Of a stretch of 64,000 bases of DNA, positions 1 through 64,000 are shown piece after piece. Each line of letters opens with the position of its first letter. Within the stretch, counting starts at the first letter, position 1. The notes beneath the pieces were generated by a model. The model was not told where the DNA came from, ran no database searches, and saw only the letters and a program-made list of their open reading frames with translations. The position numbers and the translations under genes were made by a program. The DNA comes from Bryobacterales bacterium (GTDB lineage Bacteria; Acidobacteriota; Terriglobia; Bryobacterales; Bryobacteraceae), in NCBI GenBank assembly GCA_947446025.1, contig CANFEY010000002.1, positions 1 to 64,000 on the forward strand. The letters run 5' to 3'.

Positions 1-46
<46 letters not shown>

Positions 47-68
47 CCTGCTCGTTCAGTAAAGTCTT

Positions 69-297
69 TCATTGCAAGCCTTTCTCCCCCTCTAGTCCTT
101 CCGGTGGTTTCCTTGGATCGTCCGCGTCTGGCAAATTTGTGCCTGAAATTGTGCCCAGGCTGTCGTTCAGCCGACGCTCCATCTTGCCAGCGGCGTCTGC
201 GAGGTCTTTGCCGCTGACGATGTCATAGCGGTCAAAGACCGCTCTGGTTTTATGACCCGAGATCCTCATCGCCACATTCTCCAGCACCAGATTTGAC
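69..297 (-). pseudogene. Tyrosine recombinase (phage-type integrase), C-terminal remnant
   Basis: Only the last ~70 residues of a site-specific tyrosine recombinase remain. The string AMRISGHKTRAVFDRYDIVS holds the conserved H-x-T-R (here GHKTR) and the catalytic Tyr of DRY. It is followed by the usual tail (KDLADAAGKMERRL). Upstream of about position 280-297 the frame runs into DNA whose plus strand reads as a TadG-like protein, so the N-terminal and core catalytic parts are missing. The gene ends 23 bp from the tRNA CCA, the normal arrangement for an integrase next to its att site. It cannot encode a functional recombinase. Confidence 0.75.
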
Positions 298-483
298 GGT
301 GCCTTGTACTTCAAGAAGGGGAATCTGAAGTTCGCGGGCAGCAGCTCGGCGACCGGGTACCTGGTCCTGGTGGCCGACAACATCAGCATCAACGGCACCA
401 GCACCATTGGCAACAACTACACCACGTTGACCAATCCGAATCCGTTTGCTCCGTACTCAACGGGCGGGGGCATGGTGGAATAA
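292..483 (+). pseudogene. TadG-like Flp pilus protein, C-terminal fragment
   Basis: A plus-strand frame that ends with TAA at 481-483 encodes about 63 residues, including GYLVLVADNISINGTSTIG. This resembles the C-terminal beta-rich end of TadG-like putative pilus assembly proteins that precede TadE genes in Acidobacteria (family recognised from memory). The stop overlaps the ATG of the next gene (TAATG), as expected for translational coupling in an intact tad operon. The 5' part is absent: upstream of about 290 the DNA is the integrase remnant, and an in-frame stop lies at 253. It is a truncated gene end, not an independent ORF. Confidence 0.55.
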
Positions 484-953
484 TGCTACCGGTCAAACGT
501 ACCATCCGAAAGCGCGGCGAGCGCGGCAACGTGCTGATCGAATTCGCGCTGATGTCCACGGTCCTGATGGGAATGACGCTGGGGGTGGCGGACTTCGGGC
601 GGATTTTCGCCGTTGGCGACAAGGCAGCGAATGCGGCCGCCGCGGGGACGGCGTATGGAGCGCTGAGTCCGGCACACTACACGGACCTTGCGGCCATTGA
701 AAACGCGGCGAGAAACGACCTGGGCAATATCACGAACGCGGCGGTGTTGGTGGACCGCACATGCCGCTGTGCTATCGGCGGACTTCCGGTCAGCTGCGCG
801 GAAGATCCGGACGTCGCGGCATGCCCCAGTGGTCAGACGCGCAAAACCTACCTTGAGGTGAAGGTCACCATCCCCTTCCATAGCCTTTCCGGATTGCCGG
901 TTGTGCCGGGACTTACCAATGTTCGGGGGCGATCCATTGTGAGGGTGGAATAA
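483..953 (+). CDS. TadE-like pseudopilin
   Basis: This is a 156-residue protein of the TadE/TadF type, minor pseudopilins of the Flp/Tad type IVc pilus. A basic N-terminus (KRTIRKRGERGN) leads into V-L-I-E-F-A and one hydrophobic helix (residues ~19-40). The Glu five residues after the Gly fits prepilin peptidase processing (RGN|VLIEFA). The rest is a periplasmic domain with four cysteines (CRC, one in VSC, one in AACP) that could form disulfides. It is coupled to the TadG-like fragment upstream by TAATG and to the next pseudopilin by a 1-bp gap. Confidence 0.8.
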   Translation: MLPVKRTIRKRGERGNVLIEFALMSTVLMGMTLGVADFGRIFAVGDKAANAAAAGTAYGALSPAHYTDLAAIENAARNDLGNITNAAVLVDRTCRCAIGGLPVSCAEDPDVAACPSGQTRKTYLEVKVTIPFHSLSGLPVVPGLTNVRGRSIVRVE

Positions 954-954
954 G

Positions 955-1389
955 ATGCTCTCCTTCCGTCCCATTGCGCAACGGCGCAAACGTCAGCGTG
1001 GAAGCGCCATGCTGGAGTCCACGCTTTGTTTCTTGGGCTTCATCTTTCTCACCGTGGGGTTGATGGAGTTTTCGATGGCGGTGTATGCGTTCAATTTCGT
1101 CACGTGGGTGGCGAGCGACGCGGCCCGCTATGCTTCCTTGCATGGGAACCACAGTTCCTCTCCGGCTTCGGTGACGCAGATCAAGAATTATGTCCGCGGA
1201 CAGGCTGTGGCGTTGGTTCTTAGCCGCCTAAGCATTGACGAGGACCCCACGCATATTTGGATTCCCAATAATCATCCGGGGAGCATCGTTCAGATCAAGG
1301 TTAGCTACAGTGTTCACCCGTTGGTGGGGATGCTGATGCAGAACGACATGATCGTCAGCAGCACGTCGAAGATGGTGATTTCGAATTAG
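955..1389 (+). CDS. TadE-like pseudopilin, second copy
   Basis: This 144-residue protein starts 1 bp after the previous stop. It has the same plan: a basic head ending QRGS, A-M-L-E-S-T, and one transmembrane helix (~residues 22-45), with Glu at the position expected after prepilin cleavage. A short extracytoplasmic domain follows. The two adjacent pseudopilins presumably form a heterodimer at the pilus tip or base, as known for TadE/TadF. The remaining tad genes (prepilin peptidase, TadA ATPase, secretin) are not in the window, so whether the pilus is functional cannot be judged. Confidence 0.78.
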   Translation: MLSFRPIAQRRKRQRGSAMLESTLCFLGFIFLTVGLMEFSMAVYAFNFVTWVASDAARYASLHGNHSSSPASVTQIKNYVRGQAVALVLSRLSIDEDPTHIWIPNNHPGSIVQIKVSYSVHPLVGMLMQNDMIVSSTSKMVISN

Positions 1390-1412
1390 GCCCCACGCTT
1401 ACGCATGGGGCT
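1388..1412. repeat. AGCCCC-type hairpin repeat, copy 1 (terminator-like)
   Basis: The arms GCCCCACGC (1390-1398) and GCATGGGGC (1403-1411) pair with one mismatch around a four-base loop. The element lies between two convergent genes and contains parts of both TAG stop codons. No T-tract follows, so it is not a classical intrinsic terminator. A near-identical element in the opposite orientation lies at 61188-61212, which makes this a dispersed palindromic repeat. Confidence 0.6.
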
Positions 1413-2337
1413 AGACTGGGCGGAAGCAGTCGTCGGCGGGGATGGCGGCGGGGATGTCGCCCAGGCCTTGCAGCTGGCCGATGAGTTTCTTCCAGCGTTC
1501 CTTGGTCATGCTGCCTAGGCCGGCGTTGGCGGTGTCCTCGTTTTCGATGAAGGGCTTCTGGGCCTCCGCGACCTCAGTGAAGGTGGCGGCGTCCATGGAC
1601 GGGTTCATCTGGTGCATCTTGTCGTTGGTGGGCTTGGGATTGGCCAGGTACGCGCGCCAGCCGCTGCGCACGGCTGCGACGATGCTTTCCACCGTGGCGG
1701 CGTTGTCTTTGAGATACTTGCCGGACGTCGCGAGGACCGTTGTGTAGGGGTTGTAGCCTACGTCGGCCACGGGGAAGACCGTCACTTTGGCTCCTGCGCG
1801 CTTGGCTTGCAGGGGCTCCGACATGATGAAGCATTGCTGGGCGAAGAGCGGGTCGGCCAGGAACGCGGTGATGTCGCCGCCGGGCGAGGGCACGATCTTC
1901 ACGTGGTCAAAGCGGAACTGCTTTTCGAGCAGGCGGGCGTAGGGCAGGCCCTTTTGCAGAGCGACGGTCCCCTCTTCGAAGACTTCCTCGATGGCCATGA
2001 GGCCGCGTTCGGCGTGGACCATGATGCCTTGCGGGGAATCCTGGAAGACGGCGAAGAGGGCCACTACGTCGTTCCCCATGGAGCGGGCGACGACAAGCTC
2101 GTCCGCGGAGACGACGCCGAATTCAGCTGAGCCTGCTCCAATCATTTGTACGGTGGGGGTGCCAGCGCCGCCGGGGAGGATCTCGACGTCGAGTTTGGCT
2201 TCCTGGAACGGAGCGGCGTAGAAGCCGCCGAACTGGGGGTCGGGTTTCCAGTTGAGCGCGAGGCGGATTTTCGAGGTCGAGCCGCAGGAGGCGAGGAGGC
2301 CGGCGGCGGGGAGGGCGAGGAATGCTCGGCGGTGCAT
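1411..2337 (-). CDS. ABC transporter substrate-binding lipoprotein (NMT1/THI5/SsuA-like)
   Basis: A 308-residue periplasmic binding protein with a lipoprotein signal (lipobox L-L-A-S-C at Cys18). The segment LALNWKPDPQFGGFYAA is typical of the NMT1/THI5-like family, whose bacterial members bind pyrimidine precursors, nitrate, sulfonates or taurine. It is the last gene of an operon: ATPase, permease (9-bp gap), then this protein. The substrate cannot be read from the sequence, and no thiamine riboswitch was noticed upstream, so a thiamine-precursor role is only one possibility. Confidence 0.8.
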   Translation of the reverse strand: MHRRAFLALPAAGLLASCGSTSKIRLALNWKPDPQFGGFYAAPFQEAKLDVEILPGGAGTPTVQMIGAGSAEFGVVSADELVVARSMGNDVVALFAVFQDSPQGIMVHAERGLMAIEEVFEEGTVALQKGLPYARLLEKQFRFDHVKIVPSPGGDITAFLADPLFAQQCFIMSEPLQAKRAGAKVTVFPVADVGYNPYTTVLATSGKYLKDNAATVESIVAAVRSGWRAYLANPKPTNDKMHQMNPSMDAATFTEVAEAQKPFIENEDTANAGLGSMTKERWKKLIGQLQGLGDIPAAIPADDCFRPV

Positions 2338-2346
2338 ACCGCTAGT

Positions 2347-3099
2347 TTACGACTGTTCCGAGGCGTGCCAGCGGCGGAGTGTAATGGCGCTGATCAGGTT
2401 GATCAAGCCGAACAGCGCCAGTCCAAGCACGGATGCCAGCAAGACCGCGGCGAACACCTTGTCCACGCGCTGCTGGGTGCGGGCGACATCGACGACGGAG
2501 CCCAGGCCCTGGCCGCCGATGAATTCGCCGACGATGGCTCCGATGACAGCGAGTCCGGAGGCGATGCGCAGTCCAGTCAGGATCTGGGGCAGGGCGGCGG
2601 GGAAGCGGAGCTTGAAGAGCGTCACGCGGCGGGAGGCTCCGTAGAGCTGGAACAAATCGCGCAGTGCGGGGTCGGTGGAGAGCAGGCCGGTGAGCGTGTT
2701 CGCGATCACGGGGAAGATGGAGACGACGAATGCCGAGGCGACTACGGTCCGCATGCCGTAGCCGAACCAGATGACCAGCAGCGGTGCCATGGCGATGATG
2801 GGCACGGTTTGGAAGAAGACGGCGTAGGGATAGAAGGATCGTTGGATGGTGCGCGATGAGGACAGCAGCACCGCCGCGGAGATTCCGCCCACGGTGCTGA
2901 GCGCAAAGCCGAGTAACGCGCCGGCGGACGTTTTGAGGAACGCTTCGGCCAGTTCCACGCGGCTCTCCACCATCGCTTTGAGGATCGCGGTGGGTGTTGG
3001 TACCAGGTAGGACGCGACCCAGCCTTGGCGCACCGCTACTTCCATCAGAGCGATGACGGCCAGCAGCGGGATTGATGGAGGCAACACGCGCTTGATCAT
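2347..3099 (-). CDS. ABC transporter permease (SsuC/TauC type)
   Basis: This 250-residue inner-membrane permease of the BPD_transp_1 fold has about six hydrophobic segments. The stretch GEFIGGQGLGSVVDVARTQQ corresponds to the EAA loop that contacts the ATPase. The start at 3099 is chosen because its ATG overlaps the TGA of the ATPase gene (ATGA); the open frame extends further upstream only in the shadow of the ATPase gene. It forms the translocation channel of the importer with the flanking genes. Confidence 0.85.
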   Translation of the reverse strand: MIKRVLPPSIPLLAVIALMEVAVRQGWVASYLVPTPTAILKAMVESRVELAEAFLKTSAGALLGFALSTVGGISAAVLLSSSRTIQRSFYPYAVFFQTVPIIAMAPLLVIWFGYGMRTVVASAFVVSIFPVIANTLTGLLSTDPALRDLFQLYGASRRVTLFKLRFPAALPQILTGLRIASGLAVIGAIVGEFIGGQGLGSVVDVARTQQRVDKVFAAVLLASVLGLALFGLINLISAITLRRWHASEQS

Positions 3100-3848
3100 T
3101 CTTCCTCCATGGCCGCGAAGAGTTCCTGTATGTGTGCACCTAGGCGCGGGTCTGAGCGGAGGGCGTGGGTGCGTTCTGCGGGCAGGTCGATGGGGCGGTC
3201 CAGAATCACGGCGCAGCCCCTGCGCGCGAGCACGATGGCGCGGTTCGAGAGAAACGCCGCTTCGGAGATGGAGTGGGTTACGAATAGCACGGTCATACCG
3301 CGTGCGCACCACAGTTCGCGGAGCTGGACTTCGAGATTGAAGCGCGTGATTTCGTCGAGGGCGGCGAAGGGTTCGTCCATCAGCAGGAGGCTAGGTGAGG
3401 TTGCCAGGGCGCGGGCCAGGGAGACGCGCATGCGCATGCCGCCGGAGAGTTGCGCGGGGTAACGCTGTTCGGCGTCGGCGAGGCCTACTTGTGCGAGTTC
3501 CGCGCGCGCGGCGGCGTAGCGCTGTTCGCGGCCGACGCCTTGCAGCTCCAGCGGCAGCGCGGCGTTATCCAGCACGGTCCGCCACGGTAGCAAGTGCGCG
3601 TCTTGGAAGACGAAGGCGGTGCGTGGGTGCTGAGGCGAGGTGGTGATGGTCCCGGAATCCGGCGGGAGCAGGCGGGCGATCATGCGCAGCAGGGTGGACT
3701 TGCCGCAGCCGGAGGGTCCGAGGATCGCCAGGAATTCGCCTGCGTCCACCTTCAGGTTCAGGTCCTCGATCACGGTTGGGCCGCTGGGGAAGCTGCGCCG
3801 CACGCGGTCAAGCTGAAGGGAAGTCACTCCCCCAATTTTAACGCGCAT
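3096..3848 (-). CDS. ABC transporter ATP-binding protein (SsuB/TauB type)
   Basis: About 250 residues carrying a complete ABC ATPase: Walker A GPSGCGKST, Q-loop (FVFQDAHLLPW), signature LSGGMRMRVSLARAL, Walker B LLLMDEP, D-loop and H-loop (FVTHS). WRTVLDNAALPLELQG is typical of the nitrate/sulfonate subfamily. It energises the importer encoded downstream. The ATG at 3848 is preferred because an earlier in-frame start would overlap the divergent gene that begins at 3863; a GTG nine codons further in is possible. The two divergent starts are only 14 bp apart. Confidence 0.85.
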   Translation of the reverse strand: MRVKIGGVTSLQLDRVRRSFPSGPTVIEDLNLKVDAGEFLAILGPSGCGKSTLLRMIARLLPPDSGTITTSPQHPRTAFVFQDAHLLPWRTVLDNAALPLELQGVGREQRYAAARAELAQVGLADAEQRYPAQLSGGMRMRVSLARALATSPSLLLMDEPFAALDEITRFNLEVQLRELWCARGMTVLFVTHSISEAAFLSNRAIVLARRGCAVILDRPIDLPAERTHALRSDPRLGAHIQELFAAMEEE

Positions 3849-3862
3849 CGTAAGATGAAAGT

Positions 3863-4168
3863 ATGCGATCCGCCCTTTGGGTGAACCTTTTGTTGCTGTG
3901 CGTCGCATTGGTGGCACCGCGAATGGCGCGCACCAGCGAAGTTGCGGCGGTGATGTTTGCGATTCCGATGGCGCTGATTCTGGTGATCGGGGCGGCGGTG
4001 GCGATCCGGGCGTATATCCTGGCGCGGCGCGAAGGCCAGCGGGTTCCGTGGACGGCGTTTCTTCCGGTCTCTCTGTTTTTGCTGGGGATCGCGGGCACGC
4101 TGGCGCTGGTGTATTCCGATATTACGTTTGTGAAGCCTCCTTCGGAGGTCATCCCCGGGCAACGCTAG
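3863..4168 (+). CDS. Small membrane protein of unknown function
   Basis: This 101-residue protein has three predicted membrane helices (about residues 4-20, 29-50 and 64-85), with a basic cytoplasmic loop (RAYILARREGQR) between the second and third. No family is recognised. It is divergent from the ABC importer and precedes the secreted protein gene by 19 bp, so the two may be co-transcribed. The short tail after the last helix carries no motif. Confidence 0.6.
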   Translation: MRSALWVNLLLLCVALVAPRMARTSEVAAVMFAIPMALILVIGAAVAIRAYILARREGQRVPWTAFLPVSLFLLGIAGTLALVYSDITFVKPPSEVIPGQR

Positions 4169-4187
4169 CGCGTGTTAGATTTGTCCC

Positions 4188-5030
4188 ATGCTCCGGTTCG
4201 TTTCGATCGTTTGCTTGTTGACGCCGCTTTCCGCGCAGTGGATTCACTTTCCCACGGCGGGTGTTCCGCGGACACGCGATGGAAAACCAAACTTTGCCGC
4301 TCCGGCTCCGAAGACGCGCGAGGGTAAGCCTGATTTCTCCGGCATGTGGTGGAGCGGCGACACCGCGCTGCCGTGTCCGGAATCGATCGGCGGTCCTAAG
4401 GATTGCGCGGAGAAAGGGCTCGGGCTGGCGGGTCAGCAAGGGGCCGGGCTCACTGCTCCCACGACGAACATTGCATCGGGGCTGGCGGGCGGATTGCCGT
4501 ACACGCCGTGGGCGCTGGAGGCGATAAAGCAGCGCCAGGCCGATCCGCTGGGGGACCCGCACGTCCACTGTCTGCCTTCCAGTCCTCCGCGCGGCTACAC
4601 GCTGCCGCACATGCAGAAGATTGTGCAGACGCCGGGGCTGCTGCTGATCCTGAACGAATACAACGCCAGTTACCGGCAGATTTTCACCGATGGGCGCGCG
4701 CTGCCGGAGGATCCGCTGCCGGCGTGGAACGGATATTCCAGCGCGAAATGGGAGAAGGACACGCTGGTGGTGGAGAGCATCGGCTTCCGCGATGATCTGT
4801 GGCTGGACATGCGCGGCAATCCGCTCACCGAAGCGGCGCGCGTGACGGAGCGCATCCGCCGCCCTAACTACGGGAGCCTCGAAATCGAGTTCACAGTGAA
4901 CGATCCCAAGGCGTATACCAAGCCGTGGACGGTGACGCTGCATCAGTTCCTGGTGATGGATACGGAAATGATGGACGAGATCTGCCTGGAGAATGAAAAA
5001 AGCGTCCAGCACACCCCGGTAAACAAATAG
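4188..5030 (+). CDS. Secreted protein of the 'P-R-T-x-D/E-G-K-P' family, unknown function
   Basis: A 280-residue exported protein with a signal peptide ending near LSAQW. The mature part starts with two copies of a short motif, PRTRDGKPNF and KTREGKPDFSGMW, shared with the gene at 7524. The two proteins also align later: an aromatic-rich strand before EKDTLVVES versus EGDTLVIVT, and a closing segment VNDPKAYTKPW versus LDDPKIFTQPW ending with a conserved Glu and Cys (EICLEN versus EYVCEEN). They are therefore distant paralogues. Such proteins are abundant in Solibacter-like genomes; no biochemical function is known to me. The stop TAG lies inside a palindromic repeat. Confidence 0.65.
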   Translation: MLRFVSIVCLLTPLSAQWIHFPTAGVPRTRDGKPNFAAPAPKTREGKPDFSGMWWSGDTALPCPESIGGPKDCAEKGLGLAGQQGAGLTAPTTNIASGLAGGLPYTPWALEAIKQRQADPLGDPHVHCLPSSPPRGYTLPHMQKIVQTPGLLLILNEYNASYRQIFTDGRALPEDPLPAWNGYSSAKWEKDTLVVESIGFRDDLWLDMRGNPLTEAARVTERIRRPNYGSLEIEFTVNDPKAYTKPWTVTLHQFLVMDTEMMDEICLENEKSVQHTPVNK

Positions 5031-5045
5031 TGTCAGACACCATTT
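5025..5045. repeat. GGTGTCTGACACC palindromic repeat, copy 1
   Basis: The 21-bp element AAATAGTGTCAGACACCATTT is a palindrome with one mismatch, in reverse orientation to the other two copies (13285 and 59762). It lies between convergent genes. It supplies the TAG stop of the upstream gene and, on the other strand, the last residues and TGA of the MFS gene (Asn-Gly-Val-stop). Confidence 0.75.
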
Positions 5046-6199
5046 GCGCGAGGACTGAACACGCGGGTGCCCACGACCGCGGCCATCGCGACGCCGCCGA
5101 GCGCGAGCAGGAAGGCAGAGGAGTATCCGTAGCGCTCCGCTAATGCGCCTGCGGTGAACGATCCGCTGCCGACGAACAGGTCCACGAACGCGCTCAGGAC
5201 GCCGACGGTGGAGCCGCGCTGGTGGCTCGGCGTGCGCTTCAGTACGGTCGCCGCAATGGACGCCCACGGGAACGCGAAGCCGAAGCCGAGCAACACCGCT
5301 CCGATCAACGACGCAACCGGTCCCGGCATCAGCGCCAGCAGCGACAAACCGGCGGCCATGGACGCGAGGCCTCCGTAGAATGTGTACTGCGCGGGCACGC
5401 GGTCCGGCAGTCCGCCGAGGAAGGAGCGCGCGAGCAGCACCATCAGGGCGTAGGCGGAAAATGCCGCCGGACCCGAGCCGCCGGTTTTCGCCATGTGCAG
5501 AATGAGAAAGCCGGTGATGACGGGGTACTGCATGTTGACGCAGCCGACGGCGAGGCCGGAGGGGATCAAATCCCTCGGCAGCCACTTGCGTTTGGCGGGG
5601 GATGGGTGGGCTTGGTAATGCTCGGGCACGCGGGAGAGCAGGGCGGCAGCCGCTAGCGCGGCCACCACTTGAAGGGCGGCGGCTCGCTCAAACGATCCCA
5701 GCCATTGGCCGATGACCGGTCCCGCGGAGAAGCCTCCCCAGATGCCAGTTGATACGAATCCCAACGCCCGGCTGCTGCGATGTATTCCCGCCGATTCCAC
5801 GGCCCACGCCGCCGCGCCGGTGTAGAGGCACGCCTCGCCGAAGCCTTGCATTCCGCGGCCCAGGTACATTCCGGTGAGTCCGAGTGGGAGCAGGTAGGCG
5901 ACGCCTGCGAGCGAGCATGCGGCCAATCCGGTGAGGAACGCGGCCTTGCGCCCCTTGCGGTCCGCCAGCGGGCCGGAAATGAAGCGCGAACCCAGCGCGA
6001 CTACCGAGAAGGTGCCGATGACGAAGCCGATTGTCCGGTCACTGCCGCCGAGGTCATGTTTTACGTGCAGCGCGATGCCGGGGGTCACGGAACCGATGCC
6101 GCAGAAGGCGAGGAACGTGGCGGCGATCAGCATCCAGAAGCGCGCGCCCAGGCCTCGGGCTCCGGTGTGCACGGGGATGGCTTCGGACGGGACTTCCAT
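5033..6199 (-). CDS. MFS transporter, drug/sugar efflux type
   Basis: A 388-residue major facilitator with twelve predicted helices. The loop after helix 2 carries the MFS motif A variant GPLADRKGRK, and the first helix runs into G-I-G-S-V-T-P-G. The overall pattern resembles the drug/H+ antiporter and YfcJ/YhhS-like groups, so export of a small molecule by proton antiport is likely; the substrate is unknown. The C-terminal Ala-Asn-Gly-Val and the stop come from the palindromic repeat. The start is 22 bp from that of the divergent cupin gene, leaving little room for separate promoters. Confidence 0.8.
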   Translation of the reverse strand: MEVPSEAIPVHTGARGLGARFWMLIAATFLAFCGIGSVTPGIALHVKHDLGGSDRTIGFVIGTFSVVALGSRFISGPLADRKGRKAAFLTGLAACSLAGVAYLLPLGLTGMYLGRGMQGFGEACLYTGAAAWAVESAGIHRSSRALGFVSTGIWGGFSAGPVIGQWLGSFERAAALQVVAALAAAALLSRVPEHYQAHPSPAKRKWLPRDLIPSGLAVGCVNMQYPVITGFLILHMAKTGGSGPAAFSAYALMVLLARSFLGGLPDRVPAQYTFYGGLASMAAGLSLLALMPGPVASLIGAVLLGFGFAFPWASIAATVLKRTPSHQRGSTVGVLSAFVDLFVGSGSFTAGALAERYGYSSAFLLALGGVAMAAVVGTRVFSPRANGV

Positions 6200-6221
6200 G
6201 AGGGGATAGAATCATGGTTGC

Positions 6222-6548
6222 ATGATTCTTCCAAATGCCGCATCCACGGCCCAATTTTCGGAAACCAAAATGGGCAAGACCACGATTGTGAAGGGCGCGC
6301 AGATGTTCGCGGGCCTGAATTGTTTTGAGCCGGGGCAGGAACACGCCAAGCACTGCCATTCCGGGCAAGAGAAGCTCTACGTTGTGATGGAGGGCACCGC
6401 GATTGTGCAGATCGGGGATCAGATGGAGACGCTTGGGCCGGGCGGGGTGGCGTTTGCGGCGGACGGAGTGGAGCATGCGGTGAAGAATCCGGGTCCGGGG
6501 CGATTGGTGGTCCTGGCGGTGTTGGCTCCGCCGCCCCAACATAGTTAA
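6222..6548 (+). CDS. Cupin-fold protein
   Basis: This 108-residue single-domain cupin has motif 1 GQEHAKHCHSGQEKLYVVME (metal ligands His, His, Glu) and motif 2 GGVAFAADGVEHAVKNPG (His). Small cupins of this type bind a divalent metal and act as isomerases, dioxygenases or ligand sensors; the substrate is not predictable here. No clear ribosome binding site precedes the ATG, and an in-frame ATG 16 codons later (KMGKTT) is a possible start. The gene is divergent from the MFS exporter. Confidence 0.75.
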   Translation: MILPNAASTAQFSETKMGKTTIVKGAQMFAGLNCFEPGQEHAKHCHSGQEKLYVVMEGTAIVQIGDQMETLGPGGVAFAADGVEHAVKNPGPGRLVVLAVLAPPPQHS

Positions 6549-6580
6549 CTATGGTTTAGTTGCTGAAGTATTTGTAATGA

Positions 6581-6886
6581 AGCTCTGGATACTACTGGAC
6601 AGTCCGCGCACCCAGTGCGGGTGTCCGTCCGCGCACCATCACGGACCTGGCCTTCGGTTACACACAGGCACACGCAAGGGGACTGCTGAAGGGGTCGAAA
6701 TTCAACGACCGCCAATCGGCGGTCATTCCCGGAGCCCTCCCCGCCGTGCAGGCTGCGCGCGATTGCGGGTGCGTCACGAAGATCGCACTGGGGGTCATCG
6801 CGCCGATCCGTCCCGGACCCGAGCATTTGAAGTTCGCAGTGCAGACGTTCTGGGTGTACACGACGAGTCCTGATGCGGGAGGCTAA
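6581..6886 (+). pseudogene. Open frame without start codon, probable gene remnant
   Basis: A 102-codon open frame follows a TGA at 6578 and contains no ATG, GTG or TTG near its 5' end. Its translation has protein-like composition, for example VQTFWVYTTSPDAGG just before the stop, and it lies three bases before the GTG of the next frame. I do not recognise the family. It may be a 5'-truncated gene, or chance in GC-rich DNA. The stretch between 6549 and 6580 is AT-rich and shows nothing else. Confidence 0.3.
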
Positions 6887-6889
6887 TCC

Positions 6890-7105
6890 GTGAGCGGCCT
6901 GGGATCCGCGAACTTCCGCATCCTGAATGCGGACGGGAGCTTGCCGATCACCAGCGTTCGCGCCGTCCCCGCCTTGGATGGACTGTATGAGGTCCAGTTG
7001 GCGCAGCCCGCTACGCAGATGGGCCCGAATGTACTGGTGGTGCAAGTAACGCTCGATTGGCGGTACACTGCGGCCATACCGGTGATCTTTACCCGGATCG
7101 TGTGA
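6890..7105 (+). CDS. Small hypothetical protein
   Basis: A 71-codon frame with a GTG start. The product is beta-rich, with alternating hydrophobic residues (NFRILNADGSLP, LYEVQLAQPA, VLVVQVTLDWRY) as in a fragment of an Ig-like or surface-protein domain. There is no signal peptide, which suggests either a fragment or the second half of the remnant just upstream. It ends 6 bp before the DUF6152 gene. No family assigned. Confidence 0.35.
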   Translation: MSGLGSANFRILNADGSLPITSVRAVPALDGLYEVQLAQPATQMGPNVLVVQVTLDWRYTAAIPVIFTRIV

Positions 7106-7111
7106 CCACTT

Positions 7112-7522
7112 ATGAAAGCACTGATTGTACTTGCTCTAACCTGCGCCGCGCAGCTCGGCGCGCATCATTCGTTCGCGGCTGAGTTCGACCGGTCGAAGCC
7201 GATCAAGGTGACCGGTGTGGTGACCAAGGTCGAGTGGCAGAATCCGCACATCTGGTTTTACGTGGATGTGAAGGACGCCTCCGGCAAGGTGACCAACTGG
7301 GGCTTCTCCGGCGGCGCGCCGGGGCAGTTGCAGCGGCGTGGAATTTACCGCAAGGTGATTCAGGAGGGGACCACCGTCACGGTGGAGGGCTTCCTGTCAA
7401 AGGACGGCAGCAATAATGGGAACGGGGCTCGCGTTACGTTCCCCGATGGGCGGCAGGTGTTCACGGCGAGTGCCGAGGACGCTTTGCCGGACGATTCCAA
7501 GGCGAAAGGGAAGGGTAAGTAG
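7112..7522 (+). CDS. DUF6152 secreted protein
   Basis: This 136-residue exported protein has a cleavable signal (residues 1-17 or so) followed by the hallmark A-H-H-S-F-A-A-E-F-D near the mature N-terminus. Next come VTGVVTKVEWQNPHIWFYVD and EGTTVTVEG, the features I associate with DUF6152: a small periplasmic beta-barrel with an OB-like pattern. The adjacent histidines at the mature start and the NPH motif could bind metal; this is inference. It is followed after 1 bp by its secreted partner and then an alpha/beta hydrolase. A second DUF6152/partner pair lies at 27569. Confidence 0.75.
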   Translation: MKALIVLALTCAAQLGAHHSFAAEFDRSKPIKVTGVVTKVEWQNPHIWFYVDVKDASGKVTNWGFSGGAPGQLQRRGIYRKVIQEGTTVTVEGFLSKDGSNNGNGARVTFPDGRQVFTASAEDALPDDSKAKGKGK

Positions 7523-7523
7523 A

Positions 7524-8264
7524 ATGCGGACACTCATCCTTTCTGTCCTGTTCTGCGCGGCGGCATTCGCGCAGCCGAAGATTCCGCGCACGCCTGAGGG
7601 AAAACCCGACTTTACGGGGATTTATCAGTGGCCGCAGGCGGCTGCGGGGTCAGAGCGCTGCAGCTGTTCGGCGACGGTGTTCGACCGCAAGAACTTCGCT
7701 CCGTTCAAGCCAGGCGGGGAAGCGTTCTACGAAAAGCCCACCGGCGAGGCGCGCCATGATGAGCCGCGCGACTTCTGCATGCCCGCGGGCTTCCCCAGCG
7801 GCATGCTGAGCGCGAACGCGATGCAGTTCAATCAGTCGAAGGACACGCTGATCATGGTCCACGAATTCCAGCGCATGACACGCATCATTCCGCTCGACGG
7901 GCGCGCGCACCGCGATCATCTGGAGCCGTCTTTCTATGGCGATCCGGTGGGCCACTGGGAAGGCGACACGCTGGTGATCGTGACGAAGAATTTCAAGCGC
8001 TGGTCGATCGACGACTTCTTCTACACCAACCCGAACGAATACCGCATGCACAGCGACGCGCTGGTGACCACGGAGCGCCTGACGTGGAAAGACGCCACGA
8101 CCATCAACTATCGCATCACGCTGGATGATCCGAAGATCTTCACGCAGCCGTGGGGCCAGGAGTTCACCATCACCGCGAAACCGGAATGGCAGAAGGACGG
8201 CCTCTACGAATACGTGTGCGAAGAGAACAACCGCTGCCCGGGCGGCAAGTGTGACGGGAAGTAG
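7524..8264 (+). CDS. Secreted partner of DUF6152, unknown function
   Basis: A 246-residue exported protein (signal up to about AFAQ). The start at 7524 is chosen because the ATG follows the DUF6152 stop by 1 bp and begins a proper signal peptide. The mature part opens with IPRTPEGKPDFTGIY, the motif shared with the gene at 4188. It contains GHWEGDTLVIVTKNF, LTWKDATTINYRITLDDP and a cysteine-rich end (CEENNRCPGGKC). Six cysteines suggest disulfides in the periplasm. The function is unknown; the tight coupling to DUF6152 suggests the two act together. Confidence 0.65.
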   Translation: MRTLILSVLFCAAAFAQPKIPRTPEGKPDFTGIYQWPQAAAGSERCSCSATVFDRKNFAPFKPGGEAFYEKPTGEARHDEPRDFCMPAGFPSGMLSANAMQFNQSKDTLIMVHEFQRMTRIIPLDGRAHRDHLEPSFYGDPVGHWEGDTLVIVTKNFKRWSIDDFFYTNPNEYRMHSDALVTTERLTWKDATTINYRITLDDPKIFTQPWGQEFTITAKPEWQKDGLYEYVCEENNRCPGGKCDGK

Positions 8265-8265
8265 A

Positions 8266-9072
8266 ATGATGCGTACCCTACAGATGTTCGCCTTGGCGGC
8301 GTACGCTTCCGCGGCTGGTTTGGACGGTTTCCAGATCCATTCCACCACGCGCGGCAACGGACCCAAGACCGTTATCTTTGTCCATGGCTGGACGTGCGAT
8401 GAATCGTCATGGGCCGGACAGGTCCCCGCGTTCGAGAAGGAATACCGCGTGATCACGCTTGACCTGCCGGGCCACGGCCAATCGGGAGCGCCCAAGGATG
8501 CGGCGTTGAGCATGGCGCTGTTCGCGCGCGCCGTTGAGGCGGTGCGTGCCGAGGCTCGTGTGGAGAGGGTGGTGCTGGTGGGCCACAGCATGGGGGTTCC
8601 CGTGATCCTGCAATACGCGCGAATGTTCCCCGCGCATCTGGCGGCGCTAGTGCCGGTGGACGGTCCGCTACATTTGTCGGGCGGCCCGAATGCTCCGAAC
8701 CCCGATGCGATGAAAGGTTCCGCCGGAATGAAGAACCGCGAGTCGATGATCCGCACGATGTTCGGCCCGTCGGCCACGCCCGCGATGAAGGATCAGGTGT
8801 TGAAGATGATGCTGGCCGCGCCGGAATCGACGGCCTCGCAGGCCATGGCCGCGATGTTCAACCCCGCTGTCTGGACCGAGGATGTTCGGCCGTTCGCCAT
8901 GCTCGGCATCTACGCCGATAAGTCCGGCGCGAATGATCCGGCGTTCATGAAGAAGGTGTTCCCCAACGGCAGCGCAACGGAGATCGTGGGGACGGGCCAC
9001 TTCGTGATGATGGAGAAGCCCGCCGAGTTCAACAGGCTGCTCGCGGGGTTCTTGGCGAAGGTGAAGTTTTAG
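8266..9072 (+). CDS. Alpha/beta hydrolase, exported
   Basis: This 268-residue alpha/beta hydrolase has a short N-terminal signal-like segment (LQMFALAAYASAAG). The oxyanion motif is FVHGWTCDESSW, the nucleophile elbow GHSMG carries the Ser, and the late His lies in GTGHFVMMEKP; an acidic residue in GIYADKSG probably completes the triad. It is the third gene of the DUF6152 operon (2-bp gap after the partner's stop). Family members are esterases, lactonases or C-C hydrolases, so a small ester substrate in the periplasm is likely but unspecified. The 3' end overlaps the convergent gene by 4 bp. Confidence 0.78.
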   Translation: MMRTLQMFALAAYASAAGLDGFQIHSTTRGNGPKTVIFVHGWTCDESSWAGQVPAFEKEYRVITLDLPGHGQSGAPKDAALSMALFARAVEAVRAEARVERVVLVGHSMGVPVILQYARMFPAHLAALVPVDGPLHLSGGPNAPNPDAMKGSAGMKNRESMIRTMFGPSATPAMKDQVLKMMLAAPESTASQAMAAMFNPAVWTEDVRPFAMLGIYADKSGANDPAFMKKVFPNGSATEIVGTGHFVMMEKPAEFNRLLAGFLAKVKF

Positions 9073-9842
9073 CTCACGCCTTCCAAATTCGTGAGGCGTT
9101 GCTCGTGGGCGTGAGCGATTCGCGCCAAACTGTTTACGCTCTCCATCAACTGAGCAAGGGCTACTTCGTTCTTGCCTTGCAGGTCAAAGAGCCGATCCAG
9201 TTTCGCATCGTGCTGAGCCTGAATCTCCTCATTTTTCCGCTGCATCTCAACCACAGTGGCCAGATTGTCATCGTGGCTATTCTGCCGTTGGACTAGCACC
9301 TCAACGGCACACGTCAGAGCTTCCAAGCGCTGATCGATGTTCATGCCCACAGTGCAGCAAGGCTCAAACTCACTTTTGTTCTTCCGTTGCCAGCGAAAGG
9401 TGAACGTTGAAGAAAATGGCCAGAACGGGCTGGCCTGGAATCCCGAGGAGGAAGGGTGTGACTCAGTAAAGTGAGAGTAGAACTCCGTGGGTCCAACCTG
9501 CCAGTTGCCCGGCGGGTTCCCCGTGACGAGTTTACCGATGAAATAGAACGACCCCCCGTAAAGCTCCCTATCCCATCCGCCCGATCCAGGTCCGTAAGAA
9601 AAGACTTCCTCTTCCTTGTGCGGGTCGATACCCAACTGGGTTAGCAGAGCAATGAATGCAGAGGGATAGAGAGCCGTGCGCTGCCTCGCAAAGTGCATGC
9701 AGTCAGCACAGCCGCATTGGTCGGCGTATCCGCGACCGAGTTTCCGATACGCCGTCACCGTCGCTTCACGATCGTAGAGGATGGTCTGTTCACGGATTGT
9801 GAGTTCAGTCATCGGCATTTGCGGTTCCGTGCTGGAAACCAA
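9069..9842 (-). CDS. Conserved hypothetical protein fused by frameshift to a coiled-coil protein
   Basis: The 257-codon frame holds two unrelated parts. Residues ~12-135 belong to a conserved small family with CGCADCMHFARQR, LLTQLGIDPHKEEEVF and a YGGSFYFIG stretch; the paired cysteines could hold a metal. Residues 167-257, from MNIDQRLEALT, form a separate coiled-coil type protein seen alone elsewhere. Between them, another frame reads PVLAIFFNVHLSLATEEQK and stops at 9370-9372, which looks like the true end of the first protein. One base appears to be missing near 9435-9450. The original arrangement was probably two genes: 9370-9842, and 9069-9344 starting at the internal ATG. Confidence 0.6.
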   Translation of the reverse strand: MVSSTEPQMPMTELTIREQTILYDREATVTAYRKLGRGYADQCGCADCMHFARQRTALYPSAFIALLTQLGIDPHKEEEVFSYGPGSGGWDRELYGGSFYFIGKLVTGNPPGNWQVGPTEFYSHFTESHPSSSGFQASPFWPFSSTFTFRWQRKNKSEFEPCCTVGMNIDQRLEALTCAVEVLVQRQNSHDDNLATVVEMQRKNEEIQAQHDAKLDRLFDLQGKNEVALAQLMESVNSLARIAHAHEQRLTNLEGVS

Positions 9843-9871
9843 AGAAGGGTCGGGATTCTGACTCCTGCCTT

Positions 9872-10357
9872 TTAGAACGGTACGTCGTCGTCGCCGATGC
9901 CTTCATTGAAAGGCGCAGCCGCCGGGGCCGCCGCGGGAGCCTGCCGAGCCCGCGGCATACTGCGAGGCGCAGCTTCCTGCGAGTATTCGTCCGCGCCGCC
10001 GCCGGGGCCGCCGCCTTCGCCGCCGCGGCCGCCGAGGAGGATCACGTCGTCCGCGACGACCTCGGTGGTATAGACCTTCTTGCCGTCCTTATCGTCGTAG
10101 CTGCGCGTCTGGATGCGGCCTTCGACGTAGATCTGCTTGCCTTTGGTGAGGTACGGCGCGAGATTTTCGCCGCGCCACAGGACCACGTTGGTCCAGTTGG
10201 TCTCTTCCTTCCATTCACCCGACTGCTGATCTTTCCAGCGGCGGTTGGTCGCCACGCTGAACTTTGTTACCGCAGTCTGCGATGCGGTGTATGCGGTTTC
10301 CGCATCCCGGCCCAGGTGGCCGACTAGAATCACTTTGTTTACGCTACGGCTTGCCAT
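9872..10357 (-). CDS. ssb: Single-stranded DNA-binding protein
   Basis: A 161-residue SSB. The OB fold spans residues ~1-110, with VNKVILVGHLGRDAE at the start and the aromatic DNA-contact segments ATNRRWKD and TNWTNVVLW. It is followed by a Gly-rich, Ala/Pro-rich linker and the acidic tip DDDVPF, the conserved site for docking replication and repair proteins. It protects ssDNA in replication, recombination and repair. The gene lies 15 bp downstream of the rhomboid gene on the same strand. Confidence 0.95.
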   Translation of the reverse strand: MASRSVNKVILVGHLGRDAETAYTASQTAVTKFSVATNRRWKDQQSGEWKEETNWTNVVLWRGENLAPYLTKGKQIYVEGRIQTRSYDDKDGKKVYTTEVVADDVILLGGRGGEGGGPGGGADEYSQEAAPRSMPRARQAPAAAPAAAPFNEGIGDDDVPF

Positions 10358-10372
10358 GATTGTTTGAGTGTA

Positions 10373-11197
10373 CTACTGGCGCGCGAGTAATTGCTCGGCC
10401 ATGCGGAAGAAGGCGTAGGCGGTGACGGCGACGGAGACCCACGCGGCGGTCTTCCAGAAGGTATCGTCGCCGCGGGCGTGGGCTTTGGAGCCGGCTAGGT
10501 AGGCGATGAGGAAGCCTCCGACGAAGCCGCCGATGTGGGCCGCGTTGTCGATACCGGGGATGATGAAGCCCTGCACCAGGATCAGCACGGCCCATTGCAC
10601 GTAGCGTCCGCGTTCCCGGCCAATGGGCGAATGCTTCTCTTTCGTGCCAAGGCCGATCATGGCTCCCACCAAGCCGCTGATGCCTGCCGATGCGCCAATC
10701 GATAGGATGGCCGGCGTCCAGAAGAGGCTGCCGGCGAACCCGAGAATCGTCGCCACGAAGTAGATCACCAAGTAGCGGTAGCTACCGAAGATTTCGTCGA
10801 TTTGCGGACCCAGGTCCCACAGCACCCAGGAGTTCATGCCGATGTGCAGCAAGCCGCCGTGCAGAAATCCTGCTGTGATGAGCCGCCACCATTGCAGGTC
10901 ACGCAGAATCGCGTAGCCTTCCTTGCCACCAAACGCGTACAGCGCGTTGCCACTCGGATCCATGCCGATGGAGCGGCCATTGCTCGAGTAGAACAGCGTT
11001 GCCACAAACATGCCCACGTTGATCAGCAGAATTACACTAGTGATGAAGCGGTCGCCCTGAATCATCCCGGACATCGCGTCGGCGGCCATCTGGCGGTCAA
11101 TCGCGCGAGGGCCCACCGGCATGTCGCAGTACGGGCAGACCTTGTCGTTGGTGGTGATAAAGGCGCGGCAGTTCGCGCACATGCGGCGGGTGTCCAT
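10373..11197 (-). CDS. Rhomboid intramembrane serine protease with N-terminal zinc ribbon
   Basis: A 274-residue membrane protein. Residues 7-26 form a zinc-ribbon-like C-x2-C...C-x2-C (MCANCRAF and VCPYCDMP). Six or seven helices follow, with the rhomboid signatures GFLHGGLLHIGMNSWVLWDL, catalytic Ser in GASAGISG and catalytic His in NAAHIGGFVGG. It cleaves membrane-embedded substrates. The internal ATG at 11197 is preferred to an upstream TTG because it begins directly before the zinc ribbon and the TTG would run across the next promoter. It is divergent from the aldolase gene. Confidence 0.88.
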   Translation of the reverse strand: MDTRRMCANCRAFITTNDKVCPYCDMPVGPRAIDRQMAADAMSGMIQGDRFITSVILLINVGMFVATLFYSSNGRSIGMDPSGNALYAFGGKEGYAILRDLQWWRLITAGFLHGGLLHIGMNSWVLWDLGPQIDEIFGSYRYLVIYFVATILGFAGSLFWTPAILSIGASAGISGLVGAMIGLGTKEKHSPIGRERGRYVQWAVLILVQGFIIPGIDNAAHIGGFVGGFLIAYLAGSKAHARGDDTFWKTAAWVSVAVTAYAFFRMAEQLLARQ

Positions 11198-11283
11198 GGG
11201 ATCTTTCCATTGTAGCGGGCTGCTACAATGGAGGTTCGCTCCATGCCTCACGGCCTCCCGGAGCAAAACCAAGGAGTCTTGAT

Positions 11284-12249
11284 TTGAACCTGAGCAAACT
11301 ATTGGGTCCCACCGGCAAGGCCGTTGTGTTGGCCACTGACCACCGCTACTTCGGAGTCGTGAATGGCCTCGAAACGCCCGGCCCAGTGATCCGGCCGCTG
11401 CTGCCCTACGTGGACGTGCTGATGACGGAGCCGCACATTCTGCGCAACGTCTTCGGCGGCAAGGTGGACAAGCCGATTTTGCTGCGCGCGTCGGGCTGCT
11501 CGACAGTGATGAACGTGCCTGTGCCCGGCTATTTGCTGGAGCCCGCGAAGGCTGCGTATCAGCAGAGGATGGGCAAGACGTTTGACGCCGCGGTGGCCGA
11601 GTTGTCCGCTAAGGTGAAGTCGGGAAAGGCGTCGGAAGCCGAGCAGGAAGAGCTGCGGTACCTCGAAAGCTTCCTGCATGAGCCGGACACCATCGCCAGT
11701 GAGAGGCTGATGCTGACCGGTCAAGGTTGCGTGGATGAAGGCGCATCGGGGGCCGCGGTCAGCGTGTACTTGAAGACGCGCTACCAGTCGCAGACGCTGG
11801 ATAATCTGGCCACGATGTCGCGTCAGGCGCGCCCGCTGGGGCTGCCGGTGTTGGGTGTGGTTGCGGTGGGAACGGCGCTCGGCTATCTGGAAAACGACAT
11901 CGACTTCCTCACTCGCGCCAGCGCCGTTATGGTGGCGCATGGGGCCGATATCATCAAGACCTACAACTGCGGTGACGGGTTCGATAAGGTCATCGAAGCT
12001 ACGGGGGTGCCTGTGATCGTAGCGGGCGGCAAGGTTCCCAAGGGCAAGGACCCGACGGTGGACACCATCGACCTGGCTTACGACTGCATGCAGAAGGGCG
12101 CATCGGGTCTGGACTTCGGCCGCCGGATTTGGCGCCACGATCACCCGGTAGCAGTCGCGCGGGCATTGGGTGCGATTGTCCACAAGAACGCGACTCCGAA
12201 GGAAGCGCTGCAATTGTTCGAAGAGGCCAGCCGCCAACAACCTGCATGA
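11284..12249 (+). CDS. Class I aldolase of the DeoC/FbaB/LsrF-like family
   Basis: This 321-residue TIM-barrel aldolase has a TTG start 7 bp after a clear AAGGAG. The N-terminal AVVLATDHRYFG, the putative Schiff-base lysine in GADIIKTYNCGDGF, and the phosphate-binding loops PVIVAGGK and GLDFGRRIW are as in FbaB/LsrF proteins. Residues ~95-140 form an unusual Lys/Glu-rich helical insertion before the barrel resumes. The ATGA overlap with a zinc alcohol dehydrogenase suggests consecutive steps, with oxidation or reduction of a sugar-derived aldehyde or alcohol. The exact substrate is unknown. Confidence 0.75.
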   Translation: MNLSKLLGPTGKAVVLATDHRYFGVVNGLETPGPVIRPLLPYVDVLMTEPHILRNVFGGKVDKPILLRASGCSTVMNVPVPGYLLEPAKAAYQQRMGKTFDAAVAELSAKVKSGKASEAEQEELRYLESFLHEPDTIASERLMLTGQGCVDEGASGAAVSVYLKTRYQSQTLDNLATMSRQARPLGLPVLGVVAVGTALGYLENDIDFLTRASAVMVAHGADIIKTYNCGDGFDKVIEATGVPVIVAGGKVPKGKDPTVDTIDLAYDCMQKGASGLDFGRRIWRHDHPVAVARALGAIVHKNATPKEALQLFEEASRQQPA

Positions 12250-13286
12250 GCGCTCCAGCTACAACGATGATGCGGGCGGGCCTGTACTACGGGTCGGGCG
12301 ACGTGCGCCCAGTGGAGTTGCCGGTGCCGGAGATCGGTGCGGGTGAGGTGTTGGTGTCTGTGAACGCGTGCGGCATCTGCGGGTCAGACACCATGGCTTG
12401 GTATCGCGATCCGAGTGCCAAGAAGCAGGGCGGCATCAACACGGGCCACGAGATTACCGGCGAGATCGTGAAGGTCGGCGAGAAGATTCAGGGCCGTTTC
12501 CATGTCGGCCAGCGGGTCATCGTCACGCATCATTTTCCGTGCTTGAAGTGCGAGCGCTGCCTGGCTGGGGAAGAGACAACCTGCTCCACCATGCATGCCA
12601 AGCACATCGCGCCGGGCGGGTTTGCGCAGTACGTTCGGGTGTTTGAAACGGGCCTCGACCTGGGGCTGTATCCATTGCCGGAGAGCATGACGTTCGAATC
12701 CGGCACGTTCGTCGAGCCGCTGGGGTGCGTGGTCCGCAGTATGCGCAAGAGCGCTCCTATTGAAGGGCGTTCGGTGCTGGTGGTCGGCAGTGGATTGGCC
12801 GGTTTGCTGCACATTCGCCTGGCGAAGGCGATGGGAGCGTCGCGGATCATCGCTGTCGATACCAATCAGGGTCGGCTGGATGCGGCGCTGAAATCGGGAG
12901 CGGATGAAGGCGTGCTGTCTTCAGCCTCGCTGCCCAAGGCCGACAACGTGTACGTGTGCACCAGCGCGCCGTCGGCCACGCGCACCGCGCTGGATGCGGT
13001 AAACCCCGGCGGCTGCGTCATGGTGTTCGCCGCCGACGGGCCCAACAAGGAAATCTCCGTACCGGTGACGCGCTTCTGGTTGGAACAGCAACGCATCCTC
13101 TTCGCCTACGGGGCCGCCCCGCGCGATATGCAGGAGGCTATCGACTGGATCGCCAGCGGTCGCGTGCGGGTGGACGACCTGGTCACCCACCGCTTCACAC
13201 TCGACCAGATCGGCGAGGCGTTCGACCTAGCGACCAATCCGCGTGACATGTCCCTTAAGGTCCTGGTGGAGCCGCAGAGGACTTAA
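12246..13286 (+). CDS. Zinc-dependent alcohol dehydrogenase (MDR/threonine dehydrogenase-like)
   Basis: A 346-residue medium-chain dehydrogenase. Catalytic zinc ligands are in NACGICGSDT (Cys), GHEITGE (His, Glu) and the later VEPLGC. The structural-zinc lobe is CLKCERCLAGEETTC, and the Rossmann loop reads VVGSGLAGLL. It oxidises a secondary alcohol or polyol with NAD(P). The start overlaps the aldolase stop (ATGA), indicating translational coupling. Its TAA stop lies at the edge of a palindromic repeat that separates it from the convergent protease gene. Confidence 0.85.
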   Translation: MSAPATTMMRAGLYYGSGDVRPVELPVPEIGAGEVLVSVNACGICGSDTMAWYRDPSAKKQGGINTGHEITGEIVKVGEKIQGRFHVGQRVIVTHHFPCLKCERCLAGEETTCSTMHAKHIAPGGFAQYVRVFETGLDLGLYPLPESMTFESGTFVEPLGCVVRSMRKSAPIEGRSVLVVGSGLAGLLHIRLAKAMGASRIIAVDTNQGRLDAALKSGADEGVLSSASLPKADNVYVCTSAPSATRTALDAVNPGGCVMVFAADGPNKEISVPVTRFWLEQQRILFAYGAAPRDMQEAIDWIASGRVRVDDLVTHRFTLDQIGEAFDLATNPRDMSLKVLVEPQRT

Positions 13287-13305
13287 ATGGTGTCTGACAC
13301 CATTT
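13285..13305. repeat. GGTGTCTGACACC palindromic repeat, copy 2
   Basis: AAATGGTGTCTGACACCATTT is a perfect palindrome apart from its central base, extending to 25 bp with the flanking TT and AA. It sits between the convergent dehydrogenase and S53 protease genes and could form a hairpin that ends transcription in both directions. No transposase is nearby. Confidence 0.8.
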
Positions 13306-13308
13306 AAC

Positions 13309-16010
13309 CTACTGGACCGTCACCTTCACGGGCGGGCTTGCCTTGCCTCCCACTGTGATCACGATCTGCTGCACCCCGGTTGGAGTGGAGGTAGGCAGCA
13401 GGAGATTCACCTGTCCCATGCCGATGATCCCGCGCCCGATGCCGGCGAATTGCACGAAAGCGGGTACGCCGCCGACGGTTGCCGATAGCGGCAGCACCGG
13501 CCTGGGCAACGCGGTTGCCACCGTAGTAGTGGGAGCGAACCCGGTGGTGATGGCGGGCGTCACTTCACCAATGCCGGTCACGTAAAGCGTGGCGTAGCTG
13601 CCCCGCCGGACCACGGGCGTCGCATAGAGCGTTCCGTCCGGCTCCGATAGAATTGCGGGCGAGGCGGGCGCCATCTGGAACTGTAAGCCCGCTACCTCTG
13701 TATTGTTGTTGATGCCGAGTACCGCCGGACCCGCGCCCACCTCGTAGGGAATCTGAATGGTCACTACATCGGGCTTCACAGAGAGCACCGGCGCGGCGAT
13801 GCCGTTGACCGTTGCCGAGACTCCGTCCAGCGAGTATTCGAGCGGGCTGACCGTATTCGACTTGGTGGAATTGGCCAGCTTGGTGCCGAAGATGGAGAAC
13901 AAGGTTCCGGGGCTGCCGACGGTAGTGGCCGATCCGTACAATACCGCACCCTTGACCGCAGTCCCCGTGACGCTGCCCTTCAGCACGAACATGACTGGCA
14001 CGTTCAATACTTGCGGGGTCGCGGCGGTGGAGTGCAATACGATGGTGGCCCGGTAGACGCCCGGGGCGAATCCGGTCCCATCGGCGGTCAGCACGAGCTC
14101 ACCGCTGCCGGTTCCAGACGTCTGCGAAGGACGCAGCCAGGATGTGGTCCGATTCGCTGGGAAGACTGAGACGCTCCAGTTTTGTGCGGCGTCGGAGAGA
14201 TTGACTTTAAGCGTCGCCGTCGCCGGACTCTCTCGCGCTGTGAGGCTCAAGTTTTCCGGAGATACAGAGAACTGTGTGCGCTTGGACGGAGCGTTGGCGA
14301 AGGAAACCGTGACCTCCTGGAACAGCCCATTGTTCATCACAGTCAAGACTTGACTGGTGCCGCCAGGGGCGGGATTGGCGAAGCATAGCGTACCCTGTAG
14401 CCCTCCGAACGCTTCCATGCGCGAGGTTCCGAAGATGGCCGCAATCTGCGGCGAGTAATTCGCGCCCGGAGTGAAGTAGCCGGTGCCTGTAGAGAGCGAC
14501 GTCAATTGTCCGCCTCCATTGCCGGCGACGTCGTCAACGTTGAGTTGCACGGGCCACTGGCAACTCGGGTCGGCAGAAGTGTTCTGCGTGACCACCAACG
14601 GCGTCGCGCTCAGCGTGAAGTTTGTGTAGGACGGGGTGGGGTAGAACAGTACGGACACCTCACGGGACCAGGTTCTCCCACTGGGGTCGATTCCGCTGTA
14701 GCCGAACGTCTTGGTGACCGGCACGGGTAGATTGCGCAGCACCAGAGGCGCGGTGAGGGTGCCGTTGGGCGGGATATTGGGTGACGGGAAATAGCGCGCC
14801 ACATCCTGCGCCTGGCCGTCGATAGTGAATCCGGTGAGGAGCGCGGGGACTCCGCCCAACTCACGCAAGCCCAGTGTGGTGTTCCAGCTGAGGCCCTGCG
14901 CGTCCGGAGCCTGTGCCCAGACGTTGATCGGTTGCGTAGGCACGACAAGGGATGCGCCGGCGGGTGCGGCTGTCACCGTGACGCGCAACGTGGACCCGCC
15001 CGAACTGAAGGCTGCATCGCCGGAGTACAGCGCAGACAGAGTAATCGTCCCCGTCACCTGTGCCGCGTAGAGAGGCACGGCAATGACCGCGCGCCCGTCC
15101 CGCAACGGCACCGCCCCCAGCGCAAGATTGCTGGTGAGGTTGTTGGCCAGCACGAAGTTGACAGTTCCCGTGGGGGTACCCAAGCCGTCGGCGGAGACCA
15201 GCGTCGCGGTCAACTGCACAGTGTCATTCAGGGTGCGCGGGCCGGGGTCGGCCAGCAGCGTCAGGATCACGCCCTTGGTGGCGGTGTTCCAGCGCGTGGC
15301 CAGCGCGTTTGCGTCCACCGATCCCAGGCCCGTTGCCATGTCGTAGCCGGGTGCGGCCCGGTAGCCGAAGGAGCCGGTGAGGCAATCCGGGCTGCCTTGC
15401 ACGCAGGGCACGATGTTGTCTCCCGCGATGATGTCGTGAAACACCTGCGGACTGCTGCGGGCCAGGCGGTACAGTTGCTGATTCATGTTGCCCAAGCCCA
15501 CCGTTCGAATGAAGCCCCTGGAGAGCTGATGGTGATTGAGCAGAGCGACGATGCCCGCCATGGCCGGTGCCGACGCGGAGGTCCCGGCAATGCCGCCGAT
15601 GACGCCCGCGTAGTTGATGAAGTAGGCGTCATGGATGGCCGCGCTGAGGGAGATGTCCGGCACGTGGCGTGCGCCATCGGTGGGAACACCGGGACCCGCC
15701 TGCCAGGCGGGCTGCGGAAAGACACGGCTAGCTCCGCCGCCGGTAGACGCCAGGCCATTCGCTTTGGAGGATTCGTTCCACGCCGCCTCAGGAATGTAAG
15801 ACAGCGCCGAGCCAAAGGTCGGAGAATTCGTGGGTGCCCAATAGTTGCCCGAGCCTTCCACAAACTGCGTGCCGCCCACCGCGGTGACTTCCGGCAGCGC
15901 TGCGGGGAACGATGCGGAGATGCCCTTCGGAGCCAACGGGCCCGCGCCATTCAAGTTGCAGGAAGCGGCTCCACTGTCGCCCGACGCCACCAGGATGGTG
16001 ATGCCCTGGC
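13309..16010 (-). pseudogene. S53 (kumamolisin-like) protease, C-terminal part after frameshift
   Basis: About 900 codons continuing the protease in another frame. They contain the oxyanion Asp (VASGDSGAASC), the Ser nucleophile in GTSASAPAMAG, and a calcium-site-like end (GYDMATGLGSVDA). Ig-like/BACON-type beta domains follow, and a C-terminal domain matching TIGR03437 (PGTLFSIFGTKLANST, IPYEVGAGPAVLGIN, GIGRGIIGMGQVNLLLP). The catalytic residues are intact; only the frame break at about 16008 separates it from the N-terminal part. Restoring one C in a CC run (+ strand GG) near 16008-16010 rejoins the two into one protein of about 1,240 residues. Confidence 0.75.
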
Positions 16011-17045
16011 ATTGGCCTGTTGTCCGATGGAGCGGAAGATGGGAACTGAGTAGTCCGTCTCGCAGCCGCCGTAGCTGACGGAAATAATCGGCGAGATATT
16101 CTGCTGCACGGCAAAAATCATTGCGGAGAACGCGTTGGTTCCGTAGACGTAGTTGATGGTCGCGCGAGGCGCGATGGCACCGGCCCACTCCACGTCCAGC
16201 GTGCCTTCGATTTGCGAAGAGGTGAAGCCGGGGTCCAGGCCGCTGTAGAGGATCAGCCTGGGGTCCGCCGCGGGCAAGCCATAGCGCGTGCGGAACGCGC
16301 GCAGGTCGGCGAGCGACAACGCGGACTGGCCCACCACGGCGATACTCACACCGGTTCCGTCGATGCCCGCGGCATACAGCGGGGCCACGTTGTAGATGGT
16401 TGCGAAATCCTCCGGGACCAGGAAGTGCTGTGTTCCAAGATTGAAGTTGGGCTGCACCACTTTCGCGGTGGACTCCAGGGGAAAATCGTCAAGGCCGACG
16501 AACCCCGCCACGATTTCCGCCAAGGCTTCTGGGACGCTGGGCTCGGTGACCGCGGCGAAGCGTGTTTGTCCGGCGACAGCGAACTTGTGGAACTGCGTTC
16601 CCAGCGCCATAGACACGTGCTCGGCCGTGCCGTGAATTTCCAGCGAGCTGCGCGCGCGCGATGTGACCACGTCCAGACCCTGCGAGGCCAGCCACGCGGT
16701 GAGCTTCGATTCGTCTCCCCGGCTCAGGCCGAAACGGTCGCCGAATTCCTCCGGCGTCAGCCACTGCTGATACTCCGAAGAGGAAGGATTCTGCTGCTCA
16801 CGGATCAGATTTTCCAGGTCCGCCTGTTGATCCTGAGCCAGCTTCACCACCAGCATGAGTCCGTTGATGGGCGTGTTTGGATTCAAGACTCCTTGATCGT
16901 CTTGCGGCTGCGCCAAACGATGCAGGTGCCCCGCAACGGCGCGGCGTTGGTCTGCATCTACCGCCCCGCGAATGCGGTCCGGCGTAGCGGCAGTCAGCGT
17001 GTTGAATGTGAGCAGGAGGGCGGCAAACAGCGAGAGCGTGCGCAT
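16008..17045 (-). pseudogene. S53 (kumamolisin-like) protease, N-terminal part before frameshift
   Basis: This part encodes the signal peptide (residues 1-20), the pro-kumamolisin domain (NPSSSEYQQWLTPEEFGDRF, the standard activation-domain motif) and the start of the catalytic domain. The catalytic Glu and Asp lie in EGTLDVEWAGAIAP, four residues apart as in sedolisins. After SIGQQANA the frame goes wrong and the remaining ~20 codons are out of frame. Family members are secreted acid-active endopeptidases. Either the gene is dead or the base loss is an assembly error. Confidence 0.75.
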
Positions 17046-17114
17046 AGACTTTTCCTTCTTCCAGGTGAAGTACGGACAAGTCTATGCTGTCGGGACGGTG
17101 GCCGTCAAATCGCG

Positions 17115-17783
17115 CTAGCCTCCGAAGAATACCCGCATCGCCAACCGGGGGTGCATCACGCTGGGCGGAGGATCCAGCAGGTTCGCCACGTGGTGAAATG
17201 CGAGCGACAAATCGCGGTCTTTGTGCGCCGCGCGGTGCAGTTTCGCCATGTACCAGTTGATCAAGTTGACCGCTGTGTTGCGCGGACCCACTGTCTCCGG
17301 CATGCGTAGATCGTTGCCGGTGGCGATGGCCCAGGGGTTGTCGACAACATGCGCCGCGCGCGAGAAGAAGCGTTGCGCGAGCGTGTTGTCCCCAGCGGCC
17401 AGCACGTCATTGAGTTCTCGGGCTTCGAGCGCAGCCACGGTCATCCCTTGGCCATAGATCGGATTGAAGCTGCAGATCGCATCACCGATCACGAGGTAGC
17501 CCTGGGGAAAGCGGTCCAACCGCTCGTAGCGGCGGCGCAGCGCGGCAGGCATGCCTGCTTGTGCCGCCTCGCCGATGGGTTCAGCGTCGCGGATGGTTTC
17601 GTGGATGAAGGGCGCGGGCAGCGTCTTCGGCCACTCAATGAAGCTCGGCAGGTCTTCGGGAGCATGCGGGCCGAAATGGGCGATCAAGGTTACAGTCCAG
17701 CGGCCGCCTTCCTGCGCGATCATCACGCCTCCGCGCTTGCCGCTGGGGGTGGGCGGGGTGACTTTTTCCGCAGTCGCCATTCA
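17115..17783 (-). pseudogene. FAD-dependent oxidoreductase, C-terminal part after frameshift
   Basis: About 220 codons, with GKRGGVMIAQEGGRWTVTL, the second FAD-binding motif YLVIGDAICSFNPIYGQGM and the closing MPETVGPRNTAVNLINWYM and PPPSVMHPRLAMRV. These place it in the monooxygenase-like FAD oxidoreductases (geranylgeranyl-reductase/halogenase superfamily) common in Acidobacteria and Actinobacteria. It is continuous with the N-terminal part except for a frame change near 17779-17787; its first ATG is only a fortuitous internal codon. Confidence 0.7.
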
Positions 17784-18402
17784 GGTGGTGGGGATCGCGG
17801 CGGAAGAACCGGGTGGTGTACCTGACGCCGATCTCGATTTTTTCTTCAACGGGAGCTTCATGGCCCATATCCTTCAGCCAAGCGGGCGATCTGCTTCCCC
17901 GGCCAGTTGCATCCACGACCAAATCAGCAGTCACCAAGGCACCGTCGGCACGCACTCCCACGACGCGTCCGCCGGCGGACTCCAGGCTCTCCACTTGGCA
18001 ACCCTGCCGCAGTTTGACGTTCGGAAGCGCGGTTGTGCGTGCGCGCACAAAGCCCTCGATAAAGGGACGGCTCGCGGCCACCGCCTTTAGACCGCTCTCG
18101 ACTTGCGCGAGACAACCACCTTCGAAGTACCAACGGAAGTCTTTAGCCAGATCGCCGGAAGCCGCTCCGCCTTCCAACATCTGCTGCGTGATGCCGGGGA
18201 AGACGCGCTCGATCTCCTGACGGCCGCCGGCTAGTAAGCCGTGCGTGTGGCGGGCTTGCGGGACGCCGCGCCGGACTTGCGGATCAACGGGCAACTCGTC
18301 GCGCTCCAGGATGGTGACCTGTTCAAAGTGATCGCTCAGCGCGGGGGCGGCCATCAGGCCGGCCATGCTGGCTCCCATTACGACGGCGTGTTTGCGGGCC
18401 AT
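17780..18402 (-). pseudogene. FAD-dependent oxidoreductase, N-terminal part before frameshift
   Basis: It begins with the Rossmann dinucleotide motif VVMGASMAGLMAA and continues ILERDELPVDPQVRRGVPQA, ARHTHGLLAGG and the DG motif in LVVDATGRGSRSPAWL. The frame is lost after RRDPHHLNG, where the homologous reading continues one base over. Rejoined, the enzyme would be about 425 residues, normal for the family. It lies downstream of the maleylacetate reductase gene on the same strand (39-bp gap), so it may have been the oxygenase of the same aromatic pathway; this is inference. Confidence 0.7.
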
Positions 18403-18441
18403 GAGGAGCTCCCTGTTTGTCCGCTTCCTTACGATCGCGTC

Positions 18442-19518
18442 TCAGTGCGGTGGTATTTGAGTGGACGGCCTCCTGCCTTCAAACGCATTTTCCAGCAACT
18501 CTCGAACGCCGTCTCTGGTTATACGGCGCGGATTCCAATAGGGATTTGCCAGGGCTAAATCTGTTGCGCGCTCCAGGTGGCGGCGCTCCATCCCGATGGC
18601 TTGCAGGGATACCGGCGCGCCGAGCATGGCGGCCAGGTCCCACAATCCTCCCGCAGCGTCGCGCGTGCCCAGCGCTTTCCCCACGCGGGCCATGGCCTCT
18701 GCTGTTTCGGGCGTGTTGTACGCCATGGCGTGCGGAAGAATCACTGTGTGCACTTCGGCGTGCGGCAAATTGAAGCTGCCGCCGAGGGTGTGACACAGTT
18801 TGTGATGCAGCGCCATGCCGACCGCGCCCAGCACGGAGCCTCCTAGCCACGCTCCGTAGAGTGCCTGCGCGCGGGCTTCGGCGTGTTCGGGATCTTTGAC
18901 GATTCGGGGCAGCGCTTGGGCCAGTGCGCGGATGCCGTCTTCGGCCATCATCGAGACAATCGGGTTGGCGTCCTTTGAGTACAGCGCTTCGACGCAGTGC
19001 GCCATGGCGTTGATGCCGCTGGTGACCGACATCGGCACCGGCAGGCCGAGAGTCAGCGCTGGATCGTAGATCACGGTCTTCGGCAGCACGCGCAAGTCGC
19101 GACCGGTCTGCTTGACACCGTCAGCCGTGATGCCCCAGATCGGCGTCATCTCCGAACCCGCGTAGGTCGTGGGGACCGCGACAATCGGCAGGCCAGATGT
19201 GAGTGCTACCGCTTTCGCGAGGCCCGTCGTCGACCCGCCGCCAACGGCAAGGATGCAGTCGGCACTCAGGTTCGCTGCTTCGGCGCGCGCGGCATCGGCG
19301 ATCTCCACCGGTACGTGCATCACGGCGCGGTCGAACAGGCCCGCGAAGCTCGATCCCAGCAGCGCGGAAACCTCCGCTGCCACCGCCCATTGCTGCGCCG
19401 TCGCAAGCACCAGCACTTTCTTCACGCCCAGCCGGTCGATCTCTTCGGCCAGCTTGCTCACCGCGCCCGCGTCGAAGACCACGCGCGCGGGCAATGCGTC
19501 ATACGTGAAGGACAGCAT
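18442..19518 (-). CDS. Maleylacetate reductase
   Basis: A 358-residue member of the iron-type alcohol dehydrogenase fold. The nucleotide loop is GGGSTTGLAKAVAL, followed by VPTTYAGSEMTPIWGIT. The C-terminal helical part HHKLCHTLGGSFNLPHAEVH is characteristic of maleylacetate reductases, which reduce maleylacetate to 3-oxoadipate with NAD(P)H in (chloro)catechol, resorcinol or hydroxyquinol degradation. Its ATG abuts the TAG of the dienelactone hydrolase gene, whose product would be maleylacetate, so the two act in sequence. Confidence 0.85.
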   Translation of the reverse strand: MLSFTYDALPARVVFDAGAVSKLAEEIDRLGVKKVLVLATAQQWAVAAEVSALLGSSFAGLFDRAVMHVPVEIADAARAEAANLSADCILAVGGGSTTGLAKAVALTSGLPIVAVPTTYAGSEMTPIWGITADGVKQTGRDLRVLPKTVIYDPALTLGLPVPMSVTSGINAMAHCVEALYSKDANPIVSMMAEDGIRALAQALPRIVKDPEHAEARAQALYGAWLGGSVLGAVGMALHHKLCHTLGGSFNLPHAEVHTVILPHAMAYNTPETAEAMARVGKALGTRDAAGGLWDLAAMLGAPVSLQAIGMERRHLERATDLALANPYWNPRRITRDGVRELLENAFEGRRPSTQIPPH

Positions 19519-20349
19519 CTATGCCAACGCAGCCTTATAGAGCGCGAGCAACTTCGTCCAGGCCTTTTCCGCGGATTCGCGATGGTAGGCGGTGGTGTCC
19601 GCCATGCACCATCCGTGTTGGGCCTGGGCGTAGACTTCGATTTCGGCGGTGGCTTTCGCCGCGTCGCAGGAAGTGCGCAGGATGGTCTTCGATTCCGGCT
19701 GCTGCGCGTCGTCGTTGGTGGCGATGCCGAAGTAGAGGCGGGCTTTCATCTTGGGGATAAGCAGGTGCGGGCTGGTGTCCGTCGCGGTTGTGAGTCCGCC
19801 GCCGTGGAAGGAGGCTGCCGCGCCCACGCGATTCGGCACCGCGGCTGCCGTCTTCATAATCAGCGGTCCGCCCATGCAGTAGCCCTGCGTGCCGATCTTC
19901 TTCGATTTGTCCACCTGCGGCTGCGCGTCGAGCCATGAGATGTAGGCGGCGGCGTCGCGCTCAGCTGCTCCTGCCGCGGTGACGGTGGCCATCAAAGGCG
20001 TGATCTTCGCGCGGTCGCGAGCGAAGTCCGGTGGCATTTCGACCACGGGCGCTTTCGCGGCGCGGTAGAACGGGTTCGGTACCAGCACGCTGTAGCCTTC
20101 GGCGGCGAGGCGCTTGCCCAGTTCCCGCAAGCCGGGTCGCAGACCGAATGCATCAGCCCACACCAGCACACCGGCGTGCGCTCCTGTGGCGGGATGAAAG
20201 AACGCTGCGTCGCAAGTGCCGTCGGGGGTCTTGATGGCCACGTCTCTTTCGATCACTTGGGCTTGCGCCTCGGCGGTGGCTGCGGTGACCGCGAGGGCGG
20301 CGGTGGCGGCGACGAAATCTCGGCGGTCCATCTTCGTTTGTTCGCTCAT
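19519..20349 (-). CDS. Dienelactone hydrolase family protein with Tat signal
   Basis: This 276-residue alpha/beta hydrolase has an N-terminal twin-arginine signal (MDRRDFVAATAALAV followed by AEAQA). The dienelactone hydrolase triad is recognisable: Cys in TQGYCMGG, Asp in the GIATNDDAQ region and His in AQAQHGWCM. Classical enzymes are cytoplasmic and open dienelactone to maleylacetate. Adjacency to maleylacetate reductase supports that reaction, yet the Tat signal would export this one. Both an ATG at 20349 and one at 20331 keep the signal. Confidence 0.82.
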   Translation of the reverse strand: MSEQTKMDRRDFVAATAALAVTAATAEAQAQVIERDVAIKTPDGTCDAAFFHPATGAHAGVLVWADAFGLRPGLRELGKRLAAEGYSVLVPNPFYRAAKAPVVEMPPDFARDRAKITPLMATVTAAGAAERDAAAYISWLDAQPQVDKSKKIGTQGYCMGGPLIMKTAAAVPNRVGAAASFHGGGLTTATDTSPHLLIPKMKARLYFGIATNDDAQQPESKTILRTSCDAAKATAEIEVYAQAQHGWCMADTTAYHRESAEKAWTKLLALYKAALA

Positions 20350-20378
20350 GGGGTCCTCTCGGAGAAATGTAGCACAAT

Positions 20379-21794
20379 GTGGAGATGCGTTATGCAGTCT
20401 TGATTGCCGTCCTAGCTACTTGCGCCCAAGCGCAGCCCTCTTCACCCATGCGGACCCTTTTCGCGGACAAATGCGCGGGCTGCCACGGCGACCGCATGCA
20501 GGGAGGGCGCGCGGGGAGCCTGCTCGATGACACATGGATGTACGGCGGCTCGGATGACAAGGTGCTTGAGTCCATCCGCGAAGGCCGCGCCGATGCCGGG
20601 ATGCCTTCCTTCAAGGCATCGCTGAGTGACGTGGAAGCGCGCGGCCTGCTGCTGTTGATCCGCACGAACGCGACTCAGGCCAAGGGCCGGCCGGCGACGC
20701 TGGCGACTCCGGTGATGGATGGCGTGGTCAAGACGGCGAAGCAGACGTTTCGCATCGAGACGTTGACCGAGGCGGTGGAAACACCTTGGGGATTGGCGTT
20801 CCTCCCCGACGGGCGGCTGTTGATCACTGAACGCCCGGGGCGGCTGCGCATTCTCGACAAAGGTAAGTTGTCAGAACCTGTGGCAGGAATTCCGGCGGTT
20901 TGGACGCGGCAAGACGGAGGGTTGTTCGACGTAGAAGTGCATCCGAAATATGCGCAGAACGGCTGGATCTATCTAGCCTACGCCGAGCCACGCGAGACCA
21001 ACCGGTCGATGACCACGATCATCCGGGGCCGCATAAAGGACAACAGGTGGGTGGACCAGGAATACATCTACCGTGCTCCCGACGAGTTGTTTACGCAAAT
21101 CAACTTCCACTACGGCCTGCGTTTCATCTTTGACCGCGAGGGGCATCTGTTCTACTCGCTCGGCGACCACGGCAAGCCGGAGAGCGCGCAGGATCTTTCG
21201 CAGCCCACGGGCAAGATTCATCGCGTGAATGACGACGGCACCATCCCCAAGGACAACCCCTTTGTGAGCCGCGCGGCCGCGCTGGGATCGATTTGGAGCT
21301 ATGGGCATCGCAACCCCGAAGGCTTCAGCTTCGCCCCGAACGGCACGCTGTGGGCCACCGAGCATGGTCCCAGCGGCGGCGACGAGGTCAATATTATTCA
21401 GAAGGGCCGCAACTACGGATGGCCGGTGATCTCCTGGGGGTTGATGGATAGCGGTCTGCCTACCGAAACCACCGCGAAGCCCGGCATGGAGCAGCCAGTG
21501 GCGCACTGGGAACCGTCGCCTGGAATCGCGCCTGTGCTGTTCTACAACGGGTCGAAGTATCCGGCGTGGAAAGGCAACGTGCTGCTCGGTTTCATGGGGC
21601 ATGAGGAGTTGCGGCGGTTGACGGTCAATGGAACGCGCGTGGGGAAGCAGGAGGTCCTCTTCAAGGGCCTGGGCCGCGTGCGCGATTTCGTGTTGGGGCC
21701 GGATGGGTTGTTGTACGCCGCCCTGGCGAATCCGGGTCCGCAGCTTTCGTCGACCACGCAGGGTCGCGTGGTGCGGCTGGTGCCGGTACAATAA
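20379..21794 (+). CDS. PQQ-dependent sugar dehydrogenase with N-terminal cytochrome c domain
   Basis: A 471-residue exported protein. Residues ~25-100 form a small cytochrome c (CAGCH, distal Met in GMPSF). Residues ~125-470 form the six-bladed glucose/sorbosone dehydrogenase domain (ETPWGLAFLPDGRLLITERP, GGLFDVEVHPKY, HRNPEGFSF, GPSGGDEVNII). It would oxidise a sugar or aldose in the periplasm and pass electrons internally to the haem. The start may be GTG 20379 or ATG 20385. It is divergent from the dienelactone hydrolase gene and 17 bp ahead of an MBL hydrolase. Confidence 0.85.
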   Translation: MEMRYAVLIAVLATCAQAQPSSPMRTLFADKCAGCHGDRMQGGRAGSLLDDTWMYGGSDDKVLESIREGRADAGMPSFKASLSDVEARGLLLLIRTNATQAKGRPATLATPVMDGVVKTAKQTFRIETLTEAVETPWGLAFLPDGRLLITERPGRLRILDKGKLSEPVAGIPAVWTRQDGGLFDVEVHPKYAQNGWIYLAYAEPRETNRSMTTIIRGRIKDNRWVDQEYIYRAPDELFTQINFHYGLRFIFDREGHLFYSLGDHGKPESAQDLSQPTGKIHRVNDDGTIPKDNPFVSRAAALGSIWSYGHRNPEGFSFAPNGTLWATEHGPSGGDEVNIIQKGRNYGWPVISWGLMDSGLPTETTAKPGMEQPVAHWEPSPGIAPVLFYNGSKYPAWKGNVLLGFMGHEELRRLTVNGTRVGKQEVLFKGLGRVRDFVLGPDGLLYAALANPGPQLSSTTQGRVVRLVPVQ

Positions 21795-21811
21795 ACTCCT
21801 GGAGATCTAAC

Positions 21812-22699
21812 ATGAAACTTTTTGCCGCTCTCGCATTCGCCGCTTGCACACTTTTGGGTCAGGGCCAGGACTTCAGCCAAGTCCAGATCAAGACGACGAA
21901 GATCAGCAACAACTTTTACACGCTCGAAGGCTCGGGCGGGATGATCGGGATTCTCGTGGGACCCGACGGCGTATTCATGGTGGATACGCAGTACGCGCAG
22001 CTGACGGAGAAGATCGTCGCCGCGATCAAGGCGATCACGCCGCTGCCCATCAAGTTCATCGTCAACACGCACCAGCATCCCGACCATACGGGCGGCAATG
22101 AAAATTTCGGAAAGCTGGGCGTGACCCTGCTTTCGCGGGATCAGCTGCGCAACCGGCTGGCGCATCCAAATCCGGGGGCGAATGGTGCTCCGGGGACTCC
22201 GGCTCCCGCGGCGGCGCTGCCCGCGATGACCTATGACGGCAAGGTGACGCTGCACATGAATGGCGAGGACATCGAGTTGATCCCAATCCGCAACGCACAC
22301 ACCGATGGAGATACGATGGTGCGCTTCGTGAAGAACGACGTGTTGATGGCCGGCGACTTCTTCCGTTCGATTCAGTTTCCTAACATTGACCGCGCGAATG
22401 GCGGATCGTTGAACGGCATGCTGGCGGGCCTGGGAGAGCTGGCGGGCGCGGCAGGTCCGGCGACGAAAATTATTCCTGGTCATGGGGCGACCGTGGACCG
22501 CAGCGCGGTGGTCGCGCATCGGGACATGATGCTGGCGATCCGCGACCGCATCGCTCCGCTGGTGGCGCAGAACAAGACGCTGGCGGAAGTAGTGGCGGCG
22601 AAACCCACCGCGGATTTCGAAGCCAAGGTCCAGCAGGCTGCGGCGACCGGCGAGCGCTTCATCGGTCAGGTATACGCCGAATTGCAGGCCGCCAAGTAA
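21812..22699 (+). CDS. MBL-fold metallo-hydrolase, secreted
   Basis: A 295-residue metallo-beta-lactamase-fold protein with a signal peptide (to about LGQGQ). Its metal motif is canonical: NTHQHPDHTGG (H-x-H-x-D-H), a later His in NAHTDGD, Asp in MAGDFF and the final His in IPGHGA. Such proteins hydrolyse lactones, thioesters or glyoxalase-type substrates; this one resembles the periplasmic SoxH/YcbL-like group. The TAATG overlap with the downstream hydroxyacid oxidase suggests that lactone opening yields a hydroxyacid that is then oxidised. Confidence 0.82.
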   Translation: MKLFAALAFAACTLLGQGQDFSQVQIKTTKISNNFYTLEGSGGMIGILVGPDGVFMVDTQYAQLTEKIVAAIKAITPLPIKFIVNTHQHPDHTGGNENFGKLGVTLLSRDQLRNRLAHPNPGANGAPGTPAPAAALPAMTYDGKVTLHMNGEDIELIPIRNAHTDGDTMVRFVKNDVLMAGDFFRSIQFPNIDRANGGSLNGMLAGLGELAGAAGPATKIIPGHGATVDRSAVVAHRDMMLAIRDRIAPLVAQNKTLAEVVAAKPTADFEAKVQQAAATGERFIGQVYAELQAAK

Positions 22700-23871
22700 T
22701 GGCCGGTAGCCGCGCTCTTCAGCGCGCCGTCAACATAGAGGACCTTCGCCAACTCGCGCGCCGGCGGGTTCCATTGTCTGTGTTCGACTACATCGACGGT
22801 GGCGCGGACGGCGAGGTCACGTTGCGCGACAACCGGCGGTCGTGGGATGAAGTACTGTTCCGGCCGTACAACGCCGTGCATGTGCCACGGCCGGACTTGC
22901 GAACCAGCGTATTCGGGTGCGACCTGGCGATGCCGATGCTCCTGGGGCCCATCGGCTTCACCCGGATGATCAACACCGAGGGCGAGCCGGCGGTCGCAGC
23001 TGCAGCGGGTGAGGCCGGGATCGGTTTCTGTATGTCGAGTTTCTCCGGCTACCCGTGCCACGAAGTCGCGGCGCGTGCAAAGGCTCCCTTGTGGTATCAG
23101 CTCTACCTCGCGGGCGGACGCGACGTGTGCATCGCTACCTTGGAGCGGGCATGGAAGGCCGGATTCAAAGTTCTCGCCGTCACCATGGACACCAACGCGC
23201 CCGGCCTGCGTGAACGCGACTTGCACAACGGTGCGCCGCACCTGATGAGCGGCAACATCGTCGGCATGCTCCCGCAACTGCCCAACATTCTGAGCAAGCC
23301 GCGATGGCTAGCCCGCTTTCTCATGGATCGCGACGCGATGTTTTTTCCGAACATCCAACTCCCCGGCAAAGGCGCCTGTCCCGCCGCCGACGTGCGCGCG
23401 ATGCTTACCGGAGCCGTCGTCACCTGGGCGGACCTCCAATGGATCAGAGCGGCCTGGTCCGGCCCCATCGTGGCGAAGGGAGTGCTCACCGGCGACGACG
23501 CGCGCCGTGCGCTCGACCTCGGCTGCGCGGGTGTGATCGTGTCCAACCACGGCGGCCGCCAGCTCGACACCTGTTATCCCACATTGCGAGCGCTGCCCGA
23601 GGTGGTGCGTGCCGTGAGCGGCGCGGCTCCCGTGCTGGTGGACGGAGGCATCCGCCGCGGCGGCGACGTCCTCAAAGCGATCTGCATGGGCGCGCAAGCG
23701 GTGCTGCTCGGTCGCGCGTACGCCTACGGCCTCGCAGCGGAGGGCGGCGCGGGTGTGGCCAAGGCGGTGTCGATACTGAGGGCGGATCTGGAGCGTACGA
23801 TGGCCCTTCTCGGTGTGGCGTCGCTGAAGGAGTTGAACGCGTCGCTGGTGGATGTGCCGAAGAGTTGGTAA
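22699..23871 (+). CDS. FMN-dependent alpha-hydroxyacid oxidase/dehydrogenase (LldD-like)
   Basis: A 390-residue FMN TIM-barrel enzyme. FDYIDGGADGE, the substrate loop PMLLGPIGFTRM, GFCMSSFSG, and the catalytic base His in VSNHGGRQLD are present. The phosphate site reads LVDGGIRRGGDVLKAICMGA. The family oxidises lactate, glycolate or mandelate to the 2-oxoacid. No signal peptide or N-terminal cytochrome domain is present, so the acceptor is oxygen or quinone. It is coupled to the preceding MBL gene. Confidence 0.85.
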   Translation: MAGSRALQRAVNIEDLRQLARRRVPLSVFDYIDGGADGEVTLRDNRRSWDEVLFRPYNAVHVPRPDLRTSVFGCDLAMPMLLGPIGFTRMINTEGEPAVAAAAGEAGIGFCMSSFSGYPCHEVAARAKAPLWYQLYLAGGRDVCIATLERAWKAGFKVLAVTMDTNAPGLRERDLHNGAPHLMSGNIVGMLPQLPNILSKPRWLARFLMDRDAMFFPNIQLPGKGACPAADVRAMLTGAVVTWADLQWIRAAWSGPIVAKGVLTGDDARRALDLGCAGVIVSNHGGRQLDTCYPTLRALPEVVRAVSGAAPVLVDGGIRRGGDVLKAICMGAQAVLLGRAYAYGLAAEGGAGVAKAVSILRADLERTMALLGVASLKELNASLVDVPKSW

Positions 23872-23912
23872 CTACTCCATTGTTGGCTGAGCCCGGAACG
23901 GGGTGGTCACCC

Positions 23913-23932
23913 ATCGAACACAAGTGTTCGAT
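23913..23932. promoter_or_regulatory. Palindrome before hicA, probable HicB operator
   Basis: ATCGAACAC-AA-GTGTTCGAT is a perfect 9-bp inverted repeat with a 2-bp spacer. It ends 11 bp before the hicA start and touches a TACAAT (23932-23937) that could be the -10 element. HicB antitoxins with an HTH domain repress their own operon by binding such palindromes, so this is the likely autoregulatory site. Confidence 0.55.
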
Positions 23933-23943
23933 ACAATAGCTGG

Positions 23944-24154
23944 ATGAAAGGTTCGGAATTCCTTCGAGGGGTTCGGGCGTTCGCCAGGAAGAACGGGATC
24001 GGCTGCCGATGGGTTCCACAACGGGGTTCAGGAAGTCACGGGACACTCTACCTAGGTGGCGGCTTTACGGTGGTGAAGGACCTGAAAGGAACTGGGTCCC
24101 GGACTCTTGGCTGAGATGTGCAAGCAACTCGGAATTCGCAAGGAGGATCTGTGA
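23944..24154 (+). pseudogene. hicA: HicA-type mRNA interferase toxin, frameshifted
   Basis: The frame from ATG 23944 gives MKGSEFLRGVRAFARKNG, then the HicA core RGSGSHGTLYLGGGFTVVKD with the catalytic His of GSH. It then meets TGA at 24112. In the +1 frame the expected C-terminus follows, LLAEMCKQLGIRKEDL, ending with TGA at 24152-24154, which overlaps the hicB ATG. One extra base (or two lost) lies near AAAGG at 24084-24091. HicA degrades mRNA in the cytoplasm when HicB is lost. The shortened product keeps the His but lacks the last helix, so activity is doubtful. Confidence 0.75.
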
Positions 24155-24591
24155 TGTTTAGCGCGACCTATCCCGCTCAGTTGTTGCCGGAACCGAATGG
24201 CAAGGGACTCCATGTGCGCTTCCCCGACCTGCCGGAGGCGCTCACGGGCGGAGACGACTTGCGTGATGCACTAGAACAGGCCGCCGATTGTTTGGCCGAG
24301 GCCATTGCCGGACGCATCGCGCGAGGAGATGCGATTCCTTCACCCTCCAAGTCCAAGCGCGGTCAACGGCTGATCAGCGTGCCGCTCTACCTTGCGCCCA
24401 AGCTGGCTTTGTACCTCGCCATGCGAGACCAAGGATTGAAGAACACCGAACTTGCACGCCGCCTGGGTGTGAGCGAAACTGTGGTTCGGCGCTTGCTGAA
24501 TCCGAAACACGACACGAAACCCGAAAACATCCAAGCGGCCCTCGCTTGCCTAGGGAAGCGGATAGTGTTGGTCTTTGAGGACGCGGCGTAG
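24154..24591 (+). CDS. hicB: HicB-type antitoxin with HTH domain
   Basis: A 145-residue antitoxin, start chosen at 24154 because the ATG overlaps the toxin stop (TGATG) and AGGAGG precedes it. Residues 1-60 form the partially degraded RNase-H-like fold (FPDLPEALTGGDDLRDALEQ). Residues ~85-135 form a helix-turn-helix, TELARRLGVSETVVRRLL. It neutralises HicA and should repress the operon. It is intact although its toxin is frameshifted, the expected survivor pattern for a decayed module. Confidence 0.85.
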   Translation: MFSATYPAQLLPEPNGKGLHVRFPDLPEALTGGDDLRDALEQAADCLAEAIAGRIARGDAIPSPSKSKRGQRLISVPLYLAPKLALYLAMRDQGLKNTELARRLGVSETVVRRLLNPKHDTKPENIQAALACLGKRIVLVFEDAA

Positions 24592-24671
24592 CGCGCTTCC
24601 CCCCCGGCCGCGATGATGAATCTGTAACCGGATAGCTTGCTCCCGCGTCCCCTTCCTGGGAGGGTACTGCC

Positions 24672-25409
24672 ATGCGCGTCATCTTGTTCGCACTCTGCGC
24701 CACACTTTCGGCGCAACGTGTTCCGGCTGAGAAGGAAATCGCGATGGGCCGGGTCCTTGCCGCTGACTTCCACCGGAATACGCCGCCCGTGGACTCGCCA
24801 CTCATCCAGGATTACGTGGCCGGTCTGGGCGCGAGGCTGACGGCGCAACTGCCCGACCGCGGGGTTCCTTACACGTTTTCCGTCGTGCAAGGCTGGCTGA
24901 CCGATGAGCCGCATGTCCTGCCCGGAGGCTACGTCTTCGTACCACTGCATCTTTTCAATACCGCGGATGATGAGGCGGAGTTCGCCGCAATGCTTGCCCA
25001 AGCGGCGGTGCGTGCCGCGTTTCTTATGGACGATTCGGGCAGCCCCTACCTCACAACCGTCGCGGGTAGCCAGGTCATGATTCCGGTCAGCATGGTGCCC
25101 CGGTTGCGGGCCCTCGGATTCAAGGCCGATGCTGCGTCCGTTCCCGTGCTTGTCGCCGCTGGGTTCGATCCACACGCGCTGCTCCGTTACATCGAGAACC
25201 TTCCACCCGTCAAAGTGTCGCTATTCTCCATTCAGCAACCGCGCGAGGAACGCATCGCGGCACTGCGCGAGGTACTGCGCATGGCTCCCCAGTCCGTGAA
25301 CGCGTCGAGCGATACCTTCACGGCGATTCAGCTTCAAGTGCGCGCCGATCCAGTCCGGGACCAGCGCCCCACCCTTCGGCGCGAGGCGTCACCGTTGCAA
25401 CTTCGGTAG
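24672..25409 (+). CDS. M48-like (BepA-type) protein lacking the zinc motif
   Basis: A 245-residue exported protein with signal MRVILFALCATLSAQ. Residues 18-60 (EKEIAMGRVLAADFHRN, DSPLIQDYVAGLGARL) and the stretch PGGYVFVPLHLFNTADDEAEFA match the start of M48 peptidases such as BepA/LoiP. Where HExxH should stand, the protein reads AAMLAQAAVRAAF, so no zinc site exists, and no second Glu ligand is evident. It is probably a pseudoenzyme, perhaps a chaperone-like scaffold. The last 21 bp overlap the convergent lipoprotein gene. Confidence 0.6.
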   Translation: MRVILFALCATLSAQRVPAEKEIAMGRVLAADFHRNTPPVDSPLIQDYVAGLGARLTAQLPDRGVPYTFSVVQGWLTDEPHVLPGGYVFVPLHLFNTADDEAEFAAMLAQAAVRAAFLMDDSGSPYLTTVAGSQVMIPVSMVPRLRALGFKADAASVPVLVAAGFDPHALLRYIENLPPVKVSLFSIQQPREERIAALREVLRMAPQSVNASSDTFTAIQLQVRADPVRDQRPTLRREASPLQLR

Positions 25410-26360
25410 CTGCTTCCACTCCCCCGTGGAGCCGTTGTTCGGATTCACACTCGGATCGTCCGTGCCCAGATACGTACCTTGCGGGCTCACCCAATAGTGT
25501 TGGTAAGTCGTCGGCAACTCAACAGGCACCCGAACGTCATAGGGATTTACGTACGTCTGCACCGCCCCGAGGTTCTCGCGGAACGCTGCGTTGTTTTTGT
25601 CCTGCGAAGCATTGCGCGCATCCGTCACGCCCTGCTGGGTCTTTTGCGACCAATCGCGATACTCCCTAGCCGCCACCGCGTAGGCCTTGGAGTTCTCAAT
25701 GTTCTGCGCCATGATCCCTCGCGCGCCGAACGCGCGCCCGTCGAGCGCCGAGATTTGTTCAGCCACCAAAGGCAGCCACGTCGAATAGCCGGGCCACTGC
25801 GAGTCTTCCGAAATCGCCGCCGTCATCGCGAGCACCGCGGAATCGTAGGACGTCGCGACATGCACGGTTGCCACGCCGCGATTCGCCACGCCGCGCGCGC
25901 TGTATTGCACATCGAAGGCCCACGCCTGCTGGAATCCCGAAACCGGCGTCGCATTCCGGCCCTTGCCGATGCGCAATCCCTGCGGCTGTAGCGCGGTCAT
26001 TTTCTCATACACGAACCGGTCCGGCGGATAGCCTGGTGGAAGCCCCGCGTTGCCAACCATCACCGTGAACGCCTTGCCATCCGGCGCTCCCACGCTCAGC
26101 GCAAACTGGCCGTCTTCACCCAAACGCCACCCCTGTGGCAGCGCATACGAAAAGAATTGCCCGCGCCGGACGCTGAGGCTGGCGGACGGAGCGGACTTCG
26201 ACGGCTCGGGTGTTGCCGCTTTTGCGGCTACGGGAGTCACCGCATGCATCCCCGCTGGAATGCCAGCCGTAACCGGGGGTTCCGGCGCCGTGGTCCCACA
26301 GCCCGTGAGAAACATCCATGAGATCGCTCCCAAAGTGACACACCGTTGCGATAAGTCCAT
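25389..26360 (-). CDS. Putative lipoprotein of unknown function
   Basis: This roughly 323-residue lipoprotein is cut before Cys in FLTGC (Cys ~21). A Pro/Ala-rich linker follows, then a domain with FFSYALPQGWRLGEDGQFAL as in proteins of the PsbP/MOG1-like fold that read 'YxxPxGW'. The C-terminal ~60 residues are rich in Asn, Tyr and Pro and end YLGTDDPSVNPNNGSTGEWK. No catalytic motif is seen. ATG 26360 is preferred to 26378 because it starts directly before the signal. Confidence 0.55.
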   Translation of the reverse strand: MDLSQRCVTLGAISWMFLTGCGTTAPEPPVTAGIPAGMHAVTPVAAKAATPEPSKSAPSASLSVRRGQFFSYALPQGWRLGEDGQFALSVGAPDGKAFTVMVGNAGLPPGYPPDRFVYEKMTALQPQGLRIGKGRNATPVSGFQQAWAFDVQYSARGVANRGVATVHVATSYDSAVLAMTAAISEDSQWPGYSTWLPLVAEQISALDGRAFGARGIMAQNIENSKAYAVAAREYRDWSQKTQQGVTDARNASQDKNNAAFRENLGAVQTYVNPYDVRVPVELPTTYQHYWVSPQGTYLGTDDPSVNPNNGSTGEWKQLPKLQR

Positions 26361-26494
26361 CGGTTCTCCTCTCTGCATCCTAAACCAATTCTATTCCGGA
26401 TCACTGGTCTTGCAGGTATTCTGCTCCGCCCTCCGGCAGTTGAAAGCGCAAGGCTGTCTGTGCCACAGTATCTTGGGGGCTTGATCCACCTAAA

Positions 26495-27559
26495 ATGTTA
26501 CGCATCGCCTTGGTTTTGACGGGTTTCGCCGCTCTTTGCAGCGCTCAGGTAGAGCTTTCCACGGACCCCAACCTCCACATCCTGCCGGTGCAAGGCAACA
26601 TCTATATGTTGGTGGGCGCGGGCGGCAACATCGCGATGTCCGTGGGCCACGATGGCGTGCTGCTGGTGGACTCCGGCACGCAAGCCATGGCGGATCGCGT
26701 GCTCAAGGTTTCCCTCGACCTCGCTACCCGCGTCGCTGGTTCGCCGGCACCGAATAATTGTGCCGGGATGCGCTGCTCTGGATCGCCGTATGGCTGGTCG
26801 AGCCCGTCGCTGAATGCCCGCATCAGTTCGCCCGCACGCCCCAAGCCGATCCGCTATATCATCAACACTTCGGTGGACGCAGATCACGCTGGCGGGAACG
26901 CCCGCTTGGCCGAACTTCCCAAGGACTCGAAGATTCTGGGCGTGACGTTCCCGCCGGTGGGCGTCGCACCGTCGGCCAACGTGATTTCGCATGAAAACGT
27001 GCTGAACCGTATGAGCGCACCCAAGCCCGGGGCCAAGGATCAGACAATGGTCGATTCCTCCATGTGGCCTACGGACACGTTCCGCGTCGCCAAGTACAAG
27101 CTCAGCGAGTTCTTCAACGGCGAAGGGGTCGAAGTCCTCTACCAGCCCAACGCGCACACCGATGGCGATAGCTTCGTCTACTTCCGCTACTCCGACGTAA
27201 TCGTGGCTGGAGATATTCTGAATCCTACGTCCTACCCGGTGATCGACACTGCCAGGGGCGGCACCTACCAGGGCTTGCTGACAGGGCTGAATTTTATTCT
27301 CGACCTAGCGATTCCCGAATTCCGCGCGCAGGGCGGGACGATGGTGATTCCCGGCCATGGCCGCTTGATGGATTCCGGCGACGTCGCGATCTACCGCAAC
27401 ATGGTGCAGATTGTCGGCGACCGCATCGGGGATCTGATTGCCAAGGGCCGCACGCTCGATCAAGTCAAAGCCGCCAAGCCTACGCTGGATTACGACGGCA
27501 TCTACGGCTCCCCCACGGCGTTTATTGAAGCGACGTTCAAGAGCCTGCAAAAGAAATAG
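26495..27559 (+). CDS. MBL-fold protein with altered metal motif
   Basis: A 354-residue exported MBL-fold protein (signal to about CSAQ). Residues 122-135 read IINTSVDADHAGGN where the family normally has NTHxHxDH. The first His is Ser and the second Asp, while Asp130-His131 stay. The later ligands are normal (NAHTDGD, VAGDIL, IPGHGR). An ~30-residue Cys/Pro-rich insert (PAPNNCAGMRCSG) precedes the motif. It is the first gene of an operon with DUF6152 (9-bp gap) and its partner. Either the metal site is modified or only one metal is bound. Confidence 0.72.
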   Translation: MLRIALVLTGFAALCSAQVELSTDPNLHILPVQGNIYMLVGAGGNIAMSVGHDGVLLVDSGTQAMADRVLKVSLDLATRVAGSPAPNNCAGMRCSGSPYGWSSPSLNARISSPARPKPIRYIINTSVDADHAGGNARLAELPKDSKILGVTFPPVGVAPSANVISHENVLNRMSAPKPGAKDQTMVDSSMWPTDTFRVAKYKLSEFFNGEGVEVLYQPNAHTDGDSFVYFRYSDVIVAGDILNPTSYPVIDTARGGTYQGLLTGLNFILDLAIPEFRAQGGTMVIPGHGRLMDSGDVAIYRNMVQIVGDRIGDLIAKGRTLDQVKAAKPTLDYDGIYGSPTAFIEATFKSLQKK

Positions 27560-27568
27560 GAGCCTTTC

Positions 27569-27967
27569 ATGACACGCAAAATTCTCCTCTGCCTAACCGC
27601 GGCTCTGCTGCTCAGCGGCATCGCCGCCTACGCGCACCACTCCCTGGGCGCGACCTATGATGGCAATAAAGTCATCCAGGTCGACGGCAAGATTCTCCAG
27701 TTGCTGCTGCGCAATCCGCACTCGTTCTTGCAGGTGGAAGGTCCCGACGACAAGGGCGTGATGCAGCGCTGGTCGCTCGAATGGCGCAGCGCTGGGTCGC
27801 TAGGCCAGCAGAACATCAAGCGCGATAGCCTCAAGGCCGGCGAAGAAGTTGTGATCACGATGAATCCTTCGCGCACGCCTGCGGACCACCGCGGCGCTCT
27901 CGTCACGCTGCACCGCAAGTCGGACGGCTTTGGTTGGGGCACGCGTCCGGGAGAAGTCGTTGAGTAA
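27569..27967 (+). CDS. DUF6152 secreted protein, second copy
   Basis: A 132-residue exported protein with signal to about AAYA, then the hallmark H-H-S at the mature N-terminus (AHHSLGATYDGNKVIQVDG), followed by LLLRNPHSFLQVEG and LKAGEEVVITMNPSR. It shares the H-H-S start, the N-P-H motif and length with the protein at 7112. Its stop overlaps the start of the next gene. The NPH and HHS histidines are the only polar motif common to both copies and could bind metal; that is speculation. Confidence 0.72.
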   Translation: MTRKILLCLTAALLLSGIAAYAHHSLGATYDGNKVIQVDGKILQLLLRNPHSFLQVEGPDDKGVMQRWSLEWRSAGSLGQQNIKRDSLKAGEEVVITMNPSRTPADHRGALVTLHRKSDGFGWGTRPGEVVE

Positions 27968-28739
27968 CGCGCGTCTCAGTTTAGCTCTGGCTGCCTGCGT
28001 TGCTGCGGCGGTTCTCTTCGTTCCGAACGCCCCCGCGCAGCAAGGCAAAGGCGGCAAAGGTGGCGGGGCCAAAGGCAAGGCCAAGCAGACCGCGCAATCC
28101 GTCGCGCCCATCGACCTCACCGGCATTTGGGTGTCTGTCGTGACCGAAGACTGGATGTACCGCATGGTCACGGCTCCCAAAGGCCAGATGACCGGCGTCC
28201 CCGTAACCCCCGCCGCGCGAACCGCCGCGAACGCTTGGGATCCCGCCGCCGATGAAGCATCCGGCAACGCCTGTAGGGCGTTCGGAGCTGGCGGCGTGAT
28301 GCGCCAACCAGGCACACTGCGCGTCAGCTGGCAGGACGACGACACGCTGAAAATCGAGACCACCGCCGGCACGCAGACCCGGCTGTTCAACTTCGGAGTG
28401 GCCGCAACAGCTGCTGAAGCGACTTGGCAAGGCACCTCCATCGCCTCCTGGGATATAGCCCAAACCGCTCCTGGCGCGCCTCGCCGAGGCAACCTCAAAG
28501 TGGTCACGACGAATCTGAAGCCCGGCTACGTCCGCAAGAACGGGATACCCTACGGCGCGGGCACGCTGCTCACGGAATACTACGACTCCTACACCGCCGA
28601 CAATCGCGATGTCTGGATGGTGGTTACCACGCAGGTCCACGACCCCGTGAATTTCACCACCGACTTCATCACCAGCAGCCACTTCAAAAAGCTGGGCGCG
28701 AACGCCGCGTGGAAGCCGGAAGCCTGCTCGGCCCGGTAG
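27960..28739 (+). CDS. Secreted protein paired with DUF6152, unknown function
   Basis: About 259 residues; the likely start is TTG 27960, overlapping the DUF6152 stop and beginning a signal peptide that ends near APAQQ. A Gly/Lys tract follows (GKGGKGGGAKGKAKQ). The folded part has IDLTGIWVSVVTEDWMYRM, DEASGNACRAFGAGGVMRQP and VSWQDDDTLKIETTAGTQTR. This belongs to a lipocalin-like secreted family that I have seen only in Solibacter-type genomes. It differs from the partner at 7524 but occupies the same operon position, after DUF6152. Confidence 0.6.
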   Translation: MSNARLSLALAACVAAAVLFVPNAPAQQGKGGKGGGAKGKAKQTAQSVAPIDLTGIWVSVVTEDWMYRMVTAPKGQMTGVPVTPAARTAANAWDPAADEASGNACRAFGAGGVMRQPGTLRVSWQDDDTLKIETTAGTQTRLFNFGVAATAAEATWQGTSIASWDIAQTAPGAPRRGNLKVVTTNLKPGYVRKNGIPYGAGTLLTEYYDSYTADNRDVWMVVTTQVHDPVNFTTDFITSSHFKKLGANAAWKPEACSAR

Positions 28740-28775
28740 CACGGCAGACCCGCTGCAGCATCAAAGTGCATCAAC

Positions 28776-30728
28776 CTATCTCGGCCCGTAGTGCGGCACA
28801 GGCTGATCCCCTTCCAACGCCCCCAGGTCCGGGGCGCGGCCTTCGAAGCCGTCGTTGACTCCAGGCAAGCGCACTCCGGCGTCGATGGCGGCGGAGCCTG
28901 CACGCAAACGGAAGTCGAAGTCGGCGGGTTTGTAGAGCGTCTGCGGATTCGGCCCCGGGGGTGTCACCTTGCGGAACACGTCGAAGTCGACCAGCTTGCT
29001 GTGGGTGTCTTGGCCGGTGGCGGCGGAGAACTCAGGGAGCGTTTTGAACTGTTTGGTGACGCGGGCCTTGGCTTCGAGTTGCGCTTGCGCTTGCGTGGAG
29101 AGCGCCCCAAACTCGCCTACGTAGTTCGCCATCATGCCGGCAGGTGGGGAACTCCATGAAAACGAAAATGGCGCGCCTTCATTCGGGCGGAAGCCGTTGT
29201 AGTCGGAGCTGGAATAGTTGGTGCTGGTCTCCACCGAGAAGATCTCCGGCGTCTCGGTCTTGCCCAGGATCAGGTTGTTGCGGAAATGAAGATTCGATGT
29301 GGCCAGGAGCATCGGCTTCACCGCCGCGATGAAGGTATTGTGGTAGAGCGCGATGCCGGACGACGATGCGGTCAGCTTCACGGCGCCGCCTTCTGGTGCG
29401 TGATAGACGACGTTGCGGATGAAGTAGACGGGTCCGCCGAACATGGGCTGAACGCTGAGCGCGCGGTGGCCGTGGTTGAAGCAGCGGTTGCGGAAGATGC
29501 GAACGTTATGCGCTCCGCCGTCCGATTCCAGGCAGTTGTCTTCCATGTTGGAGATGTCGTTGCCGTAGAAATCGATGGACACCGGCATGCGATCACGGGG
29601 GCCGTCCGGGTTGCCGTAGGTGGCCACATCGACTCCGTCGTGGAAGCGCTCGATGCGATTGTAAGCGACCACATGGCCCGAGCCGTACACTTTCACCGCG
29701 TACTCGGAGACCAGCACCGGTGGATACTTTTCCAGAAAAGGCTGCCAGGTGGACCCTGTGAAGCCCATCAATACGTCGGCGTGGAACTTGCCGGTGAACG
29801 TGTTGTCGGCGATGTAGTAGTCCTTTGAGCCGGACCAATCCGTGTAGAGACCGCGGCCGATGTCTTCAAACTTACAGCGCTTGATGGTGAGGCCCACCGA
29901 ACCGGCGATGTTCTTGAGGCCTGCTTGGAAAGCGAGTTCGGTGTTGCGGATGGTGATGCCTTCGAAGTAGTTGTAGTTGGCGGCCATGACGTTGAAGAGG
30001 TTGTAGGCTCCGTCGCCGTCGAAGATTGCCTCGCCGTCGCCCGCCCCTTTGATGACGATGGGTCTCTCGGCCGTGCCGCTCTGCGTGAGAAAGTAGGTGC
30101 CGCTGGAGACCGTGCCGAGCGGTGCGCCGTAGCGGTAGCGGTTGTCTTTGTAGAGACCCGCGTGGACCAGGATCACGTCGCCGGGCTGCACGCGCGCGGG
30201 GTAGGTGTTGAAGTTGTCGGCTCCGTTGGACCCGGTGAAGTACGCTCCCAGAAGGCCTGTGAATGCGGGTTGTTGTTTCTCGCCTGTGAAGCCCGGCGGA
30301 TACACGTGGTAAGTCTTGCCTCCGGCCGCTGGGACAGGCTCGGAGCGAGTCTTCACCGTGACGGTCTGCGCCGCGGTGCCGGTGACTCCGTCGGGGTCGG
30401 ACATCACAAAGCGGGCTTCGTATTCGGTGGCCGGTTCAAGCTCGAAGATGCTGCCGGAGAACATGTGTGGTGTGACGTATCGCAGCGCGTTTTCGTTGAT
30501 GCGCTCGCCGCCGATGCGGAGCAGCGGCAAGCCGTCAGTCCACGTAGCCGCGCCCTTCTTGCGATAGGAGACGGCCACGGTGGCGTTGCGATTGTCGTCG
30601 CCGGTGATCGTCCACTCAAAGCCGAGCGAGATGAGCGTGGGCGGCTCGACGTAAAACTCGCCCACAGCGGTGTTGTTTGCGGCAGTGGCGATCGACGCGA
30701 GGATCAATGCGAGAGAAAGAGTCTTCAT
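28776..30728 (-). CDS. Secreted right-handed parallel beta-helix protein
   Basis: Roughly 650 residues. After the signal (MKTLSLALILASIATA) comes a fibronectin-like region (EWTITGDDNRNATVAVSYRK, ATEYEARFVMSDPDGVTG). A beta-helix of pectate-lyase type follows, with repeated N-x-F/I and H-N-x motifs (YFEGITIRNTE, YYIADNTFTGKFH, YGNDISNMEDNCLESDGG). The closing FRLRAGSAAIDAG and PDLGALEG are typical of the choice-of-anchor/pectin-lyase-fold family. Such proteins bind or cut polysaccharide. The ATG overlaps the stop of the PQQ dehydrogenase gene. Confidence 0.75.
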   Translation of the reverse strand: MKTLSLALILASIATAANNTAVGEFYVEPPTLISLGFEWTITGDDNRNATVAVSYRKKGAATWTDGLPLLRIGGERINENALRYVTPHMFSGSIFELEPATEYEARFVMSDPDGVTGTAAQTVTVKTRSEPVPAAGGKTYHVYPPGFTGEKQQPAFTGLLGAYFTGSNGADNFNTYPARVQPGDVILVHAGLYKDNRYRYGAPLGTVSSGTYFLTQSGTAERPIVIKGAGDGEAIFDGDGAYNLFNVMAANYNYFEGITIRNTELAFQAGLKNIAGSVGLTIKRCKFEDIGRGLYTDWSGSKDYYIADNTFTGKFHADVLMGFTGSTWQPFLEKYPPVLVSEYAVKVYGSGHVVAYNRIERFHDGVDVATYGNPDGPRDRMPVSIDFYGNDISNMEDNCLESDGGAHNVRIFRNRCFNHGHRALSVQPMFGGPVYFIRNVVYHAPEGGAVKLTASSSGIALYHNTFIAAVKPMLLATSNLHFRNNLILGKTETPEIFSVETSTNYSSSDYNGFRPNEGAPFSFSWSSPPAGMMANYVGEFGALSTQAQAQLEAKARVTKQFKTLPEFSAATGQDTHSKLVDFDVFRKVTPPGPNPQTLYKPADFDFRLRAGSAAIDAGVRLPGVNDGFEGRAPDLGALEGDQPVPHYGPR

Positions 30729-32524
30729 GGGAGTTCGAACAACCATACTGCGCCGCCTTCCGGGATCTCGGGATACTCACCGGGGAAGAGCCGATTGAGC
30801 GTGGCCTGCATGCCGCGTGCGTCGCCGCCCCAGCCGGACATTACCGCCAGATACTGCTTGCCGTCGACGGTGAACGTTGTCGGCGGGGCGAGAATGCCGG
30901 AGTTCGTCGGGAACTCCCACAGCAGCTTGCCGCTCTTGGCGTCGAAGGCGTGGATCTTACGGTCATTGGTTCCGCCGCTGAACACCAGACCTCCGGCGGT
31001 GGTGAGCATCGATCCCCAGTTGGGGCTCTTCACGTATTTGTGCGTCCACACGCGCTGGCCGGTATCGACGTTCCAGGCTTGCACTTCGCCGAAGTGGTCC
31101 GCGCCGGGGACCGTGAACGGCTGGCTGCCCTGCACGCCTACGAACGCCTTGCCCGCGGTGTACTTCATGTTGGCCGCGCCCATGTTCGACGCGCAGATGT
31201 TGTTGTTGGCAGGGATGTAGATCATGCGCGTCGTGGGATTGAACGCGATGGGGACCCAGTTCTTGCCGCCGTGCGTGCCGGGGCAGTAGTCGGCGCGTTT
31301 TTGCGTGCCGGGCTTGTGCGCGGGGTCGATGTCGGGCCGGCCCGTGACGGGGTCGAGGCCGCGAATCACGTTGTTGTAGACGTACGGCTTGCCGTCCAGG
31401 AACTTGATCGGACCAGTGGTGCGGTCGAGGAACCACAGGTACCCATCACGCGCGACGTTGACCAGGCCCTTCACGGTGCGGCCTCCGCGCTGGTAGTCAA
31501 TGAGCAGAGGCGGAGAGACTTCGTCGTAATCCCACGAATCGTTGGGATGGTATTGAAAGTAGCCTTTGATGGCTCCGGTGTTGATGTCGAACGCGATGGT
31601 GGACGACGTGTAAAGGTTGTCGCCGGGCCGGTTGTCGCCGATCGTCGGGCCTCCGTTGCCTGCGCCGAAGTAGGCAAGCTTGGTTGCGGGATCGTAGTTG
31701 CCGGTGACCCACACCGGCGCGCCCCCGGTTTTCCATGCGTTGCCGGCGGGCCAAGTGTCGCTGCCGGGTTCGCCGGGGGCGGGCACGGTGAAGGTGCGCC
31801 ACAACTCCTTGCCGCTCTCTGCATCGAACGCGGCGACGAACCCTCGGATGCCGTACTCGCCTCCGGACGCGCCCACCAGCACTTTGCCTTCCGCGACCAA
31901 CGGCGCGAGCGTGGTGTAATAGCCCTGCGTATTGTCGGCGATTTTCGCGGTCCAGATTTCCTTGCCGGTTTTGGCTTCCAGCGCGACCAGCACGGCTTCT
32001 CCCGCGGCCCAGTAGACGCGGTCACCGAGCAGCGCGACTCCACGATTCACTTCGTGCGGCACCTGCGCGCCGACCGGGCGCGGGCGGCGGTAGCGCCACA
32101 GCGCATTGCCGCTGCGGACGTCGATGGCGATGACTTGATTCATTGCCGTCGTCACAAACATCACTCCGCCGTTGACCAGCGGCGCGGCTTCGTGCGGACG
32201 AGTCTCACCGGTGGCGAAGACCCACTTCGGCTTGAGATTCTTGACGTTCGATGTGGAGATTTGTTCTAGCGGCGAATAGCCCCACCCATCATAGGTGCGG
32301 CGCAGCATCAGCCAAGCGCCGTCGGCGGGGTGGAGCAGGCGGCCTGCGGTCACGGGAGGGTAGTCACGCAGCGCTGCCGGGACGGGCGCGGGTGCTGCTG
32401 CAGGACCTGGCACCTGCTGCCCACTGAGCATCAGTCCCAACAGGGCACCCAGCAGCGCCATCAAACTCAGACTCCGAAGCGTGGGGATCAAGTCAGATCT
32501 CGGCTCGGAGACGGAAGTAGACAT
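30725..32524 (-). CDS. PQQ-dependent alcohol dehydrogenase, D-x-D (lanthanide-type) motif
   Basis: A 599-residue eight-bladed quinoprotein with an N-terminal membrane or signal segment (SLSLMALLGALLGLM). PQQ-family landmarks are RTYDGWGYSPLEQIS, ASGGEYGIRGFVAAFD and the tryptophan-docking repeats (GKELWRTF, GKLLWEFP). The active-site loop reads NDSWDYDEVSP: the catalytic Asp is followed two residues later by a second Asp. That D-x-D spacing is described for lanthanide-dependent XoxF/PedH enzymes, while calcium enzymes have another residue there. No adjacent Cys-Cys pair is seen. The gene lies 2 bp after the TonB receptor gene. Confidence 0.82.
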   Translation of the reverse strand: MSTSVSEPRSDLIPTLRSLSLMALLGALLGLMLSGQQVPGPAAAPAPVPAALRDYPPVTAGRLLHPADGAWLMLRRTYDGWGYSPLEQISTSNVKNLKPKWVFATGETRPHEAAPLVNGGVMFVTTAMNQVIAIDVRSGNALWRYRRPRPVGAQVPHEVNRGVALLGDRVYWAAGEAVLVALEAKTGKEIWTAKIADNTQGYYTTLAPLVAEGKVLVGASGGEYGIRGFVAAFDAESGKELWRTFTVPAPGEPGSDTWPAGNAWKTGGAPVWVTGNYDPATKLAYFGAGNGGPTIGDNRPGDNLYTSSTIAFDINTGAIKGYFQYHPNDSWDYDEVSPPLLIDYQRGGRTVKGLVNVARDGYLWFLDRTTGPIKFLDGKPYVYNNVIRGLDPVTGRPDIDPAHKPGTQKRADYCPGTHGGKNWVPIAFNPTTRMIYIPANNNICASNMGAANMKYTAGKAFVGVQGSQPFTVPGADHFGEVQAWNVDTGQRVWTHKYVKSPNWGSMLTTAGGLVFSGGTNDRKIHAFDAKSGKLLWEFPTNSGILAPPTTFTVDGKQYLAVMSGWGGDARGMQATLNRLFPGEYPEIPEGGAVWLFELP

Positions 32525-32526
32525 GT

Positions 32527-35500
32527 TTAGAACGTCACGCGCAGCACCAGCGTGCCTTGGCGCTCGCCGATCACGTTGCCTGTGGTGTTTATCGTTCCAT
32601 AACCCGAATTGTAGCGCCCGTCGGGAGCGCGGCCGATCACCGCGCCTCGGTTGGTAGATGGCCCAGGAATTTGAGTACGGTTGAAGGCGTTGGCGAATTC
32701 CGCGCGGAACATGATGGTGGCGCGTTCTTTGACGCGGAAGATGCGTCCCATGCTCATCGTCTCAGAGGGGCGGCGCTGCTGGCGGAAATCGCCGTAGCTC
32801 ATCGCCGAGGGAGTCCACTGGCCGTTGGGGGGATCGGTCCAGGCCGCTGGATTGAGGGTGATGGTGGTGCTCGGGTCGAAGCAGTGGCAGTTGAGATCCT
32901 GCAGGAACAGCGGCTGGCCGGGCACGCGAACCGCACGCGTCGCGCGCAACAGAGAGTTGGCGTTGTTGTTGCTGAGGATGCCCGGAGTCTCGAACGGAAT
33001 TCCGCTGGAATATTGCAGTACGGCTCCGATGGTCCAGTCGGCGACGGCGGCGTTCAGGAATTTATTGGCACCCCACTTGGGCAGCGTATAGTTTGTCGCC
33101 AGCACCATGGCGTGCGGACGGGAGGCGTCCGACAACTGCTTGTTCGTATTGCGATTGAACACGTCGTTGATGGAGCCGCCACCGCCATCGGTTTCAGCGC
33201 CCAGCACCAACTCCTTCGAGAAGGTGTAGGTCCAAGTGACGTCCAAGCCCCGCGAGAAGCGCTTGGTGGCTTTCATTTGCAGCGAATCGTACCAAGTCTT
33301 GCCCATAGCAGGTCCCAGGGCGGTGATGTTGCCGAACTGCGGAAACGGGCGCAGGGACTGGGCTACGGTCAACGCCGTCGGGAAGCCCGCATACGGGAGT
33401 TGATTGAAGAATCTTCCCGCTAGCGTGGAGTTGACTTGGCGGGAGAGCAAGTCTCGATCAGCTTGACTGTTGTACCAATCCAGGCCGTACTTGCTCTGAA
33501 GAATTTCCGGCCGCAGAGCGTTGTAGTCTACCAGCGTGCTGGTTCTCCACCACACGCCGCGGTTGGCCACATAGCTAGCTTCGATGACCAGGTCGCGAAT
33601 GATCTCGCGCTGCAAGCCTGCGCTCCACTGAACCATGCGTGCCGGTCGTCCGTAGTTTTGGTCTACTGCTTGAGGAGCGCCCGTGATGGTCCCGGGGGCA
33701 GGAAAGAGTCCGGCCCGCAAATCCGGCCACACCGGGCTGAAGGGAATGCCGCTGCGCAGCGTCATGGATGGATCGCCATAGGCCGGCGCACTGACGGTCT
33801 GAGCCGCGCCCACCGCTCCCTGAGATCCACCGCCGGTGCTGGAATAGGATAGGCCAAAGCCGGCGCGCAGCACGGTCTTTTCGTTCCACTGATACGCCAT
33901 GCCTAAGCGCGGAGCGTAGGCAAGCGGGTAATTCTTGGCGAATTTGCAGTTGCAAGTGGCTTCAAAGATCGACGCGCCCAGATGGTTGCCGGCGGTTGGG
34001 TTCGGAACGTTGGGGGAGAAGCTCGGCGACCGGCCGAATTGTTCGCGCGGATACGACATGATGTCCCAGCGCAGGCCGTAGTCCACGGTCAGCTTGCGGG
34101 TAAGCTTCCAGGTGTCCTGTGCGTAGCCGGCGAAGAAGTGCCGGCCGCCCCGCATGTTGGTGGGTTGCGCCAGGGTTACCGTGCTGACTTGCCCTAACAG
34201 GAAGCTGGCGTAGGGGAAGCCCACCAAGCGGCCATTTACATTCTGGCCCTGGGTGGAGGAATTGGCGGTCTGCTCCGCGCTGAATGCAAAGCTGCCGTTG
34301 GTGTTGGTGAAGATGGCCTGCGGATAACCTTCGATGCGTACCTCGCCGCCGAACTTCATGGTGTGGTTGCCGCGCACCCAACTCAAGCTGATGTTGCCGG
34401 TCGGTTTCGAGTTGCGGGTATTCTGCTGCGCAGCAGGTCCAAGGTTGCGCAAACCGCCGAGTGACTGGGCCGCTAGCAGTCCGGAAATGGCCGGGAAACG
34501 GCCTCCGTTGGCACCCACGGTGGAACCGGAAATGCCGAGTTCCTTCAGCATGTCGAAGTTGGTTACGAAGGAAAAGTCCTTATGGTCATTGCTGAGGTAG
34601 CCGGCACCGAAGTGCAGCAGCATTGTGGGCGTCAAGGTGTAATCCACGCTGGCACGAAGCGTGAACGATTCAACGAAAGAATTGCGGGTGACCGAGATCG
34701 GATCGGGGAAGCCTTCGGTTCCGCACACAGGGATGCAGTTCCGCACCGAGGTTTCGGTGGTGGACCAATAGAATGACGCCTTCATTTTCTGGTTGATGGT
34801 GTGGTCGATCTTGAGCGACGGGATCGGCGAGAGGCGGCTCTGCCTGAAGGGGTTCACATAGTTGTTGATCAGAGCTGTGGCACCGCCCAGATTTGCGCCC
34901 GGCACCAGATTCTGAATTCTGATGGAAGAGGTGTCGAAGCGTGCGGTGGGGATCGTGTTGTTGGGAAATTGCAGCCGCGCTCGGGTTCCATTCGCCAAGA
35001 GCCGCTCCGTACTGGGATCGAAGATCATGCCTTCATTCACGGGATTGCCCAGGCCGTCGGGCGTAGGCGCGTTGGTGGCGCTGAGGGTGCGGCCTGTCAG
35101 GGCGGTGTTGAAATTGCCTGCACGGTAAGCAGCGGTTGGTACGGTGCCGATTTGATTGTTGACCACCCCGTTTTCCCGATATTGCTCGTAGGTGTAGAAG
35201 AAAAAAGTCTTGTTGCGGCCGTCGTAGAATTTGGGAATCCGTACCGGTCCGCCGATGGTGCCGCCCCAATCGTTGCGGCGTTGCGTAGGTTTGAGCCAGT
35301 TGTAGGCCTGACGGGCCCACAGTGCTTCATTCACAAAGTAGTCGTAGGCCGACCCATGGTAGGCGTTCGTGCCGGAGCGCGTCGTGTAGTTGAAGAGGCC
35401 GCCTCCGGCTTGTCCGAACTCCGCCGCGTAGTTAGAGGTCTGCAACGACATCTCCTCAATCGCATCGATGCCGGGTTGAACGGACGCCTGGAATGCGGTC

Positions 35501-36105
35501 CCGACGACACTGGTCGCGATGTCTTGCCCGTCCAAACGGATTCCGTAGGAATTACTGGGAGCGCCGTTGATGCGCATCTGAGAGTTTACGGTGAAGAAAA
35601 CTCCGGGAGACAAGATGGCTGCGAACTGCGGGTTACGGAGTCCATAAGAACCGGCGGATTGAATGCCTACGCCCAAGATGGGGAGCGTGTTCAGCCGCTC
35701 CGTGGTGACGTTGCTGCTGATGGTGGCGCTTTCGGTTGTCAGCAAAGAAGACTCGGCTGTGACGGTGACGGATTCGGAGGCTGTGCCGACCTCCAGGACG
35801 ACGTCTTCGCGAACCGTCTGGGCGACTTGTACGCTTAGATTCTGGTGAACGAAGGTCTTGAATCCAGGCACGGTGACGGTGAGCGTGTAGCTGCCGATCG
35901 GCAACTGCGCGAAGCTGTAGTTGCCCGTTGCGCTGGTGCCCGCTTCGTAGGAAGCGCCCGTCTGCGTGTTCAACAACTGCATGGGCGCGCTCGCGACCAC
36001 TGCTCCCGCCGCGTCCGAAACCGTACCCGTGATCGACCCGCGATCCGTCTGTGCAAAGGCCCCGACCGCAGCCGTCAAAAGTACAGCAATCCTCAGTATG
36101 CGCAT
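32527..36105 (-). CDS. Oar-like TonB-dependent outer-membrane receptor
   Basis: About 1,192 residues from the ATG that opens a signal peptide (MRILRIAVLLTAAVGAFAQ). The N-terminus is a carboxypeptidase-regulatory-like beta sandwich (GSITGTVSDAAGAVVASAP, LPIGSYTLTVTVPGFKTF), then a TonB plug (QMRINGAPSNSYGIRLDGQD) and a large barrel ending in the aromatic LVLRVTF required for outer-membrane insertion. Acidobacteria have many such receptors. Its position directly before the PQQ dehydrogenase suggests uptake of the substrate, cofactor or metal for that enzyme. Confidence 0.85.
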   Translation of the reverse strand: MRILRIAVLLTAAVGAFAQTDRGSITGTVSDAAGAVVASAPMQLLNTQTGASYEAGTSATGNYSFAQLPIGSYTLTVTVPGFKTFVHQNLSVQVAQTVREDVVLEVGTASESVTVTAESSLLTTESATISSNVTTERLNTLPILGVGIQSAGSYGLRNPQFAAILSPGVFFTVNSQMRINGAPSNSYGIRLDGQDIATSVVGTAFQASVQPGIDAIEEMSLQTSNYAAEFGQAGGGLFNYTTRSGTNAYHGSAYDYFVNEALWARQAYNWLKPTQRRNDWGGTIGGPVRIPKFYDGRNKTFFFYTYEQYRENGVVNNQIGTVPTAAYRAGNFNTALTGRTLSATNAPTPDGLGNPVNEGMIFDPSTERLLANGTRARLQFPNNTIPTARFDTSSIRIQNLVPGANLGGATALINNYVNPFRQSRLSPIPSLKIDHTINQKMKASFYWSTTETSVRNCIPVCGTEGFPDPISVTRNSFVESFTLRASVDYTLTPTMLLHFGAGYLSNDHKDFSFVTNFDMLKELGISGSTVGANGGRFPAISGLLAAQSLGGLRNLGPAAQQNTRNSKPTGNISLSWVRGNHTMKFGGEVRIEGYPQAIFTNTNGSFAFSAEQTANSSTQGQNVNGRLVGFPYASFLLGQVSTVTLAQPTNMRGGRHFFAGYAQDTWKLTRKLTVDYGLRWDIMSYPREQFGRSPSFSPNVPNPTAGNHLGASIFEATCNCKFAKNYPLAYAPRLGMAYQWNEKTVLRAGFGLSYSSTGGGSQGAVGAAQTVSAPAYGDPSMTLRSGIPFSPVWPDLRAGLFPAPGTITGAPQAVDQNYGRPARMVQWSAGLQREIIRDLVIEASYVANRGVWWRTSTLVDYNALRPEILQSKYGLDWYNSQADRDLLSRQVNSTLAGRFFNQLPYAGFPTALTVAQSLRPFPQFGNITALGPAMGKTWYDSLQMKATKRFSRGLDVTWTYTFSKELVLGAETDGGGGSINDVFNRNTNKQLSDASRPHAMVLATNYTLPKWGANKFLNAAVADWTIGAVLQYSSGIPFETPGILSNNNANSLLRATRAVRVPGQPLFLQDLNCHCFDPSTTITLNPAAWTDPPNGQWTPSAMSYGDFRQQRRPSETMSMGRIFRVKERATIMFRAEFANAFNRTQIPGPSTNRGAVIGRAPDGRYNSGYGTINTTGNVIGERQGTLVLRVTF

Positions 36106-36241
36106 AGCCCCTCCAGGAAACCTGATTTGGTAGAGTATACGCCTCGCGAGGATGGGCGTCAAAGGGTACGGAGTACAAGCCAGGTTAGCTCGCCCTACCC
36201 TCCGCGCAACGCGCCCGCTTGAACAAATTGCCCGCCGTCTA

Positions 36242-37234
36242 TTACGGCTTCAACGATGCCGTGTAAGCTGCGATGTTGACCATGTCTTCCACGGTGAGCT
36301 TCTCGACCACCGCCTTCATTAGCGGACTGTATCCGCCGCGCCGCACGCCGGACTTGATGTCGTGCATCTGGCGGACGATGTAGCTGGGGGAGCGGCCCGC
36401 CAGGAACGGAACGTTGCCCAGTCCCTTCAAGCCTTCGCCGTGACAGATCGCGCACTGGATCGTCTTCGCCGACGCCTTGGTCGCCAGAGCCTCGCCCTTC
36501 TTCACGGCACCGATCGGCACGTAGGCCGTGAACGGCGACTGCGAGTCACGCAACTCGGTGCGCTCGAAATCGTCGGGGACTTCGATGATGCGCTGGCCGA
36601 TGGGCTCGGAGGTGTCTTTGATCGGAACGAGCATTCCGGTGAACACGTAAGTCTTCGGCACCGTCTTGGTTTCCACCACCTTGATCCACGGCTTGTAGGT
36701 CAACTTGGAGAAATATGCCGCAGCGATGCGGACTTCGGCTTCGTTGCTCACCAGCGAGAGCTTGCGCATGTTCTCCGGCGGACCCATGTTCGGCTCGGCT
36801 GATTTGCGGTTCCCGGTTCGGTAGGCGGTGACTTGCGCTTCAATGTATTCGGCGGGGAGGCCCGCGAGGCTGGAGTTTTCGGGTTTGCCTTGGCCGTTGG
36901 GCAAGTGGCAGAAACCGCAGGCGCGGATGTCCGGCGCCCGGCCGTGGCCCACGATGTCCGGCATGGGCGGATGATCGTCATGCCAGTCCGGGGGATTGAA
37001 TCCATCGGTGGTCTGCTTCGCGGTGAGTCCCTTGGTGCTGTTCGGAACCCGATGCAGCGTGGGGTCGTTGTTCGGAGCGGCGGGCGGCGCTGGAGCGCTG
37101 GTGGGATAGGCCCACGGCATGGGCGTCGCAGGCGTCGGCGCGACGGGCGCGGGTCCCTGCTTTCCCTGTTGGGCAGTCAACCACGCGGTGCAGGCGGCCA
37201 GGCCGGCGGAAAGGAACAGCAATCGAAGCTTCAT
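36242..37234 (-). CDS. Dihaem c-type cytochrome
   Basis: A 330-residue exported cytochrome with two haem sites, CGFCH (~residue 104) and CAICH (~residue 263). A Pro/Ala-rich linker (APTPATPMPWAYP) follows the signal. The second domain continues GEGLKGLGNVPFLAGRSPSY, as in cytochrome c4/c-class I domains. It lies upstream of the TonB receptor and PQQ dehydrogenase (136-bp gap) in the same direction, so it is a good candidate for their electron acceptor. Confidence 0.85.
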   Translation of the reverse strand: MKLRLLFLSAGLAACTAWLTAQQGKQGPAPVAPTPATPMPWAYPTSAPAPPAAPNNDPTLHRVPNSTKGLTAKQTTDGFNPPDWHDDHPPMPDIVGHGRAPDIRACGFCHLPNGQGKPENSSLAGLPAEYIEAQVTAYRTGNRKSAEPNMGPPENMRKLSLVSNEAEVRIAAAYFSKLTYKPWIKVVETKTVPKTYVFTGMLVPIKDTSEPIGQRIIEVPDDFERTELRDSQSPFTAYVPIGAVKKGEALATKASAKTIQCAICHGEGLKGLGNVPFLAGRSPSYIVRQMHDIKSGVRRGGYSPLMKAVVEKLTVEDMVNIAAYTASLKP

Positions 37235-37259
37235 GGACGAATCCTCCTGATCGGATCAA

Positions 37260-38096
37260 TTATGCCACGGACGGAGGCCCCGGTTTTTGCCGCGGCGAGT
37301 GCCTTGCCGTGATGGGATGCAGAAGCTGACCTGCCAGGTCAGAAGGTAGCGGCCCGTCGACTCCGTATTGCGTTGGCCAGGAGTTGGGCAAATAGAGAGT
37401 GCCGAACAGCTTGTCCACCCAAGGCAGCAGGGCGGCGTAATTCTTGTTTGTGTTTTCCGGCCGGTCATTGGTGTGGTGCCAATGGTGAAACGCGGGGGAG
37501 GAGACCAGGTATTCGAGCCAGCCGAAGCGCCACTTGATATTGGCGTGGATGAAAAATCCCCAGAAGTTGCCGAGCAAAGTGACCAGTACCGGCACCAAAT
37601 CGGCCGTGCTGCCGGTGGGTTGCGCCAAACCCAACAGATACATGGGCACCAATCCGCACACACGGACGAACACCATGTCGATGGGATGAGCTCGGGAATT
37701 CACCAGCCAGTCGATCTCCTCCGCGCCGTGGTGAATCGAGTGGAATCGCCACAGCAGCGGGATTTGATGCGTCCACCGGTGGCCCCAGTAGGAGCCGATG
37801 TCCCCAACCATCATTGCGAGCGGCAGGCGAAGCCAGCCAGGAATTCCCGCAGTCCACGCATAAAATCCTATTTGCGTCTGGCTGTGCATCAGGCCGGCCA
37901 ACACGGAGATGGGCAAGACCAGCAGGAGTTTGGGCAGAAGACCGCTCAGGAAGTAGTAGGCCAGGTCCGTCCCAAACCCCCTTCGAAGAACTCGTTGGGG
38001 CCGCAGCACCCATACTTTTTCCACGGGAACAAACACAGCCAGGAGCAGCACCAGCCAAACTCCCAGCCTGAGGACATCTTGAATAAGAGGTGCCAT
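37260..38096 (-). CDS. Fatty acid hydroxylase / sterol desaturase family protein
   Basis: A 278-residue membrane di-iron protein with the full set of histidine boxes: GHRWTHQ, HSIHHGAEE, and FHHWHHTNDRPENTNKNY. Four or more helices flank them. The family hydroxylates or desaturates lipids and sterol-like substrates, often in alkylglycerol or carotenoid metabolism. The start at 38096 is chosen because the open frame beyond it runs through the next gene. It sits between the cytochrome and a PEP-CTERM protein without clear functional linkage. Confidence 0.82.
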   Translation of the reverse strand: MAPLIQDVLRLGVWLVLLLAVFVPVEKVWVLRPQRVLRRGFGTDLAYYFLSGLLPKLLLVLPISVLAGLMHSQTQIGFYAWTAGIPGWLRLPLAMMVGDIGSYWGHRWTHQIPLLWRFHSIHHGAEEIDWLVNSRAHPIDMVFVRVCGLVPMYLLGLAQPTGSTADLVPVLVTLLGNFWGFFIHANIKWRFGWLEYLVSSPAFHHWHHTNDRPENTNKNYAALLPWVDKLFGTLYLPNSWPTQYGVDGPLPSDLAGQLLHPITARHSPRQKPGPPSVA

Positions 38097-38113
38097 GCCT
38101 CCGCTTGGGACTC

Positions 38114-38953
38114 CTAGCAGCGGCGCTTCTTGAAGGCTGCCAGCGCGAGCATTCCACCACCCATCAGCACGAAGGTGCTCGGCTCGGGTACTACTTCCGT
38201 TATAGCGACTCCGTCCAACAGAACCACCGGAGGAGCGCCATTCGGAGTTCCGCCGGCGAGAAACGTCAAGGCCTGCGACGTGCTGCTGGCGATGAAACTC
38301 ATTGTTTCCTGGCGCCATGCCTGAAAGTCGTGGTTCGGGTTAGACAGCACCGTCGAACGTATCGTTGTGCTGCCAAACGTAACATCCCAATATTCTGTAG
38401 TCGCCCCGTCCGTGCCATTTTGTTGGGCGGCAGCCATGTAGAAAGAGATCGCGTAGGTCGAGCCGATATTGAGTCCAGTTACCGTTTGAGAGATGGATGC
38501 ATTGTAGTTTGAGTCGCCGTCAATGGCGACGAAGTTTCCACCAGTCGGGCTGTTTTGAACAGCATGAACAGTGTTCCATAGTCCGATGTTGTTGTTGAAC
38601 GCAGATCCGCCGGTGCCTGCAAACAGAATCGATGCAACGGTACCTGTGCTGCCGCACCCGAATGCGGTTCCCCCTCCCGCGATAGAGCCATTCTGCGCTT
38701 TGCAGGTGGAACTCCACGATGCCAGGTTCGAAATGCACGTGGTGTTGCCGGTCTGGGCGCAAATGAAGCCACCGTTGACGCCCATCGTGCTGTTGGAATT
38801 GCCCGCCGTGCCGGACAAGGTCTCAAAGTTGCCGTTTGAAAAGACAGGCGCACCAACCGCAGTGGATGTCATCGCGAACAGGCCGGCCAATAGCAGCGCC
38901 AATGCTGAAATGCGCATCCCGTGAGTTAATTTCACAATAGAGACCATTCTCAA
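38114..38953 (-). CDS. PEP-CTERM sorting-domain protein
   Basis: A 279-residue secreted protein with an N-terminal signal (ISALALLLAGLFAMTSTAVGA) and a typical C-terminal sorting tail: VPEPSTF, a hydrophobic helix, then FKKRR. Such tails are cut by an exosortase and the protein is anchored or released with exopolysaccharide. The body is a beta-sandwich rich in Gly, Ser, Thr and Asn (NGNFETLSG, GLNIGSTYAISFYMAA), as in carbohydrate-binding DUF642-like proteins. The exosortase itself is not in the window. Confidence 0.8.
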   Translation of the reverse strand: MRMVSIVKLTHGMRISALALLLAGLFAMTSTAVGAPVFSNGNFETLSGTAGNSNSTMGVNGGFICAQTGNTTCISNLASWSSTCKAQNGSIAGGGTAFGCGSTGTVASILFAGTGGSAFNNNIGLWNTVHAVQNSPTGGNFVAIDGDSNYNASISQTVTGLNIGSTYAISFYMAAAQQNGTDGATTEYWDVTFGSTTIRSTVLSNPNHDFQAWRQETMSFIASSTSQALTFLAGGTPNGAPPVVLLDGVAITEVVPEPSTFVLMGGGMLALAAFKKRRC

Positions 38954-39131
38954 AGATTCCTCCGACAGGCTTTAGATCGGTCAAAGAGATACTAGTACTT
39001 ATAGTACCTAAGGCTGATTGGGACTAGCAACTGACCTGTATTCGAGGGGTGCGCGACATCAAAGTGGAGGATTTGCCGAAGCGCTTGAAGGCACGAGGTC
39101 ATCTGAGCGTACCAAGTACGCAGGGCAATCA

Positions 39132-39230
39132 CCGAACGGCGACGGTAAGGGAGCCAACAGACGGAAGCAAACCCTTGCGTTTGCATTGGAGCAGCGCCGC
39201 TCGTCCGCTCCCTTTACGGTCGCGGTTCGG
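39132..39230. repeat. Long imperfect inverted repeat in the 38.95-39.28 kb gene-free stretch
   Basis: The left arm CCGAACGGCGACGGTAAGGG (39132-39151, continuing AGC) pairs with the right arm GCTCCCTTTACGGTCGCGG (39207-39225, continuing TTCGG), with a few mismatches. An inner 6-bp stem GCAAAC/GTTTGC lies between them. It could fold as a hairpin or cruciform. Open frames across it are short and unconvincing. The rest of the gap (38954-39280) shows only an AT-rich patch near 38990-39015 (ACTAGTACTTATAGTACC) that may hold the promoter of the PEP-CTERM gene. Confidence 0.5.
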
Positions 39231-39280
39231 TGCTGTTCCGCCACTTCTATGTCACCCACCCGTAGTCGAGATGCTCGGCG

Positions 39281-40771
39281 CTATCTAACTTTGAGATCAA
39301 GGGTGCGCTGTCGGCCGCGTTCCAGCGTGATTTTTTCGGCGGATTCGATGAGTTGGGGGAGTTGCGCCGAGTCAAGCGCGGCGGCGATCCGGTATTCTCC
39401 GGGTGCGACGCCGGAAATCTCGAAGCGGCCGTCCCGCGAGAATACCAGGTAGGAGAACGGCGCGTTGCCCTCGCCGGCGCTAGGGATATCGTAGGGGGCC
39501 TTCGCCAGCACGATCGCCACCCGGCCGCCGTCGTTGATTGTGCCGGAGACGCGCGCGGGCTGGTTGTCGAGTTCAAATTCGAGTTGGACTTGGGGCAGCA
39601 GACGAATTCGGCCATCGGAGACGGCGCGTCCGTTGTAGCGCACTTCGCGAACGTAGTAGCCTGCGGGGACTCGTGGTGCTGACACTCGGTAATCCTCCCA
39701 GCGAAGCGTGTGGGCGACGAAGCTGAGATCGGGCTGGACCTGTGGTTCTTGCGCGTCTGTGTCTGAAAGGCCGGGGATCGCCGGACGCATCATCAGGAGG
39801 AAGTTTGTGCCCGTGACCGGTGGGGGCGGGACTCCTTGGGAGGTCACCACGCGGCCCGGCACGTCGATGGCGGAGGCGATCGTCAGATTGAGCGCCGTGT
39901 TCGACCGCGTGACGATCAGCGGGGCAACGGCCCAGCGGATGTTGTCGCCATCCGACCAGAGGGCCACCCGATAGGAGCCTGCCGGAACATGCGTCAGCAG
40001 TAGTTGCGGTTTGCAGGGAACTCGCATCGGCGTCAAGTCATCCAAAATGACGCCAAGGCTCCATGAGTTGCCCCCGCAGTCTCCTTGCACGTTGAGCCGG
40101 ACGCGATACCGCTCGGCCTGGCGAAGCCGAAGCGTGCCAAGGGTCGCGTCACTGCCGGGGGTCACGACGAACGGGGCGGCTCCTAAGTCTTCCCAGCCCG
40201 TGTCGCGGCGCTCAAACGCCTCGTCGGTGTACTCCTCAATCTTGGGCAATTCCTGGGCCGCGGGGCTGGCGTGGACCACGTACGTCCCAGGGCCGACTCC
40301 CGTTGCCGTGAACGTGCCGTCGGACGCAGTGACCGCGCCGGCGCTGGCGAAGGCGGGCGATTGCGATTCCACCAAGCTTACGCGAAAACCCGCCAGCGGC
40401 TTGTCCCGCTCGTCGAGTAAACGACCGCTGACCGTGCTCGGATTCATCAGCGTGAAGCGCGGCAGATCCATCAGCGGGCGGTCCGCCGAGAGAAAGAACG
40501 TGCTGAGAGTGAAACCGCGAGCCAGTGCATAGCCCGCCTTCTTCAAGTCCACCTGATACTGGCCGAAGGCTTCGGGCTTGAAGAAGAATGCGCCATCCCT
40601 GCCGGTGAAGGTGGTTGCGACGACGCGGGCGTTGGGTCCGGGCGAAAGGGTGAGCGTGACTTCGACGCCCTGGAGCGGGGTTCCCGACCCTTGGTCAAAC
40701 ACGCTGCCGCGGATTTCCGGTGCCTGACCAAACAGACCAGCGGCGGTCATCGCGAGCAGGGCGAATCGCAT
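39281..40771 (-). CDS. Carboxypeptidase-regulatory-like (TTR-fold) repeat surface protein
   Basis: A 496-residue exported protein with signal to about GLFGQ. It has at least three carboxypeptidase-regulatory-like beta sandwiches: PEIRGSVFDQGSGTPLQGVE, STVSGRLLDERDKPLAGFRV, and VSGTINDGGRVAIVLA. Each is followed by a G-x-Y turn (QYQVDLKKAGY, GTYVVHASP, GEYRIAAALD). No enzymatic domain is seen. Such proteins are frequent in Acidobacteria and probably act as adhesive or carbohydrate-binding envelope modules. The gene diverges from the octahaem cytochrome (38 bp apart). Confidence 0.75.
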   Translation of the reverse strand: MRFALLAMTAAGLFGQAPEIRGSVFDQGSGTPLQGVEVTLTLSPGPNARVVATTFTGRDGAFFFKPEAFGQYQVDLKKAGYALARGFTLSTFFLSADRPLMDLPRFTLMNPSTVSGRLLDERDKPLAGFRVSLVESQSPAFASAGAVTASDGTFTATGVGPGTYVVHASPAAQELPKIEEYTDEAFERRDTGWEDLGAAPFVVTPGSDATLGTLRLRQAERYRVRLNVQGDCGGNSWSLGVILDDLTPMRVPCKPQLLLTHVPAGSYRVALWSDGDNIRWAVAPLIVTRSNTALNLTIASAIDVPGRVVTSQGVPPPPVTGTNFLLMMRPAIPGLSDTDAQEPQVQPDLSFVAHTLRWEDYRVSAPRVPAGYYVREVRYNGRAVSDGRIRLLPQVQLEFELDNQPARVSGTINDGGRVAIVLAKAPYDIPSAGEGNAPFSYLVFSRDGRFEISGVAPGEYRIAAALDSAQLPQLIESAEKITLERGRQRTLDLKVR

Positions 40772-40809
40772 GCTGATACTGTATCGCGCGGCGGCGTAGA
40801 CTGAAAGGG

Positions 40810-41991
40810 ATGAAGCTTAGCATCTTGCTCGTAGCAGTCACTGGCGTAGCGCTCGCGCAGTCGACCTACGTCGGCTCCGAGAAGTGCAAAACCTGCCATC
40901 CCGCGATGTATGAGCGCTGGAGCAAGACCCGCATGGCAAATGTGGTGCGCGATCCCAAGGCCCACCCGGAAGCAGTGCTGCCGGATTTCAGCAAGCGCGA
41001 TCCGTTGGTGAACTTCACTGTGGCCGACGTCGCGCTTGTGTACGGGAGTAAGTGGAAGCAGCGCTACTTCACGCGGCGGGGGGATGACTACTATCCGTTG
41101 GGCGTCACATGGGATGTGGGCAAGCAGGTCTTCCGCCCGTATCTGGTGGCTCCGAACACGGATTGGTGGGTGCCGCTGTTCCCGCCCGATAACAACGGCC
41201 GGCCCACGTCGCAGCTGTGCGATGGCTGCCATTCGGTGAACTTCAACATCCAGACCAAGACGCCGACGGAATGGAACGTGGGCTGCGAGAAGTGCCATGG
41301 GCCGGGCTCGGCGCACGCGGCTCGGCCCGCGCAGACGAACATCGTGAATCCGTCGCGGCTCGATTCCATGCAGGCGACGAACATTTGCATTCAGTGCCAC
41401 TCGCAAGGCCAGCCCGTGACCAATCCCATCAACGGCAAGTATTACGATTGGCCGGTCGGGTTCCAGGCGGGTATGGACCTGAAGCAGTTCTGGAAGCTGG
41501 AAGAATACAAGCTGGGCACGGAGACGTTCACCCATTTCGCCGACGGCAGCGCGCATAAGAATCGGATGCAAGGCAACGATTTCGTGCAGAGTGCGATGTA
41601 CACGCATGGCGTCGCGTGCAACAGCTGCCATGATCCGCACGGTACACCCAACAACGCGGACCTCATCAAACCCGCGAACACCCTGTGCCTAACCTGCCAC
41701 AGCCAGAATTCGCCCAACGGTCCGCGCGGAGCCACCGTCCAGGACCACACGCATCACGCCCCCGGCAGCGCAGGCAATGAATGCGTCGGCTGCCACATGC
41801 CCAAGATCGCGCAGCAGATCGCCGACACGAACGTGCGCAGCCACACCTTCCGCTTCATCCCGCCCGCGGAGACGGAAGAGTTGAAAGTCCCTAACGGCTG
41901 CAATTCGTGCCATGCGGATAAGACGACAGGCTGGGCTCGGGAGCAATTGAAGAGTTGGCCGAATGTGTCGGCGTTTAGGGTGGCGAGGTAG
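40810..41991 (+). CDS. Octahaem c-type cytochrome
   Basis: A 393-residue exported cytochrome with eight CxxCH sites: CKTCH, CDGCH, CEKCH, CIQCH, CNSCH, CLTCH, CVGCH and CNSCH. Extra histidines (TFTHFADGSAH, DHTHHAPG) can serve as distal ligands. The order and spacing resemble the multihaem 'doubled CxxCH' family distantly related to NrfA and hydroxylamine oxidoreductase. No Cys-x-x-Cys-Lys active-site haem is visible, so an electron-transfer role is likelier than nitrite reduction. A small secreted protein gene follows after 1 bp. Confidence 0.85.
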   Translation: MKLSILLVAVTGVALAQSTYVGSEKCKTCHPAMYERWSKTRMANVVRDPKAHPEAVLPDFSKRDPLVNFTVADVALVYGSKWKQRYFTRRGDDYYPLGVTWDVGKQVFRPYLVAPNTDWWVPLFPPDNNGRPTSQLCDGCHSVNFNIQTKTPTEWNVGCEKCHGPGSAHAARPAQTNIVNPSRLDSMQATNICIQCHSQGQPVTNPINGKYYDWPVGFQAGMDLKQFWKLEEYKLGTETFTHFADGSAHKNRMQGNDFVQSAMYTHGVACNSCHDPHGTPNNADLIKPANTLCLTCHSQNSPNGPRGATVQDHTHHAPGSAGNECVGCHMPKIAQQIADTNVRSHTFRFIPPAETEELKVPNGCNSCHADKTTGWAREQLKSWPNVSAFRVAR

Positions 41992-41992
41992 G

Positions 41993-42781
41993 ATGACGTT
42001 GCGCTCCGAATTTGTTGCCTTGCTTCTGGTCACCAGGGTGTTTGCGCAAACTCCCGACCACACGGCCGACCTCACCGCAATCCGGGAGTATGCGCTGAGC
42101 TACACAGAGAAGCTGCCGAACTACACCACGACGCAATCGGTGAAGCGGACAACCAAGCCCACGCAGCAGGGGCGGTACACGGTAGGGCTGCGTGCGCAAA
42201 CGCAGACCGTGGACGAGCAAATCACCTTCGTCGAAGGGCGGGAGCTCCACAAAATTCTGACCGTGAACGGGCAGGCGGTGAAGGAGTATGAGTCCGAATC
42301 CGGCGGGATGTATTCGCGCGGTGAGTTTGCGCTCCTGTTGAACACCATCTTCCGGCCTGAGACGAAGACGGAATTCCGCTTTGACCGGATGGCCAAATTG
42401 AACGGCGCTCCGATGGTGGTCTTTGCCTTCATCGTCCCGCAGCTGCCCAATGGCTACGGGATCATGGAGGGCAATCGCACGCTGGTTGTCCCTTACAAAG
42501 GATTCGTATTCGCGAATGCCGGGACGCACGCCGTCATGCGGATACAAATGACGTGTACAAACATTCCACAGGTGTCGCAGTATCGCGGCGTGGAATTAAC
42601 GTTGGACTACAAGGCGACCAAAGTTGCGGGACAAGAGTTCATCCTGCCATCGCGCTACACCATGAACCTCCGCCGCGTGGACTCCGATGTGACCATGGAG
42701 GCCGGCTACAAGGACTTCAAGAAATTCGGAGCGGACGCGACGATCATCTTCGAAGAGGAGCCTACCGCCGAACAGAAATGA
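41993..42781 (+). CDS. Secreted protein of unknown function after the octahaem cytochrome
   Basis: About 262 residues, signal to about RVFAQ. LTAIREYALSYTEKLPNYTT and TQSVKRTTKPTQ open the mature part; the rest is beta-rich (DEQITFVEGRELHKILTVNG, VELTLDYKATKVAGQEFILP). This pattern of 'NxTCxQ-type' outer-membrane or lipoprotein-carrier-like proteins is common in Acidobacteria; no function is known to me. The 1-bp gap to the cytochrome suggests co-expression. The 3' end overlaps the convergent gene by 20 bp. Confidence 0.6.
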   Translation: MTLRSEFVALLLVTRVFAQTPDHTADLTAIREYALSYTEKLPNYTTTQSVKRTTKPTQQGRYTVGLRAQTQTVDEQITFVEGRELHKILTVNGQAVKEYESESGGMYSRGEFALLLNTIFRPETKTEFRFDRMAKLNGAPMVVFAFIVPQLPNGYGIMEGNRTLVVPYKGFVFANAGTHAVMRIQMTCTNIPQVSQYRGVELTLDYKATKVAGQEFILPSRYTMNLRRVDSDVTMEAGYKDFKKFGADATIIFEEEPTAEQK

Positions 42782-45125
42782 CGGGAGCGTTGCTTTCTTT
42801 CCCGGCGATGGTGACCTTCACCGCGTAGTCTCCGTTGGCAAGGTTGTCATCGAGCTTGAGGTTCAATTGGGCCAGCGCGACCGATCCGGGAGTGAGGCCG
42901 AGGAACAAGGGCGTCACCGTTTGCGGGCCGAGCGTGACAACGGTTGCTCCGGTGGGGCGCGCGAGAACATCGAGGGGGGCGGCGGCGCCGGAGGGGATGG
43001 CGAGGTTGGTGGGTCCGATTCCTATCAGGTAAATCACCAGCGCGGAGCCGGGCTTGGCAGGATTGGCGGCGGTGTTGATCGAACCGTCTTGGTTCACGGC
43101 GACGGCTCTGTTGTCACCGAACGCGATGATGCCGGGGGACGCCGACGTGATATTTACGGTGTAGGATGCACTGGCGAGGCTGCCCAGATTGACGGTGAGG
43201 ATGGCCGGACCCAGAGGGGTCTCATAGGGGACCATGGCGTTCACTTGCCCGGGAGAGACATAGTAAAGCGGCATGAGGCGGCCGTTGAGAGTGACGGTGG
43301 CTCCGCCAAGCGTGGTGGGCCAAGGGGCAGCCTTTGCGGCGTCGGTTCCATTGGCGAGGTCGTCGCCGAAGATGGCGACAAGTGAACCTGGCGAGGCGTC
43401 TGGCACATAGCTGGCGGCGTTGGTGACGCCGTTGGCCTTGATGATGGGCCGGATCAACGTCAGCTTCCGGACTCGGCTGCCATCTCCCAAATAGAGATTG
43501 CCCGACGCATCCAGTGCTAGAGCATAAGGGATATTCACCGTGGCTTGCGTCGCCAGTCCGCCATCGCCGCTGAAACCGGCAACTCCCGTCCCCGCGATCG
43601 TGAACATGGTTCCGCCGGGGTCCACCATCCGCACGCGATCATTCCCGTCGTCCGAGATGAAAATATTGCCGTCGGCGTCCATGGCCACACCGCGAGGGTT
43701 GCTGAGTTGGCTGGTGACCGCGGAGGCTCCGTCGCCGGAGTATCCGGCGGTCCCCGTGCCTGCCACCACGCTTGAAACACCGCCGGGTGTGATCCGCACA
43801 ATCTGATGGAGACTGCGATCTACAACGTACAGGTTGCCGGCGGCGTCTCTGGTCATTTGTTCAGGAATAGAAGGGCCCGTGCTGAACCGTGTGTCTACAC
43901 CGGCGGGCGTGCGTATGCGGATTTCTCCACCAGAAGAGCTGTAGAGGTTGCCCGTCGCATCGACGATCATGCCTCCGAGGGAGAAACGAGAACTGGTTCC
44001 GACGGCGGAAATGACGCCTTGCGCATCGATGCGGCGGATGCGGAAATTGGTTGTGTCGGCCACATACGCGTCGCCCGCATTCCCGAACGCAATCCAAGTG
44101 GGACTAAAGAACTCAGCCGCGGTGGCAGGCCCTCCATCACCGCTCGAGCCTCTCGTGCCGGTACCCGCGATCAGTTCGAGGACGCCGTTCCTGACGCGGA
44201 AGATCTGGTTTAGAGCGATGTCGGAAATCACTAGGTTGCCCGACGGGTCCAGAGCGACGCCCTGGCTTAAGGAAAATTTGGCTTGGGCCGGTGCGGCTCC
44301 CACAGGAGGTAAGTTACCTCCTCCGGCGACCGTGGAAATCCGATAAGAACGCGGAGCAACGAATGCGTCGGTGACGGTGAGGGTCACTGGGATCAGATGG
44401 TCTCCCGTGACAGAGGCGGGGGAACCGATGCGAATGTTTGCCGAATAACTTCCTTTGGCTAGTCCTGCGGTGGAGGCGCGAACCTCCAGAGTGGCGGGAG
44501 TCGCTCCCGACGCGGCACTCAACGTGAGCCAGGAACCGCCCTCGACCGCCGCAGTGAACGGGGCGGCCCAGGAATTGTTCTCGAAGAACTGCACGCGGAG
44601 GTTTTGAGTGAGGCGATTGCCGGGGGAGGCTCGAAAGTCGATGGAGGTTCCGCCAAGGGTTGCCTTCACGAGTCCGGAGAGGCGAGTCCATGATTCCCCG
44701 GAGTCGGTGCTTCGGTAGGCACCGCTGATGAGCCCAGCGAACATCTGGCCCGGATGGCGAAGGTCGAGCGATAGCAATGGCTCACCTGAGAGGCCAGGAC
44801 CAATCGTCTTGACCGCCCACTGCGAACCGGCTGTGCTGCTTTTCTCCAATCTGGCTCCTCCAGCGGAGGCCTCGGGGCCGGTCCAGAAGACTATGCCGTT
44901 CGCATCGACTGCGATGCGGAATGGTTGGCCGCTAGCTCGGGAAACGGCGAACGTGGCGCCTCGGTTGATGCTCTTGTGAAGGGCAGAATAGGGGCTGTCT
45001 GGGTATGGGCCACGAGTAGCAAGGAACACCAGATCTGGATCGGTGGGGGAACTCGCGATCCCTGTTGCACCATTGCCCAGCCCTGTCTCGCCGGTGGGCT
45101 TGATGTTTAGGGTGCCTGCGATGTC
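42762..45125 (-). pseudogene. BNR/NHL-repeat surface protein, part after amber codon
   Basis: Nearly 790 codons in frame with the preceding part. A last BNR repeat (ESWTRLSGLV) is followed by a BACON/Ig-like domain, then at least four NHL repeats (GVALDPSGNLVISDIALNQI, GVAMDADGNIFISDDGNDRV, LALDASGNLYLGDGSRVRKL). The C-terminal domain is of TIGR03437 type (GSLVAIFGDDLANGTDAAKA, PGQVNAMVPYETPLGP, YLIGIGPTNLAIPSG). An ORF finder would start at GTG 45029, but that is an internal codon. The domain order is intact, so only the TAG at 45126-45128 separates it from the N-terminal part. Confidence 0.7.
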
Positions 45126-45698
45126 CTAGGTGCCGCCCTCGTTGGTGCTGCGGTAGATCGTCACAAAAGAGCTGTCGCCCAGCGGGCCACGCACGAAATA
45201 CATCAGGGCAGGCGTGCGGGCGTTGATTGTAAACGTTGAACCGGCGGCAGGGAGCGTGGATTGTAAGGTCCAGATCGCACCGGCGTTGGCGGTTTTATAT
45301 AGCGTGGTGCCGATCTTTACGTACAGAGTGGATGCCTGGTTTTCGACGGGGAAGAACTTTTCGACTGAGCCGGTGCTTGGTAGGCCGGTGCCGGCCGGGC
45401 CCCAGGTGGCTCCGCTATCTGTGCTCTTCCACACACCGCCTTTGGTCATGTCGGTGCCGGCGTAGACGGTGCTGGGGTCGAGCGGGTTGGTGGCGATAGC
45501 GAGGACTTGCTGGTTTTGGCCGGAGGCGGCGGTGGGATAGGCGGCGCTCCAGTTGGCACCGGCATCAGTGGTGCGGAAGAGGTTGGTTCCAGAGACGGCG
45601 TAGAGCGTGTTGTCGGAACCCGCGATCGCGGTGGTGGGGAAATCCCCTCGGATCTGGCCGAGTGCGACGGTTGCGAGTAGTAGGGTAGAAAACCGCAC
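45126..45698 (-). pseudogene. BNR-repeat surface protein, N-terminal part ending at amber codon
   Basis: 190 residues with a signal (RFSTLLLATVALG) and four BNR-type Asp boxes: TTDAGANWSA, STDSGATWGP, TANAGAIWTL, and STNEGGT followed by TAG. The other boxes have Trp at that place, so TGG to TAG is the likely change. The reading frame continues after the stop without any further stop to 42762. As one gene the product would be about 978 residues. Confidence 0.75.
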
Positions 45699-45702
45699 GC
45701 CA

Positions 45703-46584
45703 CTATCTTAGTGCATCTAGAACTTCCTGGTAGGTCGCGGGGAACTCGCCGTCGAAGTGTTCGCGCAGACCGGATTGCGCGGCCCAATCGAAGCGTCGGG
45801 CGGTGGCCGAAGTCATCATCGGTTCGATGCCGAGTTCTTCAAGCGTCTTTGCCACCTCGTCCATTTCGCGCGCGCGGCGTTCGCCGTGGACCACCACCCG
45901 TCCCACCATATAGTCGGCGAGCTTCTTCCAATCCACGCCGGGGATGGATTCCTTGAGTGACGCGAAGACGCGTTCTTCCGCACCGTATTGGCCCGCCCCC
46001 AGGACGCACTCGAAAAGCAGTGCTTCAATGCCTTTATAGACGATGCTGCGAAACATCTTGACGGCCGCGGCTCGGCCGACCTGGTCTGTGGACACGATCT
46101 CCATGCGCATCCCGAGCGGTGCGAACAGGGATTGGAAACGCTCTGCCCCCGAAGCTCCCAGCAGCAACGGTGCCTTGTGGCCGTAAGGCGGGATCGGCCC
46201 CATCACCGCAATTTCGCAGAACTCGGCACCGCTCGCGTACACTGCTGCCGCCACCTGCTCTTTCGCTTTCGGCGAGATGGAATTAAGGTCGGCATAGAGA
46301 TGGCGCGCGGTGAGGTGCGGTCCCGTTTGTTCTGCGGCGCATACGGCTTGGTCGGCCGTCACCGCTGAGATCAATACGTCCGCCGCAGCTGCCAATGCGG
46401 CGGAAGACGCCATCAACTCAACGCCTGTTTCGCGCCCTCGCGCCTGGATCTTTTCCCCACGCGTGGCCTCACTCGCGTGAATGTCAAACGCTACAATCCG
46501 CTGAAGGCCCTCTTCGCGCAGACCCTTCGCCATGTGATACGCGGCTTCTCCGAACCCCACAAATCCCAACTTGTCAACCGTCAT
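45703..46584 (-). CDS. NAD(P)-dependent oxidoreductase (6PGDH/beta-hydroxyacid type, DUF1932)
   Basis: A 293-residue enzyme with the Rossmann loop GFVGFGEAAYHMAKGL and the substrate loop EIAVMGPIPPYGHKAPLLLG. The second helical half (AVKMFRSIVYKGIEALLFE) carries the catalytic Lys. The C-terminal domain resembles DUF1932 (EELGIEPMMTSATARRFDWA). Members oxidise or reduce 2- or 3-hydroxyacids in the cytoplasm. It is 4 bp upstream of the interrupted BNR gene in the same direction, probably without functional relation. Confidence 0.8.
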   Translation of the reverse strand: MTVDKLGFVGFGEAAYHMAKGLREEGLQRIVAFDIHASEATRGEKIQARGRETGVELMASSAALAAAADVLISAVTADQAVCAAEQTGPHLTARHLYADLNSISPKAKEQVAAAVYASGAEFCEIAVMGPIPPYGHKAPLLLGASGAERFQSLFAPLGMRMEIVSTDQVGRAAAVKMFRSIVYKGIEALLFECVLGAGQYGAEERVFASLKESIPGVDWKKLADYMVGRVVVHGERRAREMDEVAKTLEELGIEPMMTSATARRFDWAAQSGLREHFDGEFPATYQEVLDALR

Positions 46585-46636
46585 ACCCTAACAGGTTAGC
46601 GCGCGAACGGCGAACAAACGTGACATCCTCTAAGGA

Positions 46637-47755
46637 GTGATCCATCTATCGAATGACACCGGCGACCAGTTCGCCCAAGCCTTCACCTTCGCGCAGAAGC
46701 AGGTGCGGAAGCTCATCGAGAAGCACCCGCTGATGTATCCGCTCTATACCGAAAACGGCATGTGGTCCAAGGACGGACCCGCGTGGACGCACTGGTGCGA
46801 CGGGTTTCTGCCGGGTTTGATGTGGATGTTCGTCAAGCGTAGCGAACCCGAGTCTGCCGAACGCGCCTATTGGGCCGAGCAGGCCATGCGCTATACCGAG
46901 CCGCTGGAGACACGCAAGAATGATCGCGACGTCCACGACTTAGGGTTCCTGTTTTTCACAAGCTACTACCGCTGGTGGCGCCTGACCGGAGATCCGCTGC
47001 ACAAGCAGATCCTGATCGACGCCGGACAGACACTGGCCGCGCGCTTCAAGGATAAAGGCCAGTACCTGAAGTCATTTGTCGCGGACAATTCGCTCTTCAT
47101 CGACATCATGATGAACGTTGGCCTGATCTTTTTCGCCGCGCGCGAAACCGGCGACCGCCGCCTGCGCGACATTGCGATGCGCCACTCCCATACGACACGC
47201 CGGGTGCTGGTGCGCGGTGACGGATCGACGGCCCAGGAAGGCATCTTCGATACAGACACCGGCGAGTTCCTGCGTCAGACAACGCATCAGGGCTACCGCG
47301 GCGATTCCTGCTGGTCGCGCGGCCTCGCGTGGTCGCTCTACGGCTTCACCACGTGTTACGAATACGCCCGCGATCCGCATTTCCTCCACACGGCCGAAGC
47401 TTGCGCCGACTTCTACATCACCCACGCTCCGCCCGACGGCATCGCTCCCTGGGACTTCAACGCGCCCGCCGAAAATCGCATGCTGCCGGATACCTCCGCC
47501 GCGGCCATCACTGCGTCCGGCCTGCTGCGCCTGTGCCGCCTGACTCCTGATCCGCTGAAAGGCCACCTGTATTGGTCCACCGCCGTCCACATCCTGAAGT
47601 CGCTGTGCGAGAAGCATCTCGCTAAGAGCGAGCCCAAGTGGGAAGGCATCCTGCGCGGCGGCGTGTACCACGTGAACAAAGGCCTCGGCGTGGATGAGTC
47701 GGTGATGTGGGGTGAGTATTACTTCGTGGAGGCGCTCGAACGGGTGCTGTGGTAA
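46637..47755 (+). CDS. Glycoside hydrolase family 88 (unsaturated glucuronyl/galacturonyl hydrolase)
   Basis: A 372-residue alpha/alpha-barrel enzyme. VHDLGFLFFTSYY contains the family's conserved Asp, and YRGDSCWSRGLAWSLYGFTT matches the D-S-x-W-x-R-G-x-A-W active-site strip. It releases unsaturated uronic acids from polysaccharide-lyase oligosaccharides. No signal peptide is seen, so it is cytoplasmic. The GTG start directly abuts AAGGA; a slightly later start is possible. The neighbours give no lyase gene. Confidence 0.82.
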   Translation: MIHLSNDTGDQFAQAFTFAQKQVRKLIEKHPLMYPLYTENGMWSKDGPAWTHWCDGFLPGLMWMFVKRSEPESAERAYWAEQAMRYTEPLETRKNDRDVHDLGFLFFTSYYRWWRLTGDPLHKQILIDAGQTLAARFKDKGQYLKSFVADNSLFIDIMMNVGLIFFAARETGDRRLRDIAMRHSHTTRRVLVRGDGSTAQEGIFDTDTGEFLRQTTHQGYRGDSCWSRGLAWSLYGFTTCYEYARDPHFLHTAEACADFYITHAPPDGIAPWDFNAPAENRMLPDTSAAAITASGLLRLCRLTPDPLKGHLYWSTAVHILKSLCEKHLAKSEPKWEGILRGGVYHVNKGLGVDESVMWGEYYFVEALERVLW

Positions 47756-47765
47756 GGATAGAAGC

Positions 47766-47983
47766 ATGAAACAACAGTTGAAGACGACCGTGTTGTTAGC
47801 GGCCATGGCGGCGTTCGCGATTGCCGCGGACGTCACGGGTACGTGGACCGCGACCTTCGACACCCAGGTGGGCGCTCAGGCCTATACCTACGTATTCAAG
47901 CAGGACGGCACCAAAACGAGATTAAGTTCGTCCGCGATATGGCCGGCCTAGCCAATGAAGAGGCCACGGCGAAGAAGCAGTGA
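47766..47983 (+). pseudogene. Small secreted protein gene with internal deletion
   Basis: It begins with a signal peptide and ADVTGTWTATFDTQ, the start of a small lipocalin-like family of about 130 residues known from Acidobacteria. After KQDGTK the frame is lost and stops at 47951. In another frame EIKFVRDMAGLANEEATAKK follows and ends with TGA at 47983, which resembles the family C-terminus. The middle ~60 residues are missing, so this is an internal deletion with seam near 47912-47918. The second stop overlaps the next ATG. Confidence 0.6.
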
Positions 47984-48357
47984 TGGGTGACCCCGGCTCC
48001 ATCGTGGCCCGGCTAAAACCCGTGTTTGGGGTGGTTGCGAAGCGCCTCGTCATCAAGACGGATCGGCCAGACCTCTACACGTTGGCTTCGGGTGTTGCTT
48101 CGCCGTTTCCACAGCACAAGGGCCGCCCCCTGGAATTTGCCTGCATCCGAGTAGGCAAGGCCTATGTCAGCTTGCATCTGCTGCCCGTCTATATGAATCC
48201 GGCGCTGGGTGAAGGTATCTCCCCGGAGCTGAAGAAACGGATGCAAGGAAAGGCCTGCTTCAACTTCAAGGACGACCCTGAGCCCGCATTGGTCGCGGAA
48301 TTGAAGCGCATTGCGGAAGCAGGCTTGAAGCAATGGGCCGAGAAGAAGTGGGCTTAG
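47983..48357 (+). CDS. DUF1801-like small protein
   Basis: This 124-residue cytoplasmic protein starts at an ATG overlapping the stop of the broken gene (TGATG). LKPVFGVVAKRLVIKTDRPD, FACIRVGKAYVSLHLLPVYM and ACFNFKDDPEPALVAELKRI follow the general pattern of the YdhG/DUF1801 fold. No catalytic residue is evident. The gene ends next to the convergent transporter fusion (stop-to-stop contact). Confidence 0.55.
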   Translation: MGDPGSIVARLKPVFGVVAKRLVIKTDRPDLYTLASGVASPFPQHKGRPLEFACIRVGKAYVSLHLLPVYMNPALGEGISPELKKRMQGKACFNFKDDPEPALVAELKRIAEAGLKQWAEKKWA

Positions 48358-50403
48358 CTACCACATCAGGACGTGCCACAAGCTGGCGAAATCGTCGGTC
48401 CACAGCAGCGGCTCGGCATCGGACCAGCCGGAGACCAATTGCTTCAAGTTCGCGCGCGTCACCCAGTCTCCATCTTGCGCCATCAAGATCCAGCGTGATC
48501 CGTCTTCTCCCGCCGGTGAGTAGCCGTTCGATAGAAACTGCGACGCGGTCCAGTTGAGGTGGCCGGCAACGCCACGCACGACGGGCTCCAGATTCAGCGT
48601 GCGGTTGGAGATGTGCATCATCAGCAGGCCGCCCGGTTTGAGACGTTTGCGGTAGATGTCGGCGCATTGGGCCGTCAGCAGGTGCATGGGGATGGCGTCG
48701 CTGGAGAACGCGTCGACGACAATCATGTCGTAGTCGTTGCGTTTGCCCTCCGCGAGTTCCCGCTCCAGCACGATGCGGGCGTCACCCAACGCCACATCGA
48801 CTTTTGCCTTCGAGCTCCCGAGATACGAAAACCACTGCCGAGCGATTCGTTCATCGTCCGGGTTGATTTCGTAGAAGCGAATATTGTCACCGGGACGGCC
48901 CCATGCAGCCATGGTTCCCGCGCCCAGTCCGATGATCGCCACGTTCAGCGACTCGTGTTCCTTCTGTAGCGCTCCCATCACAACTCCCACGCCGCTGCGC
49001 GGGCCGAAGTAGGAGGTCGGTTGCGAATGCAGCGGCTCAGCCACGTACTGTGACCCATGCTTGATCCGGCCGTGAGTGAGCTGCCGGTATTCGCCGGCTG
49101 AGTCCGTACGCTCCGCCACAGCGAGGATGCCGAAGAAGTTGCGCACGCGCGCCAGCGGCTGCCTGCCGATGCCCGGCACTACCGCGAGTGCCAACGAACC
49201 GAGTGTTCCAAACAACAGTGCCATCATCGGCACACGCACGGAAAAGTTCGCGCGCGTCCATTCTAAGAAGGCCCCCGTGCGGAACCATCCCACGAGTCCT
49301 AGCGCGCCCCCCGTAGCCAGTGCGAGGGGATATTCCGTGAACTGCGAAAACAGTCCGGGTGCGATCAGCGCGACAAAAATTCCGCCCAGAACGCCTCCCG
49401 CGGAGACCGTCAAATAGAACGCCGTCAACTGCGATGCCGCAGGCCGCGACCGCGCAAGCTCGCCGTGGCACAACATACAGACCGCGAACAGTGCTCCCAA
49501 ATAGATCGCCGCTTCGCCCCACAACGGCAGCAGCACAACGCCCGCGCTAGTAGTCGCGGCAGACACGGGAGCAAGTACACCAGCAAGCACCGCAAAGGGT
49601 AACCGCCGATACCACCGGTCACTCTCAAACGTCAGAATAAAACTCAGCAGGTAGACCGAAAGCGGCAGTATCCATAAGAACGGCGCAACAGCGATGTCCT
49701 GCGTAATCAGGTTCGTGGTAGCCAGCAACAACGCGGAAGCAGTAGCCGCCAGCCCCAACCAAAACACAAAGGTAAGGGCCGAAGGCCCCTCCTCCATTCT
49801 GAATTCTGAATTCTGAATTCTGAATTCCACGCCCCTAACCCTCCACGCGACCGCGGAGCACGCAACCGCAAATGCAACATACCCGCCGGTCCAGATCCAA
49901 CTCTGCGTGACCAGGCGTGCGTACGGCTCCAGCAGAAATGGATAGCTGAACAGCGCAAGAAACGATCCGAAGTTTGACAGCGCGTACAGTCGCCACCCGG
50001 CGGTGGATTGGCCCAGCGTGAACCAGCGCTGCAAGAGTGGTGTTGTTGCAGAGAGTAAGAAGTACGGGCCTCCGACGGTGGCCAGCAGCAACACCAGGAT
50101 GTCGCGCGTCGGGCTGCCTGCCCCTGTGGGTTTCCAGAGTTCCGGGTTGGGTGCCACCGGGAGTAATAGCAGCGACGCAAGCAACAACGAAACGTGGATC
50201 GTGGCCTGCGTGCGCACGGACTTCAGCGAGCCCAGCCAGTGCGCGTAGCCGTAACCGGCCAGCAGAATGCACTGGAAGAAAAGGAGGCACACGCTCCACA
50301 CCGCCGGTGTTCCGCCGAACCACGGCAGAATGTAGCGGCCCATCATGGGCTGCACTTGGAACAGCAGGAACGCGCTGAGGAAAATGGTTACGGGAAAAAG
50401 CAC
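48358..50403 (-). CDS. Membrane transporter–spermidine synthase-like fusion protein
   Basis: A 681-residue protein. Residues ~1-430 hold about twelve helices in two halves (FLLFQVQPMMGRYILPWFGG, TTNLITQDIAVAPFLWILPL). Residues ~470-670 hold a spermidine-synthase-like methyltransferase fold: IIGLGAGTMAAWGRPGDN, YEINPDDERIARQWF, DALGDARI-type loop and VVDAFSSDAIPMHLLT. The aminopropyltransferase Asp of VVDAFSSD is kept, but the family's biochemical role is not established. It starts 8 bp after argR. A seven-base tandem repeat encodes part of the loop between the halves. Confidence 0.75.
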   Translation of the reverse strand: MLFPVTIFLSAFLLFQVQPMMGRYILPWFGGTPAVWSVCLLFFQCILLAGYGYAHWLGSLKSVRTQATIHVSLLLASLLLLPVAPNPELWKPTGAGSPTRDILVLLLATVGGPYFLLSATTPLLQRWFTLGQSTAGWRLYALSNFGSFLALFSYPFLLEPYARLVTQSWIWTGGYVAFAVACSAVAWRVRGVEFRIQNSEFRMEEGPSALTFVFWLGLAATASALLLATTNLITQDIAVAPFLWILPLSVYLLSFILTFESDRWYRRLPFAVLAGVLAPVSAATTSAGVVLLPLWGEAAIYLGALFAVCMLCHGELARSRPAASQLTAFYLTVSAGGVLGGIFVALIAPGLFSQFTEYPLALATGGALGLVGWFRTGAFLEWTRANFSVRVPMMALLFGTLGSLALAVVPGIGRQPLARVRNFFGILAVAERTDSAGEYRQLTHGRIKHGSQYVAEPLHSQPTSYFGPRSGVGVVMGALQKEHESLNVAIIGLGAGTMAAWGRPGDNIRFYEINPDDERIARQWFSYLGSSKAKVDVALGDARIVLERELAEGKRNDYDMIVVDAFSSDAIPMHLLTAQCADIYRKRLKPGGLLMMHISNRTLNLEPVVRGVAGHLNWTASQFLSNGYSPAGEDGSRWILMAQDGDWVTRANLKQLVSGWSDAEPLLWTDDFASLWHVLMW
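49796..49827. repeat. Heptanucleotide tandem repeat (ATTCTGA)n within the transporter fusion
   Basis: Four full copies of ATTCTGA plus ATTC follow each other without mismatch. On the coding strand this gives the hydrophilic FRIQNSEFRM between helices. Because the unit is not a multiple of three, loss or gain of one copy would shift the frame, as in phase-variable genes; no such variation can be seen in one sequence. Confidence 0.85.
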
Positions 50404-50411
50404 AGAGAGAA

Positions 50412-50846
50412 TTACTGTAACAAGTCCAGCAGCTTCTTGCGAAGTGCGGCGGACGTCTTCGTGTCGCGCGTGATCACCAGGATGGTGTTGTCACCCGCGA
50501 TTGTCCCGATGATTTCAGGCCAGTCGGCTTTGTCCAGAGCCTCCGCCAGCGGACCCGCGCTGCCGGCGGACGTCTTGAGAATGAGTGTGTGCTGGGCAGC
50601 CCGGACGTCTTGCAGAAATTCCTGGACCACGGTTTCCAGGTCCGGCCCCGGCGGACTCACGGACACGGGGAGCACGTAGCCCTGCGGCGTTTTCACCAAT
50701 CCGAGCTCACGGATATCGCGCGAAAGAGTGACCTGCGTAGCCTCTACATCCAGCTTGCGCAACGCCTCAGCCAAGTCCGCTTGCGTACGCACACGCTGCG
50801 TCCGCAGGATCTTCAGAATCTGGCCAAGGCGGTAGCTCTTGTTCAT
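50412..50846 (-). CDS. argR: Arginine repressor
   Basis: A 144-residue ArgR. The N-terminal winged helix (residues 1-65) has TQADLAEALRKLDVEATQVT and LSRDIRELGLVK; the C-terminal domain (80-144) has the hexamerisation and arginine-binding strip TIAGDNTILVITRD. With arginine it represses the arginine genes. Its start overlaps the argH stop (ATGA), so it is the last gene of the operon it presumably controls through the box before argF. Confidence 0.92.
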   Translation of the reverse strand: MNKSYRLGQILKILRTQRVRTQADLAEALRKLDVEATQVTLSRDIRELGLVKTPQGYVLPVSVSPPGPDLETVVQEFLQDVRAAQHTLILKTSAGSAGPLAEALDKADWPEIIGTIAGDNTILVITRDTKTSAALRKKLLDLLQ

Positions 50847-52243
50847 CGTGTGAGTGCAACAAGCCGCGCGCGGGCGGTGATGAGGGCGGCGGATACGGCC
50901 CTGGGACCGGTGCCGCCGCGAATCTCACGAGTCTTCATTCCCTCCGATGGCGTCAGCAGCGCGGCCATAGCGGGTGTAAACTCCGGCGCGAAAGCAACGA
51001 GGGATGCCGCATCCCAGTCCGACGGCTTCTTGCCTGAACGCACGCTATCGAGCACCAGGCGTCCGACAATCTGGTGCGCGGAATGGAACGGCGTACCGTT
51101 GCGAGCCAATGCCTCGGCCAGGTCAGTGGCCACCACCCAGCTCTCTTCAGCCGCGGCAGCAGGTTTCGCGGCGTTGAGTTTTGCGGAGTCGATCACCACG
51201 CTCGCCATTTCGAGCGACGCGCACAATTGATCGGCGGCAGTGAAGATGGGCTCCTTATCTTCCTGCATGTCGCGATTGTAGGTTGTGGGCAGGCCCTTCA
51301 TGGTGACGAACAGCGCGGTCAATTCGCCGAACACCCGGCCCGACTTGCCTCGAATCAGCTCCAGTGAGTCGGGATTCTTCTTCTGCGGCATCAGGCTCGA
51401 TCCGCTGGTCACGCCGTCGCCCAGTTCCAGCCAGCCGAACTCTTCGCTCGAGTACAAAATCCAATCTTCGGCCAGGCGGCTGAGGTGCAGCATGGTTGTC
51501 GAAGCCGCATAAAGAAAGTCGAGCGCGAAGTCGCGATCCGCAGAGACATCCATGCTGTTGTTGGTCACAGCGGCAGCGCCTACTTCAGTGACGAAGCCCA
51601 ACTCCTTAGCGATGGCCTCGCGGTCGAACGGAAACCCGCTGCCCGCAAGCGCGCCAGAACCGAGCGGCATCACGTTCACTCGCCCGCGGGCTTGCTGCAG
51701 CCGCTCAAAATCGCGCGAGAACATCTCGAAATAGGCCAGTAAGTAGTGCGGCCACAGCACCGCCTGTGCGCGGCGCATGTGCGTATAGCCGGGGATCACC
51801 GCGTCAGGATACTTCGCGGCGCAGTCCAGCAGGGCGTTCATCAGCCCCGCCAAATATGCGCTGGCGCGGTCGATCTCTTCGCGCAGCCACAACCGGATAT
51901 CGAGTGAAACTTGCTCATTCCGGCTGCGGCCTGTATGGATCTTGTCCGCAACCGGGCCCGCGCGCTCCTTGGTCAGGCGGATGACCACCGTGTGGACATC
52001 TTCGTCAGTGACCCCGGCCAGAAACTTCGGATCACGTGCCTCGACGCGGATGGACTCGAGCGCGCTCACCAACTGCTCGCGCTCGGCGGCGGACAAGATG
52101 CCGACGCGCTCCAAGGCCCGCGCAAATGCCTGCGAGCCCCGGATATCGCAATCGATCAAGCGCCCATCGAAGTGTACGCTGCGGCCGAACCGCTCGAAGA
52201 CCTCCGACGGACCTTCTTCAAAACGTCCACCCCAGAGTTTCAT
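50843..52243 (-). CDS. argH: Argininosuccinate lyase
   Basis: A 466-residue fumarase-superfamily lyase splitting argininosuccinate into arginine and fumarate, the last step of arginine synthesis. The signature SGSSLMPQKKNPDSLELIRG is complete; the substrate loop TDEDVHTVV and GYTHMRRAQAVLW with the conserved His are present. The ATG overlaps the argG stop and the stop overlaps the argR start. Confidence 0.95.
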   Translation of the reverse strand: MKLWGGRFEEGPSEVFERFGRSVHFDGRLIDCDIRGSQAFARALERVGILSAAEREQLVSALESIRVEARDPKFLAGVTDEDVHTVVIRLTKERAGPVADKIHTGRSRNEQVSLDIRLWLREEIDRASAYLAGLMNALLDCAAKYPDAVIPGYTHMRRAQAVLWPHYLLAYFEMFSRDFERLQQARGRVNVMPLGSGALAGSGFPFDREAIAKELGFVTEVGAAAVTNNSMDVSADRDFALDFLYAASTTMLHLSRLAEDWILYSSEEFGWLELGDGVTSGSSLMPQKKNPDSLELIRGKSGRVFGELTALFVTMKGLPTTYNRDMQEDKEPIFTAADQLCASLEMASVVIDSAKLNAAKPAAAAEESWVVATDLAEALARNGTPFHSAHQIVGRLVLDSVRSGKKPSDWDAASLVAFAPEFTPAMAALLTPSEGMKTREIRGGTGPRAVSAALITARARLVALTR

Positions 52244-53478
52244 CTCTTTTTCGTCGTCTCTCGTTTTTGTGTGGCCTTCTGAACAGCCGCGCGGACCTGA
52301 ATAGGAAGACCGATGATGTTGATAAAACCGCGGGCGTCCTTCTGGTCATACTCGGCCCCCATGGTGAAGCTGGCGATGGCGTGCGAGTAGAGCGAATACG
52401 GCGACTTGCGGCAGATGGGTTCGATCCCGCCTTTATACAGGCGCAGGGTAATTTCGCCAGTGGTGTTTTCGCAGGTCTTATCAAAAAACGCGTCGAGCGA
52501 TTCGCGCAGCGGCGTGAACCACAGGCCGTTGTAGACCAGCTCCGCGTAATCCAGCGCGAGCTTCTGCTTGTAATGCGCCATGCTCTTATCGAGCGTGAGA
52601 GCTTCCAGTTCACGGAACGCGTACATGATGAGCGCGCCGCCCGGAGTCTCATAACAACCGCGCGACTTCATGCCGACGAAACGGTTTTCCACCAGATCAA
52701 TGCGGCCGACGCCGTGTTTGCCGCCGATCTTGTTCAGCGTTTCGAGCAGCGCGACGGCTGAAGCGTAGCGCTTGCCGTTGACCGAAACCGGCGTGCCCTT
52801 TTCGAAGCCGATGGTGACGTCCTCGGGCTTGTTGGGCGCGTCTTTCGGAGCCGTCGTCAGCATCCAGATTTGATCCGGAGCCGCATTGGCAGGGCTCTCG
52901 AGTGCGCCGCCTTCGTGCGAGATGTGCCAGATGTTGCGGTCGCGGCTATAGATCTTCTTGGTGGATTGCGCAATCGGCACGTTGCGCGACGCTGCGTACT
53001 TGATCGCGTCTTCACGCGACACAATGTCCCATTCCCGCCACGGCGCGATCACGGGCAGATGCGGGGCAAGAGCTTTGTAGGTCAGCTCAAACCGGACCTG
53101 ATCGTTGCCTTTGCCGGTGCAGCCGTGCGAGAGCGCGTCGCAGCCCGACTCCAGCGCAACTTCCACTTGCCGCTTGGCCAGCAGCGGGCGCGCAATGGAG
53201 GTGCCCAGCAGATACTTGTGTTCGTATTCGCCGCCCGCGCGGACCATCTTCCAGAGATATTCGGAGACGAACTCCTCGCGCATGTCGGCGACGTAGCATT
53301 CCTTCGCGCCCGTGGCTTTGGCTTTCTTCTTCAGGCCAGTGAGTTCTTCGCCGCCCTGGCCGATGTCGCCGCACACAGCCACAACTTCGCAGCCGTAGTT
53401 TTCTTTCAACCATGGAATGATGATCGAGGTATCGAGTCCGCCGGAATAGGCGAGTGCTACTTTTTTCGGTTTGTTCAT
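52240..53478 (-). CDS. argG: Argininosuccinate synthase
   Basis: A 412-residue enzyme joining citrulline and aspartate with ATP. The PP-loop AYSGGLDTSIIIPWL, the GDIGQG motif, SHGCTGKGNDQVRFEL and the closing GRIDLVENRFVGMKSRG are all typical. The start at 53478 is the ATG directly before the PP-loop strand; the open frame further upstream runs through argF in another frame. It is 4 bp downstream of argF and overlaps argH. Confidence 0.95.
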   Translation of the reverse strand: MNKPKKVALAYSGGLDTSIIIPWLKENYGCEVVAVCGDIGQGGEELTGLKKKAKATGAKECYVADMREEFVSEYLWKMVRAGGEYEHKYLLGTSIARPLLAKRQVEVALESGCDALSHGCTGKGNDQVRFELTYKALAPHLPVIAPWREWDIVSREDAIKYAASRNVPIAQSTKKIYSRDRNIWHISHEGGALESPANAAPDQIWMLTTAPKDAPNKPEDVTIGFEKGTPVSVNGKRYASAVALLETLNKIGGKHGVGRIDLVENRFVGMKSRGCYETPGGALIMYAFRELEALTLDKSMAHYKQKLALDYAELVYNGLWFTPLRESLDAFFDKTCENTTGEITLRLYKGGIEPICRKSPYSLYSHAIASFTMGAEYDQKDARGFINIIGLPIQVRAAVQKATQKRETTKKR

Positions 53479-53482
53479 AGAG

Positions 53483-54403
53483 TTAGTTAGTGAGTAGTGT
53501 GTACAGCAATGCCTTCTGCGTATGCAGTCGATTTTCGGCTTGGTCGAACACGGCAGACTGCCCGGATTCGACCACCGAGTCGGAAACTTCGTCACCGCGA
53601 TGCGCGGGCAGGCAGTGCAGAAAAATGGCGTCCTTGCTGGCGAGCGACATGAGGGCGTCATCGACAATCCAACCCTGGAAAGCGGCGACGCGGGCAGCGG
53701 CTTCTTCTTCCTGGCCCATGCTGGTCCACACGTCGGTGTAAACGGCGTGTACGCCCGCGACCGCTTCGCGCGGATCATGCACCAAATTGACGTGGCCGCA
53801 GCGCCGTGCCAGAGCGAGCACATCCGCGTTCGGCTCATAACCCTTGGGCGTCGCCACCGTCACTTCGCAGCCCAGCCGGGCCGCGGTGATCATGAACGAA
53901 TGAGCCACGTTGTTGCCGTCGCCCACGTAGGCGACCTTCAAGCCTTCCCAGCCCCCGAACCGTTCCTTCAGCGTCTGCGCATCAGCCAGCGCTTGGCAGG
54001 GATGGTACAGATCACTAAGCGCGTTGATGACCGGTACCCCGGAGGTGCGCGCCAACTCGTCCACCGTGGACTGCGCGAACACGCGCGCGGCGATCACGTT
54101 CACCCAGCGGCCCAGAATGCGCCCCATGTCCTTGATCGGCTCGCGCTGTCCAATGGTGCCGTTGGCCGTGACCGAATCGCCGCCCATCTGCTTCATGGCT
54201 AATTCAAACGCGACCACCGTGCGCAGCGAGGGCTTCTCAAACAGCAACGCGAGGTAGCGGCCCGCCAGCGCCTTCGAGTAGCGCTGCGGCGTGCGCTTCA
54301 TCTCCGCGGCCAGCTCCAATACCTGGCGGAGCGTGGTGTCGCTCAAGTCCAAGTCGTGGCACACGTGAGCCACCGGTGGGGCGAGAACCTGCGCTGCGGC
54401 CAT
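53483..54403 (-). CDS. argF: Ornithine carbamoyltransferase
   Basis: A 306-residue transferase making citrulline from ornithine and carbamoyl phosphate. The carbamoyl-phosphate loop FEKPSLRT, ALSDLYHPCQALADAQT, the ornithine loop VWTSMGQE and the active-site HCLPAHRGDEV are present. The SLRTVVAFE stretch lacks the usual second Arg after SxRT. The ATG at 54403 is chosen because GAGGG precedes it by 8 bp, whereas a farther ATG at 54451 lies inside the ARG-box-like site. First gene of argFGHR. Confidence 0.92.
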   Translation of the reverse strand: MAAAQVLAPPVAHVCHDLDLSDTTLRQVLELAAEMKRTPQRYSKALAGRYLALLFEKPSLRTVVAFELAMKQMGGDSVTANGTIGQREPIKDMGRILGRWVNVIAARVFAQSTVDELARTSGVPVINALSDLYHPCQALADAQTLKERFGGWEGLKVAYVGDGNNVAHSFMITAARLGCEVTVATPKGYEPNADVLALARRCGHVNLVHDPREAVAGVHAVYTDVWTSMGQEEEAAARVAAFQGWIVDDALMSLASKDAIFLHCLPAHRGDEVSDSVVESGQSAVFDQAENRLHTQKALLYTLLTN

Positions 54404-54436
54404 GAGTTTTCCCTCTTGCATGTTTATACAGTCAAC

Positions 54437-54454
54437 TGAATAATCATACATTCA
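54437..54454. promoter_or_regulatory. ARG-box-like operator and promoter of the arginine operon
   Basis: TGAATAATCATACATTCA has the inverted arms TGAAT/ATTCA. The 14-mer TGAATAATCATACA fits the ArgR consensus TnAATwwwwATTnA with two mismatches. On the coding (minus) strand TATGAT overlaps it and, with TTGCGT 18 bp upstream, could form the -10 and -35 elements. Binding of ArgR here would block transcription of argFGHR. Confidence 0.6.
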
Positions 54455-54491
54455 GCCGGGAACCGGACGCAAGCGGTAATTTAGAGAGACC

Positions 54492-54851
54492 ATGAACGAT
54501 ACCCGAAAGATCGAAAACCTCCACGTGGCGCTGTGGCTATTGAAGGATATGTCCTGGGTCTCCGACTGGAAGTTGCTCGGCCTTTTCATGGTCGCCCCCA
54601 CGCTCGGCGTCGCACTCAAGATCTGCTGGGATACGCGCCGGCAACTATCGGACCTGATCCACAACATCGCCGTGGCCCTGTGGATCTGCGCTAACACCAC
54701 CTGGATGATCGGCGAGTTCTACTACAACGACATGACCCGCGACCTCGCCAAGGTTTTCTTCTACGCCGGTATGACCCTGCTCACCGCGTACTACACGTGG
54801 GAATGGAGGGACAGTATACTCAACTCCCGAATTTCTGCCGGACGGCCATGA
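54492..54851 (+). CDS. Small membrane protein divergent from argF
   Basis: A 119-residue protein with about three helices (SDWKLLGLFMVAPTLGVALK; LIHNIAVALWICANTTWMIG; VFFYAGMTLLTAYYTW). Trp and Tyr cluster at the helix ends, and DWKLLGLFMV suggests an integral protein without signal cleavage. No family is recognised. It shares the 88-bp region with the arginine operon promoter and could respond to it. Confidence 0.55.
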   Translation: MNDTRKIENLHVALWLLKDMSWVSDWKLLGLFMVAPTLGVALKICWDTRRQLSDLIHNIAVALWICANTTWMIGEFYYNDMTRDLAKVFFYAGMTLLTAYYTWEWRDSILNSRISAGRP

Positions 54852-55185
54852 TGGGACCCCTTGTACGTAGCCGAGCGCGACAATCTGGGCCAGTCCAGCG
54901 GCTTCCCCGACGCCAGCGCCGAGGTCGAGCATTATCTCAAACTCGCCAACCTCCTAATCACCCCTCACCCGAAACTCTTTCTCCCGCGCCCTCCGCCACT
55001 TGCCGCTTCCCTCGACCCCATCCACACCACGACCGCTCTAACCTGCAACCAAGAAGCCAGCTCGCTCACTCCATCGGAGGGACTGGCCGCCCGCGTTGCA
55101 ACCTAGGCAAGGCAGCGTGGGAACAAGCGTGCGATGGGCGCCATCCGTTGGGCAGAATAGCAGCGGAATTGAGGGCCCTCTAAAA
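54852..55185. other. Gene-free stretch, nothing assigned
   Basis: A TTG-started frame from 54861 gives about 80 residues with a proline-rich second half and no homology that I recognise. No hairpin followed by a T-run, tRNA or repeat was found. The region may hold the 3' leader of the convergent genes only. Confidence 0.3.
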
Positions 55186-55416
55186 TTACCTTGGAAGTTC
55201 GATGCGGACCAGCTTCCGCGTCGCCGTTTGACCGCTGATCACAACCACCTGCGCTCGAGCCACGCCATAATGCCGCGCCAGGAATCCGCACAGCTCCTCA
55301 TTCGCCAGCCCCTTGTCCGCCGGAGCCGCCACGCGGATTTTCAGCGTCCCGTCCGCCATCTCCCCCGCCATCTCCGTGCGCGGACTGCGCGGCGTCACCT
55401 TGACCTTCAGCGTCAT
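55186..55416 (-). CDS. DUF167 (UPF0235/YggU) protein
   Basis: A 76-residue protein of the small DUF167 fold. LKVKVTPRSPRTEMAG, the central LKIRVAAPADKGLANEELCG and VVVISGQTATRKLVRIE are the three conserved blocks. It is widespread; no molecular function is established. Its ATG overlaps the stop of the transthyretin-like gene. Confidence 0.88.
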   Translation of the reverse strand: MTLKVKVTPRSPRTEMAGEMADGTLKIRVAAPADKGLANEELCGFLARHYGVARAQVVVISGQTATRKLVRIELPR

Positions 55417-55733
55417 CCTACGCGGTAGGTCGAGTATCCGTAGGGACTCAGCACCAGCACGATGTGGTGCTTTTCCGCGATGCCTCGCACCTCAAAGGTG
55501 ACCTGGATCGATGGGAAGTAAGCCTCCGGAATGTGCGTCGCGATGTCATACATCAGGCGATAGATGCCAGGCACCGGCGTCTCTCCGAACTCCACAATCT
55601 CCCCTTCCGGGTTCGTGATGCCGTAGCCGACTTCTTTCCATCCTTGGCCTGTGACAAAAATGTCGAGTTCCACCGGAATCCGCCCGCCGGGCACGCCTCG
55701 CGCGGAATCCTGAATCTGGGTGCTGATCATCAT
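55413..55733 (-). CDS. Transthyretin-like (5-hydroxyisourate hydrolase family) protein, altered catalytic sites
   Basis: A 106-residue transthyretin-fold protein. The ending HHIVLVLSPYGYSTYRVG and ISTQIQDSARGVPGGRIPVE show the HIU hydrolase family that opens hydroxyisourate in purine catabolism. The N-terminal catalytic His (usually x-T-H-V) is Gln6, the usual T-N-x-D-G-R is TNPEGE, and the terminal Y-R-G-S is YRVG. The His in the last strand remains. This suggests a non-catalytic or repurposed member; no other purine genes are nearby. Confidence 0.7.
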   Translation of the reverse strand: MMISTQIQDSARGVPGGRIPVELDIFVTGQGWKEVGYGITNPEGEIVEFGETPVPGIYRLMYDIATHIPEAYFPSIQVTFEVRGIAEKHHIVLVLSPYGYSTYRVG

Positions 55734-55741
55734 GGCTCGGT

Positions 55742-56215
55742 CTAAGGTTTCCTTCCTTCGATCTGCGCGTCGGTGTTCTCAATGTGGGTCAAGTGGATGC
55801 GATACGCCGCAGTCGCGAAGCCCGCCGCGGGCGCATCGAAACGGGCCGCGATCAGGCGCTTCGCCGTCTCCCCGCCTTTGATCCGGTCCCCGATACCCAG
55901 CGCCGGATTCGGCATCGCCAACTTACTGTACTCCAGAAATCGCGCCGCCTCCGCCTTGCTCAAAACATCGCCGCGCGCCCCATCCACGCGCTCCACGCTG
56001 AGTTCCTTCACCTCGAACCCCACCGCCGACGGATTCTGCGCCGTGAAATCCAGAATCACCAGCGTGGCCTCCGGCGTCAGTTCCGCCACCCGCACATCGG
56101 TGATCGCTCCGGTCAGCGTGAGCAGGTGATTCTTGTTGATGGTGACGGTGCTGTAAAGTGCCGCCCCAATCACCACCAGGGCCACGGCCAACGTTGCCAG
56201 GAATTGTTTGCTCAC
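55742..56215 (-). CDS. Membrane-anchored protein of unknown function
   Basis: About 157 residues. The GTG at 56213-56215 follows the AI-2E stop by one base with GAGG just before. One N-terminal helix (FLATLAVALVVIGAALYSTVT) anchors an extracytoplasmic domain with LDFTAQNPSAVGFEVKELSVE, a late-embryogenesis-abundant/LEA14-like strand pattern. No function known; translationally linked to the permease gene. Confidence 0.6.
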   Translation of the reverse strand: MSKQFLATLAVALVVIGAALYSTVTINKNHLLTLTGAITDVRVAELTPEATLVILDFTAQNPSAVGFEVKELSVERVDGARGDVLSKAEAARFLEYSKLAMPNPALGIGDRIKGGETAKRLIAARFDAPAAGFATAAYRIHLTHIENTDAQIEGRKP

Positions 56216-56216
56216 C

Positions 56217-57353
56217 TCAATCCCCCAACAACTTTCCGTAGGGCTCCAACCCCTCAACGTGATCGCAGACCGCCTTGATGCCCGCCGTAATCGGAATCGC
56301 CAGCAGCAGCCCGATGCCGCCCCACAACATGCCCCACAACATCAAAGCCAGCGTCACCACCAGCGGATTCAAGTGTACCCGCGATCCGACGAACTTCGGG
56401 TACAGCAGATTCAACGCGAACAAATGCAGCACCGCCACACTGACTGACAGGAACAGGTAAACCGTCGGGTCCGTCGAATAGGGCAGGGCAGCCACCAGCG
56501 GAGGAGCCAGCGCCAGCGGCAGCCCGATATACGGCACCAGGCTCAGGAACCCGCTCATCGGCGCGATAATCGGCCAGTACGGCAGCTTCACCGCCCCAAA
56601 CAGGATCGCGCTCATCACCGTCAGCAGCAGGCCCAGTAGGAAATTGCCCACCACGTACGCCCGCACCATATCTCCCACCCCGTCCAGCGCTTTCATCACC
56701 GTGTAGCGGGGCTCGCCTTCCAGCGTCACAATCAGCCGCGACTTCAGATGGTCGCCCCAGCTTAAGATAAAGTACACCAGGAACGGCACGAACGAAGCCA
56801 TCAGGATCACGCTGTAGACGGACTGCAAGTAGTCATACGCATAACGCAGGAATGCCGTAGGCTCCTGCTGAATGCGCACTTCCTGCACCGCTGGAGGTGC
56901 AATCGCGTCCGGGGCGCGCTTGCCCCGCACTGCTACCGTGGGTGCGGCCACCGGCACCCGATCCTGAAACCGCCGGGGCACGATGTTCTTATAGACGTTC
57001 TCCTGGAACCCCTCCACCCGGATCGCCGCGCCTTCCACGATCTGGTTCAGCCGCTCGCCATATACCGGCAAGTCATCCACGAATGCCTGCGCTTCTATGT
57101 AGACTCCCAGCCCCGCCAAGTACAGACTCGTGAGCCACAACGCGCACGCCAGGAAGCTGGCCAGCCCGCGAGGCACCCGCATCCGCATGAACAGCCGCAC
57201 CACTGGCTCCAGGAGGAACGCGATGATGAACGCCACAATGACGGTGATGAAGAAAACGCGCCCGTAGTACAGCAGCGCCACGCACGCTCCCGCTGCCAGC
57301 GCGCCCGTGGCGAACCGGTAGCTCTTTTCGGTACTGGAACTTGGAGCGTACAC
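56217..57353 (-). CDS. AI-2E family transporter (PerM-type)
   Basis: A 378-residue permease with about eight helices (FFITVIVAFIIAFLLEPVVR, GMLWGGIGLLLAIPITAG). The long periplasmic loop and PYWPIIAPMSGFLSLVPYIG are typical of the family, which exports autoinducer-2 or sodium-coupled solutes. GTG 57353 is favoured, with GGGAG just before; further upstream the frame runs through ruvX. Divergent from ruvX with a 28-bp gap. Confidence 0.82.
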   Translation of the reverse strand: MYAPSSSTEKSYRFATGALAAGACVALLYYGRVFFITVIVAFIIAFLLEPVVRLFMRMRVPRGLASFLACALWLTSLYLAGLGVYIEAQAFVDDLPVYGERLNQIVEGAAIRVEGFQENVYKNIVPRRFQDRVPVAAPTVAVRGKRAPDAIAPPAVQEVRIQQEPTAFLRYAYDYLQSVYSVILMASFVPFLVYFILSWGDHLKSRLIVTLEGEPRYTVMKALDGVGDMVRAYVVGNFLLGLLLTVMSAILFGAVKLPYWPIIAPMSGFLSLVPYIGLPLALAPPLVAALPYSTDPTVYLFLSVSVAVLHLFALNLLYPKFVGSRVHLNPLVVTLALMLWGMLWGGIGLLLAIPITAGIKAVCDHVEGLEPYGKLLGD

Positions 57354-57381
57354 CCGTCTCCCAATATACTGAGAGGAGTAC

Positions 57382-57834
57382 GTGCTCCACAATGAATTTC
57401 CAGTGAATGGCCGCGTTTTGGCGCTGGATCTAGGTAAAAAACGCATCGGATTGGCCCTGAGTGATCCGCTGGGCATCACTGCCCAGGGTCTGCCGACGCT
57501 GCAGCGCACCACCCTGCGGGCCGACGTGGCCGAAATTGACCGCATCGCCGCCGAGCAAGGTGTTAGCCTGATACTCATGGGCCTGCCCCTCCACATGGAT
57601 GGCCGGGAAGGCCGTCAGGTGCAGTACACCCGCGAATTCGCCGAGTACCTTACAGGCCGCACGGGCCGTAAGGTGCAGTTCTGGGATGAACGGATGACGT
57701 CGGTCGAAGCGGGCCGCGTGCTGCGCGATAGCGGCATCAGCATCGCCAAACGCGCCAAGGCCGTGGATAAACTCTCTGCCCAGATTCTACTGGAGAGCTT
57801 CCTGAGCGTGGGCGACCCCGTGCAGGAGTATTAG
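57382..57834 (+). CDS. ruvX: Holliday junction resolvase-like RuvX (YqgF)
   Basis: A 150-residue RNase-H-fold nuclease. GRVLALDLGKKRIGLALSD gives the first acidic residue, SLILMGLPLHMDGREG the second, and FWDERMTSVEAGRVL and KAVDKLSAQILLESFL the last ones. It resolves junctions and processes pre-16S rRNA. GTG start preceded by AGGAG. It is 10 bp ahead of mltG. Confidence 0.9.
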   Translation: MLHNEFPVNGRVLALDLGKKRIGLALSDPLGITAQGLPTLQRTTLRADVAEIDRIAAEQGVSLILMGLPLHMDGREGRQVQYTREFAEYLTGRTGRKVQFWDERMTSVEAGRVLRDSGISIAKRAKAVDKLSAQILLESFLSVGDPVQEY

Positions 57835-57844
57835 GTTCAGGAGT

Positions 57845-58879
57845 ATGAGAGTGTTTCGCTGGCTAGTCCGTATCACCGTTGCCCTCGTTGCCCTCGCCGC
57901 CGCGGCGGGCGCAACCGGCTACTACTTGCTTTCGCAGCCCTTCCGGGGCTTTGAAGGCGAGAAGATGCTGGAGATCACGCGCGGCTCCGGCTCGCGCGCC
58001 ATTGCAAAGCAACTCACCGATGCCGGCCTCATCCAGAGCGAGTGGATGTTCCTGGCCGCCCGCGCCGTTCAACCCGGCGTCATCCTGCAGGCCGGTGAGT
58101 ATCAGTTTCAGGACGCCGCCAACGTGTGGCAAATCATCGAACGCCTGCGTAAGGGCGATGTCTATACCTTTGAGTTCACCATTCCCGAAGGCAGCAATAT
58201 CTGGGACATCGCGCGCCTGTTGGAGAGCGGCGGCATCATGAAGGAGAAGGATTTCCTGGCCGCCGCGGCCGACCCCACTCTCATCCGCGACATCGACCCC
58301 GCCGCCGAATCGCTCGAAGGCTACCTCTTCCCCGCCACCTACCGCCTCTCGCGCAAAACCACCGCGCAGGACCTGTGCCGAATGATGGTGCAGCAGTTCC
58401 GGCGCCAGTGGAAGCAGGTGGGTGGCGAAATGCCCCCGCATGACGCCGTCACCTTGGCATCCCTGGTGGAGGAAGAAACCGGTGTGGCTTCGGAACGCGA
58501 ACTGGTCTCCGGCGTTTTCTCCAACCGCCTGAAGAAAGGCATGCAACTCGCCTGCGATCCCACCGTGATGTACGCCTCCCGCCTGCTCGGCAAGCGCAAC
58601 GCGAACGTGATCTACAAGACCGACCTCAAGCGCGAGCATCCCTACAATACCTACCTCAACACCGGCCTCCCCCCCGGACCCATTTCGAGCCCCGGAGCCG
58701 CCTCCATCGCGGCCGCGCTGCACCCCGCCGCTACCGAGGCCATCTATTTCATGGCCCGCCCGGACCGCAGCGGCCATGTTTTCTCCGCCACCCTGGCCGC
58801 GCATAACCGCGCCGTGCAAAACTTCCGCAATGCCACCGCCGCCTCCAAAGCCGCCGAAGCCACAAGCCAAGCGAATTGA
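57845..58879 (+). CDS. mltG: Endolytic murein transglycosylase MltG (YceG-like)
   Basis: A 344-residue inner-membrane protein with one N-terminal helix (ITVALVALAAAAGATGYYLL), a LysM-like region (FEFTIPEGSNIWDIARLLES) and the catalytic YceG domain with the active Glu of SLVEEETG, then VFSNRLKKGMQLACDPTV and NTYLNTGLPPGPISSPG. It cleaves nascent peptidoglycan strands. AGGAG precedes the ATG. The last 50 bp overlap the next gene. Confidence 0.92.
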   Translation: MRVFRWLVRITVALVALAAAAGATGYYLLSQPFRGFEGEKMLEITRGSGSRAIAKQLTDAGLIQSEWMFLAARAVQPGVILQAGEYQFQDAANVWQIIERLRKGDVYTFEFTIPEGSNIWDIARLLESGGIMKEKDFLAAAADPTLIRDIDPAAESLEGYLFPATYRLSRKTTAQDLCRMMVQQFRRQWKQVGGEMPPHDAVTLASLVEEETGVASERELVSGVFSNRLKKGMQLACDPTVMYASRLLGKRNANVIYKTDLKREHPYNTYLNTGLPPGPISSPGAASIAAALHPAATEAIYFMARPDRSGHVFSATLAAHNRAVQNFRNATAASKAAEATSQAN

Positions 58880-59279
58880 GCTGGCCCGCTGGTTGCAGCA
58901 ACACCCCGGCGTCATCGGGCCGCCGCAGTGCACCGCCCTGCGCGCCGCCCTCGCCCCCATCTCCGAAAGCTACCTGCGCCGCCTCCTGCGGGACTCCTCC
59001 GCTACCCTCCACCCATTGGTGGAAGGCACCCGCCAGGAAAACCTGCACGAATTGGAGCGCACCCTGCTCGCTTTATTGGGAGAGGAACGCCGCGCCGCCC
59101 GCACTCTTATCATTGAAGCGAAGCAACACGCCCGATGGGCGCTGAAGAAACACCCTGAAAAGGAAGAAATGATTCTGTGGATGCTGACCTGGCTGGAAAA
59201 TCCAGGCATCTTCCCGCAATGGCTGGCGATCCGGAAAGAGGCCCTGCGTGCGCAAACCCAAACCACCGAAACTGCTTGA
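58830..59279 (+). CDS. Hypothetical protein between mltG and recX
   Basis: A 149-residue protein starting inside the mltG 3' end; a later start is possible because residues 1-15 are a Pro/Lys stretch. It is helical and basic (LRAALAPISESYLRRLLRDS, ARTLIIEAKQHARWALKKHP), with many Arg, Trp and Glu residues; it ends in ALRAQTQTTETA. No family is recognised. Overlap with both neighbours suggests translational coupling within the mltG-recX operon. Confidence 0.6.
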   Translation: MPPPPPKPPKPQAKRIELARWLQQHPGVIGPPQCTALRAALAPISESYLRRLLRDSSATLHPLVEGTRQENLHELERTLLALLGEERRAARTLIIEAKQHARWALKKHPEKEEMILWMLTWLENPGIFPQWLAIRKEALRAQTQTTETA

Positions 59280-59784
59280 ACTGGAAGCCTTGAAGAGCTA
59301 CGCCGCCATGGCCCTGGCCTCGCGCGCCCAGTCCACCTCCGAACTGCGCACCCGCCTGCGCAAAAAGGCCGCCCGCCCGGAGGACGCAGAAGAAATCCTC
59401 GCCTACCTCAAAGAATCCGGCTACGTCGACGACCAACGCTTCGCCGGAGCCTTCGCCGAGTGGCGCAAGGAAAATCAGGGCTTCGGCAAATCCCGCGTGG
59501 TCCGCGATCTCATGTCCCGCCGCGTGGCCCCCGCCGTCGCCCAAGCCGCCGTCGAAGCCGCGTTCCAAGGCTCCGACGAAGTCCAGCTCATCGAAGAATT
59601 CATCGCCCGCCGCTACCGCGGCAAAGACATGAAGGTCTACCTGGCCGAACAGAAAAACCTAGCCTCCGCCTTCCGCCGCCTCCGCACCGCAGGCTTCTCT
59701 TCCAGCAACTCCATCAAGGTCCTAAAACGCTACGCCTCCGCCGCCGAGGAGATCGACGAAGAAATGGTGTCTGACACCATTTAA
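59248..59784 (+). CDS. recX: Regulatory protein RecX
   Basis: A 178-residue protein with three tandem three-helix units: YAAMALASRAQSTSELRTRL, ILAYLKESGYVDDQRFAGAF, and FGKSRVVRDLMSRRVAP. It limits RecA filaments. It starts with GTG overlapping the previous gene. The last five residues and stop (Val-Ser-Asp-Thr-Ile-stop) are read from the palindromic repeat, so the ancestral C-terminus was probably replaced or extended. Confidence 0.85.
   Translation: MRKPKPPKLLELEALKSYAAMALASRAQSTSELRTRLRKKAARPEDAEEILAYLKESGYVDDQRFAGAFAEWRKENQGFGKSRVVRDLMSRRVAPAVAQAAVEAAFQGSDEVQLIEEFIARRYRGKDMKVYLAEQKNLASAFRRLRTAGFSSSNSIKVLKRYASAAEEIDEEMVSDTI
59762..59782. repeat. GGTGTCTGACACC palindromic repeat, copy 3
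   Basis: AAATGGTGTCTGACACCATTT is identical to the copy at 13285. It lies at the tail-to-tail junction of recX and the pirin gene, and it provides the last codons of recX and overlaps the two stop codons. Confidence 0.82.
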
Positions 59785-60659
59785 TTCCCGATCCGCCCCA
59801 TCTTGCCGGACTGGTAATCCTCCACCGCCTGCTGCACTTCTTCCCGCGTGTTCATCACGAACGGACCATACCGCGCCACCGGCTCCCCAATCGGCTCCCC
59901 GGAGAGCAACAGCACCTGCACCGGTTCCGCCGAATCCGACGCCGCCTCCAGCCGCACCGCGTCCGCATCCCGAGCGAACGTCACCATGTTGTGCGCCTCC
60001 ACCCGCTTTCCGCCAAAAACGCCCGAGCCCTGGAAAACATACGCCAGCGCATTCGCCGACTTCGGCACCGCCTGCTCCACACCCGCCCCCGGAGCCAGCG
60101 TGAAGTGCAGATACTGAATCGGAATCCGAGTATCAATCACCGCCCGCGCCCCCAGCGCCTCGCCCGCGATCACCCGCACATGGACTTTCCCATCGGCGCT
60201 GCTCGCCTCCGGAATCCTAGCCTTCGGCACCTCTTGATACCGGGGTGCAATCATCTTGTCCCGCTTCGGCAAGTTCACCCAAATCTGGAACCCATGCATG
60301 TGCCCGCCCGTCCGCAGGAACTCCGCCTCGGGATTTTCAGAGTGCACCAGCCCCGCTCCGGCCGTCATCCACTGCACATCCCCCGGCTCAATTTTCCCCG
60401 CGTGCCCATGCGAATCCCGATGCTCAAACCGCCCGGACAGCATGTAGGTGATCGTCTCAAACCCCCGATGCGGATGGTCCGGGAACCCCTTGGCCGAATT
60501 CGGAGCTACATCCATCGGCCCCATCTCATCCAGCAGCAGGAACGGATCAAATGAGGACAGCGCGTGCGTGTGCGAAGGAAACGGCCGGTGTACCAGCACT
60601 CCAGCCCCCTCCATCACCGGCGAGCCTGGAACGATTTGAGAGACGGATCGAGTCATCAT
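59781..60659 (-). CDS. Pirin family protein
   Basis: About 292 residues with two cupin domains. The first holds the metal site GFPDHPHRGFETITYMLSG (His, His) with ENPEAEFLRTGGHMHGFQIW; the C-terminal cupin is divergent (LAPGAGVEQAVPKSANALAY). Members act as quercetinases or as transcription cofactors. ATG 60659 or 60656 opens the protein; farther upstream is the divergent PilZ gene. Confidence 0.85.
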   Translation of the reverse strand: MMTRSVSQIVPGSPVMEGAGVLVHRPFPSHTHALSSFDPFLLLDEMGPMDVAPNSAKGFPDHPHRGFETITYMLSGRFEHRDSHGHAGKIEPGDVQWMTAGAGLVHSENPEAEFLRTGGHMHGFQIWVNLPKRDKMIAPRYQEVPKARIPEASSADGKVHVRVIAGEALGARAVIDTRIPIQYLHFTLAPGAGVEQAVPKSANALAYVFQGSGVFGGKRVEAHNMVTFARDADAVRLEAASDSAEPVQVLLLSGEPIGEPVARYGPFVMNTREEVQQAVEDYQSGKMGRIGN

Positions 60660-60724
60660 GTCTAGTTTAGATGCACCTCCTGCCGTTTCGATGCACACGC
60701 GCTTCTGCTATCCTCTACGCAGCG

Positions 60725-61189
60725 ATGCACGCGGAATCCGAAGAGATCGCGCTCTACCTCAAAGGCCAGCTGAGCCGGGACGCCCTTCCCGCTTTGGAGC
60801 ATCACCTGGCCTCGTGTGAGTCCTGTGTGCAAACCCTCCGTGAGCAGGACCGCTACCTGTGGTGCCTAGCCGAAATCAGCACCAACGAGTTCTCCCCCGA
60901 AGGCGAACAGCGCCAATACCCCCGCTTGGCCACCGATGAACCCGCCGTTATCCAATCGCTGGCACCCTTCGCCACGGAGGCCTGGGACGTCCGCATCGTC
61001 GATGTATCCAAAGGCGGCGTCCGCATCCAAACCCCGCGTCCCCTAGCCCCCGATTCTCTCATCCGCGTCAGCATGAAATTCTCTATAGCCTGCGGCGACG
61101 TCCGCCACTGTACGCCCACACCGACCGGCTACCAAGCCGGCATCCGCCTCCACGACTACTTCCTAGCAAACACCGCCCGGTCCTTCTAG
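60725..61189 (+). CDS. PilZ domain protein with putative zinc-finger N-terminus
   Basis: A 154-residue protein. Residues 1-45 look like the anti-sigma zinc finger family (YLKGQLSRDALPALEHHLAS followed by CESC). Residues ~60-150 form a PilZ domain (RQYPRLATDEPAV with its R-x-x-x-R, and VSKGGVRI for D/N-x-S-x-x-G), the c-di-GMP binding motif with Val-Asp-Val before Ser. It may link c-di-GMP to surface regulation. Start 60725 is chosen to begin before the finger. Confidence 0.7.
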   Translation: MHAESEEIALYLKGQLSRDALPALEHHLASCESCVQTLREQDRYLWCLAEISTNEFSPEGEQRQYPRLATDEPAVIQSLAPFATEAWDVRIVDVSKGGVRIQTPRPLAPDSLIRVSMKFSIACGDVRHCTPTPTGYQAGIRLHDYFLANTARSF

Positions 61190-61212
61190 CCCCATCGCGC
61201 AAGCGTGGGGCT
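61188..61212. repeat. AGCCCC-type hairpin repeat, copy 2
   Basis: AGCCCCATCGCGCAAGCGTGGGGCT forms a 5-6 bp G+C stem. Its reverse complement matches the element at 1388-1412 with only a few differences. Here too it separates convergent genes and overlaps the TAG stop of the PilZ gene. Confidence 0.6.
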
Positions 61213-61213
61213 G

Positions 61214-62194
61214 CTAAGGATAGTGACGCAGATTGTTGTAAGCGTGCTCAATATGACTCAACCGCGCCGAGGCGAGATTCGTCCACGCCGAATACTTCTC
61301 GAGCGTCACCGTCCGCTTGAGATCGTCCAAGCTCCTACCCTCCGCGATCCCCTTAGACACCGCCGCCATCACGTCTTCCAAAAACTCCCGGTTCGCCACC
61401 ACATCCGCCCGCGTGCCGAGCCTCCGCCCGTGCCCCGGAATCAGAATGTCAAAGTCCAGCGCCTCCACCGCCTTGATCGACGCAATCCATTCACGCAGCG
61501 GCGTCCAATCGTACTCCGCCCACACCGGCGGCGCGCTCCCCGGAAAAATGAAATCGACAGCCATCACCGCCCGCTCCGCCGGAAAATACACCACGCTCAT
61601 ATCGTCCGAATGGTTGCGCCCCGGATGCAGTAGCTCCACCGTCTTGCCCCCCAGCGTCAGCACGCGCCGCCCCGCATAGGTCGAGTCCGGCTTGCGGATC
61701 TCAAGGTTCAGCTCCTCCGGTGCAATCGCTCCATCGTGGTTGCGATCCAACCTCTCAAAGTTCGGCACATAGCCACCGCTCGCCTCCGCGCGATCCAGCT
61801 TGCCGTTGCCGTTCGTATCCAGGTTGCCCCCGGCCAGCCGGTGCAGCTTCCCGTCCAAATTCTTCGCAACATTCTCATGCGTGATCACCTGCGGGCCCGC
61901 CCCATACGCCGCCGCGCCCTCCGCATGATCGAAGTCGTGATGGCTGTAGACAATGTACCTGACAGGCTTGTTGAACCGCTTCTCCAGCGCTGGCCTCAAC
62001 CACGTGGCCTGCTCAGTACTCACCGGATCCGCCAGAACAATTCCGTCCGCCGTCACCAGGAACACCGTATTCGCCCCGCCGCTGACGAAGTAAAGATCGC
62101 CGCGCACCTGCGTGATCTCCCGCGCAGCGCCGCCCCCCTGTGCCAGAACCACGCTCGCCGCCGCCAATCCAAACGCAAGAATCGTGTGCCGCAT
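61214..62194 (-). CDS. MBL-fold hydrolase with inserted EF-hand pair
   Basis: A 326-residue exported protein (signal to about VVLAQ). The MBL motif reads YSHHDFDHAEG (residues 83-93), with Asp at the second His position, then HPGRNHSDD and IPGHGRR. Between the two halves lie two EF-hand loops: D126-TNGNGKLDRA-E137 and D150-RNHDGAIAPE-E161. EF-hands bind calcium, so a calcium-tuned metallohydrolase is plausible. No close family is known to me. Confidence 0.78.
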   Translation of the reverse strand: MRHTILAFGLAAASVVLAQGGGAAREITQVRGDLYFVSGGANTVFLVTADGIVLADPVSTEQATWLRPALEKRFNKPVRYIVYSHHDFDHAEGAAAYGAGPQVITHENVAKNLDGKLHRLAGGNLDTNGNGKLDRAEASGGYVPNFERLDRNHDGAIAPEELNLEIRKPDSTYAGRRVLTLGGKTVELLHPGRNHSDDMSVVYFPAERAVMAVDFIFPGSAPPVWAEYDWTPLREWIASIKAVEALDFDILIPGHGRRLGTRADVVANREFLEDVMAAVSKGIAEGRSLDDLKRTVTLEKYSAWTNLASARLSHIEHAYNNLRHYP

Positions 62195-62234
62195 CGCCCC
62201 AATCTAACAGATGCCGAGCGTATAATCGAGGCAG

Positions 62235-62795
62235 ATGCGCCTGTTTCTCTTAGCGCTGACCGCCATCTCCGCATTCGCGGCCTCACCCCAATTCACCCTG
62301 CCCGACACCTCCGGCACCCGCCACACCCAGCAGGAGTGGCGCGACAAAAAAGCCGTCGTCGTGTTCTACATCATGACCGATTGCCCTCTCTCCAACGGCT
62401 ATGTCCCCGAAATGAACCGCATCGCCGCCGACTACAAGCGCCATGGAGTCGCCGTCTACGCCGCGCACGCCGACCCCTTCGTCACCGACGCCGCCGTGCG
62501 CAAGCACGCCGAAGAGTTCGGTTACACCTTCCCCGTGCTGCTCGACAGCAAACTCGCCCTGGCCCGCGCCGCCGGAGCCGCCACCGTCCCCGAAGTCGCC
62601 CTCTTCTCGCCAACAGGCGAGCTGCAATACCTGGGCCGCATCGACAATCGCATGGAAGATATCACCCGCCGCCGCAACGCGGCCACCGAATTCGAACTAC
62701 GCGCGGCGCTCGACGCTGTGCTCGCCGGCCGCCCCCCCGCCGTCACCAGAACCCGAGCCGTCGGCTGTTCCATCAATCTTCAAGGAGTCAAATGA
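62235..62795 (+). CDS. Secreted redoxin (AhpC/TSA-like)
   Basis: A 186-residue protein with a signal (LFLLALTAISAFAA). FTLPDTSGTRHTQQEWRDKK and VVVFYIMTDCPLSNGYVPEM show the thioredoxin fold with a single Cys at the peroxidatic or C-P-L position. A second Cys lies near the C-terminus (AVGCSIN). It resembles the redoxins found beside copper monooxygenase/cytochrome genes, and may protect or deliver copper. Its stop overlaps the ATG of the next gene. Confidence 0.78.
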   Translation: MRLFLLALTAISAFAASPQFTLPDTSGTRHTQQEWRDKKAVVVFYIMTDCPLSNGYVPEMNRIAADYKRHGVAVYAAHADPFVTDAAVRKHAEEFGYTFPVLLDSKLALARAAGAATVPEVALFSPTGELQYLGRIDNRMEDITRRRNAATEFELRAALDAVLAGRPPAVTRTRAVGCSINLQGVK

Positions 62796-64000
62796 AGCTG
62801 CTCGCCTTCGCACTGACTGCGGCCACGCTGGTCGCCGCCCCCACCTTTAACAAGGACGTCGCGCCCATCCTCTTCGAAAACTGCGCCACCTGCCACCGCC
62901 CCGGCGAAGTCGCGCCGTTCTCCCTGCTCACCTACCAGGACGCCGCCAAGCGAGCATCCCTCATCGCCCTCGCCACCGGCAAGCGCTTCATGCCGCCCTG
63001 GAAGCCCGAACCCGGCTTCGGCGAATTCGCCCACGAACGCCGCCTCACCGACGCGCAAATCGCCACGCTCGCCGAATGGGCCGCCACCGGCGCGCAGGAA
63101 GGCGAAGGGCCCACCCCCGTCGCCCTCAAATTCCCCCAAGGCTGGCAGCTCGGTCAACCCGACCGCGAATACAAAATGCCGGTATCCTTCGAAGTCCCCG
63201 CCGACGGACCCGACCGCTTCGAATGCTTCGTCATCCCCTCCGAACTCGCCCAAGACGTCTTCGTAGGCGGCGCCGAATTCCGACCCGGCAATCCCCGCGT
63301 TGTGCATCATGCGCTCGTGATGCTCGACACCACCGGTCGAGCCCGCGAAATGGCCAAGGCGAACAACGGTTCCAGCTACCCCTGCTTCGGCGGAGCACGC
63401 ATCGGCCAAGGCGGCCTGCTCTTCGGCTGGGCCCCCGGCTCGGTCCCGCCGCCCGTCGAACCCGGCATTTCCCGCAGGCTCGAAAAAGGCACGGACATTG
63501 TAGTGCAGCTCCACTACCACCCCTCCGGCAAAGTTGAGCGTGATCAATCCATGCTCGGCCTCCATCTCTCCGGCCCGCCCACCAAAGGCGTCGCGATGAT
63601 GCTGATGCTCAACACCAACATCTACATCCCCGCCGGCGCAACCGACTACCGCGTCAAAGCATCGACGACCCTGCCCCAAGCAGGCGAGCTGTTCGCCATC
63701 GCCCCGCACGCCCACTACCTGGGCAAGGGAATGAAGCTCACCGCGAACTTGCCAGACGGCTCCACCAAGCCGCTCATCTATATCAAGGATTGGGATTTCA
63801 ACTGGCAAGGGCAGTATCGCTATAAGGACCCCATCAAGCTCCCCGCCGGCACCCGCATCGATCTGGAGTTCAGCTACGACAACTCCACCGCGAATCCGCA
63901 GAACCCCTCGAATCCGCCCAAAATGGTCCGTTGGGGCGAACAAACCACCGACGAAATGGCAGTGGCCTTCCTAGGAATCCTGCTGCCCAAGCCCGAAGAT
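62792..64000 (+). CDS. Copper type II ascorbate-dependent monooxygenase-like protein with cytochrome c domain (3' cut)
   Basis: An open frame of 403 codons runs off the window end. Residues 1-16 form a signal. Residues 17-90 are a haem domain (CATCH at 31-35). The remainder follows the PHM/DBH fold: VVHHALVM (first copper His pair), QLHYHPSG (H-x-H) and FAIAPHAHYLGKGMKL (H-x-H with a later Met). It may hydroxylate a substrate in the periplasm. The ATGA overlap with the redoxin marks an operon. Confidence 0.75.
   Translation, partial: MKLLAFALTAATLVAAPTFNKDVAPILFENCATCHRPGEVAPFSLLTYQDAAKRASLIALATGKRFMPPWKPEPGFGEFAHERRLTDAQIATLAEWAATGAQEGEGPTPVALKFPQGWQLGQPDREYKMPVSFEVPADGPDRFECFVIPSELAQDVFVGGAEFRPGNPRVVHHALVMLDTTGRAREMAKANNGSSYPCFGGARIGQGGLLFGWAPGSVPPPVEPGISRRLEKGTDIVVQLHYHPSGKVERDQSMLGLHLSGPPTKGVAMMLMLNTNIYIPAGATDYRVKASTTLPQAGELFAIAPHAHYLGKGMKLTANLPDGSTKPLIYIKDWDFNWQGQYRYKDPIKLPAGTRIDLEFSYDNSTANPQNPSNPPKMVRWGEQTTDEMAVAFLGILLPKPED

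Follow-up and report, generated by a model that had tools for sequence, protein, structure and literature searches.

A predicted PQQ alcohol dehydrogenase of Bryobacterales and its disulfide-less, recurrently Rieske-adjacent branch

Background

For the PQQ alcohol dehydrogenase ExaA, a passage of PMC12997753 that cites Mennenga 2009 links a vicinal disulfide with the passage of electrons to cytochrome c550. XoxF enzymes have XoxG and XoxJ as gene neighbours according to sections of PMC10875860, which also deal with XoxF3 regions in Acidobacteria and, in a figure legend, name a TonB receptor for these regions. Acidobacterial dehydrogenases with the D-x-D motif have already been published (sections of PMC11996626 and PMC10875860), and the motif is also found in m-GDH, an enzyme that forms complexes with Ca, Mg, Zn and Sr (in the former article's text). 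As to PQQ import, a passage of PMC12124388 places PqqU, within the Acidobacteria, only in Vicinamibacteria. We found no publication on a Rieske-quinoprotein pairing in the open-access collection searched; the Rieske proteins in the relevant passages of PMC10715153, PMC5023235 and PMC4013037 are of the bc1 type, with NirD also treated in the last. Here we analyse a quinoprotein locus in a 64,000-nucleotide stretch from the genome of a soil bacterium of the Bryobacterales (GCA_947446025.1, contig CANFEY010000002.1, positions 1 to 64,000), referred to below as the window.

Results

All features described here lie on the reverse strand of the window. The PQQ alcohol dehydrogenase P0002 (30725..32524, 599 residues) was placed by a profile match, an alignment and trees in a branch without the vicinal disulfide. 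The reading frame of the Oar-like outer-membrane receptor P0003 (32527..36105, start taken as ATG 36105) ends at 32527 and the ATG of the dehydrogenase is at 32524, which confirms the 2-bp spacing reported from the letters alone; so too does P0004 (36242..37234), a c-type cytochrome with two haem-binding CxxCH motifs, precede both genes as had been reported. The stretch covered by that reading also holds a fourth gene that did not enter its reasoning, encoding the right-handed beta-helix protein P0001 (28776..30746, profile match), which overlaps the dehydrogenase gene by 22 bp. Ahead of the receptor we observed a promoter-like site, TTGACG-17-TATACT (36134..36162), which is a consensus match only, at 10 of 12 positions, from a scan that gave four such sites where 2.0 were expected. 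The listed receptor start, TTG 36162, coincides with the -35 hexamer of this site, and ATG 36105, behind GGAGG, is the likelier start. The receptor, dehydrogenase and beta-helix genes probably share one transcript, and P0004 is probably a separate transcription unit.

P0002 matched TIGR03075 with 546.4 bits (cut-off 480.05). Its WDYD loop (residues 331-334, codons 31523..31534) aligns with the D-x-D of PedH (6zcv/6zcw) and XoxF (6dam), at which place 1kv9 and 1kb0 have D-x-T, and both further metal-ligand positions, E223 (codon 31856..31858) and N290 (codon 31655..31657), are present in the alignment; the earlier identification of WDYD as the D-x-D signature of lanthanide enzymes is thereby borne out. 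The lanthanide-type set in the P0002 sequence is complete (E223, N290, D332, D334), with an arginine at 359 in addition. By alignment, P0002 has the E/N/D-x-D combination that marks lanthanide-dependent PQQ alcohol dehydrogenases of the PedH/XoxF kind. The same four residues recur throughout the rest of the subfamily as sampled in genus and order (22 of 22 rows), a 23rd row (L036), of the outgroup type with Cys-Cys, having been set aside. We stress that D-x-D alone means little, because 36 of the 40 quinoprotein genes of this genome have it. For the P0002 model, mean pLDDT was 54 over residues 291-300 and 74 over residues 331-340, the block with D-x-D. The protein would be exported and would bind PQQ and a lanthanide.

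Judged by its sequence, P0002 belongs to the methanol/ethanol family of PQQ alcohol dehydrogenases and, within it, to a separate branch. Where PedH and XoxF have two cysteines it has Val-Pro, followed by a histidine that is invariant in the branch (V155-P156-H157, codons 32054..32062). Among its relatives in named genomes (the best 80 of 418 loci), the Cys pair is absent and His157 is kept in 79 of the 79 that have letters at that place, L272 being cut short; the agreement of these 80 at the D, D and N positions is in part a product of the search patterns. Two quick trees support the branch at 100 (SH-aLRT) and put P0002 on it rather than inside the XoxF or the PedH/ExaF clade, the XoxF- and PedH-like references being plasmid relatives and PedH itself being absent from the trees. 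The Cys pair is also missing outside the branch, from L006 and L016, two E/N/D-x-D proteins of this genome. The branch is not of the lanthanide type throughout: of its seven plasmid members without the disulfide, four, from Paracoccus and Alteromonas, carry D-x-A. A Deinococcus member that has both the Cys pair and a Rieske neighbour groups with the branch (support 91).

A Rieske gene lies just upstream of the dehydrogenase gene, on the same strand and at gaps of 13-492 bp, in 28 of the 80 named-genome loci (again the best 80 of 418); those at L245 and L274 are partial, and all seven Rieske proteins scanned from the paired loci contain PF00355. Broken down by taxon, this set shows the neighbour at 16/16 proteobacterial or rokubacterial loci, at 11/59 acidobacterial loci and at one (L234) of five with doubtful titles; these five (L234, L237, L240, L257 and L284), which bear actinobacterial or Bordetella titles within the acidobacterial part of the tree, were excluded from both taxon counts. 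Ten of the 80 loci have less than 900 bp upstream (L219, L227, L232, L242, L246, L247, L254, L267, L272 and L274), and once nine such loci are omitted the acidobacterial figure becomes 11/50. On plasmid records a Rieske gene stands beside 7/7 dehydrogenases without the Cys pair versus 1/9 with it, here on either flank of the dehydrogenase gene (Fisher p 0.0014, with no correction for relatedness); these loci, nine of the 12 best rows (H1 and H56 being one place) plus seven from a spread list, are not independent because they were picked by kinship to P0002. There is no Rieske gene in the window, none beside the dehydrogenase in 20 genus loci (L062 with only 617 bp upstream) and none seen next to members of the P0002 subclade; the window's genome gave one weak Rieske match (E 1e-8). 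P0002 thus shares with the Rieske-adjacent branch the absent Cys pair and the histidine, and not the adjacent gene.

From the recurrence of this neighbour we infer the existence of Rieske-coupled quinoproteins, bearing in mind that gene neighbourhood is no proof of electron transfer. We hypothesize that, across the branch in general, electrons would pass from reduced PQQ to a dedicated Rieske 2Fe-2S protein, the product of the adjacent gene, and not over a disulfide to cytochrome c, and that the derived acidobacterial subclade containing P0002 would have lost the Rieske neighbour and would use another periplasmic acceptor. This reading as a whole, of a Rieske-coupled, disulfide-less branch, a Rieske gene lost in the P0002 subclade and a receptor that is a local neighbour, is one that we hold to be reasonably probable. 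We put at slightly better than even the broader proposal that a branch spanning phyla, with D-x-D and D-x-A members, uses an exported Rieske protein in place of cytochrome c, that the pairing predates loss of the disulfide, both features being retained in the Deinococcus member, and that the window's lineage later lost the Rieske gene.

An alternative that we regard as possible, if rather unlikely, is a carbohydrate module: the receptor would bring in an oligosaccharide as the target of the beta-helix protein, and the quinoprotein would then oxidise either the sugar or an alcohol set free in the process. A beta-helix gene lies no more than 1.3 kb from the dehydrogenase in four of the seven rows of the P0002 clade (P0002, L210, L212 and L271; support 97), and 4/21 fetched genus beta-helix genes have a quinoprotein gene no more than 800 bp away (p 0.0007 if 2% per gene is assumed, 0.009 if 4%). 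The count is 5/22 with the window included; a further match, G005, at a contig end, is outside the 21. The relative orientation of the two genes varies among loci, however, and other reading frames intervene in L210 and L271. Moreover, PF13229 denotes a fold and not an activity, P0001 has no PDB relative at E<=1 and a model (pLDDT 45.3) too poor for a fold search, and no carbohydrate enzyme was recognised beside it among the window proteins scanned.

The two-haem cytochrome P0004 might itself accept the electrons in place of a Rieske protein, its gene being two upstream of that for P0002 and the comparable enzyme ExaA donating to cytochrome c550 (as stated in part of PMC12997753). We consider this improbable: relatives of P0004 in G014, G007 and G006 (85, 73 and 64% identity) adjoin no dehydrogenase although these genomes do have P0002 homologues, and the promoter-like site separates P0004 from the receptor. 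None of eight cytochrome-relative loci has a dehydrogenase or receptor gene beside the cytochrome, a quinoprotein fragment being 7.7 kb off in one of them (L149).

The source of the cofactor poses a puzzle for the whole genus, as the window's genome has about 41 quinoprotein genes, yet neither pqqC nor pqqE exceeds its cut-off in any of 23 genus genomes. The pqqC search works, as its success in 13 of 247 genomes of the phylum indicates, and PQQ for P0002 therefore probably comes from outside the cell. The same absence could be taken to mean that P0002 is a non-catalytic propeller without PQQ, as in the acido-empty quinoproteins, whose group A model TIGR04528 is its second-best NCBIfam match. 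We think this very unlikely, as the match reaches 384.1 bits against a cut-off of 650 and P0002 keeps all the metal ligands and the arginine, unlike 25 other D-x-D genes of this genome, in which the E or the N ligand is missing.

LutH is a lanthanide TonB receptor. The sequence-only reading had proposed that P0003 could supply the neighbouring enzyme with a lanthanide chelate or with PQQ, as a new uptake/oxidation unit. P0003 matches CarboxypepD_reg and OMP_b-brl_4 and has no solved relatives at E<=1; the name 'TonB receptor' is an inference from family resemblance, because no TonB plug model matched at E<=0.001. About 60 such receptors accompany the 41 quinoprotein genes of this 4.43-Mb genome, and one pair within 600 bp was seen where about 0.67 would arise by chance (41*60*1200/4.43e6, with six quinoprotein matches below 120 bits excluded; an alternative estimate of 3.1 allows overlapping genes and overshoots). 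In the genus, 2/20 loci have a P0003-like receptor no more than 1 kb from the dehydrogenase, and no gene family adjoins P0002-type genes in more than a few loci of the genus survey, in which ORF calling missed the dehydrogenase of L046. None of ten loci of receptor relatives (58-61% identity) has a P0002-type gene; one has a quinoprotein, 33% identical, 2.2 kb away. The three-residue PqqU signature is absent from P0003 and from 12 receptor candidates (L172 has two of the three residues, and the reading frame of L176 may be wrong). In a rough alignment to this very distant barrel, P0003 has G, I and T at Y/F/W99, R304 and R365; the strongest PqqU match from the genome of the window is a weak one (E 7.6e-12, 24% over residues 22-268). 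The 2-bp spacing, the probable co-transcription, the E/N/D-x-D site and the need for PQQ import in a genus without pqqC or pqqE over cut-off favour an uptake unit, but with a pair that is not conserved and close to chance, no PqqU signature, and acidobacterial PqqU confined to Vicinamibacteria (PMC12124388, in part), we give it hardly any credence. P0003 would instead be a local neighbour from a large paralogous family, and not a dedicated lanthanide or PQQ importer for P0002.

Discussion

If the reading of a Rieske-coupled branch is true, quinoprotein biochemistry would gain a new electron acceptor, in lanthanide-type and calcium-type members. A branch that is both disulfide-less and recurrently Rieske-adjacent offers a natural test of the disulfide's role in electron transfer.

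The closest solved structure to P0002 is PedH, the lanthanide-dependent alcohol dehydrogenase of Pseudomonas putida KT2440 (6zcv/6zcw; phmmer 8.6e-106), which has the same fold (VIA-align Z 45.8, rmsd 2.2 over 527 residues, 38% identity) and the same E/N/D-x-D set. PedH has the vicinal Cys-Cys, however, whereas the branch of P0002 is without it, recurrently adjoins a Rieske gene and forms a clade apart from the PedH-like L204 and L205, the first of which is adjoined by a pedF cytochrome c-550 gene. The XoxF methanol dehydrogenases (6dam, 6oc5 and 4mae) have the propeller fold in common with P0002 (Z 43-44), and 6dam also has E/N/D-x-D; unlike P0002, 6dam keeps the Cys pair, and the XoxF-type references are far off in the trees. 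A lanthanide enzyme of the XoxF/PedH type, as first proposed, thus agrees with P0002 in metal site and nearest structure, but not in the disulfide or in the position of the branch.

E. coli PqqU (YncD), a TonB-dependent PQQ importer, has the outer-membrane import role once proposed for P0003; unlike PqqU, P0003 is without Y99/R304/R365 and is an Oar-like protein of about 1,190 residues. For the neighbouring Rieske family, the nearest solved relative is the Thermus Rieske protein (PDB 1nyk; hmmsearch 1.3e-48), and like this protein and the bc1-type proteins the family has C-x-H-x2-C ... C-x-C-H with both extra cysteines. It differs from the bc1-type setting in that the annotated plasmid loci examined list no gene for cytochrome b, and from the proteins themselves in having a pair of arginines near the N terminus, Tat-like by eye, and in being encoded beside a PQQ dehydrogenase.

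Gene order and the receptor beside the dehydrogenase

Four genes follow one another on the minus strand: first the two-haem cytochrome P0004 (36242-37234), then the Oar-like receptor P0003 (from its ATG at 36105 to 32527), the PQQ alcohol dehydrogenase P0002 (32524-30725) and the right-handed β-helix protein P0001 (30746-28776). Because a promoter-like site directly precedes the P0003 ATG (a consensus match only, with 4 in the stretch against 2.0 expected), P0003, P0002 and P0001 are probably one transcript and P0004 another. The window is contig 2 of a 4.43 Mb genome that is 99.88% complete. It also holds a multihaem cytochrome with 8 CxxCH motifs (40810-41991, plus strand), which adjoins a 272-residue protein without a Pfam match; a fatty-acid hydroxylase family protein (37260-38318, minus strand), whose top NCBIfam model, ornithine lipid hydroxylase OlsE, stays below cut-off; and an ORF with a PEP-CTERM motif (38114-38953, minus strand) overlapping the start of the hydroxylase ORF. 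GC skew over 56001-64000 (-0.145 and -0.233) is lower than elsewhere in the window.

The sequence-only reading proposed that P0003 could import a lanthanide chelate or PQQ for P0002, as an uptake and oxidation unit. We find no support for such a unit, since the pair is rare in the genus loci fetched, the fetched relatives of P0003 and P0004 are not neighbours of such a dehydrogenase, and P0003 lacks the PqqU residues (signature from PMC12124388). The window genome has about 60 places with PF25183 receptors and 41 with quinoproteins, and the single receptor-quinoprotein pair within 600 bp is close to chance (about 0.67 expected by an arithmetic estimate). Twenty genus loci with P0002 homologues were fetched (61-74% identity, one of them a paralogue from the window genome), and two of these have a P0003-like receptor no further than 1 kb away: in L052 on the same strand, about 330 bp upstream of the dehydrogenase, and in L057 convergent with it. 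Three further loci had none within 1 kb. No P0002-type gene was present in 10 loci around P0003 relatives (58-61% identity), one of which has a distant quinoprotein 2.2 kb away, and neither receptor nor dehydrogenase adjoins the P0004 relatives in 8 loci. Any substrate assigned to P0003 would be putative. A receptor-dehydrogenase pair of another kind occurs on the Sphingopyxis plasmid pSFD01 (L209), where 75 bp separate a TonB receptor from the PQQ dehydrogenase that it precedes; this enzyme has the Cys pair and D-x-T, and an aldehyde dehydrogenase follows.

Neither pqqC nor pqqE was found over cut-off in any of 23 genus genomes; six gave weak pqqC-like matches, none above 52.4 bits where the cut-off is 240, and all 23 have radical-SAM proteins that match pqqE weakly. 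The pqqC search works, since it was positive in 13 of the 247 genomes from the phylum; pqqE had no such control. The genus would scavenge PQQ; PMC12124388 reports acidobacterial PqqU from Vicinamibacteria only. The window genome carries about 41 quinoprotein-family genes, many without metal ligands.

Metal site of P0002

The proposed lanthanide signature of P0002 held up as a sequence prediction: E223, N290, D332 and D334 fit the lanthanide-type set, and the nearest solved protein is PedH. D-x-D by itself is a weak marker in this genome: of 40 aligned quinoprotein genes it occurs in 36, and 25 of those 36 lack the E or N ligand; the whole set is found in 11 of the 40. PMC11996626 takes D-x-D as a lanthanide marker, yet describes m-GDH, which has it, as complexing Ca, Mg, Zn and Sr. 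The structure model of P0002 is good overall (pLDDT 81.3), falling to 74 for the D-x-D block and to 54 for residues 291-300. P0002 would be exported, bind PQQ and a metal, and oxidize alcohols. The enzyme family and acidobacterial D-x-D enzymes have already been published (PMC10875860 and PMC11996626).

A branch lacking the vicinal disulfide

From a scan of named genomes we kept the best 80 of 418 P0002 relatives. The Cys-Cys pair, which is present in PedH, XoxF 6dam and 9 plasmid references, is missing from P0002 and from all 79 of these relatives with letters at that place, and in each the next residue is His. Across the 81 rows E and R never vary; nor do D, D and N, but these were partly selected by the two search patterns. 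The branch has SH-aLRT support of 100 in two quick trees, in which the outgroup branches are long. Absence of the pair is not unique to it, as L006 and L016 of the window genome also lack it. Two MAG records, L257 and L284, whose titles name Bordetella parapertussis and Bifidobacterium breve, have dehydrogenases that fall among acidobacterial ones.

P0002 lies in a terminal acidobacterial clade of 26 rows (support 100). Within a clade of seven rows with support 97, four (P0002, L210, L212 and L271) have a β-helix gene near the dehydrogenase, no more than 1.3 kb away; other ORFs intervene in L210 and L271. Separately, a quinoprotein gene is found no more than 800 bp from 4 of 21 β-helix genes fetched from the genus (if 2% per gene is assumed, p is 0.0007, and 0.009 if 4%, relatedness ignored). 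Because orientation varies, we favour a loose functional association, possibly in the use of carbohydrates, over a fixed operon. The β-helix family (with relatives L129-L138 and L302-L312) repeatedly adjoins different quinoprotein genes, and its C-terminal YGPR is invariant in 10 aligned rows.

A Rieske gene beside dehydrogenases of the branch

Clustering the neighbours of the best 80 of 418 relatives, we observed that 19 loci share one family, directly upstream and in the orientation of the dehydrogenase; tblastn raised this to 28 of the 80, two partial. All seven members scanned match PF00355, and the family has C-x-H-x2-C and C-x-C-H motifs and an RR near the N terminus. Among these 80, the gene is present in all 16 loci with proteobacterial or rokubacterial titles, in 11 of the 59 that carry acidobacterial titles (in 9 of the 59 less than 900 bp lies upstream) and in 1 of 5 with doubtful titles; genome G054 (L046) likewise has it. 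None was found in the 26-row clade, in the 20 genus loci or in the window, which makes P0002 a derived branch member without the Rieske neighbour; its genome gives a single weak Rieske match.

On plasmids, the Rieske gene is upstream of the dehydrogenase in Roseomonas, Azoarcus and Methylobacterium aquaticum (the last an unannotated record) and downstream in three Paracoccus and Alteromonas; the Azoarcus and three Paracoccus records also have an aldehyde dehydrogenase gene downstream. The fetched stretch contains a Rieske gene for 7 of 7 plasmid members without the Cys pair versus 1 of the 9 that keep the pair. The exception, from Deinococcus, falls with the disulfide-less branch (support 91), which suggests that the Rieske pairing came before loss of the Cys pair. 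Nor is the pairing tied to lanthanides, since the members from Paracoccus and Alteromonas show the calcium pattern D-x-A.

In an open-access library, which lacks most subscription papers, we found no publication that links a PQQ alcohol dehydrogenase to a Rieske partner. Branch members would pass electrons to the Rieske protein, whose family has as its nearest solved protein the Thermus Rieske protein 1nyk.
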